Part shown: piece after piece, positions 1-63,996 of the stretch
How the letters are laid out: each line of letters begins with the position of its first letter
Numbering within the stretch: the stretch's first letter is position 1
Source of the DNA: Clostridia bacterium
GTDB taxonomy: Bacteria; Bacillota; Clostridia; Oscillospirales; Acutalibacteraceae
Direction: 5' to 3'
Assembly (NCBI GenBank): GCA_017516315.1
Contig: JAFXDE010000029.1
Span: forward strand, 1 to 63,996
Length of the DNA: 63,996 bases
Program-made: the position numbers and the translations under genes
Notes under the pieces: model-generated
The model's input: the letters and a program-made list of their open reading frames with translations, nothing else
Databases searched by the model: none
What the model was told of the DNA's origin: nothing

Positions 1-1827
1 CTGGTTCCCGCTATCATTGTCATTGTTGGCTTGAAGATGGTGCTAACCGGCTTGTTCGGTAATAAGGCCAATGAAATTATGAAGAAGCTTCGGTTGGAAG
101 GCAAGGAGCCAAGATCCGGTTGTGCATCCCGCCTCAAGGTAGCAGCATCCGAGGTCGTTAAAAAACTCATGATGCTCGGTGTTATGGCATCAATTAATCA
201 GAATATCGACTATGACACTGCATTCCTTATCGCCGACGAAATGGGTGCGGCAGTTACTAAAGAAGTCGTCGTTACCATTGAAGAAAAGCTGTTCAGCGAA
301 GAGGAAGATAGCGAAGAAAGCCTTGTTGAAAGAGCTCCTATCGTTGTTGTTATGGGTCATGTTGACCACGGTAAGACATCTATTCTCGACGCTATCAAAA
401 ATACATCGGTTACTTCTACCGAGGCCGGCGGTATCACACAGCATATCGGTGCTTACAGAGTTGACCTTGACGGTCAGATGATTACCTTCCTCGACACACC
501 CGGTCACGCTGCTTTTACGTCTATGCGTGCCAGAGGTGCTATGGCTACAGACATCGCAGTTCTCGTAGTTGCCGCCGATGACGGTATTATGCCTCAGACC
601 ATCGAAGCTATTAACCACGCCAAGGCTGCAGGCGTTCAGATTATCGTAGCCATCAATAAAATGGACAAAGAGGGTGCAAACCCCGACAGAGTCAAGCAGC
701 AGCTTACAGAGTACAGCCTCGTTCCCGAAGAGTGGGGCGGTGAAACTATCTGCGTTCCCGTTTCCGCAAAGACACAGTTCGGTATTGATTCACTTCTCGA
801 ATCTATCCTTCTCGTAGCTGAAATGGCAGAGCTCAAGGCTAACCCGAACAGAGCCGCTAAGGGTGTCGTTATCGAAGCAAGACTTGATAAGGGCCGCGGT
901 CCTATCGCTACTCTTCTCGTTCAGAACGGTACTCTTAATGCAGGTGATATCGTTGTTGCCGGTCAGTCAGTAGGCCGTGTAAGAGTTATGTCAAACGAAA
1001 GAGGCCAGAGAATTAAAACTGCAGGCCCTTCCGTTCCCGTAGAAATCACAGGTCTTGACACCACCCCCAATGCAGGTGACTCCTTCGATGTAGCTTCTGA
1101 CGAAAAGCTCGCCAGAGAGCTCGTAGAAAAGAAGAAGCACGATGCAAAGCAGGCTGAATGGGGTGCACAGCAGAAGGTTACTCTCGATAATCTCTTCTCT
1201 TCACTTAAGGAAGGCGAGATGAAGGAGCTTAACATTATCGTCAAAGCTGACGTTCAGGGCTCCGTTGAGGCAGTTAAGCAGAATCTCGAAAAGCTTTCCA
1301 ATGAGGAAGTCAAGGTATGCGTTATCCACGGCGGTGTAGGTGCTGTCAATGAAAGTGACGTACAGCTTGCTGCTGTTTCCAACGCTATCATCGTAGGCTT
1401 TAATGTACGTCCCGATTCTAATGCACAGACTCTCGCAGAGCGTGACAAGGTAGAAATGAGAATGTACCGTATCATCTATGACTGCATCGAGGAAATCGAA
1501 GCTGCTATGAAGGGTATGCTCGCTCCCAAGTACCGTGAGGTTATTCTCGGTAAGGCAGAGGTAAGAACAGTTATGAACCTTTCCTCCGCAGGTAAGATTG
1601 CGGGTAGCTATGTTCTCGAGGGTAAGGTGCAGAGAAGCGCACTCATCCGTGTAGTCCGTGACGGTATCGTTATTACGGAAGACTCTATTTCTTCACTCCG
1701 CCGTTTCAAGGACGACGTTAAGGAAGTGCAGACAGGCTTTGAATGCGGTATCGGCCTTGATAAGTTCAATGACATCAAGGAAGGCGATATCTTCGAAGCA
1801 TTCATTATGGAAGAATACAGAGATTAA
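1..1827 (+). CDS. infB: Translation initiation factor IF-2 (5' end outside the window)
   Basis: GTPase that delivers initiator fMet-tRNA to the 30S subunit and promotes subunit joining. The G1 motif GHVDHGKT lies near nt 357-380, DTPGH near 493-507 and NKMD near 655-666. The EF-Tu-like domain 2, IF2 domain 3 and C-terminal fMet-tRNA-binding domain follow to the TAA. The recognisable IF2_N helix ([21 protein letters not shown]) begins only near nt 120. The frame is open from base 1, but the first ~120 nt encode an unusual hydrophobic stretch with codons (CTA, CGG, CCA) that are rare further on, so the N-terminus here may be atypical or an assembly edge. The TTG at 31 has no convincing ribosome binding site and is probably not the true start. 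First gene of the operon visible here; rbfA follows after 38 nt. Confidence 0.95.
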
Positions 1828-1865
1828 TCCTTTAAGGGTAATCTTTTATTCGGAAAGGAAATATA

Positions 1866-2234
1866 ATGGCAGGATTCAGAATTAACCGTGTATCCGAAGA
1901 TATAAAGCGTGAGGTTATTGCTGTTATAAGAGAGCTCAAGGACCCGAGAGTTATGGGTAAAATGCTTACTGTAGTCCGTGTAGAGGTAAGCTCCGACGCT
2001 TCCTTTGCCAAGGTTTATGTCAGCGACATAAAGGGTATTGACTCTGCAAAGGAGGCCGTAAAGGGCCTTACTGCGGCTACGGGCTTTATCAGAAGAGAGG
2101 TCGGCTCGAGACTTCATCTGAGAAAAACTCCCGAGCTTAAGTTTATAGCTGATGACTCTATTGAGCAAGGCTTCAATATGTTCAAAAAGCTGGAAAACGG
2201 CAGAAGTGAAAGAGGAACGGACGATGAAGATTGA
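1866..2234 (+). CDS. rbfA: Ribosome-binding factor A
   Basis: Small KH-fold protein of 122 residues that binds the pre-30S subunit and helps 16S rRNA 5'-end maturation and cold adaptation. The N-terminal RINRVSEDIKREVIAVIREL and the central LTVVRVEVSSDASFAKVYVS are typical of the family, as is the length. The ATG at 1866 follows the Shine-Dalgarno-like GGAAAGGAA at about 7 nt. It lies 38 nt after infB in the conserved infB-rbfA order, and its last 11 nt overlap the start of the DHH phosphoesterase gene, which implies translational coupling. Confidence 0.95.
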   Translation: MAGFRINRVSEDIKREVIAVIRELKDPRVMGKMLTVVRVEVSSDASFAKVYVSDIKGIDSAKEAVKGLTAATGFIRREVGSRLHLRKTPELKFIADDSIEQGFNMFKKLENGRSERGTDDED

Positions 2235-3174
2235 GTTTTCCCGTGCTGTAGAAAAGCTTAAAAAAGCTGATAATATCCTTATTCTTACCCACCGTAATCC
2301 CGACGGCGATACCCTCGGTAGCGGATTTGCTCTTATGAGAGCTCTTAAGAAAATGGGTAAAAAGGCGAAGCTGCTCAATAACGATGAAATTCCCTCAAAG
2401 TACTCTTATCTTTATAAGGGCATCAGTGAGGAAGATTTTACCGAAGAATTTATTGTCAGCGTGGATGTAGCTGAAATAAAGCTTTTAGGCGACAGCGTCA
2501 GAGAAAAATACGGCGACAGAATCGATCTTTCGATAGATCATCACGAGTCTTCGAGATTTTATGCCGAGGAAACCTATGTAGAGCCCGACAGTGCTTCGGC
2601 ATGCGAGATAATCTATCTCGTTATAAAGGCTCTCGGAGTTTCCGTTGACAGTGATATGGCCTCCTGTATTTATACAGGCTTAACTACAGATACAGGCTGC
2701 TTTAAATATTCAAATGTTACACCCAGAACACATCTTATCGCCGCTGAACTTATCGCTTGCGGTGCGAATCACAGCAAGATAAACGAAATAATGTTTGATA
2801 CGAAGACCTTCGGAAGTATTATGCTCGAAAAGCTCTGCTACGAAAATCTCGAAATGTTCTGTGAGGGTAAGGTGGCAGTTATCAGTGTAACGAAGAAAAT
2901 GCTCTCCGACTGCGGTGTGGATAAATCTGCCCTTGATGCTATCAAGCCTATTACCAGGCAGATAGAGGGTGTGGGTATCGGTATTACCGTAAAGGAAGAG
3001 GATAACGGTAAAACAGGTGTTTCCGTCCGTACAAGCGAGGATTATGACGCTTCCTTAATCTGCGCCAATTTCGGCGGAGGCGGACACATAAGAGCAGGCG
3101 GCTGTGAATTCAGTACCACCGTAGAGGAAGCGAAGAAAAAGATAATTGACTATATTACAGAAGAAATTATATAA
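2224..3174 (+). CDS. nrnA: DHH-family oligoribonuclease / pAp phosphatase (NrnA-like)
   Basis: DHH/DHHA1 phosphoesterase of 316 residues. Family members degrade 2-5 nt RNAs and in many Firmicutes also dephosphorylate pAp. Metal-binding motifs are visible: LTHRNPDGDTLGSG at the N-terminus, a VDVAE segment, the DHH signature in LSIDHHESS, and the C-terminal GGGGHIRAGG substrate loop of the DHHA1 domain. The chosen ATG at 2224 sits inside the end of rbfA, preceded by AGAGGAACGG. An upstream in-frame ATG at 2152 lies deep inside rbfA and would add residues not found in this family. Placement between rbfA and truB is the usual Firmicutes order. Confidence 0.92.
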   Translation: MKIEFSRAVEKLKKADNILILTHRNPDGDTLGSGFALMRALKKMGKKAKLLNNDEIPSKYSYLYKGISEEDFTEEFIVSVDVAEIKLLGDSVREKYGDRIDLSIDHHESSRFYAEETYVEPDSASACEIIYLVIKALGVSVDSDMASCIYTGLTTDTGCFKYSNVTPRTHLIAAELIACGANHSKINEIMFDTKTFGSIMLEKLCYENLEMFCEGKVAVISVTKKMLSDCGVDKSALDAIKPITRQIEGVGIGITVKEEDNGKTGVSVRTSEDYDASLICANFGGGGHIRAGGCEFSTTVEEAKKKIIDYITEEII

Positions 3175-3186
3175 GGGAGTGACAGT

Positions 3187-4071
3187 GTGACAGGCTTTGT
3201 ATTTTTAGATAAAGAGGAAGGTATGACCTCCTTTCTTGCCGCGAAAAAGCTCGGAAGAATCTTCGGTACTAAAAAGGTCGGTCACACAGGTACTCTTGAC
3301 CCTATGGCGACGGGAGTAATGGTCATCGCCGTGGAGCATTCCACCCGCTTTATCGAGCTCATTTCCGATCACGATAAGGCATACAGGGCGAGATTCCTTT
3401 TAGGAAAGACCACAGATACCCTCGACATTACGGGCGAGGTTCTTTCCGAGAGGGAAGTAAATGTCGGCAGAGACGAGGTGGAAGAGGCTGTTTTATCCTT
3501 TAAGGGTGATATAATGCAGCTTCCGCCCATGTACTCAGCCATAAAAAAGGACGGAGTCCGTCTCTATGAGCTTGCGCGTCAGGGCATAGAGACTGAGAGA
3601 GAGGAAAGACAGGTTCGTATTTCTTCCATCGCTCTTACGGACTCAGCAGAAAATGAATATGAAATCGAGGTATACTGCTCTAAGGGTACCTATATCCGTT
3701 CCCTTATTTCCGATATAGGTGAGAAATTGGGTACGGGTGCCGTTATGACCTCTCTTCGCAGAATAAAGGCTAACGGCGTTACCGTAGACAGCTGTCATAC
3801 TCTCGGCGATTTAGAAAAAATGAAGGAGGAGGGTACCCTTTCGAAGGTGCTTGTGCCCGTGGATTCCTTCATAAAATATCCTGCTGTCAGGGTGACGGCA
3901 GCTCAGGCCAAGCGCTTTTCCAACGGAGGCGCTCTTGATACGGGTCGCTTCGGAGGTAAAAAGGAGCCGGGCTATTATAATGTTTATTCACCCGAGGGAA
4001 AGTTTCTCGGTATCGGTGAAATAGACGAAGAAAAAACAGAGCTTAAGGTAAAAAGAGTTTTTGTAGGTTAA
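3187..4071 (+). CDS. truB: tRNA pseudouridine(55) synthase
   Basis: Makes pseudouridine 55 in the T-loop of tRNAs. The catalytic block KVGHTGTLDPMATGVM holds the nucleophilic Asp; YRARFLLGKTTDTLDITGE and the GTYIRSLISDIGEKLGTGA block are also diagnostic. At 294 residues the length is normal, with a short PUA-like C-terminal extension. GTG start at 3187 with AAGGGAG about 8 nt upstream, 12 nt after the nrnA stop. Part of the infB-rbfA-nrnA-truB-ribF operon. Confidence 0.95.
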   Translation: MTGFVFLDKEEGMTSFLAAKKLGRIFGTKKVGHTGTLDPMATGVMVIAVEHSTRFIELISDHDKAYRARFLLGKTTDTLDITGEVLSEREVNVGRDEVEEAVLSFKGDIMQLPPMYSAIKKDGVRLYELARQGIETEREERQVRISSIALTDSAENEYEIEVYCSKGTYIRSLISDIGEKLGTGAVMTSLRRIKANGVTVDSCHTLGDLEKMKEEGTLSKVLVPVDSFIKYPAVRVTAAQAKRFSNGGALDTGRFGGKKEPGYYNVYSPEGKFLGIGEIDEEKTELKVKRVFVG

Positions 4072-4105
4072 AAGTAAAAAAATACAGAGAGAGGAGGGAT
4101 GAAGG

Positions 4106-5017
4106 GTGCTTTCAGAAGAAAAAAAGGCTAAGGGTACTGCTGTAGCTTTAGGATACTTCGACGGTATACATCTTGGCCATAAGGCAGTTTTAGGCAAGGC
4201 ACTGCGAACAGCAGAGGAAACGGGACTTACGCCCGTGGTTATGCTTTTCGATATTCATCCCCGTAAGCTTCTCACAGGCAGGATACCGCCGATGCTTTTG
4301 ACTGAGGAGAGAAAAAGATTTCTGCTTAAGGAAATGGGCTTTGAGGTTTTCGATTTCGACTTCCGCAGGGCGATGAACTACTCTCCCGAAGAGTTTACGG
4401 AAAAGATTCTTTTAAGTGAGCTTAATGTTAAAGCGGTAGTATGCGGTTATGATTACCGTTACGGTAAGGGCGGAAAGGGCAGTGCCGAAACCCTTACGAA
4501 AGAGCTTGCACCGAAAAATATCAGCGTTTATTCCCTCTCTCCCGTTTATTTAGGAGATGAGGCGGTCTCCTCCACTATAATCCGTCACCTTATAAATGAC
4601 GGAGAAATAGAAAAAGCCAATGCTATGCTCGGTGATTATTTCTCCTACGATTTTACCGTGGAAAGAGGCGACGGCATCGGTCATAAGATGGGATTTCCTA
4701 CCATTAATCAGTTTTTCCCCGAGGATTTTATTATTCCTAAGAAGGGCGTATATGCCTCGAGGGTAAAGCTTGAGGGAAAATACTATTCTGCAGTTACCAA
4801 TGTGGGTATAAGACCTACAGTGTCAGGAAAAAATCTCAGAAGTGAGACCTGCATTTTTGATTTCGAGGGCGATCTTTACGGAAAAAATGTAGAAGTGAGT
4901 CTTTTGAAATTTTTAAGAGAAGAAAGAAAGTTTGTGTCTCTCGACGAGCTCAGAGAGGCAGTAAATAAAGATATAGTAAAAGCGAAAGAATTTTATAAGG
5001 AGAGCGTAGAAAAATGA
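4106..5017 (+). CDS. ribF: Bifunctional riboflavin kinase / FMN adenylyltransferase
   Basis: Converts riboflavin to FMN and then FAD. The N-terminal nucleotidyltransferase half carries ALGYFDGIHLGHKAVLGKA (GxFDGxHxGH type) and the ISSTIIR-like VSSTIIRHLINDGEIEKAN. The C-terminal riboflavin kinase half carries GDGIGHKMGFPTIN and the conserved ending that includes KFLREERKF. At 303 residues it is full length. GTG start at 4106 with GAGGAGGG 8 nt upstream; an ATG at 4099 is out of frame and reaches a stop quickly. The stop overlaps the next start as ATGA, indicating coupling to the HAD phosphatase. Confidence 0.95.
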   Translation: MLSEEKKAKGTAVALGYFDGIHLGHKAVLGKALRTAEETGLTPVVMLFDIHPRKLLTGRIPPMLLTEERKRFLLKEMGFEVFDFDFRRAMNYSPEEFTEKILLSELNVKAVVCGYDYRYGKGGKGSAETLTKELAPKNISVYSLSPVYLGDEAVSSTIIRHLINDGEIEKANAMLGDYFSYDFTVERGDGIGHKMGFPTINQFFPEDFIIPKKGVYASRVKLEGKYYSAVTNVGIRPTVSGKNLRSETCIFDFEGDLYGKNVEVSLLKFLREERKFVSLDELREAVNKDIVKAKEFYKESVEK

Positions 5018-5691
5018 GCAAATTAAATGTAAAAGCCATATTTTTTGATTTTGACGATACTCTTCAGAGCAGAAAGGGAGCTTACAGACTTTACTGCGAA
5101 GCATTCCTTACTAAATATTTCCCCGGTATAAGTGAAGAAGAAAGACTTCAGAAGCTCGACGAAATGGAAGAGCATGTAGACGGAGGATATAAGGACAGAG
5201 AGGTTTATTTCCCTGAAATGATTGACCTTTGGAAATGGGAAAAGCATCCTCCCTTACAGGAGCTTTACGATTCCTTTAATTATGATTTCGGTAAGCACAT
5301 CGTTATGCTTGACGGTGCTCTTGATGTGCTTAAGGCCATAAAAGAAAAGGGATATATTTTAGGCTGTATCACTAACGGTGTATCCTCACTGCAGAACATA
5401 AAGCTCGACACGGCAGGCATCAGAGATATGTTTGATGTTGTCGTGGTTTCGGGTGACATCGGCATCTATAAGCCTGACCGCCGTATCTTCGATGAAGCAG
5501 TAAGAAGAGCAGGCGTAAAGAATGAGGAGGCACTTTTCGTCGGAGACCATCCCGTTAATGATGTACAGGGCGCTCTCGGTGCCGATATGCAGGTAGTAAG
5601 AATGAACTACGGCGATTTCAAGGGCAAGGGTCTCGGACAGAACACTGCCGCAGAAATCGAAAGCATAACTGAGCTTCTCGACCTTATTTAA
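5014..5691 (+). CDS. HAD-superfamily phosphatase, YjjG-like nucleotidase
   Basis: HAD hydrolase of 225 residues. Motif I is FFDFDDTLQSR (nucleophile and acid/base Asp), motif II is the GCITNG segment, motif III is the Lys in YKPDRRIF, and motif IV is FVGDHPVNDVQGA. The helical cap between motifs I and II and the YKPDxRIF pattern are closest to YjjG-type house-cleaning pyrimidine nucleotidases, though substrate cannot be fixed from sequence. It overlaps ribF by 4 nt; a phosphatase next to FAD synthesis could act on flavin or nucleotide phosphates (inference only). Confidence 0.85.
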   Translation: MSKLNVKAIFFDFDDTLQSRKGAYRLYCEAFLTKYFPGISEEERLQKLDEMEEHVDGGYKDREVYFPEMIDLWKWEKHPPLQELYDSFNYDFGKHIVMLDGALDVLKAIKEKGYILGCITNGVSSLQNIKLDTAGIRDMFDVVVVSGDIGIYKPDRRIFDEAVRRAGVKNEEALFVGDHPVNDVQGALGADMQVVRMNYGDFKGKGLGQNTAAEIESITELLDLI

Positions 5692-5737
5692 AGGGGTAGG
5701 GGTGACGGTAATAATACAGAAAAAGGAAGTTAAAGAA

Positions 5738-7531
5738 ATGATTTGTAAAAACTGTGCAAATATATTCAGCGATGACCTTACTGTCTGCCCTGAGTGTGAT
5801 ACTCCCGTTATTGCCGGGGCAGTAAAAAAAGAAAAAGATTTCGAAGAGATAGTATCTCTTGCTTTAGGCGATTTCGAGGACATTTCCTCCTACTCTGAGG
5901 AAAAGGAGCTGTTTCCCGAGAAGGAAGCAGAGGAGGATTTCAAACCTCCCGTATATATTTCTGAAGCACCCGTGCAGGAAAAAGCGGCACCTTCCGCGGA
6001 GAAAAATTCCCTCGGGGAAGAACAGCATACACCTCTGCTTCAGAGAGAAAGAAAGAAAATGAAAAAAATGTCCCGTAAAGAGCAGGGAGCTTTTAACTTT
6101 ATTATCTCTGCTATGGTGGTATTGTTCACGGCTATGGCGGCGCTGGTAGGAGTAAGCCTGGGTACGGATGTATTTGAAAAGGATGAGGACAGTGTTATGG
6201 CTGTGGCTCTTTCAGGCTTTTCTGCTTCGGAAACGGCAGAGCTTGAGGATTATCTCTCTAAAATTTCCGTAATAGCCTACAGCGGTTTCGACCGTGAGCA
6301 GGATGTTATCGTGGATGTTATGGATTTTCTCCGACCCTACGATATGGGCGGAATTTACAGCCGTTTTTACGGAATGCCCGAGCTTACGGTTAATAAGGCT
6401 GACCCTAACGGCCGTTTCTCCAACGAAAACGGAGACTACAGCTTTTATGCTCTCGAGGGGGAGAAGGTAGACAAAATACTCGCCACCTTCGGCTTCGATA
6501 TAAACCATAATGTCAATGAAAAGAATTTCTATTTCTATGACGGAAAATACTATTTTGCAAATACTCCCGACTACACCTTCAGTCCTTATGTAATGGCTGA
6601 TGTAAGCTCATCAAAGCGTATACAGGACGGCAGCTATTATGTGGAGTGCAGCTTCTTTGACGGAAGCTCGGAAAAGGCTGACGGAAGCTACCTTAAGTCA
6701 TATATTATTCTCGACAAGAATACCGACGCGAAGGAGGGCGAGCTTCCCTGGAGACTGAGCCGGATATCTCACGAGGCTGTTTTCGATGCCACCGGCTTTA
6801 TGATAAAGGATGAAAGCGGTAAAAATGAGCTTTCCTACACTATCGAGCATAAGACCGTACAGGCGATAGCCAAGGACGGCACCGTTTATGCGGAGTATAA
6901 TGTGGAATATCCTCTCTTCAAGGGTAAAACTGAGGGTGAAAAGGAAGTTAACCGACTTTATGCAGAGCTTATAAACAACTACACTCTTCAAAGTGAGGAT
7001 GCGGAAAAGAATTACAAAAGGTTCATTAAAAGAGGCGGAAATAAGTCTGAGCTTCCCTTTGTTACTCACGCTGTGGCAAGAGTTACCTACAACCGTAACG
7101 GCTACATATCTATCGTGGAGGGACTTTCACAGTATAAGCCTCAGACGAATAGAGCTGAAGCAGAAGAGGATTTCGTAATCCTTCCCGAAAGGACAGTCGA
7201 GGGCTACATTATCGATGTGGAGACCGGAAGCTTCCTTTCAAGCAAGGAAATAGTCAAGGCTGAATATCATCTCGTATACGATGTGATTTACCGTATTTAT
7301 GAGGGCTACGATTATGAGAGCCTCCTTAAGGGTGAGGATGTTTCTATCGGTATTCCCGAGGACACCGACGGTATAGGCAAGACCTTCTATGAGTCTGCCT
7401 CGGCACTTTCGGAAAACGGCTTTATCTTCTGCTCCGTTCATCCGAAGGGCTACACTGAAACGGTAATAATACCTTATTCGACAAAGAACTTCTTTAACAG
7501 CGATTTCAGTAAGCTGATTAAGAGTAAATAA
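5738..7531 (+). CDS. Zinc-ribbon, single-pass membrane protein with RsiV-like extracellular region
   Basis: Protein of 597 residues, not firmly assigned. The N-terminus has a CxxC...CxxC zinc ribbon (MICKNCANIF, VCPECDTPV), then an acidic linker, a basic stretch and one transmembrane segment near residues 125-150 (FIISAMVVLFTAMAALVGVS). A ~440-residue extracellular portion follows. Its last third (YTIEHKTVQAIAKDG, YPLFKGKTEGEKEVNRLY, DVETGSFLSSKEI) resembles DUF3298/RsiV-type modules that bind wall ligands. The start at ATG 5738 follows AAAAGGAAGT. It sits 46 nt after the HAD gene and is the last gene before a strong terminator. Function unknown; a zinc ribbon facing the cytoplasm with an RsiV-like outside suggests a signalling role (inference). 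Confidence 0.7.
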   Translation: MICKNCANIFSDDLTVCPECDTPVIAGAVKKEKDFEEIVSLALGDFEDISSYSEEKELFPEKEAEEDFKPPVYISEAPVQEKAAPSAEKNSLGEEQHTPLLQRERKKMKKMSRKEQGAFNFIISAMVVLFTAMAALVGVSLGTDVFEKDEDSVMAVALSGFSASETAELEDYLSKISVIAYSGFDREQDVIVDVMDFLRPYDMGGIYSRFYGMPELTVNKADPNGRFSNENGDYSFYALEGEKVDKILATFGFDINHNVNEKNFYFYDGKYYFANTPDYTFSPYVMADVSSSKRIQDGSYYVECSFFDGSSEKADGSYLKSYIILDKNTDAKEGELPWRLSRISHEAVFDATGFMIKDESGKNELSYTIEHKTVQAIAKDGTVYAEYNVEYPLFKGKTEGEKEVNRLYAELINNYTLQSEDAEKNYKRFIKRGGNKSELPFVTHAVARVTYNRNGYISIVEGLSQYKPQTNRAEAEEDFVILPERTVEGYIIDVETGSFLSSKEIVKAEYHLVYDVIYRIYEGYDYESLLKGEDVSIGIPEDTDGIGKTFYESASALSENGFIFCSVHPKGYTETVIIPYSTKNFFNSDFSKLIKSK

Positions 7532-7540
7532 AAAATATCA

Positions 7541-7569
7541 AGGGAACGGTGTGAGCCGTTCCCTTTTTT
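7541..7569 (+). terminator. Rho-independent terminator of the infB operon
   Basis: A 9-bp perfect stem (AGGGAACGG / CCGTTCCCT) with a 6-nt loop is followed by six T. It lies 10 nt after the stop of the zinc-ribbon gene. Confidence 0.93.
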
Positions 7570-7573
7570 GCAA

Positions 7574-7668
7574 CTTCTCAGTCACTTCGTGACAGCTCTC
7601 CTCTTAGGAAAACCTGAGTCACCTCGCCTGGAAGCAGAGGTGGCAACCGATAGGTTGACGGAGAGGTT
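7574..7668 (-). repeat. Dispersed intergenic palindromic repeat, copy A
   Basis: About 95 bp whose reverse complement matches nt 21379-21474 almost throughout: CTCTCCGTCAACCT at one end, AGGCGAGGT in the middle, AGGAGAGCTGTCACG and AGTGACTGAGA at the other end. It contains internal inverted repeats (CAGTCACTTCGTGACAG). It lies between two convergent terminators. A third partial copy is at 20508. Confidence 0.85.
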
Positions 7669-7675
7669 TAACCAC

Positions 7676-7705
7676 AAAAAAATTCCCCACCTTACGGTGA
7701 GGAAT
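7676..7705 (-). terminator. Terminator of the ylxM-ffh-rpsP-khpA operon
   Basis: Read on the minus strand: ATTCCTCACC, a 4-nt loop, GGTGGGGAAT (one mismatch) and then a run of T. It begins 11 nt after the khpA stop and closes the operon before the rimM-trmD-rplS genes that often follow in Firmicutes, which are absent here. Confidence 0.88.
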
Positions 7706-7716
7706 AATTTTTTCAA

Positions 7717-7950
7717 TCAGTCGATTTCTACTGAAATCTTGCTGTCGCTTCTGTTTGCAGTTGCACGCATTACAGTTCTGATAGCCTTTGCAATTCTGCC
7801 CTGCTTACCAATAACTCTACCCATATCGTCCTGAGCAACGTGAAGGTGGTAGACTACTACGCCTTCTTCGTTAATGTCGTCAACGTCAACAGTTACCTTT
7901 TCGGGCTCGTCAACCAAGCCCTGCGCAATAGATATAAGTAACTCTTTCAA
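7717..7950 (-). CDS. khpA: KH-domain RNA-binding protein KhpA (YlqC family)
   Basis: Single KH domain of 77 residues. The GxxG RNA-contact loop is seen in VIGKQGRIAKAIRTVMRA, preceded by the typical MKELLISIAQGLVDEPEKV start and followed by DSKISVEID. KhpA works with KhpB to bind small and messenger RNAs and influences cell elongation and division in streptococci and clostridia. It follows rpsP by 17 nt, the standard rpsP-khpA order. Confidence 0.93.
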   Translation of the reverse strand: MKELLISIAQGLVDEPEKVTVDVDDINEEGVVVYHLHVAQDDMGRVIGKQGRIAKAIRTVMRATANRSDSKISVEID

Positions 7951-7967
7951 AGTGGCGACCTCCGCAA

Positions 7968-8213
7968 TTATTTAATGATGTCGGACTTTTTAAGAAGAGC
8001 CTTAACAGTGTCTGTGGGCTGTGCGCCGTTAGCGATCCACTTCTGAGCCTTTTCAGCGTCGATTTTGATTTCAGCGGGTTCCTTCATGGGGTTGTAGTAA
8101 CCGATTTCCTCGATGAAACGACCGTCACGGGGATATCTTGAATCTGCTACTACTACACGGTAGAAAGGTGCCTTTTTTGCGCCCATACGGCGAAGTCTGA
8201 TTTTTACTGCCAT
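7968..8213 (-). CDS. rpsP: 30S ribosomal protein S16
   Basis: Ribosomal protein of 81 residues with the canonical start [20 protein letters not shown], followed by [22 protein letters not shown] and a C-terminal [12 protein letters not shown]. The start is the ATG at 8213, which has GGAGG about 7 nt upstream; an ATG five codons earlier would place that site inside the gene. It lies between ffh and khpA in the usual order. Confidence 0.96.
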
Positions 8214-8279
8214 TTTAATGACCTCCAATAAAATAATTTTTTGTTTGTTTAATATTTTAACACATTTTGTGTCTTTAAC

Positions 8280-9653
8280 TTACATCGGGAAACCGCCCAT
8301 GCCGCCATTCATACCGTTCATCATGCCGGGCATGTTTCTCATTCTTTTCTGCATTTTCTTTGTGTTTTTACCGCCGAACTGCTTGAACATTTTCTGCATC
8401 TGTCGGTACTGACTGAGAAGGCGGTTGACATCCTCGACCTGCATGCCGCAGCCTGCAGCGATACGGCGTTTTCTTGAGGGGTTGATGATGTCGGGCTTTG
8501 CTCTTTCCTGGGGTGTCATGGAAAGGATGATAGCCTGAACGCGGTCAAACTGTCTTTCGTCCACTTCTACCTCGTCGATTTTCTTACCGATACCGGGAAG
8601 CATTTTGAGCATATCCTTGATGGGACCCATCTTTCTTACCTGCTGAAGCTGGTCTAAAAGGTCGTTAAGGTCGAATTTGTTTTTACGAAGCTTTCTTTCG
8701 AGCTCTGCGGCTTTCTTTTCGTCGAGCTGCTGTTCGGCTCTTTCGATAAGAGAAAGCATATCACCCATACCGAGAATTCTCGAAGCCATTCTGTCGGGAT
8801 GGAAAACATCGAGGTTTTCGAGCTTTTCACCTGTACCTACGAACTTGATGGGCTTACCTGTAACGGCTCTGGCTGAGAGTGCCGCACCGCCTCGGGTATC
8901 ACCGTCGAGCTTGGTAAGGAGAAGACCGTCGATGCCGAGTGCCTCGTTGAAGGAGGTGGCGACATTGACTGCGTCCTGACCTGTCATAGAGTCGACGACG
9001 AGCATAATTTCGTGGGGATGAACCTCGCTTTTGATGTTTTTAAGCTCTTCCATAAGCTCCTCGTCCACGTGGAGACGGCCCGCTGTATCGAGAAATACAT
9101 AGTCATAGCCGTGGTCCTTAGCGTGAGCGACAGCCTTTCTTGCGATTTCCACAGGGTCAATCTGACCGAGCTGGAAAACGGGAACGCCTGCCTTCTCACC
9201 GACAACCTCTAACTGCTTGATAGCGGCGGGACGGTAAACGTCACAACCGACGAGAAGAGGTCTGTGGCCTTGATTTTTAAGCATAAGTGCGAGTTTCGCA
9301 CTGTGGGTGGTTTTACCTGAACCCTGTAAGCCGCACATCATAACGATCGTGGGAGGGTGGTTGGCTGTATTAAGTCTTGACTTGGTACCGCCCATGAGAT
9401 TGGTAAGCTCCTCATTGACGATTTTGATAACCATCTGTGAGGGGGTAAGACTTTCCATAACCTTTTCGCCTACGGCTCTTTCGGTTACGGTTTTGGTGAA
9501 GTCTTTGGCGACCTTGTAGTTAACGTCAGCCTCGAGGAGGGCTAAACGAACTTCTCTCATGGCTTCCTTTACGTCGCTTTCCGTAAGGGCGCCCTTACTT
9601 TTCAGCTTTTTAAAGGCGGCTTCCAGTCTGTCTGAAAGACCTTCGAATGCCAT
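8280..9653 (-). CDS. ffh: Signal recognition particle protein Ffh
   Basis: SRP54 GTPase of 457 residues that binds signal peptides and 4.5S/6S RNA and targets nascent membrane and secreted proteins. N domain at residues 1-85; G domain with GLQGSGKTTHSAKLA (P-loop), DTAGRLHVDEEL and TKLDGDTRGGAALS; then the M domain with the conserved LDQLQQVRKMGPIKDMLKMLPG linker region and a Met/Gly-rich tail (MNGMNGGMGGFPM). Full length. The gene follows ylxM by 43 nt. Confidence 0.97.
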   Translation of the reverse strand: MAFEGLSDRLEAAFKKLKSKGALTESDVKEAMREVRLALLEADVNYKVAKDFTKTVTERAVGEKVMESLTPSQMVIKIVNEELTNLMGGTKSRLNTANHPPTIVMMCGLQGSGKTTHSAKLALMLKNQGHRPLLVGCDVYRPAAIKQLEVVGEKAGVPVFQLGQIDPVEIARKAVAHAKDHGYDYVFLDTAGRLHVDEELMEELKNIKSEVHPHEIMLVVDSMTGQDAVNVATSFNEALGIDGLLLTKLDGDTRGGAALSARAVTGKPIKFVGTGEKLENLDVFHPDRMASRILGMGDMLSLIERAEQQLDEKKAAELERKLRKNKFDLNDLLDQLQQVRKMGPIKDMLKMLPGIGKKIDEVEVDERQFDRVQAIILSMTPQERAKPDIINPSRKRRIAAGCGMQVEDVNRLLSQYRQMQKMFKQFGGKNTKKMQKRMRNMPGMMNGMNGGMGGFPM

Positions 9654-9696
9654 CTTGAATCAATCCTTTCGGGTTAGGGTGCGATAAACGAACCCT

Positions 9697-10059
9697 TTAT
9701 TCGCCAATCATTTGTGTTAAAACGGAAATTCTCGCCACAGCGTCGTTTATTTCACGGGAAAGGATAGTTCTGCGGTTTACCTCATTGATAACCGAGGTAA
9801 GCTCGCTGATTTCGGAAAGTCCCTTTCTCATTTTTTCTAAACGCTCGCACAGACCGATATGCTCCTCAAAGGAGAAAAGCTGTGCTTCTGCTCTTTTGAT
9901 GGCATCGCGTACACCCTGACGGGTGATGCCTTCGTTCTCTGCTATTTCGGCAAGAGAGAGGTCATCGTTGTAATAATAGCTGATAAAATCCTGCTGCTTT
10001 TGGGTGAGAAGCTCACCGTAAACATCAAAAAGCATAATAACATCGAGATTTTTAGCCAT
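9697..10059 (-). CDS. ylxM: YlxM family SRP-associated HTH protein (UPF0122)
   Basis: Sigma-70 region 4-like helix-turn-helix protein of 120 residues. It has the family signature LFDVYGELLTQKQQDFISYYYNDDLSLAEIAENEGITRQGVRDAIKRAE. YlxM stimulates SRP GTPase activity in streptococci and is almost always encoded directly before ffh, as here. AGAGGGG sits 7 nt upstream of the ATG. First gene of its operon; the promoter and unusual repeated boxes lie just upstream. Confidence 0.93.
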   Translation of the reverse strand: MAKNLDVIMLFDVYGELLTQKQQDFISYYYNDDLSLAEIAENEGITRQGVRDAIKRAEAQLFSFEEHIGLCERLEKMRKGLSEISELTSVINEVNRRTILSREINDAVARISVLTQMIGE

Positions 10060-10081
10060 TATTTCACCCCTCTTTCCGTGT

Positions 10082-10160
10082 CTGTAAAGAAGATTTACTT
10101 TACAGCTTGCCTATTATACTAAAAACATCTGTAAAAGTCAAGAGCTTTACAGATGTTTTT
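10082..10160. promoter_or_regulatory. Two inverted repeats sharing CTGTAAA/TTTACAG half-sites around the ylxM promoter
   Basis: CTGTAAAG (10082-10089) and CTTTACAG (10098-10105) form an 8-bp inverted repeat at the expected transcription start. A second repeat, AACATCTGTAAA (to 10135) and TTTACAGATGTT (from 10146), has 15-bp arms with flanking A/T runs and overlaps the -35. The upstream one could also act as a bidirectional terminator, but four copies of the same half-site around one promoter suggest a repressor binding region. Confidence 0.5.
10113..10141 (-). promoter_or_regulatory. Promoter of the ylxM-ffh-rpsP-khpA operon
   Basis: On the minus strand: TTGACT, 17 nt, TATAAT, ending 53 nt before the ylxM start. 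This is close to the vegetative sigma consensus. Confidence 0.85.
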
Positions 10161-10191
10161 TGAAAAAAGTTGGGAGTTGGAAGAAGTCCGC

Positions 10192-10220
10192 TTGACAGAC
10201 GAGTAGGCAAAAGCTATAAT
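10192..10220 (+). promoter_or_regulatory. Consensus promoter upstream of the LRR gene
   Basis: TTGACA, 17 nt, TATAAT; both hexamers are perfect. It drives rightward into the transposase-like remnant and LRR gene. Confidence 0.75.
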
Positions 10221-10232
10221 TGAGCTGTATTC

Positions 10233-10427
10233 ATGTTGCAGAAATGTGACGGAATTTCAGGCTTTGCCAAAGTCGGAGCAGGAAAAAATATCGAAGAATT
10301 TAAAGATAAAGGTTTGTCTATGAGACAAGTCAGCAGGTTGATGGGAATTAGTTTTGGTTTGGTCAGTAGAACCGACCCCTGTGTTTTATCCCCTGTGTTT
10401 TATGCTGGGAAGGAGATATTTTTATGA
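10233..10427 (+). pseudogene. Fragment resembling the C-terminus of an IS200-like (REP-associated) transposase
   Basis: The reading frame encodes VGAGKNIEEFKDKGLSMRQVSRLMGIS, which resembles the helix-turn-helix tail of Y1/RAYT-type transposases in Clostridia (LRQIARLTGIS-like endings). The catalytic HUH domain is missing, so only a remnant is present. After it comes a short tandem duplication (TGTGTTTTATCCCC / TGTGTTTTATGC). There is no convincing ribosome binding site. It overlaps the LRR start by 4 nt. The assignment rests on ~27 residues and is tentative. Confidence 0.35.
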
Positions 10428-11434
10428 TAGACTTAAATGAGAAAGTAGATTTTAGTAAAGTCTCCCCATTTAGAACTATTGATAGGGAAGGTTTTATTTT
10501 CACCTCTATAACATATCCTGCAAATGTATATGATGCAATTGTAATAAAATATCCTAGAGATATACGATGTTTTTCGGCTATGGAATTGGGTTCAAAACAT
10601 AGCTTAGAAACTCAAATTAATTTAATTAACAATCTTGGAATTGAAAAAGCTTTAATAATTGCTGAAGACCTTGAGTTTATCACAAGGTGTCCTACTTTGA
10701 AGCATTTGCGTGTTATTCCTCCAGATAATGTTGGCAATGGATTCGATTATTCTCCACTATATAGAATGCCACAAATAATAAGTCTGCGGTGTTCTACAGT
10801 ATATGGATATAGGGAGGAAAATTCTACTTTAATTGACTGCTCAAAAATAAAAGGTCTTGAAAGTATTCATGTAACAAACACCAGGTATAAGAATTTTCAA
10901 AGTGTTAAAACATTAAAAGATTTAGGAATCTCTCATTATGGTGAACAGAATCTGTCTAATGCATTTGATAGCTCTATGATAGATACCCTTTCAATATTTC
11001 AATGTAAGATAAAAACTTTGGAAGGTATAGAAAAATCGGAAAATATGCAATGTTTATATTTGTATTATAATCGTTCCTTAAAAGATATTACCGCCTTGGG
11101 TAAAGTAAAGAAAACTCTACGAGCTTTACGAATAGAAAATTGTCCTAAAATTGAAGACTTTTCTATTTTGGGAGAATTAGAAAATTTAGAGTTGTTGGAG
11201 TTAAGCGGTAGTAATGTTTTACCCGATTTGAATTTTCTTAAGAAAATGAAAAGTCTCAAGACGTTTGTTTTTACTATGAATGTGCAGAACGGTGATTTAT
11301 CTCCGTGTTTATCTTTGTCGTATGTTTATTCAGGGAGAAATCGCAAACATTATAATTTAAAAGACTCTGAACTTCCAAAAGGAAGTTGTTTTAGAGGTAA
11401 TGATAATATCGATGAATGGAGAAAGAGAGAATAA
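10424..11434 (+). CDS. Leucine-rich-repeat protein, AT-rich, likely acquired
   Basis: Protein of 336 residues with irregular 20-24-residue LRR units from about residue 60 to 290 (for example LYLYYNRSLKDITALGKVKK, LRALRIENCPKIEDFSILGE, LENLELLELSGSNVLPDLNF). No signal peptide or membrane segment is visible, so it is probably cytoplasmic. ATG at 10424 follows AAGGAGA. Codon use (many TTA, ATA, AAA) is much more AT-rich than in the genes on both sides, and it sits between a transposase-like remnant and a terminator, consistent with horizontal acquisition. Specific function unknown; LRR proteins of this type usually bind protein partners. Confidence 0.75.
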   Translation: MIDLNEKVDFSKVSPFRTIDREGFIFTSITYPANVYDAIVIKYPRDIRCFSAMELGSKHSLETQINLINNLGIEKALIIAEDLEFITRCPTLKHLRVIPPDNVGNGFDYSPLYRMPQIISLRCSTVYGYREENSTLIDCSKIKGLESIHVTNTRYKNFQSVKTLKDLGISHYGEQNLSNAFDSSMIDTLSIFQCKIKTLEGIEKSENMQCLYLYYNRSLKDITALGKVKKTLRALRIENCPKIEDFSILGELENLELLELSGSNVLPDLNFLKKMKSLKTFVFTMNVQNGDLSPCLSLSYVYSGRNRKHYNLKDSELPKGSCFRGNDNIDEWRKRE

Positions 11435-11472
11435 CACAGGGTAAGGTTAGTTGTTCTCTATGCTTTTTTGTA

Positions 11473-11512
11473 AAAAATTATGGTCACAGATTTCCTGTGA
11501 CCATAATTTTTT
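11473..11512. terminator. Bidirectional terminator between LRR gene and yebC
   Basis: A 17-bp perfect stem (AAAAATTATGGTCACAG and its complement), a 5-nt loop, A-run on the left and T-run on the right. It serves the convergent LRR (+) and yebC (-) genes. Confidence 0.95.
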
Positions 11513-11528
11513 ATTTATTGTTCATTTT

Positions 11529-12269
11529 TTACGGCAAATCATCCTCATTCTCGAGGTTATGCCATACATTCTGCACATCATCATTATCCTCGAGCATATC
11601 GAGAAGCTTGCCCATGCACTTAAGATCGTCGGGATCTGAAAGTGCTGTTTCTGTGTTGGGAATGTATTCCACCTCAGCAGAAACGAACTTGTAGCCCTTG
11701 GCATCGAGATCGTCACGGACTGCACCCAGGTCGTTAGGCTCGGTACGGACTACATAGATGTCCTCTTCGTCGGTGATGAAGTCTACTGCACCGGCTTCGA
11801 GTGCATCCTCCATAAGCTTGTCTTCGTCTACATCCTCAGCTTCGATAACGATTACACCGTAGCGGGTGAACATAAAGGAAACACAGCCCTGCTGACCGAG
11901 GTTACCCTTGTTCTTGTCGAAGTAGTGACGCATTTCGCCTGCGGTACGGTTACGGTTATCGGTGAGGGTTTCTACGATAACTGCGATACCTGAGGGACCG
12001 TAGCCCTCGTACATAATAGCCTCGTAGTTAGCGCCGCCTGTTTCACCGGAAGCTTTTTTGATGATTCTTTCGATGTTATCGTTGGGAACGTTGTTTGCCT
12101 TAGCTTTGGCAATGATATCCTTGAGCTTTGAGTTAGATGCGGGGTCGGGACCGCCGTCACGGACAGCGATGGAAATTTCTCTGCCTATCTTTGTGAAGAC
12201 CTTAGCTCTGGCGCCGTCAGTCTTTTCTTTTTTTCTTTTAATGGTACTCCATTTTGAATGGCCTGACAT
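11529..12269 (-). CDS. yebC: YebC/PmpR family protein
   Basis: Protein of 246 residues with the diagnostic start MSGHSKWSTIKRKKEKTD, GREISIAVRDGGPDPASNSK and NVPNDNIERIIKKASGE. The family is reported as a transcriptional regulator, and more recently as a factor that relieves ribosome stalling at proline runs. The ATG at 12269 is chosen because it begins the conserved domain; the frame is open for 47 codons upstream, but those run across the promoter. Single-gene unit. Confidence 0.95.
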   Translation of the reverse strand: MSGHSKWSTIKRKKEKTDGARAKVFTKIGREISIAVRDGGPDPASNSKLKDIIAKAKANNVPNDNIERIIKKASGETGGANYEAIMYEGYGPSGIAVIVETLTDNRNRTAGEMRHYFDKNKGNLGQQGCVSFMFTRYGVIVIEAEDVDEDKLMEDALEAGAVDFITDEEDIYVVRTEPNDLGAVRDDLDAKGYKFVSAEVEYIPNTETALSDPDDLKCMGKLLDMLEDNDDVQNVWHNLENEDDLP

Positions 12270-12306
12270 ATTATTCACCAATCCTTTTATAATTTTTAAC
12301 CTGTAT

Positions 12307-12335
12307 ACTTTATCACTTTTCCGTGATTTTGTCAA
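12307..12335 (-). promoter_or_regulatory. Probable yebC promoter
   Basis: Minus strand: TTGACA, 17 nt, TAAAGT; the -35 is perfect and the -10 matches 4/6. It starts 38 nt upstream of the yebC ATG. Confidence 0.6.
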
Positions 12336-12383
12336 CATCTGAGATGACGGTGCAATAAATATCAACTGAAATTGTCTGTAAAA

Positions 12384-12404
12384 GGCGGGATGAGTCATCC
12401 CGCC
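12384..12404. repeat. 21-bp perfect palindrome
   Basis: GGCGGGATGA, one central base, TCATCCCGCC. It has no T-tract on either side, so it is not a standard terminator. It lies between the yebC promoter and the end of the histidine kinase gene and looks like a dispersed intergenic element. Confidence 0.7.
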
Positions 12405-12473
12405 CTGCATTATTTGATTTGTAAAAATGGCGGTGTATCACTTTCGGTTTTCTGATTTCTCACACGCTAATTC

Positions 12474-12501
12474 TGCATTTTGCACTTTGCATTTTGCATT
12501 T
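12474..12501. repeat. Four tandem heptamers (TGCATTT type)
   Basis: TGCATTT, TGCACTT, TGCATTT, TGCATTT in direct succession. They end exactly at the stop codon of the histidine kinase gene (minus strand). Confidence 0.7.
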
Positions 12502-13741
12502 ACAGCGTAACTCTGAAGGTTATCTCCTTCGTGCCGTTGGCGATAGCCTTGATTTTTCCCTTGTGTCTGTCTACTATGGCGCTTGCGATGGAAAGACCGA
12601 TACCGTAGCCTCCTGTTTCTCTCGAACGGGAGCTGTCTCCGCGGTAAAAGCGTTCAAAGAGCATAGAGACGGTAGCCGGATCCACATATTCGGTAGTGTT
12701 GAAAACATCAAGATAGGTACCCGTACCGTTTTTGTAGAGAGAAATTTTTATTGTACCGCCCTCATCGGTGTATTTGATTGCGTTGTCACAGAGGATAGAA
12801 ACGAGCTGTCTTATCTCTGCCTCATTACCGAAATATCTGATAGAGGGAGAGACAGAGAAAATCATAGTCTGACCGTTGATCTTCGCTCTTGACTCGAAGT
12901 CGGAGGCTGTTTCGATTACCGCATCGCTGAGACAGAAGCTCGTCCTCTCGGAGGTGTCCTGTGCTTCATTGAACTTGGTCAGCTCTACGAGGTTTTTAAC
13001 CAGGACATTCATTCTGGAGGTCTGATTTTTTATGCTGGTTATCCACTCGTTTTCACCACCGCACATTTCGAGGACCTCTGCGTCGGCAGAGATTATGGTG
13101 AGGGGGGTTTTAAGCTCATGACCTGCATCGGTAATAAACTGCTTTTGTTTTTTTATGCTGTCTGCCACAGGCTTCAAAGCATTCTTCGAAAGCAGATAAA
13201 TGACGGCAAGAAGAACGAAAAGGGTTACGATGCTTACCGTGAGAGAAATGGAAAAAAGAGCTGCGGTTTCTCTTACCTCATTGATAAAGTAGAGAAAGAC
13301 CATCATACCCTTGTCGCCGTTCTGTGTGTAAAGGTAGCGGTAGGTGCCCACCGTGCCGTAGCCGGGCTCGCTTCCGTAAACCTCAGCCGCATATTCGAGT
13401 GCCTCACGGTTATCGACGGCGGCGATGTTTTCCGTAGATATTCTCGTTACTACATTTCCCGTAAGCTCTACCACGAAATAGCGGGTGGAGTAGGGGGTTT
13501 CGAGAGTGATTTCGAATTTTCCGAAGGGATTGAAAATATTCTCGATCTGCTCCTTTTCCGGGTTGTCGTAGCCCTTGGGCAGTACACCGTTATTAGCCGT
13601 AATTACCTGGAGAATTTCCTTCATTTTTACATCCTTCTGGTAAATACTTATAGCGTTAACCGTAAGAGTCTGCACCAGCATAAGAGAGCCGAGGGCAAAC
13701 ATGGTAATGACTATGAATTTAAGCTGCAGTTTCTTTAACAT
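12500..13741 (-). CDS. Sensor histidine kinase of an OmpR-type two-component system
   Basis: Membrane histidine kinase of 413 residues. Two transmembrane helices (near residues 8-30 and 155-180) enclose a ~120-residue extracellular sensor region. A HisKA domain has the phosphorylated His in ITDAGHELKTPLTIISA. The HATPase domain has the N box DNAIKYTDEGG and the G box ETGGYGIGLSIASAI. It follows the response regulator gene by 14 nt on the same strand. No adjacent target genes reveal the signal. Confidence 0.93.
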   Translation of the reverse strand: MLKKLQLKFIVITMFALGSLMLVQTLTVNAISIYQKDVKMKEILQVITANNGVLPKGYDNPEKEQIENIFNPFGKFEITLETPYSTRYFVVELTGNVVTRISTENIAAVDNREALEYAAEVYGSEPGYGTVGTYRYLYTQNGDKGMMVFLYFINEVRETAALFSISLTVSIVTLFVLLAVIYLLSKNALKPVADSIKKQKQFITDAGHELKTPLTIISADAEVLEMCGGENEWITSIKNQTSRMNVLVKNLVELTKFNEAQDTSERTSFCLSDAVIETASDFESRAKINGQTMIFSVSPSIRYFGNEAEIRQLVSILCDNAIKYTDEGGTIKISLYKNGTGTYLDVFNTTEYVDPATVSMLFERFYRGDSSRSRETGGYGIGLSIASAIVDRHKGKIKAIANGTKEITFRVTL

Positions 13742-13755
13742 AGGTAAGTGTCACC

Positions 13756-14433
13756 TTATTCCGCGATTTTTTCTAATGTATATCCTACTCCGCGTACAGC
13801 CTTTATTTCCAGGTCTGCACCAAGGTTCGAAAGCTTTTTACGAAGGTAGGAAATGTATACCCAAACTACATTGATTTCCGCCTCGGTTTCGTAGCCCCAT
13901 ATTCTTTCCATAAACTGCTCGGTAGAAATGAGTCTGCCGGGATTTGAAAGGAGCATCTCTATCATCTGGAATTCCTTATTACCGAGTCTGATTGAATTCT
14001 CGCCTACGGAAAGCTCGTAGGAGCTTCGGTCCAGAGAGAGGTTTCCGAAGGAGAGAAGATTAGGTGAAAACTCAGCCTTTCTACGGGTGATAGCTCTTAT
14101 TCTCGCCATAAGCTCTCCCATAGAAAAGGGCTTGGTAAGATAATCGTCTGCGCCTGCGTCAAGACCGGCTATCTTGTCGTCGGTTTCAGCCTTTGCCGTG
14201 AGCATAAGAATGGGAGTGTCCACGCCCTTTTCTCTCAGCTCTTTAAGTACATCTATACCGTTTTTCTTCGGCATCATTATGTCAAGGATAATTCCGTCGT
14301 AATTTTCGCACAGACCGTAGTCGAGGGCATCCTGTCCGTCATAAACAGCATCTACGGAATAATTGTTATGCTTGAGAACGGCACAGAGGGCTCTGGATAA
14401 ATCTTTTTCGTCTTCTGCAAGTAAAAGTCTCAT
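13756..14433 (-). CDS. OmpR/PhoB family response regulator
   Basis: Receiver domain (MRLLLAEDEKDLSRALC with the acidic pair, phosphoacceptor Asp in GIILDIMMPKKNG, Lys in YLTKPFSMGELMARIRAI) plus a C-terminal winged helix (LGNKEFQMIEMLLSNPGRLI, RKKLSNLGADLEIKAVRGVGYTL). 225 residues. The ATG at 14433 is chosen because AGGAGG lies 7 nt upstream; an ATG 11 codons earlier lacks a site. Operon with the histidine kinase. Confidence 0.94.
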   Translation of the reverse strand: MRLLLAEDEKDLSRALCAVLKHNNYSVDAVYDGQDALDYGLCENYDGIILDIMMPKKNGIDVLKELREKGVDTPILMLTAKAETDDKIAGLDAGADDYLTKPFSMGELMARIRAITRRKAEFSPNLLSFGNLSLDRSSYELSVGENSIRLGNKEFQMIEMLLSNPGRLISTEQFMERIWGYETEAEINVVWVYISYLRKKLSNLGADLEIKAVRGVGYTLEKIAE

Positions 14434-14585
14434 ATTAATTCCTCCTGTTTTTTTATATTGTATCACATAAACATCTTATTCTTCAATCATAGGACACAAT
14501 AATAATAAAAAAATTACCTTAAAGCTACTAAAAAACCTGCTTCTTTTTTCTTTTTTTGTATCATAGCATTGTAAGAGGTGATTTT

Positions 14586-15356
14586 TTGTTTGCTACAGTG
14601 GAATTTTATGAAGGCGAAAGAACATTAAAGGGAAGAATAAAAAGCTTTTTCTTTAAGGAAAAGATTATCAGCGAAAAAGTAGAGCTTCCCGAAAATGAGT
14701 ATTTTTACAGGCTTAAGGTGCCCGTACATAAGGGAGAGATACCCGAGGAAAGGCTGAAAAAGATGACGGAGGGACTGAGAGACGGACTGATTTTTCCGAA
14801 GAGCTTCAGGAATGTCGGCGGAATAAAGGAGTGGTCTCCGTCTTATTTCAAGGACATTCTCCTATTTAATACCGCGGTGTCACAGATAGAAAAAAGTGTT
14901 TTTAATCCTGCTCAGACCCTTATAACTCTTATCGATAAAAAAGGTGTACTTCACAGCTCCGTAAGCCGTCTCGTTCCTTTTTCGGGTGAGCTTAAGATTA
15001 TAACGGACAATGTGAGAGCTTATGAAAGGGAGTCGGAAAGAATTATGAGTGAGTACGGCTTGTCACTCTTTGTCAGTAACAGGCTTTCCGATATACCCGA
15101 AAAGGGCATAGTAATTTCCGCCCGCAGTGATATAATACCCGTATATTATAAGGGTCTGATAATTACCGGAGAAAAAAGGCTGTTTCCCTTTGCACGGGTC
15201 CTTTCGGGAGAGGGTATAAAGGAAAAGGGAGCCTACGGGAGATTTTGCCCGGAGGGTATAGATATGACTGATTTTCTGTCGGCAGTCTGTGAGGTCTGCT
15301 TTGCCGGGGAGCTTCGCAGATGCGAATACGAAAAATTAGTTGACATCTCAATATGA
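14586..15356 (+). CDS. Uncharacterised 256-residue protein upstream of folC
   Basis: I do not recognise this family. The protein is soluble, without signal peptide or transmembrane segment. A middle segment (GELKIITDNVRAYERESERI, then SEYGLSLFVSNRLSDIPEKG and IVISAR) has the strand-helix rhythm of a Rossmann-like domain, but no glycine-rich nucleotide loop is clear. The TTG at 14586 (FATVEFYEGE) is preferred because AAGAGGTG sits 5 nt before it; an upstream in-frame TTG at 14556 has no site. It is divergent from the response regulator, and its last codons contain the folC promoter. Real gene by codon use and ribosome binding site; function unknown. Confidence 0.7.
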   Translation: MFATVEFYEGERTLKGRIKSFFFKEKIISEKVELPENEYFYRLKVPVHKGEIPEERLKKMTEGLRDGLIFPKSFRNVGGIKEWSPSYFKDILLFNTAVSQIEKSVFNPAQTLITLIDKKGVLHSSVSRLVPFSGELKIITDNVRAYERESERIMSEYGLSLFVSNRLSDIPEKGIVISARSDIIPVYYKGLIITGEKRLFPFARVLSGEGIKEKGAYGRFCPEGIDMTDFLSAVCEVCFAGELRRCEYEKLVDISI

Positions 15357-15367
15357 AATGGTATAAT
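15340..15367 (+). promoter_or_regulatory. folC promoter
   Basis: TTGACA, 16 nt, TATAAT. The -35 overlaps the last codons of the upstream gene; the -10 ends 43 nt before the folC start. Confidence 0.8.
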
Positions 15368-15410
15368 CATAAAAAAAGACCCGGATAAGAACAGAAAGGA
15401 AAGTGGAATT

Positions 15411-16712
15411 ATGAACTGTAATGAGGCTGTAGAATATATCTATTCCTTCAGAAAGATGCAGAAAAGCTCATCCCATGAGAGAATAGAAAATCTTTTGTCT
15501 CTTTTCGGCTCGCCCCATAAAAGGCTCAGGTTTATACATGTGGCGGGAACAAACGGAAAAGGCTCTTTTTCGGGTGCCATAGGCAGTATTTTCACCCATG
15601 CAGGCTATAAAACGGGACTTTTCACTTCTCCTTATGTGATTTCCTTCGGTGAAAGAATACAGATTGACGGAAGATATATAAGCGACGAAGCCCTTTGCGA
15701 AATCGTATCGGAAATAAAGGAAAAGACAGATGGGCTTTCCGAAGAAATGAAGCCTACGGTTTTCGAGCTTATCACTCTTTTAGCCTTTATTTACTACGAG
15801 AGAGAAAAGTGCGATATAGTGGTTTTAGAGGCAGGAATAGGCGGTGAGCACGACAGCACCAATGTCATTCCGTCTTGTGAGGCTTCTGTTATTATGTCCG
15901 TTTCTCTCGATCATACGGAAATGCTCGGTGATACCGTGGAAAAGATTGCCGAGGAAAAAAGCGGTATAATCGGAAAGGGTGGTATAACCGTTTCTTATCC
16001 TCTCGACAGGGAGGAAAAATATTTCAGAGGGCAGAATGAGCAGGCCTTCAGAATTATCAGGGAAAGAGCAGAAAGGGAAGGCTCAGATTTTTATTCTCCC
16101 GACATTAACGACCTTACCGTTATTAAAAGCGATATAAGCGGTACGGATTTTATTTATAAGCAGCTTAAGCTTCATACATCCCTACAGGGTGATCATCAGA
16201 TAGGAAATATGATTACCGTAGCCGAATGTGCCCTGGCTCTCAAGGCTAGAGGAGAGAGAATAACCGACGGGGACATCGAAAGAGGAATAGGCTCCTTCAG
16301 TGTACCCTGCCGTATGGAAAGGGTAAGTGAAAAGCCGCTGATAATTTTAGACGGCGGTCACAATGAGGGCTGTATGCTGGCACTTCGCTCTATGGCTGAG
16401 AAGAATCTTAAGGGCAGAAAAATAACCGTTCTTATGGCTTCTATGAAGGATAAGGACTACAGAAAAAGCTTCGGGATTCTGCTTCCCTTATGTGAAAATG
16501 CAGTTTTTACCTGTACCGATGAAATAAGAGGAGAAAGCCCTGAGGCTCTCGCAGAGTGCGGCAAGAATTTCTGCGATAATGTTTTTTGCTGTGAAAACGC
16601 GGAAAAGGCATACGAAAAGGCACTTCAGCTTACAGGTGAAAATGATGTGCTTTTGTGCTGTGGCTCCTTTTATCTGGTCAGTGACATAAGAAAAATTATT
16701 TTTGACGACTGA
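15411..16712 (+). CDS. folC: Folylpolyglutamate synthase / dihydrofolate synthase
   Basis: Mur-ligase-type enzyme of 433 residues that adds glutamate to (dihydro)folate. The FolC P-loop HVAGTNGKGSFSGAIGSIF, the FTSPYVISFGERIQI segment, EAGIGGEHDSTNV and SLDHTEMLGDTVEKIAEEKSGII are all present, and the C-terminal Mur-ligase domain carries ILDGGHNEGCMLAL. Length is normal. The ATG follows AGAAAGGAAAG. It has its own promoter and is followed by a hairpin that also lies in the spoIIA leader. Confidence 0.95.
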   Translation: MNCNEAVEYIYSFRKMQKSSSHERIENLLSLFGSPHKRLRFIHVAGTNGKGSFSGAIGSIFTHAGYKTGLFTSPYVISFGERIQIDGRYISDEALCEIVSEIKEKTDGLSEEMKPTVFELITLLAFIYYEREKCDIVVLEAGIGGEHDSTNVIPSCEASVIMSVSLDHTEMLGDTVEKIAEEKSGIIGKGGITVSYPLDREEKYFRGQNEQAFRIIRERAEREGSDFYSPDINDLTVIKSDISGTDFIYKQLKLHTSLQGDHQIGNMITVAECALALKARGERITDGDIERGIGSFSVPCRMERVSEKPLIILDGGHNEGCMLALRSMAEKNLKGRKITVLMASMKDKDYRKSFGILLPLCENAVFTCTDEIRGESPEALAECGKNFCDNVFCCENAEKAYEKALQLTGENDVLLCCGSFYLVSDIRKIIFDD

Positions 16713-16730
16713 TTTTTACAAATTAATACT
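16702..16730 (+). promoter_or_regulatory. Candidate promoter for the spoIIA operon
   Basis: TTGACG, 17 nt, AATACT, overlapping the end of folC. The -10 is weak. I saw no clear sigma-H consensus or Spo0A box, so this is only a candidate. Confidence 0.3.
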
Positions 16731-16735
16731 CTTCT

Positions 16736-16768
16736 ATCCGTTATCATTAACAAGGTAACGGATTTTTT
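16736..16768 (+). terminator. Terminator/attenuator-like hairpin between folC and spoIIAA
   Basis: Perfect 8-bp stem ATCCGTTA / TAACGGAT, 12-nt loop, then TTTTT. It ends only about 17 nt before the spoIIAA start, leaving no room for a promoter between hairpin and gene. Confidence 0.75.
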
Positions 16769-16785
16769 ATTTTGGAGGAAAGAAA

Positions 16786-17109
16786 ATGTCAGCAAAATTA
16801 GAGTATAGCCGAAAAGAGATAAGAGTTTATCTTGACGGGGAAATAGACCATCACAGCGCCTCTCTGATAAGGGCGGGAATAGATGACGCCATAATACTGC
16901 GAAGACCGAAGCTGCTTATCCTGGATTTCGGAGGAGTGTCCTTTATGGACAGCTCTGCTATCGGTCTGGTTATGGGACGGTACAAGCTTATGAAAACCCA
17001 CGACGGAAAAATAAGAGTAGAGGGCCTTTCGCCTTCCGCCTATAAGGTAATGAAGCTGGCAGGCATAGAAAGACTCGGAGAGGTCAGAGTAAAGGAGACT
17101 GTAGGATGA
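16786..17109 (+). CDS. spoIIAA: Anti-sigma F factor antagonist SpoIIAA
   Basis: STAS-domain protein of 107 residues. In its dephosphorylated form it releases sigma-F from SpoIIAB in the forespore. The motif DFGGVSFMDSSAIGLVMGRY holds the serine that SpoIIAB phosphorylates. AGGAAAG-type site upstream (GGAGG at ~16772). It overlaps spoIIAB by 4 nt. Confidence 0.95.
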   Translation: MSAKLEYSRKEIRVYLDGEIDHHSASLIRAGIDDAIILRRPKLLILDFGGVSFMDSSAIGLVMGRYKLMKTHDGKIRVEGLSPSAYKVMKLAGIERLGEVRVKETVG

Positions 17110-17555
17110 AAAGTGTAAATGAGCTTAAAATGGTGCTTGATTCTAAAAGCGTGAATGAGGGCTTTGCGAGGGTATCCGTATCTGCCTTTGTGGCCAGCCT
17201 TGACCCTAATATCGAGGAAATTACCGACATAAAAACGGCCGTCAGCGAGGCGGTGACAAACTCCATAGTCCACGGCTACAGAGAAAAAGAGGGAAAAATT
17301 TACATAACCGTTAACCTTTACGATAATAATACTGTCAGGGTGAAAATCCGTGACAAGGGTATCGGCATTGAAAATATCGAAAGGGCGATGGAGCCTCTTT
17401 TTACTACCTCAAAGGGGGAGAGAGCAGGCCTCGGCTTCGCCGTTATGGAGTCTATGATGGACAGAATAAGGGTAATTTCAAAGGTCGGTAAGGGTACGAC
17501 GGTTACTCTGGACAAAAAAATCCGGGGTAAAATAGGATTATACTCATCAACATAA
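17106..17555 (+). CDS. spoIIAB: Anti-sigma F factor SpoIIAB
   Basis: GHKL-fold kinase/anti-sigma factor of 149 residues. It holds sigma-F inactive and phosphorylates SpoIIAA. N box AVSEAVTNSIVHGYREK, G1 box KIRDKGIGIENIERAMEPLF and G2 region ERAGLGFAVMESMMD are all present. ATG at 17106 overlaps the spoIIAA stop (ATGA). Sits in the conserved spoIIAA-spoIIAB-sigF order. Confidence 0.96.
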   Translation: MKSVNELKMVLDSKSVNEGFARVSVSAFVASLDPNIEEITDIKTAVSEAVTNSIVHGYREKEGKIYITVNLYDNNTVRVKIRDKGIGIENIERAMEPLFTTSKGERAGLGFAVMESMMDRIRVISKVGKGTTVTLDKKIRGKIGLYSST

Positions 17556-17574
17556 TATGAGGAGGCTCCCGTAA

Positions 17575-18240
17575 GTGACCGAAGTAAATCTTTCCCGCAG
17601 CGAGCTTATTGATAATAATTACGGACTCGTACATTCCTGTGCCAACCGTTTCCGTGGCCGTGGGGTGGAGTACGATGATCTGTTTCAGGCGGGGTGCATA
17701 GGACTTATAAAGGCGGCGGATAATTTTGACAGGAGCAGAGGCTTTGCTTTTTCTACCTATGCCGTTCCTGTTATTTTGGGTGAAATAAAAAGGATTTTCC
17801 GTGACGGAGGACTGGTAAAAATCGGCAGAACGCTTAAAGAAAAGGCAAGAAATGCCGTAAAGGTCGGTGAAGAGCTTTCGAAGGAATTGGGAAGAGAGGC
17901 TACCATAACGGAGCTCGCCGAAAGGCTCGGAGTTTCTGTCAGTGAGGCGGCAGAGCTTATAACCGTTTCTATGCCTACGGTGTCTCTTACGGGTGAGGAC
18001 GAAAAGGGGACAAGCCAGATAGATATTCCCACTGATTCTCCCGAGGAGGAGATATCCGAGCGAATAGCACTTAAAACTCTTATCAATGCCTTGGAGGAGA
18101 AGGACAGAAAACTTATAGAGCTTCGTTATTATAAAGGAATGACTCAGGTTAACACAGCCAAGGAGCTTAATATGTCCCAGGTGCAGGTGTCGCGCAGAGA
18201 AAAAGCCATTCTTATGAAAATGAGACAGAGCATGATTTGA
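17575..18240 (+). CDS. sigF: RNA polymerase sigma-F factor
   Basis: Forespore-specific sigma factor of 221 residues. Region 2 is DDLFQAGCIGLIKAADNFDRSRGFAFSTYAVPVILGEIKR (shown as DDLFQAGCIGLIKAADNFDR and following), region 3 includes ELGREATITELAERLGVSVSE, and region 4 ends with YKGMTQVNTAKELNMSQVQV. GTG start at 17575 with AGGAGG upstream. Its presence with SpoIIAA/AB shows that this organism carries the early sporulation switch. Confidence 0.96.
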   Translation: MTEVNLSRSELIDNNYGLVHSCANRFRGRGVEYDDLFQAGCIGLIKAADNFDRSRGFAFSTYAVPVILGEIKRIFRDGGLVKIGRTLKEKARNAVKVGEELSKELGREATITELAERLGVSVSEAAELITVSMPTVSLTGEDEKGTSQIDIPTDSPEEEISERIALKTLINALEEKDRKLIELRYYKGMTQVNTAKELNMSQVQVSRREKAILMKMRQSMI

Positions 18241-18265
18241 AATTTTAATAATTCTGTGTTATAAT
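18237..18265 (+). promoter_or_regulatory. Promoter of the DUF5696-like lipoprotein gene
   Basis: TTGAAA, 17 nt, TATAAT. The -35 overlaps the sigF stop. A hairpin CAGTATC / GATACTG (18271-18291) followed by a T-rich stretch lies in the leader. Confidence 0.7.
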
Positions 18266-18316
18266 GCGGTCAGTATCTTTTAAGGATACTGATTTTGCTT
18301 TTAAAGGTGACTTACG

Positions 18317-20431
18317 ATGAATATAATAAAAAAGCTTTCGGCGGTGCTTATCGTTGTACTGATTTTCTGTTCCTTTTCTGCCTGCGGAAAGAGAACACCT
18401 GCTTCCTACCGTGTAAAAAAAGAAACAGCCGCAGCAGCAGTTTCTGCTGACACGGATAATAAAGCGCTTTACCTTTCCAAGGGTAAAAACAAGCTTAAGC
18501 TTATAGCTAAAAGTGATATGATGGAGCTGTACTTCGACAGTGAAAGCTGTACCGTAAGCGTGTATGACACGGCCTCGGGTAAGCTTTGGTCCTCTCTTCC
18601 CGAAAAGGACAGGGGTGAAAAGACCTCAGCTGTGGCACTGACGGTGCTGTTTAAGGGCGAGAGCCATATTCTTTCCTCTCAGAGCGACAGCGTCGGCTTT
18701 TCTTCGGCACTTTACGAGGAAAAGGAAAACGGAGTTACGGTCAGTTACGGCTTCAAGCGTACCTTAGAGGACGGAACGAAAATAAATATTTTCCTGCCCG
18801 TTTCCTACAGCCTTTCCGGGGGTGCTTTGGCTGTAGAGGCAGACTGCAGTAAGCTTTACGGAGAAAACCACGACAGTAATGTTATCGTTACGAATATCGG
18901 AATTCTTCCTTTTTTCGGTGCGGATACTAAAGGAGAAGAGGGCGATTTTATGCTTCTTCCCGACGGATGCGGAATCACCGTCGACCTTTCGGAAAATCCG
19001 GATAAATTCGATGAGGTATCTCTTCCTGTTTACGAAAACGGCACTCTTATCGGTGCCTTCGGTATGAAAAGGGGAGACAGCGCGATAGCCGTGCTTATCG
19101 ATGAGGGCGAGGAGCTTTCCTCCGTAAAGGCACATAAGGCTCTTTCAAAGGGCGGATATAACAGAGTTTACGGAAGCTTCGAAGTTACTCCCGTACAGGA
19201 TGCGGGAGACAGCGTTTATGTATGTGAGGAAACCTACGAGGGAAAAATCCGTCTTCTCTACCGCTTCCTTTCCTACGGAAACGCCGATTATGTCGGAATG
19301 GCAGGTGCCGTGCGCGAGCTTCTTATAAGAAACGGCTATCTTCTTTCTGAGACTGAGAGAGCAGAGAGTGAATATCCCTTTAATCTCAGCCTCGTTTTTC
19401 AGAATTATGTGACCGACTTCAAGGGCAGAAGCCTTTCCCAGACTCTTACTACCTATAATCAGGCACAGGAAATACTTGATTCCCTCAAGGCTAAGGGTAT
19501 AGGAAACATAAACATCCGTCTCAAGGGTGTTCTTTCCGACGAAAGCATTATCTCGGCAGACTATTCCGGGAAGCCGGGAAGTAAAGGAGATCTCCGTAGG
19601 CTTCTTTCCTACGGAAACGGAGAATCGGTAAGCTTTTACACCGATGCGGCTCTTGTTTCCGCCTCTTTGAAGGAATCCCGTGAGCCTTTTGCCGTAGGAC
19701 TTGACGGGGAAAAGCTGAACAAGGATAACAGAGCCTTTATTTCTGTCGACAGCATAGACGAAAGCACAAACGCTCTTCTTTCTCTTGTCAGAAAGGGTGA
19801 TGTTCAGGGTGTGTGCATAAGCGATGCCGCAGCGTATCTTTATTCCGATTTTTCTTCCGACAGCCTTTATATGAAAAATGCCTGCGCGGATATTATTTCG
19901 GGACAGACCGCCGCTGTTTCCGCTTCGGGAAAGCTGATGGTTGACACGGGTAATATCTACGGAGTCAAGTACGCGGATATGATAGTTAATTTACCTCTTT
20001 CCGGCAGTCTGCAGAAAAGAGAGCTTTGCACAAGAGTACCCTTTATCCAGTCTGTTTTACACGGACTTGTCGAGTATTCCTGCGAGCCTCTTAATAAAAG
20101 TGAAAACAGCGAAAAGGCTTTCCTGCGTGCAGTGGAATACGGTGCCGTTCCCTATTATGAATGGTACGCTGCAGACCTGTCTGATCAGGAAAAGACTGAC
20201 AGCCTCAGCTATCTCAATTCCATAACCGAGGCTCAAAGTCAGTATGAAAGAGCCACAGCGGTCTTTTCCGACCTGCGCGATGCGAGAATTACTGACCATT
20301 ACAGAGTTAAAAAGAATGTTTACTACACCTGCTACGATAACAGCACGGGTATTTATGTGAATTATAATACGAAGCCGGTTTCCGTAAACGGCGTCACCGT
20401 AGAGGGAATGAGCTTTATCAGAGTGAACTGA
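18317..20431 (+). CDS. DUF5696-like lipoprotein
   Basis: Exported protein of 704 residues. Signal peptide with lipobox (IFCSFSACGKR, Cys near residue 23), so it is probably lipid-anchored on the outer face of the membrane. The region LIAKSDMMELYFDSESCTVS, then VYDTASGKLWSSLPEK, matches the start of DUF5696 proteins. The middle portion (YGNADYVGMAGAVRELLIRN, FNLSLVFQNYVTDFKGRSLS) has the feel of a glycosidase-like barrel. ATG at 18317 after AAAGGTGAC. Monocistronic, ended by a strong terminator. Function unknown; a role in wall or polysaccharide metabolism is a guess from location. Confidence 0.75.
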   Translation: MNIIKKLSAVLIVVLIFCSFSACGKRTPASYRVKKETAAAAVSADTDNKALYLSKGKNKLKLIAKSDMMELYFDSESCTVSVYDTASGKLWSSLPEKDRGEKTSAVALTVLFKGESHILSSQSDSVGFSSALYEEKENGVTVSYGFKRTLEDGTKINIFLPVSYSLSGGALAVEADCSKLYGENHDSNVIVTNIGILPFFGADTKGEEGDFMLLPDGCGITVDLSENPDKFDEVSLPVYENGTLIGAFGMKRGDSAIAVLIDEGEELSSVKAHKALSKGGYNRVYGSFEVTPVQDAGDSVYVCEETYEGKIRLLYRFLSYGNADYVGMAGAVRELLIRNGYLLSETERAESEYPFNLSLVFQNYVTDFKGRSLSQTLTTYNQAQEILDSLKAKGIGNINIRLKGVLSDESIISADYSGKPGSKGDLRRLLSYGNGESVSFYTDAALVSASLKESREPFAVGLDGEKLNKDNRAFISVDSIDESTNALLSLVRKGDVQGVCISDAAAYLYSDFSSDSLYMKNACADIISGQTAAVSASGKLMVDTGNIYGVKYADMIVNLPLSGSLQKRELCTRVPFIQSVLHGLVEYSCEPLNKSENSEKAFLRAVEYGAVPYYEWYAADLSDQEKTDSLSYLNSITEAQSQYERATAVFSDLRDARITDHYRVKKNVYYTCYDNSTGIYVNYNTKPVSVNGVTVEGMSFIRVN

Positions 20432-20438
20432 CAGAATT

Positions 20439-20482
20439 AAATCCATTGTAAAGGCTCCGGGGCTTTTACGGTGGATTTTTTC
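20439..20482 (+). terminator. Terminator after the DUF5696-like gene
   Basis: Long stem AAATCCATTGTAAAGGC against GCTTTTACGGTGGATTT (small mismatches), loop TCCGG, then a T-run. Confidence 0.85.
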
Positions 20483-20507
20483 ATTTCGGTAAAGCCTTGA
20501 TTTGTGT

Positions 20508-20567
20508 GAGAGCCAATTAAACCTCTCCAGAAAGGAGAGGTGGCTGACTCAAGTCAGACGGAGAGTT
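20508..20567 (-). repeat. Dispersed intergenic palindromic repeat, copy B (partial)
   Basis: Matches the reverse complement of copy C over GAGCCAATTAAACCTC, AAAGGAGAGGTG and GACGGAGAG. The half with GTGACAGCTC is missing. Confidence 0.7.
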
Positions 20568-20610
20568 TTTTAGTTTGGATGAAACCTTTACTTATCACAG
20601 CTTCGCAGAT

Positions 20611-20634
20611 CTACTTTTGTTTCGACAAAAGTAG
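20611..20634. repeat. Perfect 10-bp-stem hairpin with TTCG loop
   Basis: CTACTTTTGT, TTCG, ACAAAAGTAG. There is no T-tract. It resembles short dispersed intergenic hairpins of Ruminococcaceae (recollection, not checked). Confidence 0.65.
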
Positions 20635-21028
20635 GCAAAATCATTCTTTTGGCTGACAGGGAATATACCACTCGTCGGATGCGAAAACAGAAATGTTTTC
20701 GGAAAAAGGTCGATGAATAAGTTGTCGCTACCGCCTCAGTCTGCCGTAGAAAATATTTTTTACATACAGCACTACCGAAAAATTTCATTTCGCACCGCTG
20801 AAAAAAGTATTTTCACTCCGTTTTCCGTCGGGTTTTCCCGTGGTTCATTTTTATGCCCACACCAAGATGCGTCCTCCCTCTTTACGGGCTCTCTACTGAT
20901 ACAAATATTTATAACGTGGGGGAAAACGTGATAAAGTAAGAAGCTCCGAGCTTTTGGTTTTATGAAACATAAAAGGAAAAGAGGTTAAATCAAGCCTTTA
21001 TGTAAAGCTAAAGCCTTATCGGTTGTCT

Positions 21029-21048
21029 TTGCCCCTGCCACGGGGCAA
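21029..21048. repeat. Hairpin with TGCCAC loop, copy 1
   Basis: TTGCCCC, loop TGCCAC, GGGGCAA. A second hairpin with the same loop but a different stem is at 21161. Confidence 0.65.
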
Positions 21049-21160
21049 CCCCTGTAGGATGTTTCGTAAGGAGGTACTGAAAGGTGAAACAGCAGAAACA
21101 CAGCTTAAGAAGGCAAGTAAGAATAGCATAAACATTAATGCAGAACGGCTGTTTTCTGTC

Positions 21161-21182
21161 TGCGACCCTGCCACGGGTCGCA
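21161..21182. repeat. Hairpin with TGCCAC loop, copy 2
   Basis: TGCGACCC, loop TGCCAC, GGGTCGCA. The stem differs from copy 1 at paired positions while the loop is identical. Confidence 0.65.
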
Positions 21183-21297
21183 CATTAAGGGAAAGTATTT
21201 GTTTTTGAGCTTTTACTGAAAAACTAACTGTTACTGTTTTTATACACTTAACTGAACAGTACACTCTTTTCCCGTCCTAAAAAAAAGAGGGGTTTTG

Positions 21298-21327
21298 CTT
21301 ACTTTGCCGCCTCCGGAGCAAAGTAAG
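21298..21327. repeat. Hairpin with CTTACTTTGC arms
   Basis: CTTACTTTGC (21298-21307) pairs with GCAAAGTAAG (21318-21327), with an inner TCCGGA. No T-tract follows. Confidence 0.6.
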
Positions 21328-21378
21328 AGCCCCCGCGGCTTGAGCGGATGACGACTAAAAGTTTCATTGAAACGAAGA

Positions 21379-21474
21379 ACTCTCTCCGTCAACCTGACGG
21401 TTGACACCTCTCCTTTCAGGCGAGGTTTAATTGGCTCTCCTGAAAGGAGAGCTGTCACGCAGTGACTGAGAGGT
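21379..21474 (+). repeat. Dispersed intergenic palindromic repeat, copy C
   Basis: The most intact copy: CTCTCCGTCAACCTGACGG, GTTGACACCTCTCCTTTCAG, GCGAGGTTTAATTGGCTCTC, CTGAAAGGAGAGCTGTCACG and CAGTGACTGAGAGGT in succession. Internal inverted repeats could fold the whole unit into a cruciform or RNA hairpin. Copies A and B are in the opposite orientation. Confidence 0.85.
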
Positions 21475-21543
21475 CAGTGCTTCGGTGCCGGGTACACCAT
21501 CCGCTACAAGACTTGGCAGCGGTCCTTATATCCATAATTTAAT

Positions 21544-21561
21544 CTTTATATTAATATAAAG
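21544..21561. promoter_or_regulatory. 18-bp perfect palindrome upstream of the surface-protein cluster
   Basis: CTTTATATTAATATAAAG, 40 nt upstream of the -35 of the BspA-like gene. It could be an operator; it is AT-only in the centre, so chance is possible. Confidence 0.4.
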
Positions 21562-21600
21562 TTAACTTTGAGTTTTTTGGAAAAAATAGTGCTACTGTTA

Positions 21601-21629
21601 TTGTATTTTTTCCTTTTCTGTGATAGAAT
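21601..21629 (+). promoter_or_regulatory. Promoter of the BspA-like surface protein
   Basis: TTGTAT, 17 nt, TAGAAT, ending 30 nt before the chosen start. Confidence 0.5.
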
Positions 21630-21659
21630 GACTATACATATATAATGGAGGAGTGTGTA

Positions 21660-23612
21660 ATGAACGGCAAAAGTAAAAAATCACTTCTGTTTGCTTTTAT
21701 GGTGCTTCTTTTGACTGTTATGACGGTATTTTCCGTAAGTGCAAAAACAGTTACAAAAAATAAACTCGTTTATGAAGTAAGCAAAAAAACCGCTACACTT
21801 GTAGAATGTAAAAGCAACGCGAAAAAAATAAAGATTCCCTCTAAGGTCGGCAAGTACAAGGTTACCGCTATCGGCGAGTGGGCCTTTTCCGGTAAAAAGC
21901 GACTGCAGAGCGTGGAAATACCGAAGACAGTTACTAAAATCGGAGTGGCGGCATTCAATGAATGTACATCTCTTAAGAAGATAGTAATTCCCTCCAAGGT
22001 GACCCGCATTTCTTCTTCTGCATTCTGGTACTGCACTAATCTCGAAAAAGCAGTAATTCCCGGAAGCGTTACGAAGCTCGGGAAACACATCTTTGAGGGC
22101 TGCGATAAGCTTACCGTCTATGTCGTAAAGGGCTCTAAGGCAGAAAAGTATGTTAAAAAGCAGGACAATATAAGCCTCGGCTACAGATATATGACCTCTC
22201 TTAAGCTTGATGCAGACAGCGTGATGCTCGAAGAGGATGACACCTTTAAGCTCACCGCCGCCAAAAAACCGAAGAAGCTTTATAACAGTAAGGTTTCCTT
22301 CTCGTCGGGTAACGAAAAGGTAGCTACGGTCAGCAGCAAGGGTGTCATCACCGCAGTAGGTGAGGGTAAGACAGTAATTACCTGCAAGGCCAAGGACGGA
22401 AGCGGCAAAAAGGCAGTCTGCACCGTTACTGTAAGAAAAAAGACGACCGAAAAGCTGGTTTCACTTACGCCGAAGACACCGCCGCAGGTAACGGGACTTA
22501 AGGTAACGGCAGTCACAGACGGCTCTGTCTCTCTTTCGTGGAACAGCGTGAAGGATGCTTCGGGCTATAAGCTTTATCTTTACGATTCAGAGACAAACAC
22601 TTATACATACAAATGGGCATCAGCCTCTGCCGCGGCAGAGCTGAAGGGACTTGAGGCTGATAAGGAATATTCCTTTGCGGTCAAGGCCTATACGAAGAAT
22701 TATTACAGCAGTGCGGAAAGTACAGCATATTCCTCAGCAGTCACAGCTCAGACGCTTCCCGGTAAGGTGAGCGCAATCGCTGCTGCGGACGAGCTTATCT
22801 ATCCCGATAAAATGACTCTTTCCTGGGATAAGGTCGAGGGTGCTGACGGATATAATCTCTACATTTACAGCAAAAGCGAAAAGGATTATGTCCTTTATGA
22901 AAGCACACAGGCTCTTTCCTGCGAGGTCAGGGAGCTTAAGCCGGGATGCGATTATCGCTTCAGAATAAAGACCTACAGCGGCGAAGGCAAAACCGAGGGC
23001 GCCTTCAGCGAAACCTTTACCTTTACTACCGATTATCTTCCCTCTGCTGCTCCCGAGGCAGTGGAAGGCTTTATAAATGCTCTCTCCTGTCTTAAAAAGG
23101 CAGACTCATCCTTTGACCTTGTAACGAGATTTACCGTAAGCGATTTTGTATGCGAGGGAGAGCTTGCTCAGAGCGTGGCCGACTGTCTTGCATATAAAGA
23201 AACCGAGATTTATTCTTTCGATAACGGCCTCACTCTTAAGGACGGAGAAACGGCTTCGGTAAACGAACTGATTTATCCCTTCGGTGAAGAAAGCACTCTT
23301 ACCTATGCCGATACGGTAAAGGATACCGTAAAATTCAGACAGAACGGCTACGGCTACACCGTTTCCTTCAGCGTGTCAGCTGATAATGCGGATAAGGTAG
23401 CTCTTCTCACGGATATCGGAGAGCTTAAAGAGAGCTTCCCCGGCCTGGTGCTTTATTCCTGCGAGACAGGCGATGCTTATATTAACGCAAAGGTTGTCGA
23501 GGACAGCGTTGACTATCTTCAGGTTAAGGTGCCCGTAAAGCTTGTATTTATTTACGGGGGAGAAAAGCATGAGATTTCCTACAGGCTTTCACAGGACTAT
23601 TTTATTCAGTAA
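21660..23612 (+). CDS. Secreted BspA-like LRR / BIG2 / FN3 protein with the shared C-terminal domain
   Basis: Exported protein of 650 residues. Signal peptide SLLFAFMVLLLTVMTVFSVSA. Domains in order: BspA-type LRR_5 repeats (~55-150; VEIPKTVTKIGVAAFNECTS, VIPSKVTRISSSAFWYCTNL), a BIG2 Ig-like domain (~178-265; KGVITAVGEGKTVITCKAKD), two FN3 domains (~275-370 and ~372-462), then a ~190-residue C-terminal domain starting AVEGFINALSCLKK. The C-terminal domain resembles those of the three genes downstream. The ATG at 21660 is preferred over one five codons earlier because GGAGGAG lies just before it. No LPxTG signal is visible. Probably an adhesin-like surface protein; ligand unknown. Confidence 0.82.
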   Translation: MNGKSKKSLLFAFMVLLLTVMTVFSVSAKTVTKNKLVYEVSKKTATLVECKSNAKKIKIPSKVGKYKVTAIGEWAFSGKKRLQSVEIPKTVTKIGVAAFNECTSLKKIVIPSKVTRISSSAFWYCTNLEKAVIPGSVTKLGKHIFEGCDKLTVYVVKGSKAEKYVKKQDNISLGYRYMTSLKLDADSVMLEEDDTFKLTAAKKPKKLYNSKVSFSSGNEKVATVSSKGVITAVGEGKTVITCKAKDGSGKKAVCTVTVRKKTTEKLVSLTPKTPPQVTGLKVTAVTDGSVSLSWNSVKDASGYKLYLYDSETNTYTYKWASASAAAELKGLEADKEYSFAVKAYTKNYYSSAESTAYSSAVTAQTLPGKVSAIAAADELIYPDKMTLSWDKVEGADGYNLYIYSKSEKDYVLYESTQALSCEVRELKPGCDYRFRIKTYSGEGKTEGAFSETFTFTTDYLPSAAPEAVEGFINALSCLKKADSSFDLVTRFTVSDFVCEGELAQSVADCLAYKETEIYSFDNGLTLKDGETASVNELIYPFGEESTLTYADTVKDTVKFRQNGYGYTVSFSVSADNADKVALLTDIGELKESFPGLVLYSCETGDAYINAKVVEDSVDYLQVKVPVKLVFIYGGEKHEISYRLSQDYFIQ

Positions 23613-23661
23613 TTAATTTGCTTGGCAAATTCAATATAATTTTTGAACGGAGGAAAAAACT

Positions 23662-26600
23662 ATGAAAAAAGTATTGGCAGCCATAGTTACATTCATTTTC
23701 AGTATGTGCCTTCTTTCCGCTACGGTGGCTACAGCCTCAGCCGCATCGGTTAAAAAGGTATCAAGCTTTAAAGCTTCTGCTACTCCCGTAGCAGTAACCC
23801 TTACCTGGAAAAAGACTTCAGGTGCAAAGGGCTATGAAATTCAGCAGAAGTCCGGTAAAAAATGGAAGACTGTGACTAACATCAAAAAGCAGAAAACCAC
23901 ATCCTACACAGTTAAGAAGCTTAAGAACGGCACTACCTATCAGTTCCGTATCCGCGCCGTAAACGGCAAGAAAAAGGGTGCTTATGTTACTGTCAAGGTA
24001 AAGACAGGCGTTCAGAAGATAGCAAATGTAAAGGCTGTGTCCACAGCTCTTACTACAGCAAAGGTTACATGGGACAAGGCTAATGTAACAGGATATGAAT
24101 TACAGTATTCGACTTCAAAGAAGTTCACTAAAAAGACAACCAAGACCGTAAAAATCAAAAAGGCAAAGACAACCTCATATACAGTTAAAAAGCTCACTGC
24201 AGGTAAGAAAACCTATTTCCGTGTAAGAGGCTATGTAAACGGCAGTGCAAAGACCTATTACGGCTCTTATACTACAGTAAATGCTACCACAGCTGTTACG
24301 GCTATGAGCAATGTTAATGTAAAGAGCGTAACCGATTCTTCCGTAACTGTCGGCTGGTCAAAGATCAGCGGAGTAGGCGGTTATCAGGTTCAGAAGCTCC
24401 AGTCAGGCAAATGGGTTGACGTAAGCACTTCCGTTAAAAGCAGTGTTGCACAGTATACCGTAAACGGTCTTTCAGCCTTCGCAGATCAGCAGATCCGCAT
24501 CAGAGCTTATCAGAAATCGGGCAGCAAGACCTTCTACAACAACTGGGTAACAGTAAAAGCTAAAACAAATATGGGCAAGGTAAGCGGTGTTTCAGTTTCA
24601 AACCTTACCGCTTCCTCAGCCAAGATATCCTGGAAGGCTGCCGGCGGTGCCGCAGGCTACCGTGTGCTTAACGGCAGCACAAAGCTCGCTGATGTTAAAG
24701 CTACATCCGCTACAGTAAGTCTCAAAGCCGCTTCATCCTATAAGATTACAGTAGTTCCCTATAACGGCTCAGTAACAGGTACTGCTTCCTCAGCTGTTTC
24801 CTTTACCTCTCCCTGTGCTAAGGTAACAGGTCTTAATACAGGCAGCATTACCGATTCTGCAGTTTCACTTTCCTGGACTGCTGTTTCAGGTGCGAAAAGC
24901 TACCAGATTCAGTACAGTAAGGACGGCAAGAATTGGCTCAGCGCTACATCCTCAGCTGCAAGCACGACAATAAGAAACCTCGATGCAAATACTTCTTATA
25001 CCTTTAAGGTAAGCGCAGTAAATCAGAACGGCGGCAAAAACCAGAACGGCGAATATTCCGCTGCAGTTACTGTAAAAACTCTCATCGGTGTGCCTTCAGG
25101 TCTTAAGGTTACAGCTCTTTCCGATACATCGGCTACTGTTTCCTGGAATGCCGCAAGAGGTGCTAAAGCCTACCGTGTATTCAGAAATAATTCCTCAGTA
25201 GCAGAAACTACAGCAACATCCGTTACTCTTACACTCGCTCCCGCTACAACCTATAAGGTTTCCGTAATGGGCTATGACGGTGATGTGAACGGTGCTCTTT
25301 CCGATAACATAGAGTTTACCACCACTCCCTCTAAGATTACAGGCGTTACTGCTGAGAAGACCGCTGACAAGGCCTTCATTAAATGGGCGGCAGCAGACGG
25401 CGCGGCAGGCTACGAAATTCAGTACAGAAAAGCTACAGCCTCCGAATGGCTTCCCTGCGGTTTTACAGAGGACACCGAATTCTTCGCAGAAAACCTTACA
25501 AAGGGAACAGCCTATGTGTTCAGAGTGTGTGCCTATAACTATAACGGAGACAAGAGACAGACAGGTGCCTTCTCCGATACCACAGCCTCTGTTACCGTAA
25601 GTGAATTCTTTACTAAAATCGACGATACAAATGATATTCTCGAATGGAACGCTATCGACGGTGCAGATGCTTACAAGGTAGAATATTACGTCTATGACAG
25701 TGACAAATGGATGGAAGACAGCTACGGCTCTGCTACCTCCGCAAGAGTTCAGAGTAATAACAGTATTGATACCTTCAAGGTTGTAGCCTATGACGAGGAT
25801 CAGAATGTTATTTATACCTCAAAGAGTGTTAACTTTACAAAGTCCGGCTATACACTTACTCAGGACGGCTCTAAGCTTACGGTAAGCTGGCCTGCAAGTG
25901 CTTCAAAGTATAAGGTTACAAGATCAACCGATAAAAACTATAAAGACACTCAGGAAATCACAGCGACTACTGCGACCTATTATCTTGCTCCCGGTCTTAT
26001 GCACCGATTCGAGATTTATACTGATAACGGCACAAAGGTAGCAAAATTCGCCGTAGATATTCCCGAACTTAACCTTACCGATACATCTGATACAGCAGTC
26101 AACAGCCAGCTCGCTTATCTCGCTGAAGGTATCAACAGATCAAAATACGATTATTCCCATAAAACAGTAATCAACACCTCTTCCGAAATGAACAGCGATA
26201 TCAGCTATATGAAATTCGGTATGCCCGGCTTTGAGGACGGTCTTCTCTTTGACTCCTCAGTTACAAGTCTCTTTAAGTTAGTTTTCTCAGACATGCTTAA
26301 GGGTACAAATCATAAGATTGCCGACGGTTATATCGAATGCTACGATAAGGGTGCAGTTTCAGCTCTCTTCGGAATTATGGGCGAGACCGGCGGAGACAGT
26401 AACGCCACTAACATAAAGGAAGAAGCAGTAGCTACCTTTGACCATCAGATCCGCGGTACTGTAAGAAACTTAAATACAGGCAAGTATTCAAACATCGACC
26501 TTGATGAGGCTATTCAGCCTGCAAACGGTAACGGCGACGCTTACATTTACAATCTTATCAATACCACCGCATGGAAGAACGGCTTCGAGTCTGTGAAGAC

Positions 26601-27003
26601 TACCAGAACCTTCGAAGGCTATAAGATTGTCGCAGTTCTTAAGGCTGAAGAGTCAGATACAGAAAAGGGTAAGATAGCACAGTACCATAACGGTCTCGTT
26701 AACACAGTCAACGGCTCAAATGTCGATCTCGGTATGGAGGGCGGCGAAAGCACTCTCAAAGCAAATATGGGCAAGACCACAATCACTGCTGTAGTCGATG
26801 ATGAGTGCAGATTAGTAAGCTACGATGTAGATATGCCTTATTCAATGGATATGAACGTTATTACTACTCTTAATCTCTCCGATGTATCTGACAGCGGCGG
26901 TCTCGGTGAAATTTTCGGCAACAGCTCATCAATCAAGCTCGAAATCGGCGTAAAAATGTCAGGCAATCAGAAGAGCAGCTCTGTATTTACCAGAACAAAA
27001 TAA
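23662..27003 (+). CDS. Secreted multi-FN3 protein with the shared C-terminal domain
   Basis: Exported protein of 1113 residues. Signal peptide to about residue 29 (VATASAASVKK). Eight to nine FN3 domains of ~85-95 residues run from ~30 to ~805, each with a YxIQ or YRV strand and a SYTVKKL-like turn (VTLTWKKTSGAKGYEIQQKS, VSLSWTAVSGAKSYQIQYSK). The first ones are very Lys-rich. A unique C-terminal region (~805-1113) includes FEGYKIVAVLKAEE and TTITAVVDDECRLVSYDVDM, matching the pattern of its neighbours. The ATG follows CGGAGGAAAAAAC. It lies 49 nt after the BspA-like gene and may be cotranscribed with it. Likely elongated surface stalk presenting the C-terminal domain. Confidence 0.83.
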   Translation: MKKVLAAIVTFIFSMCLLSATVATASAASVKKVSSFKASATPVAVTLTWKKTSGAKGYEIQQKSGKKWKTVTNIKKQKTTSYTVKKLKNGTTYQFRIRAVNGKKKGAYVTVKVKTGVQKIANVKAVSTALTTAKVTWDKANVTGYELQYSTSKKFTKKTTKTVKIKKAKTTSYTVKKLTAGKKTYFRVRGYVNGSAKTYYGSYTTVNATTAVTAMSNVNVKSVTDSSVTVGWSKISGVGGYQVQKLQSGKWVDVSTSVKSSVAQYTVNGLSAFADQQIRIRAYQKSGSKTFYNNWVTVKAKTNMGKVSGVSVSNLTASSAKISWKAAGGAAGYRVLNGSTKLADVKATSATVSLKAASSYKITVVPYNGSVTGTASSAVSFTSPCAKVTGLNTGSITDSAVSLSWTAVSGAKSYQIQYSKDGKNWLSATSSAASTTIRNLDANTSYTFKVSAVNQNGGKNQNGEYSAAVTVKTLIGVPSGLKVTALSDTSATVSWNAARGAKAYRVFRNNSSVAETTATSVTLTLAPATTYKVSVMGYDGDVNGALSDNIEFTTTPSKITGVTAEKTADKAFIKWAAADGAAGYEIQYRKATASEWLPCGFTEDTEFFAENLTKGTAYVFRVCAYNYNGDKRQTGAFSDTTASVTVSEFFTKIDDTNDILEWNAIDGADAYKVEYYVYDSDKWMEDSYGSATSARVQSNNSIDTFKVVAYDEDQNVIYTSKSVNFTKSGYTLTQDGSKLTVSWPASASKYKVTRSTDKNYKDTQEITATTATYYLAPGLMHRFEIYTDNGTKVAKFAVDIPELNLTDTSDTAVNSQLAYLAEGINRSKYDYSHKTVINTSSEMNSDISYMKFGMPGFEDGLLFDSSVTSLFKLVFSDMLKGTNHKIADGYIECYDKGAVSALFGIMGETGGDSNATNIKEEAVATFDHQIRGTVRNLNTGKYSNIDLDEAIQPANGNGDAYIYNLINTTAWKNGFESVKTTRTFEGYKIVAVLKAEESDTEKGKIAQYHNGLVNTVNGSNVDLGMEGGESTLKANMGKTTITAVVDDECRLVSYDVDMPYSMDMNVITTLNLSDVSDSGGLGEIFGNSSSIKLEIGVKMSGNQKSSSVFTRTK

Positions 27004-27020
27004 TCTAATAAATAATCAGT

Positions 27021-27050
27021 CTCAGGGGATACATCGTGTATCCCCTTGAG
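27021..27050 (+). other. Hairpin after the multi-FN3 gene, no T-tract
   Basis: CTCAGGGGATACA pairs with TGTATCCCCTTGAG with a single bulge. It lies 19 nt before the next start. Without a T-run it is more likely an mRNA processing or stability element than a terminator. Confidence 0.45.
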
Positions 27051-27068
27051 CTGTCAGGATGAACAAAT

Positions 27069-28043
27069 ATGAATCAGAAGAAAATCATTCAGCTCGCCGT
27101 AATAACCGTCGTAGGTGTATGGATTTTTTGTATGAGTACCTTAATCTCTGTTACTATGGGAAAAAGGATGCTCGCCGCACAGACCACGGCTCCCGTAGCG
27201 ACTGTACCTACGGTGCCTTCGACCACAGCTCCCACAACTACCGAGGCGCCTTCTACTACGAGGCTTCCCGTTGGCGGCAACATAGTTATGGCTGATGTTT
27301 CCGTAGAGGACCCGGAGTGGTATGTGGAGGAACAGGAATCCATAAAGGTTTCACAGATTATTGAAGAGGTTAATAAAAATAATACCACTCAGAAAACCAC
27401 GAAGCCTAAATCAAATGTTCCAAGCGGTAAGAGCTCCATCATAAAAACCTATGTAAACGGCATAAATAAATTAAAGTCAACGACGGACTTTTCTCTTTAT
27501 AAGGATGATAAGCTTAATCTGACGATCGATAAAATGCCTGCGGAGACCATCGCCAAATCTATGGCAGAGAGTCTAATGAAGCAGGTACAGAAAAAGCCTG
27601 TCAGTTATAACTTTGTCGGCGGTATCGACTCGGGTACGGGGCTTACACCTAACCAGGCTATAGCACCTCTTAATGTGGCTGCTGCCGTGGAGGAGAGTGC
27701 AGTAACCTCGGCTGTGGCTACGGCTACGGATGACGGAGGTTACAAAATTACACTTATTATGGCTCCTGAGCTGCAGACCTACACTACTCCCGCTAAAAAC
27801 CATTCCACTATGGTAGAGGTTGTAGACATTGCTCCTTACATACCTAAAGGCCTTACGGTGAAAACTCTCGATATGAGCTACACGGATACTAAAATAGAGG
27901 CTGTTTTCGATAAGGAAGGAAAAATAACCTCTATGGTACATTATCTTAAGGTGGAAAAGGCTGTAGCGAATGTAAACTTTATCATCGATGTAGAGGTTAT
28001 CGTACACGGTGACTTTACCAGTAACTACACTTTCAGTTATTAA
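27069..28043 (+). CDS. Membrane-anchored protein with Thr/Pro linker and shared C-terminal domain
   Basis: Protein of 324 residues, not in a family I can name. N-terminal transmembrane anchor (~7-32, IIQLAVITVVGVWIFCMSTL), a Thr/Pro/Ala-rich linker (~37-70), a spacer, and a ~200-residue domain from about 118: YVNGINKLKS, then DDGGYKITLIMAPE and IEAVFDKEGKITSMVHYLKV. The same order of motifs occurs in the gene at 28490 and in the C-termini of the two larger proteins upstream. ATG at 27069 after CAGGATG. Predicted on the outer face of the membrane. Confidence 0.72.
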   Translation: MNQKKIIQLAVITVVGVWIFCMSTLISVTMGKRMLAAQTTAPVATVPTVPSTTAPTTTEAPSTTRLPVGGNIVMADVSVEDPEWYVEEQESIKVSQIIEEVNKNNTTQKTTKPKSNVPSGKSSIIKTYVNGINKLKSTTDFSLYKDDKLNLTIDKMPAETIAKSMAESLMKQVQKKPVSYNFVGGIDSGTGLTPNQAIAPLNVAAAVEESAVTSAVATATDDGGYKITLIMAPELQTYTTPAKNHSTMVEVVDIAPYIPKGLTVKTLDMSYTDTKIEAVFDKEGKITSMVHYLKVEKAVANVNFIIDVEVIVHGDFTSNYTFSY

Positions 28044-28057
28044 AATGAATAAATCGG

Positions 28058-28086
28058 TTGACTTTACCGATAATAAGTGCTATAAT
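28058..28086 (+). promoter_or_regulatory. Strong promoter of the 64-residue membrane protein
   Basis: TTGACT, 17 nt, TATAAT. The -10 ends 31 nt before the start codon. Confidence 0.85.
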
Positions 28087-28117
28087 TTATAAGTAATAAT
28101 TTCTTGGAGGAATAAAG

Positions 28118-28312
28118 ATGGAAACTTTCAAAAAAGTGCTTAAGGTTGTTGCTGTTATCGTAGCTGTCGCTGCTGCAGTTGCAGGTATTTATGTAGCAGT
28201 AACTAAGATTATCGAAAAGAAAAAGCTTAAGAATGCAGATGACAGAGTAAATTATGTTTCCTGCGCATCCTTAGAAGGAGATTACGACTTTATCTCCGAG
28301 ACAGTAGCATAA
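28118..28312 (+). CDS. Small single-pass membrane protein (64 residues)
   Basis: METFKKVLKVVAVIVAVAAA begins a protein with one transmembrane helix (~8-30), a basic KIIEKKKLK stretch and an acidic 30-residue tail (DDRVNYVSCASLEGDYDFIS). It has a near-consensus promoter, a GGAGG site 9 nt from the ATG and its own terminator, so it is a real, independently expressed gene. I do not know its function. It sits between two genes of the surface-protein cluster. Confidence 0.8.
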   Translation: METFKKVLKVVAVIVAVAAAVAGIYVAVTKIIEKKKLKNADDRVNYVSCASLEGDYDFISETVA

Positions 28313-28323
28313 AATAAAAGAAT

Positions 28324-28354
28324 CAGAGGAGAGATTTCTCCTCTGTTTTTTTTT
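28324..28354 (+). terminator. Terminator after the small membrane protein
   Basis: CAGAGGAGA / TCTCCTCTG stem, 4-nt loop, nine T. Confidence 0.95.
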
Positions 28355-28425
28355 GTAGAAAAGAATAAACCGACTGCTCTTTGCATTTTTATGTATAAGT
28401 AAGTCGGTAATTTTTGTTATTTATC

Positions 28426-28454
28426 TTGAAAAAGCTTTATGGGATTGATATAAT
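28426..28454 (+). promoter_or_regulatory. Promoter of the second Thr/Pro-linker protein and GH3 gene
   Basis: TTGAAA, 17 nt, TATAAT, ending 35 nt before the start at 28490. Confidence 0.8.
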
Positions 28455-28489
28455 GATATGAGGTAATTTGTATACAGGAGGTATATACT

Positions 28490-29467
28490 ATGAATGATTT
28501 TAATGAATATCCTGAAGAAATGGAAACAGCTGAGGTGCAGAAGGGAAGATATTCCTCATCGGATAAAAAGGGAATTCTGCTTGTAGTTGTTCTTGCTCTT
28601 ATTGTAGTTGCTTTTATTTTCAGTATTAAGCGCAGCTCAGAGAATAAGCCCGTTCAGGCAGATCCCGGTACTACGGCATCTGCTGCAGTGACTACCGTAA
28701 TGCCCGCTACTTCTGCTACTACATTGCCTGCTACTCTTCCGCCCACATCGGATGTGCAGACAACTGTACCCGTTCAGACTACATCTTCTGCAGAAACTAC
28801 GGTACCCGTGACGGTAAAAACAGAGCCCTCAAAGGCCGATATTCTCGCAGAGGTCAGCAAGGGAATCAACTCTCTTAAAAGCGAAACAGCTTCCTTTAAG
28901 GCTGTAAAAAAGCAGCTTATAAGCATAGATCTTATCGACTGCTCAGTTCCCGTTCTTACCGGTCCTATCAATACTGTTATCGACTTCTTTGAGGGTGAAG
29001 AAATGATCGAATACGATATTACCAACGGTAAGGGACCCAATCCCGAAAAGCAAGGCGAGGAAACCGTCGTAAATCACGAGATTCCTCCTACGGATAAGCC
29101 TTTTTCTTTGACGGTTGACGGTGTGGCAGAGGCTAAGGCCGAAAAGACAGATAAGGGTACTCTTTACACTGTAAAGGTGGTTCCCGAAACCAGTACACTC
29201 CAGAATCCTCGTCCTCCCCATCATAATGCCGCCTGCGATACTCTCGATTTCTCTACCTTCGAGCTTCCTGTCGGTGAGCTTACCAAGGTTGACTTCGAAT
29301 ATCCCGGCGCTACCGTAAGCGTTCTCGTAGATGAATCGGGCAAGGTAATTCAGTACCGTGAGAGACTCGAGATGAAGGGTGTCGGTGAGGGTAACGCCAT
29401 CGGTATCAGCGGCAGCGGCAGTATGGAAGGCTATATGGAAGAATCCTGGGATATTCAGTGGAAATAA
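28490..29467 (+). CDS. Membrane-anchored protein with Thr/Pro linker and shared C-terminal domain (paralogue)
   Basis: Protein of 325 residues with the same design as the gene at 27069. A short acidic cytoplasmic N-terminus, a transmembrane helix (~29-45, ILLVVVLALIVVAFIFSI), a Thr/Pro/Val-rich linker (~58-108), and a C-terminal domain from ~115 with SKGINSLKSETASF, KTDKGTLYTVKVVPE and VSVLVDESGKVIQYRERLEM. ATG follows AGGAGG at 8 nt. The stop is 15 nt before the GH3-family gene, so the two are very likely one transcript. Function unknown. Confidence 0.75.
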   Translation: MNDFNEYPEEMETAEVQKGRYSSSDKKGILLVVVLALIVVAFIFSIKRSSENKPVQADPGTTASAAVTTVMPATSATTLPATLPPTSDVQTTVPVQTTSSAETTVPVTVKTEPSKADILAEVSKGINSLKSETASFKAVKKQLISIDLIDCSVPVLTGPINTVIDFFEGEEMIEYDITNGKGPNPEKQGEETVVNHEIPPTDKPFSLTVDGVAEAKAEKTDKGTLYTVKVVPETSTLQNPRPPHHNAACDTLDFSTFELPVGELTKVDFEYPGATVSVLVDESGKVIQYRERLEMKGVGEGNAIGISGSGSMEGYMEESWDIQWK

Positions 29468-29482
29468 GGAAGTGACCGAAAA

Positions 29483-31156
29483 ATGGCAGGATTTTCGGAT
29501 ATAGGTGTATTTTTAGGCTATCTCGAATGGCTTAAGGTGGATTATTACACCTCACATCCCGTAAAAATTCAGAAAAATGTGCTGAAAAGCATCATTAAAA
29601 GAAATAAAAATACCGAATTCGGTAAAAAAATCGGTCTTGGCAAGGTTTCTTCTGTAGAGGATTTTCAGAAGAATATGCCTATGACAACTTATGCTGACTA
29701 CGATGAATATGTAGAAAGAATGCAGCGGGGCGAAAGGAATCTTATAATAAAGAGGAGACCTGTCCGTTACTGCTCCTCCTCTGGGTCCGTCGGTAAGCCT
29801 AAGATTATGCCTAAATGCGGGGAAGACCTGTGGATTATGCAGTGCATGGGCTTTTCCGGAACTACAGGCTGTGCTGCCAAATGGTTCCGTAAAAGGGGAG
29901 TAAAATTCCCTAAGCAGGTGGGAAATGTGGCTATAGTTCTTACGGGTCACAGACTCGCCGACGGCAGGATGTGTAACGGCGCGGGACAGATACCTCTTTC
30001 TTATCTTAAGCCCATTGCGCCCTTTTTTCTGACTACTCCGAATGATTTTATGTATCCCGTAGACGAAGCCTCGGTTAATACCTCTTATTTTCATCTGCGC
30101 TTCGCTCTTCAGAGAAAGGATCTTACATACCTTGGCGCTATGGTTATTACCCTTCTTACCACTATGTTCGATTATCTCGAGCAGAACTGGGAGATGATAT
30201 GTAATGACATCGAAAAGGGTACTATCGACCCTTCGGTAAAATGTCCCGAAGAGCTTCGCAGAAAATGGGAAAAGAAGCTCAAGCCGATGCCCGAAAGATC
30301 GGCTGAAATACGCCGCGAATGTGAAAAAGGCTTTGATACACCCATCGTTCCCCGTATATGGCCGAAATATCTCTGGTCCTACGGAATGGTCGGCTCTAAC
30401 CTTAAATTCTATGTAGATAAGCTAAGAAAATATATCGGTGATGCGCCCGTACATAATATGGGATATGCAGCGGCAGAGGGGTATATGGCTATTCCGACAG
30501 AGCTTGATGCTATGGATTATGTGCTTTTACCTCAGTCTGTTTTCTTCGAGTTTATTCCCGTCGATAATCCCGACTGTGAAAGACCTCTCACTATTGACGA
30601 AATCGAAGTGGGTAAGGATTATGAGCTTGTAGTTACAAATCGCTCGGGACTTTGCCGCTACAGAATAGAAGATGTAGTCCGTGTTACCGGCTATTACAAA
30701 AAGACGCCCAAGGTAGAATTCCTTTACAGAAATAATCTCGCTATGAACATCGCCAACGAAAAAACCACTACTCAGATGGTTGACTGGGCGGCGGCAGAGA
30801 CACAGAAGGCACTCGGAATTTCCTTCAAGGGCTATAGCTTCTGCAATGACCGTGACAGTGATCCGGTCCGTTATATGATGCTCGCAGAGCCTGAGGGTGA
30901 GATAGATAAAAGTATGCTCGATGAAATTGCCATAAAGCTCGATTGGTGTCTTTGCGAAAGCAATGAGAAATATTTCAAGTACCGCCGCTGGGGTATGCTC
31001 GGTGAGCCTAAGGTTGTTTTTCTTAAAAAGAATACCTATGCCGATTACAGAGAAATGCTTAAAAACCGGGGAAAGGTTTTAAATCAGATAAAGCCTGTAA
31101 CTGTGATAAATAACGATGAAAGAAAAGAGTTTTTCTTCTCGCATATTGATGAATAA
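29483..31156 (+). CDS. GH3 (auxin-responsive promoter) family adenylating enzyme
   Basis: Protein of 557 residues, similar in length and pattern to GH3 acyl-acid amido synthetases of the ANL adenylating superfamily. Features include the P-loop-like RYCSSSGSVGKPKIMP, MGYAAAEGYMAIP, the NRSGLCRYRIEDVVRV block, NEKTTTQM and FKGYSFCNDRDSDPVRYMML. No signal peptide: cytoplasmic. In plants GH3 enzymes join amino acids to jasmonate or auxin; bacterial substrates are mostly unknown. It follows the anchored protein by 15 nt and ends at a strong terminator, so its substrate may relate to the surface cluster (inference). Confidence 0.82.
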   Translation: MAGFSDIGVFLGYLEWLKVDYYTSHPVKIQKNVLKSIIKRNKNTEFGKKIGLGKVSSVEDFQKNMPMTTYADYDEYVERMQRGERNLIIKRRPVRYCSSSGSVGKPKIMPKCGEDLWIMQCMGFSGTTGCAAKWFRKRGVKFPKQVGNVAIVLTGHRLADGRMCNGAGQIPLSYLKPIAPFFLTTPNDFMYPVDEASVNTSYFHLRFALQRKDLTYLGAMVITLLTTMFDYLEQNWEMICNDIEKGTIDPSVKCPEELRRKWEKKLKPMPERSAEIRRECEKGFDTPIVPRIWPKYLWSYGMVGSNLKFYVDKLRKYIGDAPVHNMGYAAAEGYMAIPTELDAMDYVLLPQSVFFEFIPVDNPDCERPLTIDEIEVGKDYELVVTNRSGLCRYRIEDVVRVTGYYKKTPKVEFLYRNNLAMNIANEKTTTQMVDWAAAETQKALGISFKGYSFCNDRDSDPVRYMMLAEPEGEIDKSMLDEIAIKLDWCLCESNEKYFKYRRWGMLGEPKVVFLKKNTYADYREMLKNRGKVLNQIKPVTVINNDERKEFFFSHIDE

Positions 31157-31165
31157 GTCATAATA

Positions 31166-31197
31166 AAACTACCCACCGTAGGCGGGTAGTTTTTTCA
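31166..31197. terminator. Bidirectional terminator between GH3 and arabinofuranosidase genes
   Basis: AAACTACCC pairs with GGGTAGTTT, extended by a partial inner stem, with A-run before and T-run after. The flanking genes converge. Confidence 0.88.
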
Positions 31198-31203
31198 TAT
31201 AGC

Positions 31204-32709
<1,506 letters not shown>

Positions 32710-32729
32710 TTAATCTTAAGAATAATTTG

Positions 32730-32758
32730 AGTTTATCATAATCACCCATTAATGTAAA
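32730..32758 (-). promoter_or_regulatory. Probable abfA promoter
   Basis: Minus strand: TTTACA, 17 nt, TAAACT. Confidence 0.5.
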
Positions 32759-32783
32759 TAGATAGACAGAAATATTTTATTAT

Positions 32784-32815
32784 AAAAAAACAAGGCAGTC
32801 AAAACAACTGCCTTG
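32784..32815 (-). terminator. Terminator of the DUF4352-like lipoprotein gene
   Basis: Minus strand: CAAGGCAGT, 7-nt loop, ACTGCCTTG, seven T. Starts 9 nt after the stop. Confidence 0.92.
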
Positions 32816-32823
32816 CTATAAAA

Positions 32824-33798
32824 TTATCCCTTAAAGGTATAATCCTTTGAGTCAAAGGATATATCTAATTCTACTTCATTTTCGCTTACTGTTTTAGGAA
32901 CTTCGATAAGACAGTAACAAGAGCGTTTTGCAAGAGGAGAAATCTGTTCATAAGAACTAAATCCTCTTTGGTCATCATCTTCAACCACAACGAAACCTGT
33001 ATATGTATACTTACCCATATAAGAAGCCTTTACACCTACAAAGGAATCTGCATCTTTTGCAGAGCTTTGTAAGTTTTCAATATCATACTTAACAACAAGA
33101 TATGTATTATCTTTACTGTCAACTTCGTAGTGCCTGTATGAACCACTTGTATTTGACGGAAGGAGATCGTCAGTATACTCAATTCCTTTGAATGTTAAAA
33201 CCGCAAAATCTTCAACCGTTAATATATCACCTGTATTTAAAACAGTTGCTTTTCTTTCTACATTACCTACTGTGTAGTTATATGTATACACTTTTTCATT
33301 TACATTCACAGTAATATTAAGTGCAGTTTCTGTTTCAGGAACTGAAAAAGCACAGTGGAATCTGTAGTTAGTGAGTGGTGTAAGATTTTCATACTGCGAA
33401 ACATAAGTTGAATTGTTTGTTTCTATTGCATATAAACCTGCAACATACTCTGTACCATCTACACCAACAGCCTTTGCTGACATAAAGTTATTGCTTTCAA
33501 TAGCAGTAGTACTGATGTTTTTAATATCAAAAATCATATCAACATACACTTCACCCGGATTATCGTTATTATAATGTATGTCATCACCGAGAGATGCTGT
33601 AACTTTATCAGTTGTTGTAACTTTAAATAAAGTAACTTCCGCATATTCTTCTACTGAATTCATTGTGCCGATAACCAATTCCGTTGCATTTTTTGATGGC
33701 TTTGCTGTTTCATCCTTACCTGAGTTTCCACAAGCTGTCAGTACTGCAAATACTAAAAGTGCGGCAACTACAATTACTAAACTTTTCTTCTTATTCAT
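32824..33798 (-). CDS. Lipoprotein with two tandem DUF4352-like domains
   Basis: Protein of 324 residues with signal peptide and lipobox (LLVFAVLTACGNSG). Two Ig-like repeats of ~125 residues follow: one around EEYAEVTLFKVTTTDKV to NVNEKVYTYNYTVG, one around VEDFAVLTFKGIEYTDDL to DISFDSKDYTFKG. Both have a VDMIFDIKN / LVVKYDIEN strand and an LTPLTNYR / ISPLAKRS turn, consistent with tandem duplication of a DUF4352 (telokin-like) module. Base composition is more AT-rich than abfA. It is divergent from an XRE regulator with similar composition, so the pair may have arrived together. Confidence 0.75.
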   Translation of the reverse strand: MNKKKSLVIVVAALLVFAVLTACGNSGKDETAKPSKNATELVIGTMNSVEEYAEVTLFKVTTTDKVTASLGDDIHYNNDNPGEVYVDMIFDIKNISTTAIESNNFMSAKAVGVDGTEYVAGLYAIETNNSTYVSQYENLTPLTNYRFHCAFSVPETETALNITVNVNEKVYTYNYTVGNVERKATVLNTGDILTVEDFAVLTFKGIEYTDDLLPSNTSGSYRHYEVDSKDNTYLVVKYDIENLQSSAKDADSFVGVKASYMGKYTYTGFVVVEDDDQRGFSSYEQISPLAKRSCYCLIEVPKTVSENEVELDISFDSKDYTFKG

Positions 33799-33854
33799 TT
33801 TGTTATTCCTCCTGAATTAAAGTAATTCGGGCATTTTGTACCCTCACAACTGTG

Positions 33855-33883
33855 ATTTTATCACAAAAGTTTCATCTTGTCAA
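33855..33883 (-). promoter_or_regulatory. Promoter of the DUF4352-like lipoprotein gene
   Basis: Minus strand: TTGACA, 17 nt, TAAAAT. A GTGAT-TTT-ATCAC inverted repeat (33853-33865) overlaps the -10 and might be bound by the divergent XRE protein. Confidence 0.75.
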
Positions 33884-33910
33884 CTTTTACCATCATTTTG
33901 ATATTTTAAA

Positions 33911-33937
33911 TTTACACGAATCAGTTTACTATATAAT
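33911..33937 (+). promoter_or_regulatory. Candidate promoter of the XRE gene
   Basis: TTTACA, 15 nt, TATAAT; the spacing is short. Confidence 0.4.
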
Positions 33938-33964
33938 TGATAATTTTTATTCGGGAGTTAGCTG

Positions 33965-34255
33965 ATGATTTACGATGTAGCTGATAAAATACGAAAATTA
34001 AGAGAACAAAACGGGATTACTCAAACTGAACTTGCACAAAAACTAAACATTACGCGTTCAAGTGTAAATGCATGGGAAATGGGCATTTCCGCACCATCGA
34101 CACAAAATATAATTGAGCTTTCCGAAATTTTCAATGTTTCAACAGATTATCTTCTCGGAGTAAATAAAACTGCTTCTATAAGCGTGTCAGGTCTTTCAGA
34201 CAAGGATATTGAATTATTGCACAGTATAGTTGCACATTTAAAAAACAAAGATTAA
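33965..34255 (+). CDS. XRE-family transcriptional regulator
   Basis: Protein of 96 residues. An N-terminal HTH_3 domain spans residues 8-62: IRKLREQNGITQTELAQKLN, ITRSSVNAWEMGISAPSTQN, IIELSEIFNVSTDYLLGVN. A short C-terminal helix follows (DKDIELLHSIVAHLKNKD). The ATG follows a weak GGGAGTT site. Divergent from the lipoprotein gene and of similar AT-rich composition; it may regulate that gene. Ends at its own terminator. Confidence 0.9.
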   Translation: MIYDVADKIRKLREQNGITQTELAQKLNITRSSVNAWEMGISAPSTQNIIELSEIFNVSTDYLLGVNKTASISVSGLSDKDIELLHSIVAHLKNKD

Positions 34256-34263
34256 TATACTCT

Positions 34264-34286
34264 GCCATCGAAAGATGGCTTTTTTT
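34264..34286 (+). terminator. Terminator of the XRE gene
   Basis: GCCATC, GAAA tetraloop, GATGGC, seven T. Confidence 0.92.
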
Positions 34287-34345
34287 ATTTTGTGTATTGT
34301 AATAACAATCTTTCTTTGTTATAATCAAACAAACGGGGTGAATAT

Positions 34346-35104
34346 ATGTTTAATTTTTTTGCTAAGGAAGAAAACAGACAGGGAGGGTCATTTCATCTGA
34401 CAGGCTCTGACTGTAATCATATAAAGAATGTCCTTCGTATGAAGAAGGGGGATACTCTTCTCATTTCCTGCGAGGGGAAAAGCCATCTTTGTGTTCTCAG
34501 TGAATGTGAAAAGAATTTCGCTGTAGCCGAGATAATCGAAGAGGACTTTCAGGATACGGAATTACCCGTGAAAATTTATCTTTTCCAGGGTCTTCCTAAG
34601 GGCGACAAAATGGAGCTTATTATCCAGAAGACCGTAGAGCTCGGTGTACATAAGCTTATCCCGGTAGAAATGAACCGCTGTGTGGTAAAGCTTGACGGTA
34701 AAAAGAAGCTGTCTAAGGCTGCACGCTGGCAGGCTATAGCAGAAAGTGCCGCCAAGCAGAGTAAAAGAACTCTTGTACCCGAAATAGAGGTGCCTGTTTC
34801 CTTCGGCGAAGCGCTGAAAAAGGCCGCTGAGCTTGACCTGCTTTTAGTTCCTTACGAAAGTAAAAAAGGAATGGAGGATACGAGAGAAGCTCTTTCTCTT
34901 ATAAAAAAAGGCTCTTCAGTGGGTATTCTGATAGGCCCCGAGGGTGGCTTCGAGGAGTCTGAGGTGGAAAAAGCTTTTTCTGCGGGCGGCAAGGTTGTTT
35001 CCCTCGGAAGTCGAATACTGCGTACGGAGACTGCGGCGATTACCGCTGTAGGAATGTGTATGCTTCATACAGAAATGAATCTTAAGGATGAAAAGAATGA
35101 TTAA
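34346..35104 (+). CDS. rsmE: 16S rRNA m3U1498 methyltransferase
   Basis: SPOUT-family enzyme of 252 residues that methylates U1498 of 16S rRNA. The trefoil-knot SAM site is clear: VGILIGPEGGFEESEVEKAF and VSLGSRILRTETAAITAVGM. The N-terminal PUA-like domain starts with HLTGSDCNHIKNVLRMKKGD. ATG at 34346 after ACGGGGTG. Its stop overlaps the start of the next rRNA methyltransferase by 8 nt. Confidence 0.95.
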   Translation: MFNFFAKEENRQGGSFHLTGSDCNHIKNVLRMKKGDTLLISCEGKSHLCVLSECEKNFAVAEIIEEDFQDTELPVKIYLFQGLPKGDKMELIIQKTVELGVHKLIPVEMNRCVVKLDGKKKLSKAARWQAIAESAAKQSKRTLVPEIEVPVSFGEALKKAAELDLLLVPYESKKGMEDTREALSLIKKGSSVGILIGPEGGFEESEVEKAFSAGGKVVSLGSRILRTETAAITAVGMCMLHTEMNLKDEKND

Positions 35105-36454
35105 TTTACCCGAAAAATATAAAGAGAGAATGAAAAGGCTTCTCGGTGAGGAATACGAGTCCTACGAAAGGTCTCTCGTCGAAGCTCCCGTCAGAGCCTT
35201 CAGAGTAAATACGGACAAAATAAGTGTAGAGGAATTTGAGAAAATATGTCCCTTCCCTCACGAAAAAATACCCTACTGTGATAACGGATTTTATTTTACC
35301 TACGATAAGATAGGTAATCATCCCTTCCATCATGCAGGTATGATTTATGTTCAGGAGCCGGGCGCTATGGCACCTGCCGAATGTGTGGACTTTGACCCTG
35401 AGTGGAGAGTTCTGGATATGTGCGCCGCACCCGGAGGCAAAAGCACACAGATGAAAAACAAGCTCGGTGAAAGGGGAGTTCTCGTGTCAAACGAGATAAT
35501 ACCCTCGCGCTGTAAGATTCTTACGGGAAATATCGAGAGACTCGGTCTTCGTAATACTATTACTACCTGCGCTGATACGGAAAGGCTGACTAGACTCTTC
35601 GGCAAGGATTTCGACCTTATAATGGTTGATGCACCCTGCAGCGGAGAGGGAATGTTCCGTAAGGAGGAAATGGCCGTCAGCGAATGGAGCGTGGAAAATG
35701 TCCGTCTCTGTGCCGAAAGACAGCTTTCAATTTTAGATAATGCCGTTGACCTTCTTAAGGATGGCGGATACATAATTTATGCTACCTGCACCTTTTCCCA
35801 GGAGGAAAACGAAATGGTTATCGACAGCTTTTTAAAGAGGTATCCTGAGTTTGAGCTTAAAGAGGCTACACAGAGAGTAAGAGAAAACACCTGTGACGGA
35901 ATTACCTTTGACGGCTGCCAGACGGAGAACATTCATTTCTGCCGAAGATTTTATCCTCATAAAAGCAGAGGTGAGGGTCAGTTTATGGCGGTGCTTAAAA
36001 GCACTGCAGAGCCTTCTTACGGAAAGCCGGAGGCCAAAAAGAAGAAAACCGGGAAAACTCCGCTGTTACGGATTTTCTCGACAGCGTTCTTACACAATAC
36101 GATAAAAATAATGTAACGGTAAACGGTGAGAGAGCAGGCTATTTTACGGCTGATTTTCCTGTACCGGATGCTTATTTTTCCTGCGGTGTTACTGTGGGCG
36201 AAATAAAGAAAAGCTATATTCAGCCTCATCATCAGTTCTTTATGGCTATGGGAAAGGACTTTAAAAGAAAAATTGACCTGGAGCCTGATTCACCCGAGCT
36301 TATGAAGTATCTTCGCGGAGAGGAGATAACTGCAGAAACGGAAAACGGCTGGGCAGTAGTTACGGTGAACTCTTGTCCCATAGGCGGCATCAAGGTGGTT
36401 TCCGGCAGGGGCAAAAACCATTATCCCAAGGGTCTGAGATTAAAAGGAGTGTAA
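35097..36454 (+). pseudogene. RsmF-like (NOL1/NOP2/Sun) rRNA m5C methyltransferase, frameshifted
   Basis: Class I SAM methyltransferase of the RsmF/YebU type. The first frame (to 36116) carries the SAM site LDMCAAPGGKSTQMKNKLGE, VDAPCSGEGMFRKEE (motif IV Cys) and YATCTFSQEENEMVI (motif VI Cys). The C-terminal RNA-binding part continues only in the -1 frame, from about 36050 (AVTDFLDSVLTQYDKNN) to PIGGIKV and NHYPKGLRLKGV at 36454. Joining the frames gives ~452 residues, the family norm. One base appears missing near 36032-36058, within A-rich sequence. The ATG at 35097 has AAGGATG 6 nt upstream. Either a real disabling mutation or an assembly indel. Confidence 0.85.
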
Positions 36455-36457
36455 AAA

Positions 36458-37768
36458 ATGATTAAGATGTACGGTGCTAACCTTTTCGGAAAGCTTATGA
36501 CTATGCTTTTTACCGCTTTTTTCGGCGTTCTCTCTATCGGTACGGGTACGGGCAAGACACCTCCCGAGGTGCCCGAGGACTTTGAGCCTGTTTTGCGTTT
36601 TGCCGTGTGCAGTGATGTTCATTTAAGCGGTGATGAGGATGATGTGAACGCCAAGGAATTCCGCGAATTCTTTACACAGAGCTACTCTTACAGTAAAAAA
36701 AGCGATACATATAAAAGACTTGATGCTGTTATGATATGCGGTGATTTTACTGACTGGGGCAGAGAAAAGGAATATAAAATGTACCGTGAAATAGTATCTG
36801 AGGAGCTTAAGGGCGACACAAAGCATCTGGTTTGTATGGGTAATCACGAATTCATCGAGGAAAGAGAAACCGAGGGCATCAATGCCTTCGATAACTTCAG
36901 AAAATATGTTAATGAAAATACCGATACTCATGAGATTATAAACGGATACCATTTTATAGGTCTTTCCTATTCGGATAAGGATGAAAACTACGATGACGCT
37001 AAAATAGAATGGCTTAAGTCAGAGCTTGATAAGGCCGTAGCAGACACGGGGGATAAGCCGATTTTTGTTTATCAGCACCCTCATCCTACGCTTACGGTCT
37101 ACGGCAGTATAAACTGGAGCGAAATTAAAATCAGTCTCGCTCTCAAGGTTTATCCTCAGGTTATCGATTTCTCGGGACATTCCCATTACTGTGCATCAGA
37201 TCCACGCTCCATTCATCAGGGTAAGTTTACAGCAGTAGGCACGGGCGGTATTACAGGCCTTGAGGGAAATGTCAATTATGTCGACGGTAATGCGGGTACA
37301 CAGAAGCCCTCCTCGAGCTACGAGATAGTCGAGGCAGATGCCGAGGGTAATGTAAGAATAAGAATCTTTGACGGATACAGCGATATGTTTTATCCCGAAA
37401 ATGACTATTATTTTCCGAAGGGTGAAAAAATATACACCTGGGGCAATATGAAATCCTTTGATACCAAGCCGGTTTTCTCGGAGGGTGAAATAACCGCCGA
37501 AGTAAATGAAAAGGGTGAAGCTGTTATTTCCTTCCCCGATGCAAAGGGTCACTACGATGCGGTAAGCTATAATGTAACCGTGAAAAACAGCAGCGGCAAG
37601 ACTGTATTCTGCTCATCGGTTATATCCGAATATGTCAGTGCAGTCGATGACGGTGCTTCTGTTAACATCGGAAGGCAGGAAAAGGGTGAATACAGCGTCA
37701 GCATAAAGGCTGTAAGTCCCTACGCGAAAATCGGACCGGCGATTGAAGGGTCGGTTACAGTAGAATAA
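36458..37768 (+). CDS. Calcineurin-like metallophosphoesterase, exported
   Basis: Protein of 436 residues. The metal-binding motifs of the family are visible: D-x-H in CSDVHLSGDED, GD in MICGDFTDWG, GNHE in VCMGNHEFIEE, H in YQHPHPT and GHSHYC. The N-terminus (LFGKLMTMLFTAFFGVLSIG) is hydrophobic and probably a signal peptide or anchor. An Ig-like C-terminal part starts around residue 335 (AEVNEKGEAVISFPDAKG). The ATG follows AAAAGGAGTG, 3 nt after the broken methyltransferase gene. Substrate unknown. Confidence 0.85.
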   Translation: MIKMYGANLFGKLMTMLFTAFFGVLSIGTGTGKTPPEVPEDFEPVLRFAVCSDVHLSGDEDDVNAKEFREFFTQSYSYSKKSDTYKRLDAVMICGDFTDWGREKEYKMYREIVSEELKGDTKHLVCMGNHEFIEERETEGINAFDNFRKYVNENTDTHEIINGYHFIGLSYSDKDENYDDAKIEWLKSELDKAVADTGDKPIFVYQHPHPTLTVYGSINWSEIKISLALKVYPQVIDFSGHSHYCASDPRSIHQGKFTAVGTGGITGLEGNVNYVDGNAGTQKPSSSYEIVEADAEGNVRIRIFDGYSDMFYPENDYYFPKGEKIYTWGNMKSFDTKPVFSEGEITAEVNEKGEAVISFPDAKGHYDAVSYNVTVKNSSGKTVFCSSVISEYVSAVDDGASVNIGRQEKGEYSVSIKAVSPYAKIGPAIEGSVTVE

Positions 37769-37782
37769 TTCGTACACTTTAT

Positions 37783-37821
37783 AAAAACTGCTGTCTGCCG
37801 TAAAGGCGGACAGCAGTTTTT
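37783..37821 (+). terminator. Terminator after the metallophosphoesterase gene
   Basis: A 16-bp stem AAAAACTGCTGTC...GACAGCAGTTTTT with a short loop and T-run. Confidence 0.93.
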
Positions 37822-37976
37822 ACAGTCTGAAAAAATACCCAATTTTTCCATACTTTTGTTTACAAAATTTTTCATTTATTAAGTGTCTTTACTATTGATT
37901 TAAAAGCGCAAAAGATGTAAACTATAATAGTACAATGAAGTATTATGTCTTAATTTGAAAAATAAAGGTGAACGGA

Positions 37977-38771
37977 TTGAAAAAAGCGATTATTTTAATG
38001 ATAGTCTGTGCACTTCTGATAAGCTATCCCGTGAGTAATTTCTGCACTGTAGTAGGTGAAAATTATAAGGAAAAAGCAGATACATCAGAGGGCATTTCCT
38101 ATATAGAAAATCTTGATAAGGCGGATATAAGCCGGGCAGAGGCTCTCGTTAAAGAGGCCGAGGAAATAAGAAACTACATCCCGAAAAGTAATTCTGAGCG
38201 TGTGGCTGAAATCCTTTATAAGCTGGATAAGGGAAAGACCACCTATAAAAAGGTGCTCAAGGATGTTTATTTTATGGGTGACTCGCTCATTAACGGTCTC
38301 GAATCCTACGAAATTCTCAATGAAAAGAAGATTTACAGTAAGGTGAGCGCTTCTCTTTATCATTTAGCGGATAACTATAAAAAGGTAATAAAAAAGGAGC
38401 CTAAGGTTATTGTGCTTCACTACGGCCTGAATGCTCTGGGATATACCGATGAAGCTCTCGACGGATATGTAAAGATGTACAGTAAGTACATAAAAAAAAT
38501 GAAGAAGAAGCTTCCCGATACCCGTATTATCGTTTCCTCTATTTTCCCCGTGGACAGAAAGGTAGCTAAGGATAAGCTTTTTAAAAGAATCAAGCCTTAT
38601 AATAAAGCTATGAAAAAAATGTGTAAGGATCTTGAGGTGGATTATCTGGATAATAATCCTCTTTTCAAGGAAATCGAATACTGCTACGGAAGAGACGGAA
38701 TACATCTTCCCGAGTATTTTTACAGGGATTACTGGCTTAAATATCTTATAAAAGAAATGGAGATAGTCTGA
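37977..38771 (+). CDS. SGNH/GDSL-type secreted hydrolase-like protein
   Basis: Exported protein of 264 residues. An N-terminal signal anchor (KKAIILMIVCALLISYPVSN) is followed by a helical spacer and an SGNH fold: block I FMGDSLINGLESY (nucleophile Ser), block III HYGLNALGY, block V GRDGIHLPE (Asp-His pair). The TTG at 37977 is preferred because AAGGTG lies 6 nt before it; a GTG at 37968 overlaps that site. First gene of a four-gene run with DUF4358, MBOAT and DHHW proteins. Probably transfers or removes acyl groups on a surface glycan (inference). Confidence 0.8.
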   Translation: MKKAIILMIVCALLISYPVSNFCTVVGENYKEKADTSEGISYIENLDKADISRAEALVKEAEEIRNYIPKSNSERVAEILYKLDKGKTTYKKVLKDVYFMGDSLINGLESYEILNEKKIYSKVSASLYHLADNYKKVIKKEPKVIVLHYGLNALGYTDEALDGYVKMYSKYIKKMKKKLPDTRIIVSSIFPVDRKVAKDKLFKRIKPYNKAMKKMCKDLEVDYLDNNPLFKEIEYCYGRDGIHLPEYFYRDYWLKYLIKEMEIV

Positions 38772-39247
38772 TGAGCAAGGCAGGAGCAGGACAGATAATA
38801 TGTATTATACTTCTGGTTGTTTTTATCGGCGTTTCCTTTTTCGGTAAAGCCGACACAGTCAAAACCGCCGAGGAGATAGCGGAGGCAGTTGTAGCTGAGT
38901 TAAGCACTGAGGGGCTTCAGCGCTTTGACGGAGAGAGACTTTCCTCACAGCTCGGCATCGACGGGGGAGAGTTCGAGTCCTTCGTGTACTATGGCAGTGA
39001 GGATATAATGGATGTCCGCGAGCTTCTTATTATACGCGGCAGAGAAGCTTCCGACCTTGAAGTTGTCAAGGAGCTGATAGAAAAAAAGGCGGAAGAAAAG
39101 TATAATACCTATAAGGATTATGACCCGATAGCCTCGGCTCTTTTGGAAAAAAGAGTCATAGAGAGCAGAAGGGGAGCAGTAATATATATCGTACATGACA
39201 GTCCGTCAGCAGGGCTGGAGGCATTTTTAAAGTGTGTGGAAGAGTAA
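38771..39247 (+). CDS. DUF4358 family membrane-anchored protein
   Basis: Protein of 158 residues with an N-terminal hydrophobic anchor (IICIILLVVFIGVSFFG). The extracytoplasmic part matches DUF4358: FVYYGSEDIMDVRELLIIRG, AEEKYNTYKDYDPIASALLE. Such proteins recur next to MBOAT acyltransferases and DHHW proteins in Clostridia, but no activity is established. The ATG shares one base with the preceding TGA stop, indicating tight coupling. Confidence 0.85.
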   Translation: MSKAGAGQIICIILLVVFIGVSFFGKADTVKTAEEIAEAVVAELSTEGLQRFDGERLSSQLGIDGGEFESFVYYGSEDIMDVRELLIIRGREASDLEVVKELIEKKAEEKYNTYKDYDPIASALLEKRVIESRRGAVIYIVHDSPSAGLEAFLKCVEE

Positions 39248-39280
39248 ATCTTCCGTTATAATTTTGTTTGAGGTGTAAAA

Positions 39281-40699
39281 ATGGTATTCAGCAGTGCCAC
39301 TTTTTTGTTTTTGTTTTTACCCTTTACTTTAGTGCTTTATAATCTTAAGCTTTTTAAGGATAAGGACAAAGAAACGGTAAAAAAGAATACGGTTCTTCTT
39401 ATAATGAGCCTTATATTTTATGCATGGGGAGAGCCCGTGTATATTATTTTAATGCTTCTGAGTATTCTTTATAACTACTTTGCGGCTATTGATATCGACA
39501 GTTACATAGGCAGTCCGAGAAGAAAGAAAGCTGTCTTTATCTGTGCTCTTATTTTTAATATATTTGTTTTAGGCTTTTTCAAATACTACGGCTTTATAGT
39601 CGAAAGCATAAACAGCCTTTTCTCTCTTTCGTTGCCTGTAAGAGACATTCCTCTTCCTGTAGGTATATCCTTTTATACCTTTCAGATACTCTCCTACATT
39701 ATCGACGTTTACCGTGGTGATGTAAAGGCACAGAAAAATATAATCCCCTTTGCCGCATATATCTCTATGTTTCCGCAGCTTATTGCAGGACCTATCGTTC
39801 AGTATTACGATGTCGAAAAGCAGCTTACGGACAGAGAGGTTACCACGGAAAAATTCGCTGCAGGAATTATGTTTTTCATAAAGGGCTTGGGTAAAAAGCT
39901 TATCTTTGCAAATACCGTAGGTGCCGTCTATACAGAAATACTCGCCGGGGATATTCCCTCTCTTTCAGTAGCTACCTCGTGGATAGGTATAATTTGCTAT
40001 ACTCTGCAGATCTATTTCGATTTCAGCGGTTACTCGGATATGGCTGTGGGACTCGGTAAAATGCTTGGCTTTGACTTCGTGCAGAATTTTAATTTCCCCT
40101 ATAAGGCTACGAGCATCACCGATTTTTGGAGAAGATGGCATATAAGCCTCAGCAGCTGGTTCAGGGATTATGTATATATTCCCTTGGGCGGAAACAGAAA
40201 AGGCAAGATAAGAACAGTTTTGAACATTCTTATCGTATGGTCTCTTACGGGTCTGTGGCACGGTGCAGCCTGGAATTTTCTGGCTTGGGGTGCTTTTTAC
40301 GGCTTACTTCTTATCGCTGAAAAGTATGTCTTTGCTAAGGTTACTGAAAGGCTTCCCGTGTTTATAAAATACCCGTTGACAATGCTTATAGTTATGATAG
40401 GCTGGGTATTCTTCTCGGGAGAGAATCTTTCCTCAGCGTTAGCTTATCTTAAGAGTATGTTCGGTCTTTACGGAAACAGCTTCATTGACAGCAGGGCGGA
40501 ATATCTCTTTTCTGAAAACGCTTTTTTGCTTGCAATTATGATTCTTTGCGCTACAGGTGCCTTTGCCGCCCTTCCCCGTCTTAAGAAATTCCGCTTTAAT
40601 ATAGCGGTGATGAGTGTGGGCTACACGACACTCTTTATCCTTTGCATAATTTATCTTATCAGTGAAACCTATAATCCCTTCCTTTATTTCAGATTCTGA
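39281..40699 (+). CDS. MBOAT O-acyltransferase, AlgI/DltB-like
   Basis: Integral membrane protein of 472 residues with about 11 hydrophobic helices. The MBOAT signature is clear: FDFSGYSDMAVGLGKMLGF, FNFPYKATSITDFWRRWHIS and the catalytic His in SLTGLWHGAAWNFLAWG. AlgI-type proteins pass acetyl groups across the membrane to extracytoplasmic partners that O-acetylate polysaccharide. ATG after GAGGTG. It sits between DUF4358 and DHHW genes with short gaps, so the four form an operon. Confidence 0.93.
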   Translation: MVFSSATFLFLFLPFTLVLYNLKLFKDKDKETVKKNTVLLIMSLIFYAWGEPVYIILMLLSILYNYFAAIDIDSYIGSPRRKKAVFICALIFNIFVLGFFKYYGFIVESINSLFSLSLPVRDIPLPVGISFYTFQILSYIIDVYRGDVKAQKNIIPFAAYISMFPQLIAGPIVQYYDVEKQLTDREVTTEKFAAGIMFFIKGLGKKLIFANTVGAVYTEILAGDIPSLSVATSWIGIICYTLQIYFDFSGYSDMAVGLGKMLGFDFVQNFNFPYKATSITDFWRRWHISLSSWFRDYVYIPLGGNRKGKIRTVLNILIVWSLTGLWHGAAWNFLAWGAFYGLLLIAEKYVFAKVTERLPVFIKYPLTMLIVMIGWVFFSGENLSSALAYLKSMFGLYGNSFIDSRAEYLFSENAFLLAIMILCATGAFAALPRLKKFRFNIAVMSVGYTTLFILCIIYLISETYNPFLYFRF

Positions 40700-40709
40700 G
40701 AGGTTTTAA

Positions 40710-41903
40710 ATGGAAAACAACGAATTTATTAAATCAGAAAATATACCTGAAAATAAGCCTAAAAAGCCGAAGGGCAAGCTTATATTTTCTCTTCTCATCA
40801 GCGTTTTCTGTCTGATTATTTTCGCAGGCGGAGCTTCGCTTCTTACGGGAGAGGACAAAAGCTTTTCAGAGTCCGAAAACAGAGTGCTGGCTACTATGCC
40901 TCATCTTTCTGTAAGTTCTCTTAAGGACGGCACATTTATGAAGGACTTCGAAACCTATCTTACGGACCAGTTTGCTTTCAGAGACAGAATAATCGGCTTG
41001 AAGACCTCCTTTGACCGTATTTTGGGCAAAACAGAATCGGGTGGAGTATACATCGGAAAGGACGGTTATCTTTTCTCTGTACCTATTCCCTTCGACGAAA
41101 AAAAGACTGAGGAAACAGCTGACGCTATCAGTCTTTTCGCAGACAGCAACAGCGACTCGGGGATAATTTTTATGATGAGCCCTAACAGCAGCTATATTTA
41201 CGGTGAAAAGCTTCCCGATAAGCTTTCCTTGGCAGACCAGAATTATCTTATAAAGGATACGGAAAACTGTATCCACAGTGAAAAAATAGATTTTGTAAAC
41301 CTTTCTGAAGCTTTTATGGCTAAAAAAGACGAGGTGCAGCTTTTCTATAAAACTGATCATCATTGGACTACGAGGGCGGCGGCCATCGCCTTTGAGGAGC
41401 TTATGAAAAGGTGGGAAAAGTCCACAGCAGAGGTAAAGCTCGAATATTTCACTGTGACAGACAGCTTTCAGGGTACACTCAGCTCGAAGTCGGGAGTAAG
41501 CTCATCGAGCGATATAATAGAAATCTGTGTACCCCAAAGTGAAAAAATTACCTATGTGGCAGATTTCGAAAACGGCGAAAAGAAAAAGGCTACTCTTTTT
41601 GATTCCTCCAAGCTGGAGCAAAAAAACAAATATGAGGTTTTCACGGGCGGTAACTACGGGAAAATCGTTATAGATACCACATCATCCAGTAAGGATACCC
41701 TTCTTGTCATAAAGGATTCTTACGCTAACTGTATGCTTCCTATGCTGACTCCCTTTTTCGCTAAGATTGTAGTTGTTGACCCGAGATACACCGAAGAGAA
41801 GCTTTCGGTGCTGACGGAAGAAAATACATTTTCACATATTCTTTTTCTTTATAATCTCGATACCTTCCTTGCGGATACCTCTCTTAAGGAAGTGCTGAAA
41901 TAG
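40710..41903 (+). CDS. DHHW-motif (AlgJ/AlgX-like) acetyltransferase partner
   Basis: Protein of 397 residues with one N-terminal membrane anchor (~25-45, LIFSLLISVFCLIIFAGGAS). The family motif YKTDHHWTTRAAAIAFEEL and the late SGNH-like VIKDSYANCMLPMLTPFF are present. DHHW proteins act with MBOAT proteins as the extracytoplasmic O-acetyltransferase. It starts 10 nt after the MBOAT gene and is followed by a terminator, so it closes the operon. Confidence 0.9.
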   Translation: MENNEFIKSENIPENKPKKPKGKLIFSLLISVFCLIIFAGGASLLTGEDKSFSESENRVLATMPHLSVSSLKDGTFMKDFETYLTDQFAFRDRIIGLKTSFDRILGKTESGGVYIGKDGYLFSVPIPFDEKKTEETADAISLFADSNSDSGIIFMMSPNSSYIYGEKLPDKLSLADQNYLIKDTENCIHSEKIDFVNLSEAFMAKKDEVQLFYKTDHHWTTRAAAIAFEELMKRWEKSTAEVKLEYFTVTDSFQGTLSSKSGVSSSSDIIEICVPQSEKITYVADFENGEKKKATLFDSSKLEQKNKYEVFTGGNYGKIVIDTTSSSKDTLLVIKDSYANCMLPMLTPFFAKIVVVDPRYTEEKLSVLTEENTFSHILFLYNLDTFLADTSLKEVLK

Positions 41904-41934
41904 CAGGCTGTTTACCGATAGCCTGTTGTTTTTA
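41904..41934 (+). terminator. Terminator of the MBOAT-DHHW operon
   Basis: CAGGCT / AGCCTG stem with a 10-nt loop and T-rich tail. Confidence 0.75.
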
Positions 41935-42061
41935 TTTTAAAATGTGAAAAAAATTATCATTTTGTCAAAAAACATCGAAAAAACTATTGATTTAAAAGAA
42001 AAACTATGATACTATGTGATAAGCAAAATGTTAATATTTATCACATTTTAGGAGAGATTAT

Positions 42062-42655
42062 ATGTCAGAAAGCATTAATTTAGCGCTAATGGATCCCGAG
42101 GGAGGAGATGGAGAGGATGTGTCTGAAATCAATTTAAGTCTGTCCGTTTCCGGTGAAAAGATTTATCTTATCAGGAAACTGCTTAAGAATACGGGAGAGG
42201 AAAACAGCAAAGAGGTAGCAGAATCTCTTATAAGAATGATGTTTCAGGAGAAAAGAGATAATCTTGAGTCAGCCTCCCTGAGCGATTTTGAGGAGGCGGC
42301 AACCTTTGTGCTGGGTGAATTCGGAATTCCTGCCCATACCAAGGGCTACAGATATCTCAGAGAAGCTATTGTTCTGGTGGCACAGAGTCCGGTTCTTGTA
42401 GAAGGAATAACAAAAAGTCTCTATCCTGCAATCGCAGCTCTTCACGGAACTACATCCACCAGAGTCGAAAGAGTGGTGAGACACGCCATAGAAAGCGGCT
42501 GTATGAGGGGAGACACACAAGCACTGTATTATTATTTCCCACACAGCATTTCTAAGGATAAGCTGAAGCCTACCAATGCAGAGTTCATCGCGGTTATGGG
42601 AGATGTAGTCAAAAAGAGAGTGTCGAAGAGACAGCTTGTTTTTGCAGACCTTTAA
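42062..42655 (+). CDS. Orphan Spo0A C-terminal-domain regulator without a receiver
   Basis: Protein of 197 residues. Residues ~85-195 match the Spo0A DNA-binding domain: LGEFGIPAHTKGYRYLREAI, GITKSLYPAIAALHGTTSTR, VERVVRHAIESG, and a tail of PTNAEFIAVMGD. The first ~80 residues are acidic then helical and are not a receiver domain: there is no phosphoacceptor Asp block or Lys. The ATG follows AGGAGAGATT. It could bind 0A-box-like DNA independently of phosphorelay, or be controlled by its own N-terminal domain. Monocistronic. Confidence 0.85.
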   Translation: MSESINLALMDPEGGDGEDVSEINLSLSVSGEKIYLIRKLLKNTGEENSKEVAESLIRMMFQEKRDNLESASLSDFEEAATFVLGEFGIPAHTKGYRYLREAIVLVAQSPVLVEGITKSLYPAIAALHGTTSTRVERVVRHAIESGCMRGDTQALYYYFPHSISKDKLKPTNAEFIAVMGDVVKKRVSKRQLVFADL

Positions 42656-42661
42656 AAAGAA

Positions 42662-42692
42662 AGAATCACTGCGTTCGCAGTGATTCTATTTT
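42662..42692. terminator. Bidirectional terminator between the Spo0A-like and LCP genes
   Basis: Perfect 12-bp stem AGAATCACTGCG / CGCAGTGATTCT with a TT turn, then ATTTTT. The flanking genes converge. Confidence 0.88.
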
Positions 42693-42696
42693 TCTT

Positions 42697-44106
42697 TTAA
42701 TTCTTTTCCTTATCATAAAGAAATGATTTAAGGATTTCTTTATTTTTTTCCAGATCCATTTTGAGAACTAACTGTCCCGAAATTCTCGCATCTGTCCAGG
42801 TGTCCTCGGCAGGAATCTGCTGCTGCTCTATGTCATAGTGGATGTAGCGAAGAGCAGCTCCTGCGGCAAGGCCGATAAGCTCGCCTTTATTTATATCTGT
42901 CGAGATGTTAGGCAGTACCTGCTTTACTATACTCATAAGCTTGAAGGGATTGGTTTTAAGAGCCTTGTTTACTATGGCACCGATAACCTTTCTCTGTCTT
43001 TCAGTTCTTCTGAAGTCGTTATCGACATATCTTATACGGCAGTACCAGAGTGCGGTTTTGCCGTTCATGTGGTTGGTGCCCTTTTTGACCTTTTTGAGCT
43101 TTACCTCTTCGCGCATATATTTGGCTTCTGCCTCGGTAACACCGTCTACCGTGATTCCGCCCAAAAGGTCAACGAGCTGACGGAAAACCTTGAAATCAAC
43201 CATAATATAATTGTCGATATCGACTCCGAAGTTATATTCGAGAGTATCCATTACCAGCTGTGTTCCGCCGTAGGAAAAGGCTGCATTAAGCTTAGTATTG
43301 TATTTTTTTGAGGGAATGTATACATAGCTGTCACGAAGAAATGAGGTAAGCTTTAATTTTTTATTCTGCTTATCGATGGAAAAGAGCATCATAGTGTCCG
43401 AGCGCTGACCCTCTACCTCGCTTCGGGTGTCGCTGCCGAGGAAAAGGATGTTTACTACATCGTCCCTCGAGACGAGAGAGCTTTCATTCACATAGGCGTT
43501 AGGTACGATTGTTTCGTCGTAGCTCAGACCGTTGATTGCCGAAATACCGTAGCCGACAAGAGCAATAAACAGAGCCGTAATAATGCCTAAAAAAGAAAGA
43601 GTGATAATTTTCTTTTTTGAGACGGGAGCCTTTGGCGGGGGAGCGCTGCGGTGAGAGCCTTCTCTGCTCATTCTTACGGGCTTCTGATGCTGAGGCTGAC
43701 TTACTCTTGCACCCTGAGGTGTTCTGTTTATTTGAGAGGGGTGCTGAACAGGTCTGGTCTGATGTACCTGTGAGGAGGGTTGCTTCTGAGGGGTGGCTTT
43801 ACTCTGAGAGGATGAAGCCGGTCTTCTGCTTATCTCGTCATAGCTGTGGGCACCTGCTGAGGAAACGGGTCTGCCCTTAGGAGTTCTGTCCACGGGTCCC
43901 TCGCTTATACTGTCCTCTTCGGGAAGATGAACACGGAATTTTTCTTTATCTGAAAAGGCGTTTGAGCTGCCCTTGCTTTTGAAATCAAGAGAAAAGCTTT
44001 CGTCAAAATAATCTGTATCTGTAAACTCGTTAGGTGAATAACGGCGGGAGCTTCTATTATTATCTGAACTTTTTTTCTTTTTGTCGGAAAAATAAATATC
44101 GTCCAT
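42697..44106 (-). CDS. LytR-CpsA-Psr (LCP) family cell-wall ligase
   Basis: Protein of 469 residues. A long Ser/Pro/Gln-rich cytoplasmic N-terminus (~1-165) is followed by one transmembrane helix (~167-190, IITLSFLGIITALFIALVGY) and an extracytoplasmic LCP domain: NILFLGSDTRSEVEGQRSDT, TSFLRDSYVYIP, LVDLLGGITVDGV and WYCRIRYVDNDFRRTERQRK. LCP proteins attach teichoic acids or capsule glycans to peptidoglycan. The unusually long disordered cytoplasmic tail could be a regulatory target. Monocistronic with its own promoter. Confidence 0.93.
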   Translation of the reverse strand: MDDIYFSDKKKKSSDNNRSSRRYSPNEFTDTDYFDESFSLDFKSKGSSNAFSDKEKFRVHLPEEDSISEGPVDRTPKGRPVSSAGAHSYDEISRRPASSSQSKATPQKQPSSQVHQTRPVQHPSQINRTPQGARVSQPQHQKPVRMSREGSHRSAPPPKAPVSKKKIITLSFLGIITALFIALVGYGISAINGLSYDETIVPNAYVNESSLVSRDDVVNILFLGSDTRSEVEGQRSDTMMLFSIDKQNKKLKLTSFLRDSYVYIPSKKYNTKLNAAFSYGGTQLVMDTLEYNFGVDIDNYIMVDFKVFRQLVDLLGGITVDGVTEAEAKYMREEVKLKKVKKGTNHMNGKTALWYCRIRYVDNDFRRTERQRKVIGAIVNKALKTNPFKLMSIVKQVLPNISTDINKGELIGLAAGAALRYIHYDIEQQQIPAEDTWTDARISGQLVLKMDLEKNKEILKSFLYDKEKN

Positions 44107-44138
44107 AATATCCTCCTTATGATATTATCATCCTTTTT

Positions 44139-44167
44139 ATTGTACCTCAAAAAGAGCAAAAACTCAA
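44139..44167 (-). promoter_or_regulatory. LCP gene promoter
   Basis: Minus strand: TTGAGT, 17 nt, TACAAT, ending 33 nt before the ATG. Confidence 0.7.
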
Positions 44168-44286
44168 TACCTTTTAAATATTATCAGAAAAACTTAAGAT
44201 ATCTCTGCTCCCGTTACTGAAAAAGTATAAAAAGGTATTTTTGAGTAAAAATATTATACGGATAATTAACGGAAAGCGGTGGTAAG

Positions 44287-45945
44287 ATGAATACTCCGAA
44301 TAATTTAAGAGAGCTGCTGACGGAAAGCGAGAAAAAATTTACGGACCGTCCTGCATTTATTATTAAGAATAGTGAGGGGAGAGAGGCTGAGATAAGCTAC
44401 GGAAGGCTTAAAAGAGAAGCGGAAGCTCTCGGCACTGCTCTCATATATGAGCTTGGCTTAAAGGGGAAAAAGACGGGGATTATAGGCGAAAATTCCTATG
44501 AGTGGTGTCTTTCCTATCTGGCGGTGACCGGTGGTGTAGGAGTAGCTGTACCTATCGATAAGGAGCTTCCCGTGGAGGAAATCGGAAACATTATCTCCTT
44601 TGCAGGCATAGAAGCGGTAATATGCGACGGAAAATCGGCTGGAAAGCTTTTGTCGGCAAGATATACTGAAGAACGCGAATTAAAGCTTATCTGTACACAA
44701 AGCATAAAAGGCACTCTCTCTTTTTACGAGCTTCTCCGAAAGGGAGAAAAGCATATTTCCGAGGGTAAGAGAGACTATTTTTCCGCAGAAACAGACGGCG
44801 ATAAAATGGCAGTGCTGCTTTTTACCTCCGGGACTACGGGTATGGCTAAGGGTGTAATGCTTTCTCATAAAAATCTGATTTCCGACCTTGTAAGCGTTTC
44901 GGAAAGGATAAAAATTACTGAAGCCGACCGAACTCTCTCAGTGCTTCCTCTTCATCACACCTACGAGGCAATATCCTTTCTTATGATTATTTATTCGGGA
45001 GGCTCCATAGCCTTTGCCGAATCCCTGCGCACTCTGAAGGAGGATTTTGCCTTCTACAGACCCACTGCCTTTGTGACCGTTCCTCTTCTTCTCGAAAAGC
45101 TTCACAGAAGGATTATGCTTTCTATCGAAGAAAAGGGAAAGAGGAAAAAGGTACAGTTTTTTTCCGTCGTTTCTTCGGCTGTAAGTGAGGATAAAAGGAA
45201 GAAAATCTTTTCTGATGTACACGCATTTTTCGGAGGACGGCTTAATAAAATAGTGGTAGGTGCAGCGGCACTTCAGAAGGAGGTAGCCGAGGACTTTATT
45301 ATGTTCGGAATACCCGTTATAATCGGCTACGGTCTTACGGAATGCTCTCCCATTGTAATATGCAACAGCTCCGAAAATCTTGCCACAGATTCGATAGGAA
45401 GGTCTTTACAGGGAGTGGAGGTCAGAATCGAAAATCCCGATGAAAAGGGGATAGGCGAAATCTGCGTAAAGGGGCCGATGGTAATGCTCGGTTATTATAA
45501 AAACAAGGTGGCTACCGATGAAGTTTTGAAGGACGGATTTTTGCATACGGGGGATCTTGGCTACAGGGATAAAGTCGGAAACTATCACATCACGGGCAGA
45601 AAGAAAAATGTTATAGTAACAAAAAACGGAAAGAACATTTATCCCGAAGAAATAGAATATTACCTTCTGAGAAATCCGGTAATAGCAGATGTTATGGTTT
45701 ACGCGGAGGATGACAGCATAATTAGCGCTCAGATAATACCTGATACAGCGGAAATAGAGCGCAAGCTGAAAAAAACAGCCCCTACTGAACAGGAAATTCA
45801 TAAAGCTGTTATTGAAGCCGTAAGAAGCACAAACCGAAAGCTGCCTTCATACAAGAGCATTAAAAAGGTAACCTTAAGAAATAAAGACTTTATACGCACC
45901 TCTACGAAAAAGATAAAGAGAGACGAAAAGGAAAATAAACAGTAA
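44287..45945 (+). CDS. AMP-dependent long-chain acyl-CoA synthetase-like enzyme
   Basis: ANL-superfamily enzyme of 552 residues. The P-loop is LLFTSGTTGMAKGVMLSHKN, followed by GYGLTECSPIVICNS, GDLGYRDKVGNYHITGRKKN (hinge) and the C-terminal domain with NGKNIYPEEIEYYLLRNP and the catalytic Lys near the end (RTSTKKIKR). This is the FadD/long-chain pattern: activates fatty acids to acyl-AMP and then acyl-CoA or another acceptor. No acyl-carrier neighbour. ATG at 44287 after GGAAAGCGGTGG. The next transcription unit is tRNA-Leu. Confidence 0.9.
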   Translation: MNTPNNLRELLTESEKKFTDRPAFIIKNSEGREAEISYGRLKREAEALGTALIYELGLKGKKTGIIGENSYEWCLSYLAVTGGVGVAVPIDKELPVEEIGNIISFAGIEAVICDGKSAGKLLSARYTEERELKLICTQSIKGTLSFYELLRKGEKHISEGKRDYFSAETDGDKMAVLLFTSGTTGMAKGVMLSHKNLISDLVSVSERIKITEADRTLSVLPLHHTYEAISFLMIIYSGGSIAFAESLRTLKEDFAFYRPTAFVTVPLLLEKLHRRIMLSIEEKGKRKKVQFFSVVSSAVSEDKRKKIFSDVHAFFGGRLNKIVVGAAALQKEVAEDFIMFGIPVIIGYGLTECSPIVICNSSENLATDSIGRSLQGVEVRIENPDEKGIGEICVKGPMVMLGYYKNKVATDEVLKDGFLHTGDLGYRDKVGNYHITGRKKNVIVTKNGKNIYPEEIEYYLLRNPVIADVMVYAEDDSIISAQIIPDTAEIERKLKKTAPTEQEIHKAVIEAVRSTNRKLPSYKSIKKVTLRNKDFIRTSTKKIKRDEKENKQ

Positions 45946-45987
45946 AAAGCTTACGACCGGGCAAGATAAAAAATTACAGAAAAACCC

Positions 45988-46016
45988 TTGACAAAAGCCG
46001 TTCATAACAGTATAAT
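45988..46016 (+). promoter_or_regulatory. tRNA-Leu promoter
   Basis: TTGACA, 17 nt, TATAAT: a perfect consensus, ending 18 nt before the tRNA. Confidence 0.93.
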
Positions 46017-46034
46017 TGTAAAGTCGTGAGACAC

Positions 46035-46121
46035 GCCGGTGTGGCGGAATAGGCAGACGCAAGGGACTTAAAATCCCTCGGTGGCAACACCGTACCGGTT
46101 CAAGTCCGGTCACCGGCACCA
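46035..46121 (+). tRNA. tRNA-Leu(UAA)
   Basis: Acceptor arm GCCGGTG (46035-46041) pairs with CACCGGC (46111-46117), followed by A and an encoded CCA. Anticodon stem AGGGA / TCCCT around loop CTTAAAA gives anticodon TAA (46069-46071). A long variable arm (CGGTGGCAACACCG) marks a class II tRNA, and the T-loop GGTTCAAGTCC is standard. Strong promoter upstream and terminators downstream. The region to its right is AT-rich with a mobile element, but I found no duplicated tRNA 3' end to prove integration here. Confidence 0.97.
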
Positions 46122-46130
46122 AACCAGAAA

Positions 46131-46176
46131 AATCCGAACCAAATTTTCCAAATAGGAAAAGGGTTCGGATTTTTTG
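46131..46176 (+). terminator. tRNA-Leu terminator
   Basis: AATCCGAACC pairs with GGTTCGGATT; inner TTTTCC / GGAAAA; then six T. Confidence 0.9.
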
Positions 46177-46197
46177 TTTGGTTTTAATTACATACAT

Positions 46198-46229
46198 AAA
46201 AAGAGCTCCGCAAATACGGAGCTCTTTTT
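46198..46229. terminator. Second, bidirectional terminator
   Basis: A 13-bp perfect stem AAAAAGAGCTCCG / CGGAGCTCTTTTT with loop CAAATA. It also closes the minus-strand gene at 46256. Confidence 0.92.
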
Positions 46230-46255
46230 GGTTGTACGATAATATAATCAATGCA

Positions 46256-47005
46256 TTACATTCTGTTTATAGAATATCTTGATAAAAATGAAATGCTGTC
46301 TTTATATTTGTTATATTCTTGTTTTAGAACTTCACGAATTTCAGTTACATCTTCGCTGCAAAGTTTAACATAGTCATATACAGTATCTATATCACGATCG
46401 TAAATTCCGGATTCTTTCAAGATTCTCTTTATTGGCTCAGTTTTATAATACAAAAAATTTATATTGTTTAGAATATTATCAACGATATAAGATATGTATC
46501 TATGATCAACATTTCCTTGTTTCATAAAAAACAGAATTATATTAAGACATTTAGAAAAATCATACTCTATATAAGAGTTTTTTGTTTTCATAACATCAGA
46601 TATAACTTGATCTAGTGTTCTGTTGAATGTGCCGATATTCTTCAAGGTCTCGTCAACAATTTTTTTAATGCTTAAACGATTTTTGTTAATTATAAGATTT
46701 ATAATATTAGCTCTATAATTGAGATATCTATCATAGTCAATATTTTTATCATTAAATATGAGAAGCAATTGATAAACAAGATTTGCTCTAGATGTACGTT
46801 TTGGATTATTGATCAAAGCATCTATACTCTGTAGCAGTTTCTCTCTTCTACAAGCATAACTCAGATATAATTTCTTCACTTTATAAAAGGATGAGTAACC
46901 TATAACGCTAAGATACTCTTCTTGAGAACAGTTTAAAACTTTTAAAAAATTCAAATACTCTTCATCAGTGAACAGGTCCGTTAAAAACGGACATAGAAAA
47001 AACAC
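46256..47005 (-). CDS. AT-rich hypothetical protein abutting the IS element, N-terminus doubtful
   Basis: Protein of up to 249 residues; I recognise no family. It is Asn/Ile/Lys/Tyr-rich and appears helical (SRANLVYQLLLIFNDKNIDY, DYVKLCSEDVTEIREVLKQE). Base composition is far more AT-rich than the flanking native genes. The first ~12 codons lie inside the left end of the IS-like element, and there is no ribosome binding site before the ATG, so the true N-terminus may have been lost to the insertion. The sequence on the other side of the element does not continue the frame. Cargo of a foreign island next to tRNA-Leu is the simplest reading. Confidence 0.5.
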   Translation of the reverse strand: MFFLCPFLTDLFTDEEYLNFLKVLNCSQEEYLSVIGYSSFYKVKKLYLSYACRREKLLQSIDALINNPKRTSRANLVYQLLLIFNDKNIDYDRYLNYRANIINLIINKNRLSIKKIVDETLKNIGTFNRTLDQVISDVMKTKNSYIEYDFSKCLNIILFFMKQGNVDHRYISYIVDNILNNINFLYYKTEPIKRILKESGIYDRDIDTVYDYVKLCSEDVTEIREVLKQEYNKYKDSISFLSRYSINRM

Positions 47006-47051
47006 ACCTCCTATGGTAGAATTAAAGAAACTACCATAGGAGGATTTTTTT

Positions 47052-47402
47052 ATGCCAAGAAGTTACATACATATCAAACAATATGAGAAAGAAATATTAG
47101 AATTGAAACGACAAGGAATAACTTTGCGAGAAATCGGGAAAAGATATGGATTCACATATGAACAAGTCCATGACTTTATCAGTAGATATAATCGTAACCA
47201 AAGAAAAATTATGGCAGGAATACCGTTGAAACCAAAAGGAAGACCAAGAAAGAACAGAAACGAATTGCCACCATCAATTCAACAGTTAAGCAAATTTACA
47301 CAATTGCAGTATGAACTCGCAAGTAAAGAAAGACAAATAAAACGATTAGAAATGGAAAATGAATTGATACGGGATTTTCTCTCGCTCACAGAAAGGAAGT
47401 GA
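47052..47402 (+). CDS. IS3-type transposase OrfA
   Basis: Protein of 116 residues with an N-terminal helix-turn-helix (LKRQGITLREIGKRYGFTYE) for binding the IS ends and a C-terminal leucine-zipper-like helix (LASKERQIKRLEMENELIRD). It overlaps OrfB by 4 nt; in IS3 elements an OrfAB fusion is normally made by -1 frameshifting in such an overlap. ATG at 47052 in the left end of the element. Confidence 0.85.
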   Translation: MPRSYIHIKQYEKEILELKRQGITLREIGKRYGFTYEQVHDFISRYNRNQRKIMAGIPLKPKGRPRKNRNELPPSIQQLSKFTQLQYELASKERQIKRLEMENELIRDFLSLTERK

Positions 47403-48253
47403 GGATAAGTGTAAAATTTATGGTTATCTATCGTCACAAAGACAAGTATTCGATAAGTGAAATGTGCCGATTTTTTAATGTATCAAGAAGTGGTTACTAT
47501 GATTATGTTAAAAGAATGGATATTTCTGCGAAAGACTTACCGTTAGCTAAAAAGATAAAAGAATGTCAGGATAAGTGTGGTAGAACATACGGTTATCGTA
47601 GAGTACATATATGGCTTGAAAAGAATGGAATACATCGTAATCCTAAGACAATATTGAGGGTTATGCAGAAATACAATCTGTTATCAGTAATCAGAAGAAA
47701 GAAATATCGTAATTATGGAGATCACATTCATCGTTATCCAAATCTGCTAAACAGAGATTTTAAGGCTGACAGACCGAATCAAAAGTGGGTTACAGATATA
47801 TCATATATTAAGACACAACAAGGAACGCTTTATCTATCAGTAATCAGAGATTTGTATGATAATAGCATTGTTGCTTACAAAACCGGGACAGAACAAAACA
47901 TTAACCTTGTTTTGAGTACAATCAAATTAGCGAAAAGAAAATAGAAGGTCACCGCAGAGCTGCAACTCCACAGTGACCAAGGTTTTCAATATACATCACC
48001 AGCATATTTTAACCTGACAAAATCATACGGCATAACGCCCTCAATGTCAAGACGTGGGAACCCATATGATAATGCAATGGCAGAAAACTTTTTCTCAATT
48101 CTTAAAACAGAATGTATCTACAGAGCAAAGTTAAAAACTTATGAGGATGCTCGCATCCTCATAAGTGAATACATACACTTTTATAACAACGAAAGAATTC
48201 AATTAAAAACAAAACTGACTCCGCTTGAAAAACGAAGTCAGTATGTCGCTTAA
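47399..48253 (+). pseudogene. IS3-type transposase OrfB with in-frame amber stop
   Basis: DDE (rve) integrase domain. First Asp in WVTDISYIKTQQGTLYLSVI, second Asp in LHSDQGFQYTSPAYF, Glu in GNPYDNAMAENFFSILKTE, then the standard YNNERIQLKTKLTPLEKRSQ ending. The frame is interrupted by TAG at 47942-47944 between the first and second catalytic Asp (KRK-stop-KVTAELQ) and continues in the same frame to 48253. Restoring one codon gives a normal ~284-residue OrfB. The copy is therefore not autonomous unless the stop is suppressed. Confidence 0.85.
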
Positions 48254-48345
48254 ATATTAATATTTTCTACCCTAGGGGGTGTTTTTGTGTTGTCTGTACA
48301 AATTGGGGCAGTTCAACTCTCAGAAATGAGAATATATAAAGTGAA

Positions 48346-48377
48346 GGGCTGTAAAAGAACTCGTTTTTTTACAGCCC
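48346..48377. repeat. Hairpin right of the IS element
   Basis: GGGCTGTAAAA pairs with TTTTACAGCCC; there is no T-tract after the stem. It may stabilise or terminate transcripts leaving the IS element. Confidence 0.5.
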
Positions 48378-48493
48378 CTGCTTATGTACGGTTTATCAGA
48401 AGCTACAAGAGCCGATCTTCAATTTATATTCCCGATTCCTTGAAATATAAAAGTATCTGTGATATAAAAGCCAAATAAAGGAGGAATTTAATT

Positions 48494-49854
48494 ATGTTTA
48501 CATTCAGCAAAATTATTTCAGCTGTTCTCGCCTTCGTTATGATGATGCTTCCCACAGCCAAGGCACCTGAACAGCAGTGTAAGCCTGAATTCTCGGGAAG
48601 CTTCATTCAGTCCTGGATGACCTGCTCATGGGATGATGAAAGATGGGCAGAGGAAGCGGAAAATATGAAGGAAGCAGGTGTAGAGTATCTTGTTCTCCAG
48701 TCTCTGGCAGATATGGGCTATAAGGCAGACGGAGGTCATTGGAATGTTTACTATGACACAGATGTGGAGGCACTCAAGGATGAACCTACGGCGGTGACTG
48801 TCTGGAGCCTGCACTGAAGGCATGTCAGGAGGCAGGAATAAAGGTATTTGTAGGACTTTCGATGTTTGATGATTTCTGGAATGAGTCAGGCATGGGTTCA
48901 CTCTATCAGGATGTTTGCCGTGTCGCCGGAGATATGGTAGAGGACATATACGGCAAATACGGCGAAAAATATAAGGACAGTCTGTACGGCTGGTACTTTA
49001 CTCCCGAAATCAGTAACGGCTTACTCTGTCAGCTCTCCATCAGCGGAATCATAAAGGGTATAAACCATCTCATTGACAGAATCAATGAGGTTGATGCGGC
49101 TAAGCCTCTTCTTATGAGTCCCTTCTATTCCGAATATATTGCCACGGGACCCATTGTAACTCTTAGTAACTATGTCAGATTTTTTGATAAGGTTAATTTC
49201 AGAGACGGCGACATTTTCGCTCCTCAGGATGCAATAGGCGCCAAATGGACAAGAGAGAAAAACCTCGAAATGACCTGGAGACTTTATAAAGCGGCAGTGG
49301 ATACCTGTGATGCTGATATTAAGCTCTGGGCTAACTGCGAGAACTTTGACGGTGCAGTTGCAGAGGGTGTTCTGGAGGGCTTCCTTTCACCGAAGGCTAC
49401 AGAGCATACATCTAATGTCACTGCGACTCTTGATAACTTTGTCCGTCAGATGGACATCGCCTCGAAATATGCAGAAAACATTATTACCTTCTCATATAAT
49501 CATTACTACAGTCCCTCGAATGTGAACCCCGCATTTATCAATACATACTATGATTATGTGGCAAAGGGCTATCAGCTTGAAACTCTGGCACCTCAGGCTC
49601 CCGAAAATATGAAGAAGCAGCAGACAGAAAACGGTGTAGAGCTTTCCTGGGATGAGGTGGAGGATAATATTGGAATCGCATATTACCGTCTAGAAAAGGA
49701 CGGAAAATTCCTCGCCAGAATCGATAAATACTACGGCTGGGAAGAGAATTCGTACACTGATGAAAACGCAAGTGCAGACAGCATATATACTATAGAGGCT
49801 GTCGATGCCGCAGGAAACACCACAGGCAAAATAACAATAGGCTGGAACAGCTAA
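48494..49854 (+). pseudogene. Secreted DUF4434-like glycosidase with FN3-like C-terminus, frameshifted
   Basis: Signal peptide at residues 1-22 (ISAVLAFVMMMLPTAKA). A DUF4434-like TIM-barrel region starts SGSFIQSWMTCSWDDERWAE and continues after a frame change with ALKACQEAGIKVFVGLSMFD and LYGWYFTPEISNG. A C-terminal FN3-like domain follows (~355-453, APENMKKQQTENGVELSWDE). The first frame stops at 48817; the downstream frame is -1 from near 48785 (YGGDCLEPALK). One base seems lost around CCTACGG. AAAGGAGG lies upstream of ATG 48494. A repaired product would have ~453 residues. Confidence 0.8.
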
Positions 49855-49880
49855 AAAAAAACAGTCCGATATAAAACATA

Positions 49881-49917
49881 AACCGAGCAGAGAACAAAAA
49901 CTCTGCTCGGTTTTTAT
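49881..49917. terminator. Terminator between the DUF4434-like gene and the second two-component system
   Basis: AACCGAGCAGAG / CTCTGCTCGGTT, 8-nt loop, then TTTATT. The flanking genes converge. Confidence 0.9.
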
Positions 49918-49919
49918 TA

Positions 49920-50975
49920 TTATTCGGTGGGAAAGGAGACTTCAAAGACTGTTCCGTTTTCATCGGTGCTTTTTATTTTTATGTCACCGTTATGTAGCTC
50001 ACATATTCTTTTCGATATGGCGAGACCTATGCCGTAGCCGCTGCTTTTATGAGAGAGGTCACCCTGAAAGAATTTATCAAAGGCGTGCCGTGCTTCCTCC
50101 TCGCTCATTCCCTTGCCGCTGTCAGCAACTGTGACGGTTAAAAGATTGCGATGCTTAGTAATTCTGATTGAAATTTCTGAGCAGGGAGGTGAAAACTTGA
50201 CGGCATTATCTATGAGATTTATCCACAGCTGCTGTAAAAGCTCACTGTTGGCGCTGATGAAATGCTCATCACATTCGAAATTAACAGTTATGTTTTTCTC
50301 TGTCCACTTATGGGCAAGAAGAATGATAACCTGCCGTATCTGCTCTGTTATGTTGTATTCGTGCTTATCCGTAAGCAATGTCTGATTGTTGAGCTTTGTA
50401 AGATTGAGTACATTGGATGAAAGCTGAGACAGTCTTTCGCTTTCGCTGATAATGATGTCGAGGTATTCTTTTCTTTCCTGCTCGGTAAGCTCTGAGTCCT
50501 TGAGCATTTTTGCAAAGCCTGAAATAGAAATAATCGGAGTTTTGAATTCGTGGGAGAAATTATTGATAAAATCATTTCTCATCGCTTCCACATTCTGCAG
50601 CTCCTTAGACATAACATTCACTCGCTCAGCGACTCTGCGCACGGAGCGGATGCCGTTTTCCTTTACATTGACATTCAGCTCTCCCTCGGTGATTTTACCG
50701 AGAGCGAGATAAGAATTACGCAGAGGCAAAAGCACATAATTTCTGAAAACCACGGAGAGAAGCACACCGATAACGAGGCTTATCAGCATCAGGAGATAGG
50801 TTCCCGAGTGTCTTGGCAGCATCTCTATGTCGAGGAAGGGGGTACGGTTAATTGCCGTATAGATGAGAAAGAGTGCCGTGGAGGACACGGAGATAAGCGA
50901 AAAGACAATGACGGACATAATCAAAGCCAGCTTCACTCTTTCCTTAATCCTTTTGTATGATTTTTTCTTTTTCAT
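49920..50975 (-). CDS. Sensor histidine kinase (second two-component system)
   Basis: Protein of 351 residues with two transmembrane helices near 18-37 and 58-78, a short outer loop and a HAMP-like linker (LPLRNSYLALGKITEGELNV). The HisKA His is in FINNFSHEFKTPIISISGFA; the ATPase domain has DNAVKFSPPCSEI and GYGIGLAISKRICELHNGDI. The small sensor loop suggests sensing within or near the membrane. Its start overlaps the response-regulator stop as ATGA. Confidence 0.92.
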   Translation of the reverse strand: MKKKKSYKRIKERVKLALIMSVIVFSLISVSSTALFLIYTAINRTPFLDIEMLPRHSGTYLLMLISLVIGVLLSVVFRNYVLLPLRNSYLALGKITEGELNVNVKENGIRSVRRVAERVNVMSKELQNVEAMRNDFINNFSHEFKTPIISISGFAKMLKDSELTEQERKEYLDIIISESERLSQLSSNVLNLTKLNNQTLLTDKHEYNITEQIRQVIILLAHKWTEKNITVNFECDEHFISANSELLQQLWINLIDNAVKFSPPCSEISIRITKHRNLLTVTVADSGKGMSEEEARHAFDKFFQGDLSHKSSGYGIGLAISKRICELHNGDIKIKSTDENGTVFEVSFPTE

Positions 50976-51646
50976 TGGTTGATCACCGCTTTATAGCCGA
51001 TACCCTTGATGGCAATTATGGTAAATTCGGGAAAATCGCCGAAACGTTTTCTCAGACGGTTGATGTGTACATTCACCGTGGTATCTACGGAGGTGGAGTT
51101 CATACCCCATATTTCATCCATCAGCTGGAGACGGGTAAAGATTTTATCAGGGTAGGAGAGCAGCTTGAAAAGCAGATAAAATTCCTTTTTAGGCAAGGTC
51201 TGACTTACACCCTTTCTTGACACGGTGAGAGCATTATAGTCGAGGGTAACATCGCCTATCCTAAGCCTTTGCTCATTGGCTATGCTTGCTCTGCGAAGAA
51301 GTGCCTTAATCCTGTAAATGAGCTCCGTTTCGTCTACGGGCTTGGTGAGATAGTCGTCTGCACCTACTATGAAGCCCTTATATTTGTCCTCGGGAAGCTG
51401 TTTGGCGGTAATCATAAGAATAGGAATATTCAGACCGTTTGACCTGATTATTTCTGTCAGCTCGTAGCCGTTCATTTCGGGCATCATAACATCCAGCAGT
51501 ACAAGGTCAATATAAACCTCATCGAGCTTTTTCAGTGCATCGACACCGTTGCTTGAAAGCTCGACCTCATATCCCGCATTGGTCAGAATAACCTGCATAA
51601 GCCTGGCGGAGTTTTTGTCGTCTTCTACGACCAGAATCTTAAACAT
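50972..51646 (-). CDS. OmpR/PhoB family response regulator (second two-component system)
   Basis: Protein of 224 residues. Receiver: FKILVVEDDKNSARLMQVIL, phosphoacceptor Asp in DLVLLDVMMPEMNGYEL, Lys in DDYLTKPVDETELIYRIKAL. Winged helix: LPKKEFYLLFKLLSYPDKIF and a HINRLRKRFGDFPEFTIIAIKGIGY ending (in part RKRFGDFPEFTIIAIKGIGY). The start at 51646 has AAGGAGAC 8 nt upstream; an ATG 17 codons earlier lacks a site. Divergent from the Lgt-like gene; direct repeats lie in the gap. Confidence 0.94.
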   Translation of the reverse strand: MFKILVVEDDKNSARLMQVILTNAGYEVELSSNGVDALKKLDEVYIDLVLLDVMMPEMNGYELTEIIRSNGLNIPILMITAKQLPEDKYKGFIVGADDYLTKPVDETELIYRIKALLRRASIANEQRLRIGDVTLDYNALTVSRKGVSQTLPKKEFYLLFKLLSYPDKIFTRLQLMDEIWGMNSTSVDTTVNVHINRLRKRFGDFPEFTIIAIKGIGYKAVINQ

Positions 51647-51712
51647 ATAAATTGTCTCCTTTCTGTAGGAAAGACAGAGTAATTTCTCAATCAGCATTTT
51701 ACCTGTTCAGAA

Positions 51713-51729
51713 TTAACTGAAAATTAACT
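51713..51729 (+). promoter_or_regulatory. Direct repeats TTAACT-N5-TTAACT upstream of the response regulator
   Basis: Two TTAACT hexamers 11 bp apart, with a third at 51772-51777. An 11-bp period is typical of OmpR/PhoB-type sites, and the spacing resembles the Bacillus PhoP box (TTAACA-N5-TTAACA). This may be an autoregulatory site. Confidence 0.45.
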
Positions 51730-51877
51730 GCAGAGTAATTTTACAGATTGTTCATAATAGCGTGGCAAAAGTTAACTTTAAGTTGTTAGTGCTGTGATTA
51801 AATTTCAGTGTGTGTAATTGTGCCCTTAAGGGGGAAGTATGCCCTGAGGAGGGGAGAAAACAGCACGGAAAAATTTC

Positions 51878-51895
51878 AAATAGGGTAACCTATTT
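51878..51895. promoter_or_regulatory. Inverted repeat just upstream of the Lgt-like gene
   Basis: AAATAGG, GTAA, CCTATTT. It ends 16 nt before the start codon. Confidence 0.4.
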
Positions 51896-51911
51896 ATTAA
51901 GGAGAAAATAA

Positions 51912-52742
51912 ATGTTTGAAGGAAGTAAATACGCATACTACGGTATGTATTTAGTGGGTTTTGCGATAATGATGCTCGTTAATCTTAAAACCTATAAAAG
52001 ATATGAGCTGACGAAAAAGACAGCGGTAATTTTTACCCTTATAACTTATGTTGCCGGTGTGTACGGTGCATCAATGATGGGTAATATGTACAGTTCCGCA
52101 ATATTAAAATATGGCGGAACAAATTCAAGCGTTGCTATTTTTGGTGCTGTCGTTTTCACACCGATTATTATGACGGCGGTTTCCTTGCTTGCAAACAAGC
52201 CCTGGCGAAAGGTTATGGATTTACTCGCACCGGGAATATTCATCATTCTCACCTGTGCGAAATTCGGTTGCTTCATGGCAGGTTGTTGTGTAGGTAGAGA
52301 ATGCAGTTTCGGTATATATAATCCTGAATACGAAGCGACTCTTTTTCCCTCTCAGCTTTTTGAAAGCATAACTATGTGCTTTGTGATAGCTTTCTGCTTC
52401 TGGTTCGGCTTCAGAAGCGGCAAGTGTAAATCAGGCGCTCTTTATCCCGTGACAGCGGCGGTTTACTCCGTAACGAGATTCTGCTGGGAGTTTATGAGGT
52501 ATTATCCGAACGATGATATCAGACATATTATGTTCGGCTTAACCTTCTGGCAGTTCTGGTGTCTGGTAACTATAGTAATTTCCGCCGTATGGCTCTTACT
52601 GCTCAGATCTCATAAGCTTATTATAATAGAAAAGAAATATAATGATTTCTATCTCGACGTTAAAACGAAGATTTTAAACAGAACGAAGAAAGACATCGTT
52701 CATCATAACAGCAACAAAAAGAAATATCAGAAGAAAAAATAA
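51912..52742 (+). CDS. Prolipoprotein diacylglyceryl transferase (Lgt)-like membrane protein
   Basis: Integral membrane protein of 276 residues with about seven hydrophobic helices. It has partial Lgt signature: CAKFGCFMAGCCVGRECSFG (like the RIGNFxNxExxGR region), LFPSQLFES (like HPTQLYE) and RFCWEFMRYYP. The early His-Gly-Gly region of true Lgt is not clear, and a highly basic C-terminal tail is present (NRTKKDIVHHNSNKKKYQKK). ATG follows AAGGAGAAAA. It may be an Lgt paralogue with a changed role. The next gene is the giant secreted protein 158 nt downstream. Confidence 0.75.
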   Translation: MFEGSKYAYYGMYLVGFAIMMLVNLKTYKRYELTKKTAVIFTLITYVAGVYGASMMGNMYSSAILKYGGTNSSVAIFGAVVFTPIIMTAVSLLANKPWRKVMDLLAPGIFIILTCAKFGCFMAGCCVGRECSFGIYNPEYEATLFPSQLFESITMCFVIAFCFWFGFRSGKCKSGALYPVTAAVYSVTRFCWEFMRYYPNDDIRHIMFGLTFWQFWCLVTIVISAVWLLLLRSHKLIIIEKKYNDFYLDVKTKILNRTKKDIVHHNSNKKKYQKKK

Positions 52743-52818
52743 CTGAGTTATTTATAGTTTTTATTTAAACTTTAAATATAAAAATCTGATTTACGGGAGG
52801 TGTGTTAGTTCAGACCGA

Positions 52819-52839
52819 TTACTCATTCTAAATGAGTAA
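52819..52839. promoter_or_regulatory. Operator-like inverted repeat 1 before the giant gene
   Basis: TTACTCATT, CTA, AATGAGTAA: a perfect 21-bp dyad. It shares the core TACTCATT-N3-AATGAGTA with a second dyad 28 bp downstream. Confidence 0.75.
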
Positions 52840-52847
52840 CAGACGAA

Positions 52848-52866
52848 TACTCATTTATAATGAGTA
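52848..52866. promoter_or_regulatory. Operator-like inverted repeat 2 before the giant gene
   Basis: TACTCATT, TAT, AATGAGTA: a perfect 19-bp dyad with the same arms as repeat 1 but a different spacer. It ends 33 nt before the giant gene start, in the probable leader. Confidence 0.75.
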
Positions 52867-52899
52867 AAAAAACGAAAAAATTTTACAGGAGGAAAAAAC

Positions 52900-55800
52900 A
52901 TGTTAGTAACAAAAAGAGAAGTCAGACAGGCTTCTAAAAAGCTCTTAAGTGTGTTACTTGCGGTCGTTATGATTATGACCAGCATGAGTGTGTGCTTCGG
53001 CTCTGTAGCCTTCGCTGCAGGAACAGATGTAGATGTAACTGCACTCGCTAACGCACTTAAGTTTGACAGCGTTAAGAATGCTACCTTCTCAGGCTCAGCT
53101 AACGACTACACTGTCAGCGATCCTGACGGCAAGGTTCTCGCCGCCGTGGAGGCTTATTTCGCAGCAGTAGACGCTATGGCGAATAAGAACCCTGCTATTC
53201 GGACACCCTCTTCGGGCTCTTCTGATATCGCTCAGACGGGTGAATCATCAGACAAGACCTACAGAACCATCAATCATCTGAATGCCAGAGTGAAAACTCT
53301 GCTCAGTGATAAGATGGGCAGTGACTACACAGACTATAATGTTGATGCGTTTATCACCGGCCTTTTAGCAGGCTCCACAGTAAGCGAAGGCACAACAATG
53401 GTTGACGGCTCAGCAAGCACATCAAACAACACTACTGTTCCCGGCACTCCTCTCGCTGCAGCTCCCGAAGTAAAGCTTACAGTTATGATGGAAAGTGCTG
53501 TCACAGGTCACACTCTTGACAGTCTTCCTGACAGCGTAGTTACATCTAAGACCTTTACTGTAAAGCATGCAAATACCAACTACGACTATAAGTATGACTT
53601 TACAGACGGCGGTCGTTGTGATGATGACAAATATGAGCACGACTATTGGTTCTATTACAACTACAGCTCATATTCAAAAGAAGACGGTGCATCTAAGTCC
53701 ACACAGACCATCAAAAATACACAGTCTACTCTGGAGGCTTATGTTGATTACTTCTCAATGGATATGGATGAGCTTTATGCTGTTGATGCCGCTACTCTTG
53801 ACACAGTAAGCACTGCTGTGAAAAACGCTAAAGCAAATGTCGTAACTGGCTTCGGTGCAGGTGTTTACACTCACTTCTTCTCAGCCTATAATGTTGAGAA
53901 GCTTACAGGTGACATAGTTATCGCTAAAGAGCTTCAGGTTCTCGCTCCCAAGCTTCTCAAAGCCTATGAGGATATGGAAAAGGGCTACGGTGATATCATT
54001 ACCGATAAAGCCGCTCTTAACACTCTCGCACAGACTATGAAGACAGCTATGGATGCTTATGATGCAGCCTCTGCAGCTGCCAAGACCTATGTTACAGAGG
54101 CAGGCTTCATCCGCGCAGATGTAGAAACCTTCTACAGCAAGGTTCTCCGTGAAATCGAGCTTATCGAGCTTCGTGAGCTTATCGAAGAAATCACACTTGG
54201 CATTTTACCCTTTGCCGCTTATACCGTTGACAGTATCGCTGACGGCTCCGTAACATCAGCCGATATCGGTGCGGCACTTACCGCTATCGCCGGATATGAG
54301 GGCCGCTTGGATAAGTACAATGCAGCTGATGTTGAAGCTGTAGCAGGTGCTGATTTCCGTACCGGTATCACTAATCTCAAACAGCAGCTTTCATATCTTA
54401 AAACTGTAGCAGGCTATGAGGATGATTTCAGTGCAGAGTATGAAAAATTCGCTTCCGAAATCTTCTCCGTAACCGATGCAAACGGTGACATCGATACTCT
54501 CCTTTCTGCTCTTAAGAGCTATGACGGCTGGTACACAGGCCTTAAGGCTCTTATCGCTGAAATGAAGTCCGCTCTCGGTGAAGAAGTAGCCGAAAAGCTC
54601 TTCGATGACCTTAATAATGTAATGACAGAGCGTATGGATGATGCTTATGTAGCACTCAACGCTTTACTCGAGGCACAGATTGACTATGCTTATGATCTCT
54701 TTAAAGCTTATATAAGCACTTACGGTGAAATGGTTAACATGCTTACCGTTTCTGAGTATAAAGCTATGCAGGCCTCTATCGGTCTCATCAATGCTGGTGC
54801 CTACAGCTTCCTCAACGGTACAGATCACTTCGAGCTTTCCGCTGAAGCAGTAGCCAAATACGAAGAAATGCAGAAGGACTTCCCCGAGTATGAGGAGTTC
54901 CTTAACAGCAAGGGCTTTGCTACATATCAGCAGACATTTATGCCTGATCTGGAGAGACCTGACACAGAAAAAGACATCGCCCGTGAAAATGAAGACGGTG
55001 TTTATAAGACATCTGACGAAGATATCGAGGCTATCATCAGCCTTCTCGATGCTCTCCTTCAGAACGATGCAGTAAAGGATCTTCTCGGCAGCTTTATTAA
55101 TAAGGACGAAGAAGGTAATCCCACAGGCGAGCCCTTCGACCTGGCAACTCTTGTTTCAGGCCTTATTGAAGGCATGGTATTCTCTGACTCTCTTATCAAT
55201 ACAGTAATTCAGTTTGTCTATCCCGCAGTAGCCAATATCTTTACTGAGGTATGGATGGGTATCGATCCCTGGATAGATGATCCTGCGATGGCTGTTATGG
55301 GACAGACTGTATCAGTTAAAGCTGACCTCTATCTTAATACTGTAGAAGAAGCTACAGCAGGTCTCGGCTTACCCATCTTTCCCGCTGATCTCGCAGCCGC
55401 TATCAGAAGCAGCTATTCACAGTTCAGTGCTGTGGCCGATGTTCTCGATGACGCTACCACCAAGGCCTATATTGCTAAGGCTCCTGACGGAAGCTGGGAT
55501 GAAAGCACACGCAAATCTCCTTGGGATGATGCTGTTCTCTATAGTGAAAATGTAAATGAAGAAACAGGCGAAACCACTAAGACTCTTAACCTTGACTGGG
55601 GTATCGATGAGCTCGAAGGCGAGGCTAAGCGTGAACGCTTCCTTCAGGCTGTTCAGGCGGCTCTCTGCGGTCTCGAGCCTATCCTTCTCGCTCTCCTCTG
55701 TAATACTCCTATGGAAAGATTCAACGCTTTCATCGGTAGCGGTTACGGTAAAGACGGTCTGAACGGCTTTAATGCCGGTGATGTTCTCTTCTGGAAAAAC

Positions 55801-58800
55801 GTTACACTCAGCGACATAGAGCTTGATATTCATACTATCGATCTCAGACTTAATGCTACGGCAAACGACGGCTACAATAATGTAATCGCTCCTCTCTTTG
55901 AGCTGCTCGGCGTTACTGCTCCAGACGGCAGAAGCTTCACATCCTCAAGAGATGTTATCGAAAAGGGCCTTCTTCAGCCTCTCGATGCAGTTATTGCCAA
56001 GCTGGCCGCAAACCCTGTAGCAACTCTTCTGGAAATTCTTCCCAACCTTGCTTATGCTGTTGAAGCAGATATGCTTCTTCCCAAGCTTAATTATCTCGCT
56101 ACAAACATTTCCTATTCAGCAGGTGCCACTATCAATGCTGACCTGAATGACTGTACTTGCAGTGTCGGTCTTATAGGAATGCTCCTTCCTTATCTTGACA
56201 GTGTTGTTACAGATATGACAGGTCTGACATGTAGTGGAGGTGTTATCCAGAATGTCCGTTCTGACGATGTTATGACTGATAACCTTCCTGTTGAAATCGC
56301 AGGCATCATCAATATCGAGGACCTTCTCGGCGATGTAGACCTTACCTCCTTCGCAGGTATCTGGGATATGCTTGCAGGCTCCGTTGACCTTCTCGCAGGT
56401 ATGGAGGCTCCCAACGCAGGCATCATCGCAACTCTCGGTGCACTCGGTACTGTTGATACCAAGAGATCACAGGCAGACTACGAGCTTCCCGCAGCCGGTA
56501 AGGCCTACCACATCGAAGCCAATAAGGCTGATGTTCTCGTATATCTGCTTAAGTATGTTCTCGGCAGCGGTCTTATCGACGGCCTCGTAGAGAATCCCGA
56601 AGGCATCGTTGCTGACCTTCTCACTGCTCTCAGTGAAAAGCCCGACACAGTTCTCGCTGCAGTAGTCGAGCTTCTCAATCAGAAGGAATACGACACTCTC
56701 AGAGAATTTGAATGGTTTAACGGTTTCGTTAACGGTGAATCCGTAGTAGGTAACTCCGCTAACGCTATTTACCTCAACCCCGAAAATGACTGGACAGAGG
56801 CAAAGGCAGAGTATCTGTACAAAAACCTTGATGCACTCGTTAGCGCTATCCTTACTATGGCAGGCGCAGATTTCGACCTCGGTGCTACCATCGACGGTGC
56901 TATCAGCGGTCTTCTCAGTGACAAGACACTCACTGCTCTTGCTAAGCTTCTCGGAAGCATCGCTGACATTAACAGCCTTATCGCAGGCGAAGATGCTGCA
57001 GAGCCTCTTCCTGTTGATGTTGCAGCTCTCCTGACAGAATTCCTCGGCATTGATTTGAGCGTTTATGCTGACTATGCTGACATCGCAGAAGACGAAATCA
57101 TCGACTTCGGCGTAGATGCAGGCACAACCACCTTTGCAGCCGCTCTCGCAGATATGCTTGAGCCTCTCTCCGCAGTTCTCGACTTCATCCTCGCAGGTGA
57201 AAACCTCGTTATCACCGTTGAAGACGAAACAGTAGAGCTTGTAGGCTATGACGGCTATAACAATGCTATCATTCCTCTCCTCGAAGCATTAGACTGTGAT
57301 ATTGCAGTAAATCCCGAAAACGCACTCGAAGCTATTCTCACAGCACTTATTGGCAAGATTGAAGCTATCACAAAGTCAGAAACACCCATCAAGGATATTA
57401 TCGACCTTCTTCCCGGTGTATTCTACTTCATCGCATCCAAGGGCCTTTCAGTTTCCGTAAGAAACCTTCTCCAGCCCGTATATGTAATCCTTGATACCGT
57501 AAGACCTATTTACGACCTTGACCTCAATGCTACGATTAACGGTCTTCTTCCCGAAGACTTCGGCATTATGCTCAATATTGACGACATCGGTATCGAATTT
57601 ATCTTCGATCTTCTTAAGAAGCTCGTTCCCGACCTTGACCTTTCAGCACTTAAGGATGTTATCTATGACATCTGTAATGAAATCGGTGTAGAATACGAAT
57701 CAAAATCTACTCTCCAGGATGACTGGAAGAAGGGTGCATACAGTGAAAGCTTCAGCGCCGCTGACCTTCTCACAGTAGTTCTCTCCTTCGTTCTTGAATG
57801 GGCAACTATCGAAGACAATGCCAAGGCTCTCGATGAAATGCTCGGTACAGACGGCATCATCGCCGCTATCGGCACAGTATTTGAGTCAGTTGAGCTCGAA
57901 TACGGCACACCTGACTGGATGTACTGGTTTGAAACAGAGGAGGAGTTCAATTCCTATGTAGACGGAAACACTACTCTTCCCGATACTCTCCTTGCACTCG
58001 AATATCCCAACGACTGGTCAGAGGAAGCAGCACAGTATATCGCTGACAACCTTGGCTCACTCGTAGATATGGTACTCGGCCTTATCGAAATCGACGGTGT
58101 GAAGTATGCTTCACTCGCTGAGCTCGTAAATGCCAAGCTCGATGTATTCAATGCTGAAACAATCAATAAGATTATCGCTCTTATCACAGATATCCTCGCT
58201 GAGGTAGACGATAACCTTCTTTCCGTTGGTTATCTCCTTGATGTAGACCTTGTAGGTCTTAAGAACTACACCTGCACAGCAGAAGTAAATGATGTTAAGT
58301 CTTTCGCTGCTGAGCTCGCTTCTATTCTTACCACCTATGCAGGCGGTCTTGTTGACTGGCTCTTCTTCGGTGATGATTTCCGCTTCGCCAAGAAGTCCGA
58401 CAGCACAGACACCATCGTTATCAACGGCGGTCTCGGTTATGAAAAGGGTCTTGCACTTGTTCTCGAGGCTCTCGGCTGTGACCTTCCCGAAAAGGCAACT
58501 GTTGAAAGCGTTCTCCTTGCACTTGCAAACAGAGTTGACGCTATCCTCGGTGACAATATGGTAAATGAAGTTATCGATCTTCTTCCCAACCTCATTTACT
58601 TCCTCAATGCAAACGGTGCATCCGTAGCAGTAAACAACCTTCTCGCTCCCGTTTATGCACTTCTCGACAAGATTAACGGTCTCGGCATTCTTGAGAATCC
58701 CATCGATCTTGCAGGTCTCCTCGGCTTTGATCTCAAGTATCTTTCACTTGAAGACATCCTTACTCTCGTTAAGGAGAAGACAGGTCTCGACCTTGCAGCA

Positions 58801-61800
58801 GTAGAGGAAATCCTCGTAGATCTCTGCCTCGGTAAGATCGAAAAGAAGACATACACCTACAAGATGGTTGTAGACAGAAAGGATACAGTAACACTTATCC
58901 TTACCACAGCACTTATGCTTGTCAAGGACGAAGCCTTTGCAGCTAAGCTCGAAGAAATGCTCGGTACAGATATGATTTCTGCTATCAAGACAGTATTCGA
59001 ATCCGCTCCCGTGACCTACAGCACTCCCGACTGGTATGCTCTCGACGGAAACGATGTGGATTACGATAACGCTACAGTAGGCGTAATCAAGTATGCTATC
59101 GAGTATCCCAATAACTGGACAGAGGAAAGCGCTAAGTATGTAGCAGAGCTTCTGGAATCTGATGAATTTGACAAGCTTGTAGCAGGTCTCATCGACAGCA
59201 GCTATGCTTCTCTCGGTGATCTTCTCGCAGATAAGGTTGACATTTACACACCCGCACTCCTCGAAACAATTCAGAAGGCTCTCGGTGACCTCATCGGCGG
59301 TCTCGATGAAAGCCTTAAGGACCTCGTAAATGTCGGTCTCGGCGCAGCTGACGCACTTCTCGGTGCAGATGTTCAGGGCCTCCTTGACTATGATGTATCC
59401 GGTGTTAAGGATAAGGAAACCTTCGTAGCAGCCTTCACAGGTATGCTTATGGAAGTAGAAGGACTCGTTGACTGGCTCCTTCTCGGTCAGAGCTATGAGC
59501 TCTTTGTTGATGATAAGAACGATAACGGCGAATACGATAAGGGCGAACAGATTATCACTCTTAACGGCGGCCACGGCTATGCCGAAGGTCTCGCACTCGT
59601 TCTCGAAGCACTCGGTGCAGAAAATCTTCCCGATGTTTATGATATGGAGGAAATCGACACAGAAGAAGTAGTAAGCGCAGTTCTTACCGCTGCCTTCGAC
59701 AGAGTGGATGCTATCCTCGCTGATCCCGTTGCAGAGGTATTTGAGCTTCTTCCCAATGTTCTCTACTTCATCAATGCTAACGGCCTCACCGTAGCAGTAG
59801 ACAACCTCCTCGGTGCTGTAAATGCACTTCTTATCAAGCTTGAAGGCCTCGGTGTTGAGCTTGACATCGCATCACTTGTTGACTTCAGTGAAATCCTCGG
59901 TGTTGAAACAGAGCTTGCTCTCGATAACATCACTATGGAAGCTGTAATCGCACTCGTTGCAGAGCTTACAGGTCTCAACCTCGATAAGATTGCAGATGTA
60001 CTCGTTGGCTTCGCACTCGGCAGAGTAGCCGCTTACGACTCAGTAAGCAGTGCAGACATCACAGCTAAGATGTACTATCACGACGACTTCGCTAAGTATG
60101 ATATGATTACCGTACTCGCTACAGTAGCTATCATCACACTTACAGACGAAGCAAATGCTGATAAGGTCAAGGAGCTTCTCGGCGAAGATATTTATCAGCT
60201 CGTTCTCAACCTCATCAATATGGGCGAGGTTCCCGTTCAGGAATTCGGCTGGCTCTTTACAGATAAGGCTGATACTGATGAAGTATTCTCAGTAATCGGT
60301 GCGGAAGGAATCTTCGAAAACTTCACCTACGGTGAAATCTACACAGAAGAGATGGGACAGTATATCGCTGACAATTTCGGTGAATTCGTAAATAACGTAA
60401 TCTACCTTCTCGGTATTGACATTAACGGTGACGGACAGACTGAAGCCGGTCTCACAGACCTTATTAACGGCTTGCTCGGCGGCTCACTTTACAACAGCGC
60501 AAATGTTACAGCTATCCGCGATGCTCTCGCAGGTGTGCTCGAAAATATCACCAAGCTCGAGGTAAACGGTGCGGTAGTAGGCGGCATCATCGCTGATGTG
60601 CTCAAGACAGCAGGTATCGCTGACATCAAGGCTGTAGCCGATGTCAGAGTAGATGAATTCGAAAACGACAGAGAACAGTTCGTTGCAGCTCTCTGCGATG
60701 TACTCGAGCCTCTCTACGGCATTCTTAGGTATGTGCTTGCTGATGAAGACATCTCCTTCTTTGTAAATATGGAAAAGACAGATGCCATCACTCTTAGAGG
60801 TGCAGAGGGCTACGCTTACGGTATCATTCCTCTCCTCGAGACTCTCGGCTGTGAAAACATTCTCACTCCCGCTGAATACTATGCAGCAGTAGAGGCTGAC
60901 GGAGGTGTGCTTCTTACATCTATCCTTGATCCTCTTCTTGACAGAGTAGATGCTATCCTTGCAGGCGATACCGCACAGGAAATCCTCAATATGCTCACCA
61001 ACCTTATCTACTTCGTAAACTCCAACGGTGTTGACACAGTAGTTAAGAATACACTTAATGCAGTCTACGGACTTCTTGCAGCCATTGAGCCCATCGCAAA
61101 GATTGATCTTTATGAGCTCATCGGTATCGACCTTGCAGAAATCGACTTTGAATGGATTATGGATAAGCTCTTTGACGCTCTGGCAAAAGCAGGCTATGAG
61201 TTCACGATGGAGGACATCGACTATGTAGCGTCTCTTACCGTCGGTAAGCTCGAATCCTTCACATCAGCCAACGGCAAAACAGCCTACAGAATGGTTTATG
61301 CTGAAGGTGAGGAGATCGGTGACAAGAAGGAGCTTGTGACAGTAGTTCTCAGCCTTATTGTAACCTTCCTTACACATGAGCAGAACCGCAAGGTAGTTCT
61401 TGATTTCCTCAGAGATGAGCTTTGTATGTCCGATGAGGCAAGACCTTATGTACAGGCCGTATTTGACTTCATTGCTGACTGCATAAATAATACTCAGCTC
61501 GGAACCGAGTCTGTTCTGGCAGCGCTCTATTATGTATACTTCGGCGTTGATGTCGGTGTAGATAATACTGCCGCCGAAAAGAAAAACCTCGATCAGCTCT
61601 GGAGAGATGCACTCGCTGACCTCAGAAAGGAAAATAACGCAGCGGCTGATTTGATTGAAGAAATTCTCGGATGGGATATTTTTGAAGATCTTATCGATAC
61701 TGACGGTCTCGCACCTAACGGCTTCATCAGATTCTTCCAGAAGATTGTCGACATTTTCAGATCCATCATCGAATGGTTTAAAAACTTATTTAACAGAGCT

Positions 61801-61818
61801 GAACCCGCAACGGTTTAA
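52900..61818 (+). CDS. Giant secreted repeat protein (2972 residues)
   Basis: I recognise no known family. Signal peptide at residues ~1-41 (LLSVLLAVVMIMTSMSVCFG, then SVAFAAG). Residues ~42-900 are unique and mainly helical. From ~900 the protein has five divergent repeats of ~390-455 residues. Each has a GYxxxxxPLLEALGC-like segment (NDGYNNVIAPLFELLG, DGYNNAIIPLLEALDC, GLGYEKGLALVLEALGC) followed by an LLPNLxYFxNxNG segment near residues 1044, 1500, 1891, 2280 and 2696, and a YPNDWSEEAAQYIADNL-type segment in four of them. It is acidic and rich in Leu, Ala and Asp, likely an alpha-helical solenoid. The C-terminus is an aromatic amphipathic helix (FFQKIVDIFRSIIEWFKNLF). AGGAGG precedes the ATG. 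Codon use resembles infB, suggesting high expression. Confidence 0.85.
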   Translation: MLVTKREVRQASKKLLSVLLAVVMIMTSMSVCFGSVAFAAGTDVDVTALANALKFDSVKNATFSGSANDYTVSDPDGKVLAAVEAYFAAVDAMANKNPAIRTPSSGSSDIAQTGESSDKTYRTINHLNARVKTLLSDKMGSDYTDYNVDAFITGLLAGSTVSEGTTMVDGSASTSNNTTVPGTPLAAAPEVKLTVMMESAVTGHTLDSLPDSVVTSKTFTVKHANTNYDYKYDFTDGGRCDDDKYEHDYWFYYNYSSYSKEDGASKSTQTIKNTQSTLEAYVDYFSMDMDELYAVDAATLDTVSTAVKNAKANVVTGFGAGVYTHFFSAYNVEKLTGDIVIAKELQVLAPKLLKAYEDMEKGYGDIITDKAALNTLAQTMKTAMDAYDAASAAAKTYVTEAGFIRADVETFYSKVLREIELIELRELIEEITLGILPFAAYTVDSIADGSVTSADIGAALTAIAGYEGRLDKYNAADVEAVAGADFRTGITNLKQQLSYLKTVAGYEDDFSAEYEKFASEIFSVTDANGDIDTLLSALKSYDGWYTGLKALIAEMKSALGEEVAEKLFDDLNNVMTERMDDAYVALNALLEAQIDYAYDLFKAYISTYGEMVNMLTVSEYKAMQASIGLINAGAYSFLNGTDHFELSAEAVAKYEEMQKDFPEYEEFLNSKGFATYQQTFMPDLERPDTEKDIARENEDGVYKTSDEDIEAIISLLDALLQNDAVKDLLGSFINKDEEGNPTGEPFDLATLVSGLIEGMVFSDSLINTVIQFVYPAVANIFTEVWMGIDPWIDDPAMAVMGQTVSVKADLYLNTVEEATAGLGLPIFPADLAAAIRSSYSQFSAVADVLDDATTKAYIAKAPDGSWDESTRKSPWDDAVLYSENVNEETGETTKTLNLDWGIDELEGEAKRERFLQAVQAALCGLEPILLALLCNTPMERFNAFIGSGYGKDGLNGFNAGDVLFWKNVTLSDIELDIHTIDLRLNATANDGYNNVIAPLFELLGVTAPDGRSFTSSRDVIEKGLLQPLDAVIAKLAANPVATLLEILPNLAYAVEADMLLPKLNYLATNISYSAGATINADLNDCTCSVGLIGMLLPYLDSVVTDMTGLTCSGGVIQNVRSDDVMTDNLPVEIAGIINIEDLLGDVDLTSFAGIWDMLAGSVDLLAGMEAPNAGIIATLGALGTVDTKRSQADYELPAAGKAYHIEANKADVLVYLLKYVLGSGLIDGLVENPEGIVADLLTALSEKPDTVLAAVVELLNQKEYDTLREFEWFNGFVNGESVVGNSANAIYLNPENDWTEAKAEYLYKNLDALVSAILTMAGADFDLGATIDGAISGLLSDKTLTALAKLLGSIADINSLIAGEDAAEPLPVDVAALLTEFLGIDLSVYADYADIAEDEIIDFGVDAGTTTFAAALADMLEPLSAVLDFILAGENLVITVEDETVELVGYDGYNNAIIPLLEALDCDIAVNPENALEAILTALIGKIEAITKSETPIKDIIDLLPGVFYFIASKGLSVSVRNLLQPVYVILDTVRPIYDLDLNATINGLLPEDFGIMLNIDDIGIEFIFDLLKKLVPDLDLSALKDVIYDICNEIGVEYESKSTLQDDWKKGAYSESFSAADLLTVVLSFVLEWATIEDNAKALDEMLGTDGIIAAIGTVFESVELEYGTPDWMYWFETEEEFNSYVDGNTTLPDTLLALEYPNDWSEEAAQYIADNLGSLVDMVLGLIEIDGVKYASLAELVNAKLDVFNAETINKIIALITDILAEVDDNLLSVGYLLDVDLVGLKNYTCTAEVNDVKSFAAELASILTTYAGGLVDWLFFGDDFRFAKKSDSTDTIVINGGLGYEKGLALVLEALGCDLPEKATVESVLLALANRVDAILGDNMVNEVIDLLPNLIYFLNANGASVAVNNLLAPVYALLDKINGLGILENPIDLAGLLGFDLKYLSLEDILTLVKEKTGLDLAAVEEILVDLCLGKIEKKTYTYKMVVDRKDTVTLILTTALMLVKDEAFAAKLEEMLGTDMISAIKTVFESAPVTYSTPDWYALDGNDVDYDNATVGVIKYAIEYPNNWTEESAKYVAELLESDEFDKLVAGLIDSSYASLGDLLADKVDIYTPALLETIQKALGDLIGGLDESLKDLVNVGLGAADALLGADVQGLLDYDVSGVKDKETFVAAFTGMLMEVEGLVDWLLLGQSYELFVDDKNDNGEYDKGEQIITLNGGHGYAEGLALVLEALGAENLPDVYDMEEIDTEEVVSAVLTAAFDRVDAILADPVAEVFELLPNVLYFINANGLTVAVDNLLGAVNALLIKLEGLGVELDIASLVDFSEILGVETELALDNITMEAVIALVAELTGLNLDKIADVLVGFALGRVAAYDSVSSADITAKMYYHDDFAKYDMITVLATVAIITLTDEANADKVKELLGEDIYQLVLNLINMGEVPVQEFGWLFTDKADTDEVFSVIGAEGIFENFTYGEIYTEEMGQYIADNFGEFVNNVIYLLGIDINGDGQTEAGLTDLINGLLGGSLYNSANVTAIRDALAGVLENITKLEVNGAVVGGIIADVLKTAGIADIKAVADVRVDEFENDREQFVAALCDVLEPLYGILRYVLADEDISFFVNMEKTDAITLRGAEGYAYGIIPLLETLGCENILTPAEYYAAVEADGGVLLTSILDPLLDRVDAILAGDTAQEILNMLTNLIYFVNSNGVDTVVKNTLNAVYGLLAAIEPIAKIDLYELIGIDLAEIDFEWIMDKLFDALAKAGYEFTMEDIDYVASLTVGKLESFTSANGKTAYRMVYAEGEEIGDKKELVTVVLSLIVTFLTHEQNRKVVLDFLRDELCMSDEARPYVQAVFDFIADCINNTQLGTESVLAALYYVYFGVDVGVDNTAAEKKNLDQLWRDALADLRKENNAAADLIEEILGWDIFEDLIDTDGLAPNGFIRFFQKIVDIFRSIIEWFKNLFNRAEPATV

Positions 61819-61843
61819 GGATTTGTTAAAAGACTGAATAAGC

Positions 61844-61876
61844 AAACAGGCAGCCGCAAACGCGGCTGCCTGTTTT
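61844..61876 (+). terminator. Terminator of the giant gene
   Basis: A 14-bp stem AAACAGGCAGCCGC / GCGGCTGCCTGTTT, 4-nt loop, short T-run. Confidence 0.88.
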
Positions 61877-61942
61877 GTCAGTTTGACAAATGGGCGGATT
61901 TGTTCAAAAAAGAACAAAAAAAATAAAAATGATGTGTTTTTT

Positions 61943-61971
61943 TTGCCAGCAAAGAAAGGTTATGTTATACT
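61943..61971 (+). promoter_or_regulatory. Promoter of the truncated transporter gene
   Basis: TTGCCA, 17 nt, TATACT. Confidence 0.6.
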
Positions 61972-62040
61972 GAAAAGGTGATAATACTGTTCTTTCACAA
62001 CAGTACAGGCATCGATATTGATAAAACGTAGACAGTGTAT

Positions 62041-62337
62041 ATGGAAAAGGAAGGGAAGGTCGGAATAGTTTCTAAAGCAAAAAACATACTTACGACCGCA
62101 AAGGAATATTGGACGGAGCCACCGAAGGGTAATTATATTCTCTATAAAGAGGTGGCGACTCTCAGCGGTGCAGGCTTCGGCGTCTACTGGATGACGCTTC
62201 TTTCGGGTACCATCAGTCTTGATGCATCGAGCTTTCTGGTTGGTGCCAGTATAGGTCTCAAGTCCACCGATCTGCAGATTATGGCTATTATAGCAAATAT
62301 CATAGGTATACCTATCGGTATTTTCCGTGCTTGTTAA
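62041..62337 (+). pseudogene. N-terminal fragment of a GPH/MelB-type MFS transporter
   Basis: About 98 residues. The start (IVSKAKNILTTAKEYWTEPP, KGNYILYKEVATLSGAGFGV, then two hydrophobic helices ending IANIIGIPIGIFRA) matches the first 100 residues of glycoside-pentoside-hexuronide:cation symporters in Clostridia, which are normally ~450 residues. The frame then meets TAA at 62335-62337, and no later frame restores transporter sequence. The ATG at 62041 has no good ribosome binding site, although a promoter lies upstream. Truncation by insertion or deletion at about 62330 is likely; composition changes to AT-rich after this point. Confidence 0.7.
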
Positions 62338-63080
62338 GACAAGGACACAGAAACACTGATTCCGTTCAGAGGCGGTAATTTTAAATACCCCTCTACTTTC
62401 TTACGGACATTTTTTGAGCAAAAGAGAACCATCGAACCCAAAAGTTTTCAAATTGTTTACAACTAACTTGAAAAACAATTCTCACCTATACGCACAGGGA
62501 GAGGCCAAGTGGAAACCCAAAAATCAAATTGTTTTCAAAATGTTTACAACCCGCCGCAAGAAAAGTTGCAAAACAAAAAAGCCGCTACATAGGCAACAGA
62601 AACAAGCGTGGAGAGAAAATCTCACCGCGCTAATATTCTGTTGGGTCACTATGTAACAGCTTTTAAATAAAGCTAAATATAAATCGATGTGTGTGGCCGT
62701 TTGAGCAAAGCATTTAAAGTAGTTGTAGTTTCGCCAAGCTCAACAAAAACATCGTGACGGTGGTATGATATATTATTTTGAAAAATTTGACAACGGGAAA
62801 TTTGTCGAAGGGTTTAAAAAATTTTTTACGGTCAATAATATTTAGTTTGGGCTTTTGAAAAAAACTTTTTATCTCCCCATATATACCACGACATAAGGAA
62901 GGGTGAAATGTTCCAAGATTTTCAAAAAAGTTGAAAAAATTTTGTATGAAGAGAAAAGTGACGCAGTATTCGTATAACCAAAATTTGATTTTGTTGGTTT
63001 GTTGCCTGCCGCATAACACCGGCGTGTTTGAAATTTTTTCTGAGTATTATTGAATTATTACATCCTTCCTTGAAGGCATA
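62338..63080. other. Gene-free, AT-rich stretch after the truncated transporter
   Basis: No convincing gene. An open frame of 80 codons (62414-62656) has no ribosome binding site. It contains a ~25-bp imperfect direct repeat (TTTTCAAATTGTTTACAAC near 62440 and TTTTCAAAATGTTTACAAC near 62535). The same frame as the transporter, after its stop, reads through 39 more codons without similarity to transporters. This may be one end of an inserted element. Confidence 0.5.
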
Positions 63081-63113
63081 AAAAGAAGACACCTACCGTC
63101 GGGTAAGTGTCTT
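63081..63113 (-). terminator. Terminator of the PD-(D/E)XK-like gene
   Basis: Minus strand: AAGACACTTACC, short loop, GGTAGGTGTCTT (one mismatch), then CTTTTT. It lies 19 nt after the stop. Confidence 0.8.
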
Positions 63114-63132
63114 GGGTAAGTACTAAAATCTA

Positions 63133-63996
63133 TTAGTTGTTTGTATTTAATTTTTCAATAAAGTTTTCTTGATTGCAAATGCTGAAAGAAAAATTATTTA
63201 CTACGCGGTCAATGTCAACAGATGAGTCGGGATAATACTTTTCTTTGAGAAACAGAAGAACAACTTTGAAAAGTTCTTTGCTGATTGTTGCTTCAGCTTC
63301 GTTGCAAGTTTGATAATAGATGTTGCAGATTTTATTTTTGTTTTCTCCGTTTTCAAATTCAAGCAGTTCAGGATTGTAGATGAGATAAAAAAATCTTATC
63401 GGTTTGTCAGCATACTTTTCTTTTTTCAAGATGGCTGTGCCGACACCGAGCAGGTGACTTATCATTTGCTTCAAGTCGAAATACTCTACTGTATTACCAT
63501 TGCACCTAAAGGCAACTTCCATTTCATGCTCTTTACCTTTTGTTAAATCCATATCAATGGTAACAGGGGTGTTATCACTTTGGCTTATGAAATCGTACAG
63601 TTCAAAATATTTCTGACCGTAAAATTTATTTTTCTTCGAATAAGGTTCTCTGCATTTGGCTTCAACAAAGACATAGCTGTCTGAAGTTTCTTTGAAGCCA
63701 TCAAGATTTGCTGTGCCACCGACGGTAGTTGGCAACTGTTCTTCAAACTTAAAACTTTTATCATGCTTCATAAGGTTGTAGATAAACCTACTCGACGAAC
63801 CGAAGGATGCTATTTTGGGCGGATAGATATTTTGGCCGACCTTTCTCTCGTCAAGCTCTTTACCGTCACCGTTTTTGTAGTTATCATAAGCCGCAGAATG
63901 GTTAACTTTCATATCATCACAAAACTCTTCCCAGGAGCTGTTGCTTATGTAATTTGGATATGTTTTGCCGTTAACAACATAACCGGCATTGAGACC
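63133..63996 (-). CDS. PD-(D/E)XK nuclease-like protein (5' end outside the window)
   Basis: At least 288 residues, open to the window edge. The segment GTANLDGFKETSDSYVFVEA followed by KCREPYSKKNKF gives an Asp then E-x-K at strand spacing typical of PD-(D/E)XK nucleases, similar to PGN_0703-type restriction-like proteins. The upstream frame continues past the internal ATG at 63912 (TYPNYISNSSWEEFCDDMKV), so that ATG is not the start. AT-rich composition unlike the giant gene. Its role as a restriction or defence nuclease is inferred from the motif only. Confidence 0.6.
   Translation of the reverse strand, partial: GLNAGYVVNGKTYPNYISNSSWEEFCDDMKVNHSAAYDNYKNGDGKELDERKVGQNIYPPKIASFGSSSRFIYNLMKHDKSFKFEEQLPTTVGGTANLDGFKETSDSYVFVEAKCREPYSKKNKFYGQKYFELYDFISQSDNTPVTIDMDLTKGKEHEMEVAFRCNGNTVEYFDLKQMISHLLGVGTAILKKEKYADKPIRFFYLIYNPELLEFENGENKNKICNIYYQTCNEAEATISKELFKVVLLFLKEKYYPDSSVDIDRVVNNFSFSICNQENFIEKLNTNN

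Follow-up and report, generated by a model that had tools for sequence, protein, structure and literature searches.

What is a giant protein that belongs to no recognised family, and how might a cell hold it on its surface? This question is raised by a single unbroken open reading frame of 2972 residues, which occupies exactly positions 52900–61818 on the forward strand of the 63,996-nucleotide stretch that was analysed (the window). The initial annotation had described the product, here called P0001, as a secreted protein, and this description agreed with the open reading frame, its hydrophobic N-terminus and orthologues of similar length (94.4, 73.5, 63.0 and 50.5% identity). Hydropathy windows of 1.62 and 1.95 inside aa 11–40 bore out the claimed signal peptide (aa 1–40; 52900–53019, +), with cleavage placed by eye near AFAA. 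The sequence AGGAGG was found seven bases 5′ of the ATG, and two 17-bp palindromes, or a long hairpin, lie in the leader 5′ of the ribosome-binding site (52819–52867, +; two palindrome matches versus 0.01 expected, fold z −3.4) and are present also in L006, L060 and L068. A conserved small leader peptide 5′ of P0001 was considered and dropped, its frame being lost, by eye, in L060. The gene had further been described as highly expressed, with the codon choice of infB. We used infB, in which the GHVDHGKT motif is present, as expression reference because ribosomal protein L2 was not found in the incomplete genome. P0001 showed the highest CAI versus infB (0.712) of the 31 ORFs compared, the next being 0.657 (ORF 8280–9653), and ATA made up 3% of its isoleucine codons versus 35% in the background. 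The codon use is that of a highly expressed gene, as had been claimed, and P0001 is probably abundant.

The layout of the protein differed in part from the one first proposed. The non-repeat N-terminal part comes to about 650 residues (about aa 41–690) and not to about 900. It begins with a head containing beta strands (aa 41–267; 53020–53700, +), delimited from the AF2 model and orthologue identities, in which the orthologue classes are strongly divergent, and continues with long helical bundles that are spectrin-like in arrangement only (aa 269–670; 53704–54909, +). The AF2 model of aa 41–690 showed mostly helices and few strands (pTM 0.48). Four of the five proposed repeats were clear from the unit profile, all on the forward strand: unit B (aa 1262–1698; 56683–57993), unit C (aa 1694–2069; 57979–59106, modelled as a construct of aa 1660–2075), unit D (aa 2063–2467; 59086–60300) and unit E (aa 2440–2899; 60217–61596). 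They scored 467–519 bits each, bits that are not independent since the profile was built from units including B–E themselves. In phmmer comparisons of fragments of P0001, E-values of 5.6e-43 (1419–1815 vs 1816–2193), 3.9e-37 (1816–2193 vs 2194–2606) and 6.7e-23 (2194–2606 vs 2607–2972) were obtained; judged by these comparisons, the repeats are far above chance. Units B–E are homologous by sequence, and the contrary outcome named in the initial annotation, units that do not share one fold, did not appear. The first unit, A (aa 690–1261, limits by eye; 54967–56682, +), is degenerate. It rests on about 80 residues, aa 981–1063 (phmmer domain E 2e-5 to 0.0035), and the unit profile recognised aa 988–1057 with 23 bits. 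This evidence is weak because the fragment used (961–1418) owes its better pairwise score to its end, which is part of unit B; in relatives, the position of unit A matches over most of a unit (44 bits in L055, 38 bits in L043). The units had been called helical, and they are mostly so, but the model of one unit (construct aa 1660–2075), of middling pLDDT (68.9), contained two short beta hairpins, and the N-terminal head has strands.

The claim that P0001 belongs to no recognised family held: no significant match was found in Pfam, NCBIfam, PHROGs or PDB, profile searches gave no strong match to a characterised family, and fold comparison gave no confident match for the modelled unit or the N-terminal part. 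A literature search, which was not exhaustive, returned nothing on the family or on a helix of this kind as a surface tag. Sortase- or SLH/CWB2-anchored surface proteins of Firmicutes combine a signal peptide, repeats and a C-terminal anchoring region. P0001 shares this plan, but sequence and hydropathy showed no LPXTG-like motif with a transmembrane tail at its C-terminus, and no SLH or CWB2 cell-wall binding domain was matched in Pfam or NCBIfam at E ≤ 1. One sortase is encoded in the window's genome; the reading of P0001 as a sortase substrate was rejected from the C-terminal sequence. A lipoprotein reading was raised by the LGT-family neighbour described below. In a lipobox, conserved residues precede an invariant cysteine; P0001 has MSVC, with Val before Cys, which is unfit, and the cysteine at this position is missing in L040, which has two LGT-like neighbours, and in L043. 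The reading was rejected for P0001. Relatives with fewer units, L044, L055 and L088, have LISC, VISC and IISC, which would fit a lipobox, and some of them may be anchored otherwise, as lipoproteins.

Relatives of P0001 were found in 34 of the 34 genomes of its genus and were rare in the samples searched outside it. Family ORFs of 879 to 11,320 aa carry 2 to 17 unit stretches, and the largest frame in the family, 11,580 residues, corresponds to about 35 kb in a genome of 2.2 Mb. Within the orthologues, trees and identities delimited a block at aa 761–1200 (55180–56499, +) where constraining the conflicting groups to stay together lowers the log-likelihood by 88 and 230 units. Here L006, L007, L059 and L060 are alike (58–95% identity in the pairs compared), a resemblance that favours allele exchange, and hypervariability by point changes was rejected. 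As read from the trees, the orthologues are mosaics in which aa 761–1200 was swapped between lineages, which is newly described here. This mosaicism may be neutral, and the variability of the N-terminal part fits several functions.

P0001 ends in the motif DGLAPNG and an amphipathic helix, FIRFFQKIVDIFRSIIEWFKNLF (aa 2935–2972; 61702–61815, +), a putative membrane tether. The amphipathic character, noted in the initial annotation, was reproduced with a hydrophobic moment of 0.72, equalled by 0 of 5000 shuffles; the A4 profile, which contains this sequence, gave an E-value of 9.3e-22, and a hydropathy scan of the C-terminus found no transmembrane-like window. At E ≤ 0.01 the helix profile had a match in 33 of the 34 genus g1 genomes, the family proteins themselves being among these matches, versus 1 of 25 other genomes; at E ≤ 0.001 it matched 4 of 394 genomes in the order sample, own genome included. 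The fetched loci held 23 non-family ORFs with the helix, which are not 23 independent cases since the loci were picked for helix matches and many are orthologues. The helix lies 0–8 residues from the stop in 20 of them, 16 with a strong N-terminal hydrophobic stretch, and at the N-terminus in the other three; scanning of two of these three identified them as BD-FAE esterases. In its own genome P0001 was the only match at E ≤ 0.01; five more were found at E 0.04–0.86, four of them ending at a C-terminus. Paralogues with, by eye, a transmembrane-like end in place of the helix are the 879-aa L038 of the same genome and L052 and L053 of G035. As far as these sequences go, the helix is portable among secreted proteins of the genus, a point newly made here. 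We infer that the reading which fits it best is a membrane tether, because it recurs at the ends of other proteins and some paralogues have transmembrane-like ends. The proposed surface location is consistent with the signal peptide and with the recurrence of the C-terminal helix among the genus's other secreted proteins.

The gene lying 158 bp upstream (51912–52742, +) encodes a possible partner, a divergent LGT-family membrane protein of 276 aa. It shares PF01790 (E 1.2e-22) with prolipoprotein diacylglyceryl transferase but falls far below the NCBIfam equivalog cut-offs, and in the alignment the housekeeping active-site motif GRWGNYANQE, which stands against AKFGCFMAGCC, is not kept. A histidine kinase (49920–50975, −) and a response regulator (50972–51697, −) lie beside the pair, in an arrangement similar to that in L040 and on L068. 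From gene order, a divergent LGT-family gene often, not always, adjoins a family gene, an association newly described here, and a role of the adjacent protein is possible. The helix may also be a processing signal. In CTERM/exosortase-type systems a C-terminal signal is processed by a dedicated membrane enzyme, and the DGxAxNG motif with the helix could be recognised in this way, perhaps by the LGT-like neighbour. The conservation of the motif within the family agrees with this, as do 12 of 30 divergent LGT-family matches in genus g1 that are no more than about 1.1 kb from a family gene (hand count) and an LGT-like gene close to L073, a further large secreted protein with an end that appears amphipathic by eye. 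However, among the 31 family genes whose 5′ end is intact and for which 1 kb or more of upstream sequence was retrieved, 21 lack an LGT-like gene beside them, including the full orthologues L007, L008 and L041; a DGxAxNG-type motif was not found in the C-terminal ends examined of non-family helix carriers; and a helix at the esterase N-terminus fits a physical tether better. We consider such processing unlikely. It is less probable still, and indeed very doubtful, that the units are extracellular lipid-binding modules working with the LGT-like protein that adjoins P0001. Units B–E have a GRAVY of 0.27–0.37, versus ≤ −0.01 in 18 further non-LGT ORFs of the window that were compared. Each of these units has a net charge between −37 and −61, and the hydropathy scan showed no transmembrane-like window in them; yet GRAVY is close to 0 in many members of the family, large helical domains can have a hydrophobic interior without a ligand, and the LGT-like adjacency is not general.

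Two further explanations draw on known surface proteins. P0001 could form a true S-layer, a two-dimensional lattice anchored by the C-terminal helix, as its codon use and acidic pI (4.05) would allow; however, a chain of 2972 residues would be unusually long for a lattice subunit, and the genus contains, side by side, members that differ greatly in their number of units. The precedent for C-terminal membrane anchoring is PS2 of Corynebacterium glutamicum, described as an alpha-helical surface protein of 55 kDa, hexameric, with a C-terminal hydrophobic helix that is transmembrane in the mycomembrane (PMC12337289). Both proteins are secreted, alpha-helical and end in a helix, but that of P0001 is amphipathic, P0001 has no significant PDB sequence match, and PS2 anchors in an outer mycomembrane. 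We consider a lattice improbable. P0001 might instead be released as a matrix or aggregation factor, the helix mediating self-association. Its likeness to Giant1–3 of Apilactobacillus kunkeei lies in the Sec signal peptide, the very long chain, helical repeats (13 large imperfect alpha-helical repeats of 366 aa in Giant2) and diversification by intragenic recombination, and these giants were recovered in cell-free supernatant (PMC12863079). The likeness is one of description; the A. kunkeei proteins carry beta-solenoid domains at the N-terminus and DUF5776 domains at the C-terminus (PMC12863079), whereas P0001 has no DUF5776 in Pfam at E ≤ 1 and ends in the amphipathic helix. The transmembrane-like ends of paralogues and the occurrence of the helix on esterases and on further proteins of unrelated kinds argue against release, to which we give little credence.

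On balance we favour, with some reserve, the reading of P0001 as a C-terminally tethered coat or adhesin in which the number of units sets the reach and recombination exchanges the tip; whether coat or adhesin is a choice between inferences. P0001 would be exported by Sec to the cell surface in an uncultured genus of gut Clostridia, where the C-terminal helix would lie in the membrane's outer face, tethering the chain. Units B–E would make a stalk, a term that is a guess, and its length would differ from one family member to another, with 2 to about 17 units detected. The initial annotation had proposed a surface solenoid, perhaps an adhesin, an S-layer-like protein or one for predator or host contact; the joined units may form a solenoid, the models having covered one unit and the N-terminal part. 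Outward-facing parts would be the N-terminal head and unit A, and lineages would exchange them, as one would expect where a protein contacts ligands, phages or other cells. Rather doubtfully, the genus may have a display route of its own, which would combine a portable in-plane helix, a re-purposed LGT enzyme for some proteins and shuffled outer modules. If so, the helix would take the place of the transmembrane or cell-wall anchors of relatives on a set of secreted proteins, among them giants with frames of up to 11,580 residues, an LGT-family enzyme with a changed active site would assemble or lipid-modify some of them, and outer modules would be shuffled between species. Gut Clostridia, many of them uncultured, have poorly annotated surface proteins; a lineage-restricted family with a portable helix would give a handle on how they display proteins and on the parts that face phages, host and neighbours.

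P0001, the giant secreted repeat protein, is read from an uninterrupted ORF of 2972 aa (52900-61818, forward strand), with AGGAGG placed seven bases 5' of its ATG. In line with the signal peptide noted in the initial annotation, residues 1-40 were signal-peptide-like in hydropathy windows; the pI is 4.05. Relatives with 94.4, 73.5, 63.0 and 50.5% identity over aligned positions were found in four public genomes derived from gut metagenomes (goat rectum, goat caecum, water buffalo rectum and roe deer rectum), the 94.4% relative having lost its N-terminus at a contig end. When fragments of the repeat region were cut at the GY motif and compared by phmmer, residues 1419-1815 matched 1816-2193 (E 5.6e-43), 1816-2193 matched 2194-2606 (E 3.9e-37) and 2194-2606 matched 2607-2972 (E 6.7e-23). 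A unit profile built from 20 units of five orthologues placed units B (aa 1262-1698), C (1694-2069), D (2063-2467) and E (2440-2899). Of the five units claimed, these four stood firm; support for unit A in P0001 spans some 80 residues, with phmmer domain E-values of 2e-5 to 0.0035 and 23 profile bits at 988-1057. We counted it as a degenerate fifth unit because the same place in the relatives L055 (770-1145, 44 bits) and L043 (870-1170, 38 bits) matches much of the profile. The initial annotation was good overall, with unit A and the N-terminal length (about aa 41-690, not some 900 unique residues) needing correction. Units B-E combine a strongly acidic character with a hydrophobicity that is high for a secreted protein (GRAVY 0.27-0.37, against -0.01 or below in the 18 other non-LGT ORFs of the window compared), and hydropathy gave no transmembrane-like windows within them.

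P0001 had matches in 35 of 59 genomes, its own included: all 34 of its genus, g1, together with G035, a member of the same family but a different genus; none of the remaining 24 matched. The unit profile matched 5 of 394 genomes in the order sample (the window's own, three of genus g33 in the same family, and a genome from outside that family at E 1.8e-8) and 2 of 391 in the class sample (the own genome and one match at E 5e-4 with internal stops); in these samples the own genome is the only g1 member among the matches listed. Frames above 8,000 aa occurred in at least 11 of the 34 g1 genomes (G002, G003, G005, G007, G009, G011, G014, G019, G026, G030 and G033), the longest family frame among the matches listed being 11,580 aa. 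The window's own genome, 82% complete, yielded no giant family gene. Counted as profile matches above 15 bits, unit stretches numbered 2 in the own genome's 879-aa paralogue; uncut proteins of about 2,460-3,530 aa had 3 to 6, and the three giants read, of which two have a truncated 5' end, had 13 to 17. Further secreted proteins above 2,000 aa adjoin giant family genes (L050:8030-15235 and L047:1752-16850); one of them bears List_Bact_rpt repeats and is Cys-rich at its end. Signal regions of L044, L055 and L088 (4, 4 and 3 detected units, L088 being cut at its 3' end) show a lipobox-like context (LISC, VISC or IISC), which P0001 lacks.

The putative outer half of the protein is mosaic. Identity to the orthologue L006 was 73-84% over residues 41-760, 31-47% over 761-1200 and 77-88% over 1201-2500; the corresponding values for L039 were 13-35, 48-66 and 54-70%. 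Region trees of 12 orthologues (11 rows for 1201-2900) conflicted with strong support on each side, 761-1200 grouping P0001 with L005 and L039 (100/99) and 1201-2900 grouping it with L005 and L006 (100/99). Forcing P0001+L005+L039 in 1201-2900 cost 88 log-likelihood units (p-AU 2.4e-80) and forcing P0001+L005+L006+L060 in 761-1200 cost 230 (p-AU 1.2e-4), the p-AU values being formal only since the constrained groups were chosen after the trees had been viewed. Between P0001 and L005, synonymous differences were also raised in 761-1200, and less so in 1301-1500, which points to imported DNA.

The infB-like codon choice noted initially was borne out: against infB, P0001 scored a CAI of 0.712, the next ORF 0.657 and the divergent LGT-family (prolipoprotein diacylglyceryl transferase) gene upstream 0.44. 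In the P0001 leader, two 17-bp palindromes, ACTCATN5ATGAGT (52819-52867, starts 28 bp apart, 0.01 expected by chance in the window), fold as one long hairpin (fold z -3.4), which is retained in L006 and L060.

The 276-aa LGT-like gene (51912-52742) lies 158 bp upstream of P0001 on the same strand, with a divergent two-component system beyond it; the housekeeping LGT is found elsewhere in the genome (G000:C51). Of 30 divergent LGT matches hand-counted in g1, with two G013 pieces of an apparently split housekeeping copy excluded, 12 had a family gene no more than about 1.1 kb away. Such a neighbour accompanied 10 of the 44 family ORF pieces read, or 10 of the 31 whose 5' end was intact and whose fetched upstream flank reached 1 kb or more (excluding L080, one piece of a broken gene), both proportions being biased upward because L059-L063 were fetched for their LGT matches. 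It was absent beside orthologues L007, L008 and L041. AKFGCFxxGCC replaces the housekeeping motif in the close LGT-likes, and the distant ones vary. A G013 contig end (L068) carries an LGT-like gene and a two-component system together with the leader palindromes; the orthologue of P0001 in G013 starts at a different contig end, and the two probably represent the P0001 arrangement split by assembly. Other divergent LGT-likes (L064, L067, L071, L074 and L076) adjoin large ORFs, NRPS-like by eye, with the common ending SHYFQ. By eye, a 100-aa ORF of the window (62035-62337) resembles the beginning of an ORF of 709 aa in L076 and is perhaps a truncated copy. At 46035-47944 of the window, a tRNA-Leu is followed by a 181-aa ORF that matches HTH_21 and part of an integrase core, perhaps a mobile-element remnant.

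The last 38 residues of P0001 (2935-2972) comprise DGLAPNG and a strongly amphipathic helix, with a hydrophobic moment of 0.72 that none of 5000 shuffles reached. A profile of 47 positions from 16 family C-termini matched, at E<=0.01, 33 of 34 g1 genomes versus a single one of 25 others, family proteins being among the matches, and 4 of 394 genomes in the order sample, own included, at E<=0.001. Within the own genome P0001 was the sole match at E<=0.01, and five others fell at E 0.04-0.86. Scanning of 25 fetched loci, nearly all picked for helix matches, gave 23 ORFs at E<=1. The match lay 0-8 residues from the stop in 20 of the 23, several of which resemble orthologues of one 1,180-1,270-aa protein; a strong hydrophobic stretch is present at the N-terminus of 16 of these 20, and the other four include two cut at the 5' end, one of 41 aa and one with a doubtful start. 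In the remaining three (L105, L119 and L121) the helix forms the N-terminus; the same helix type was seen at the N-terminus of L040:4914-5837. A Pfam scan of nine carriers identified the two N-terminal ones (L105 and L121) as BD-FAE esterases; among the seven C-terminal ones Big_5, DUF4430 and alpha/beta hydrolase were seen, four having no family. By eye, the paralogue L038 of the own genome and L052 and L053 of G035 have a transmembrane-like end instead. The paralogue gene (L038:8121-10760, 879 aa, two units) adjoins an ORF at 5370-8117 that is ABC-transporter-like by eye. Since the helix swaps ends on unrelated proteins and occupies the position of the membrane-anchor-like ends of relatives, it is best read as a putative membrane tether.

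In the titles and abstract openings covered by our literature search, neither the P0001 family nor the portable helix nor its linkage to LGT-like genes was described. The layout itself has a precedent in the A. kunkeei giant proteins, which are likewise giant, secreted and built of helical repeats with intragenic recombination (PMC12863079). Anchoring of a surface layer to the membrane by its C-terminus is described for PS2 (PMC12337289). P0001 is most likely an abundant, C-terminally tethered helical-repeat coat or adhesin with an exchangeable outer half.
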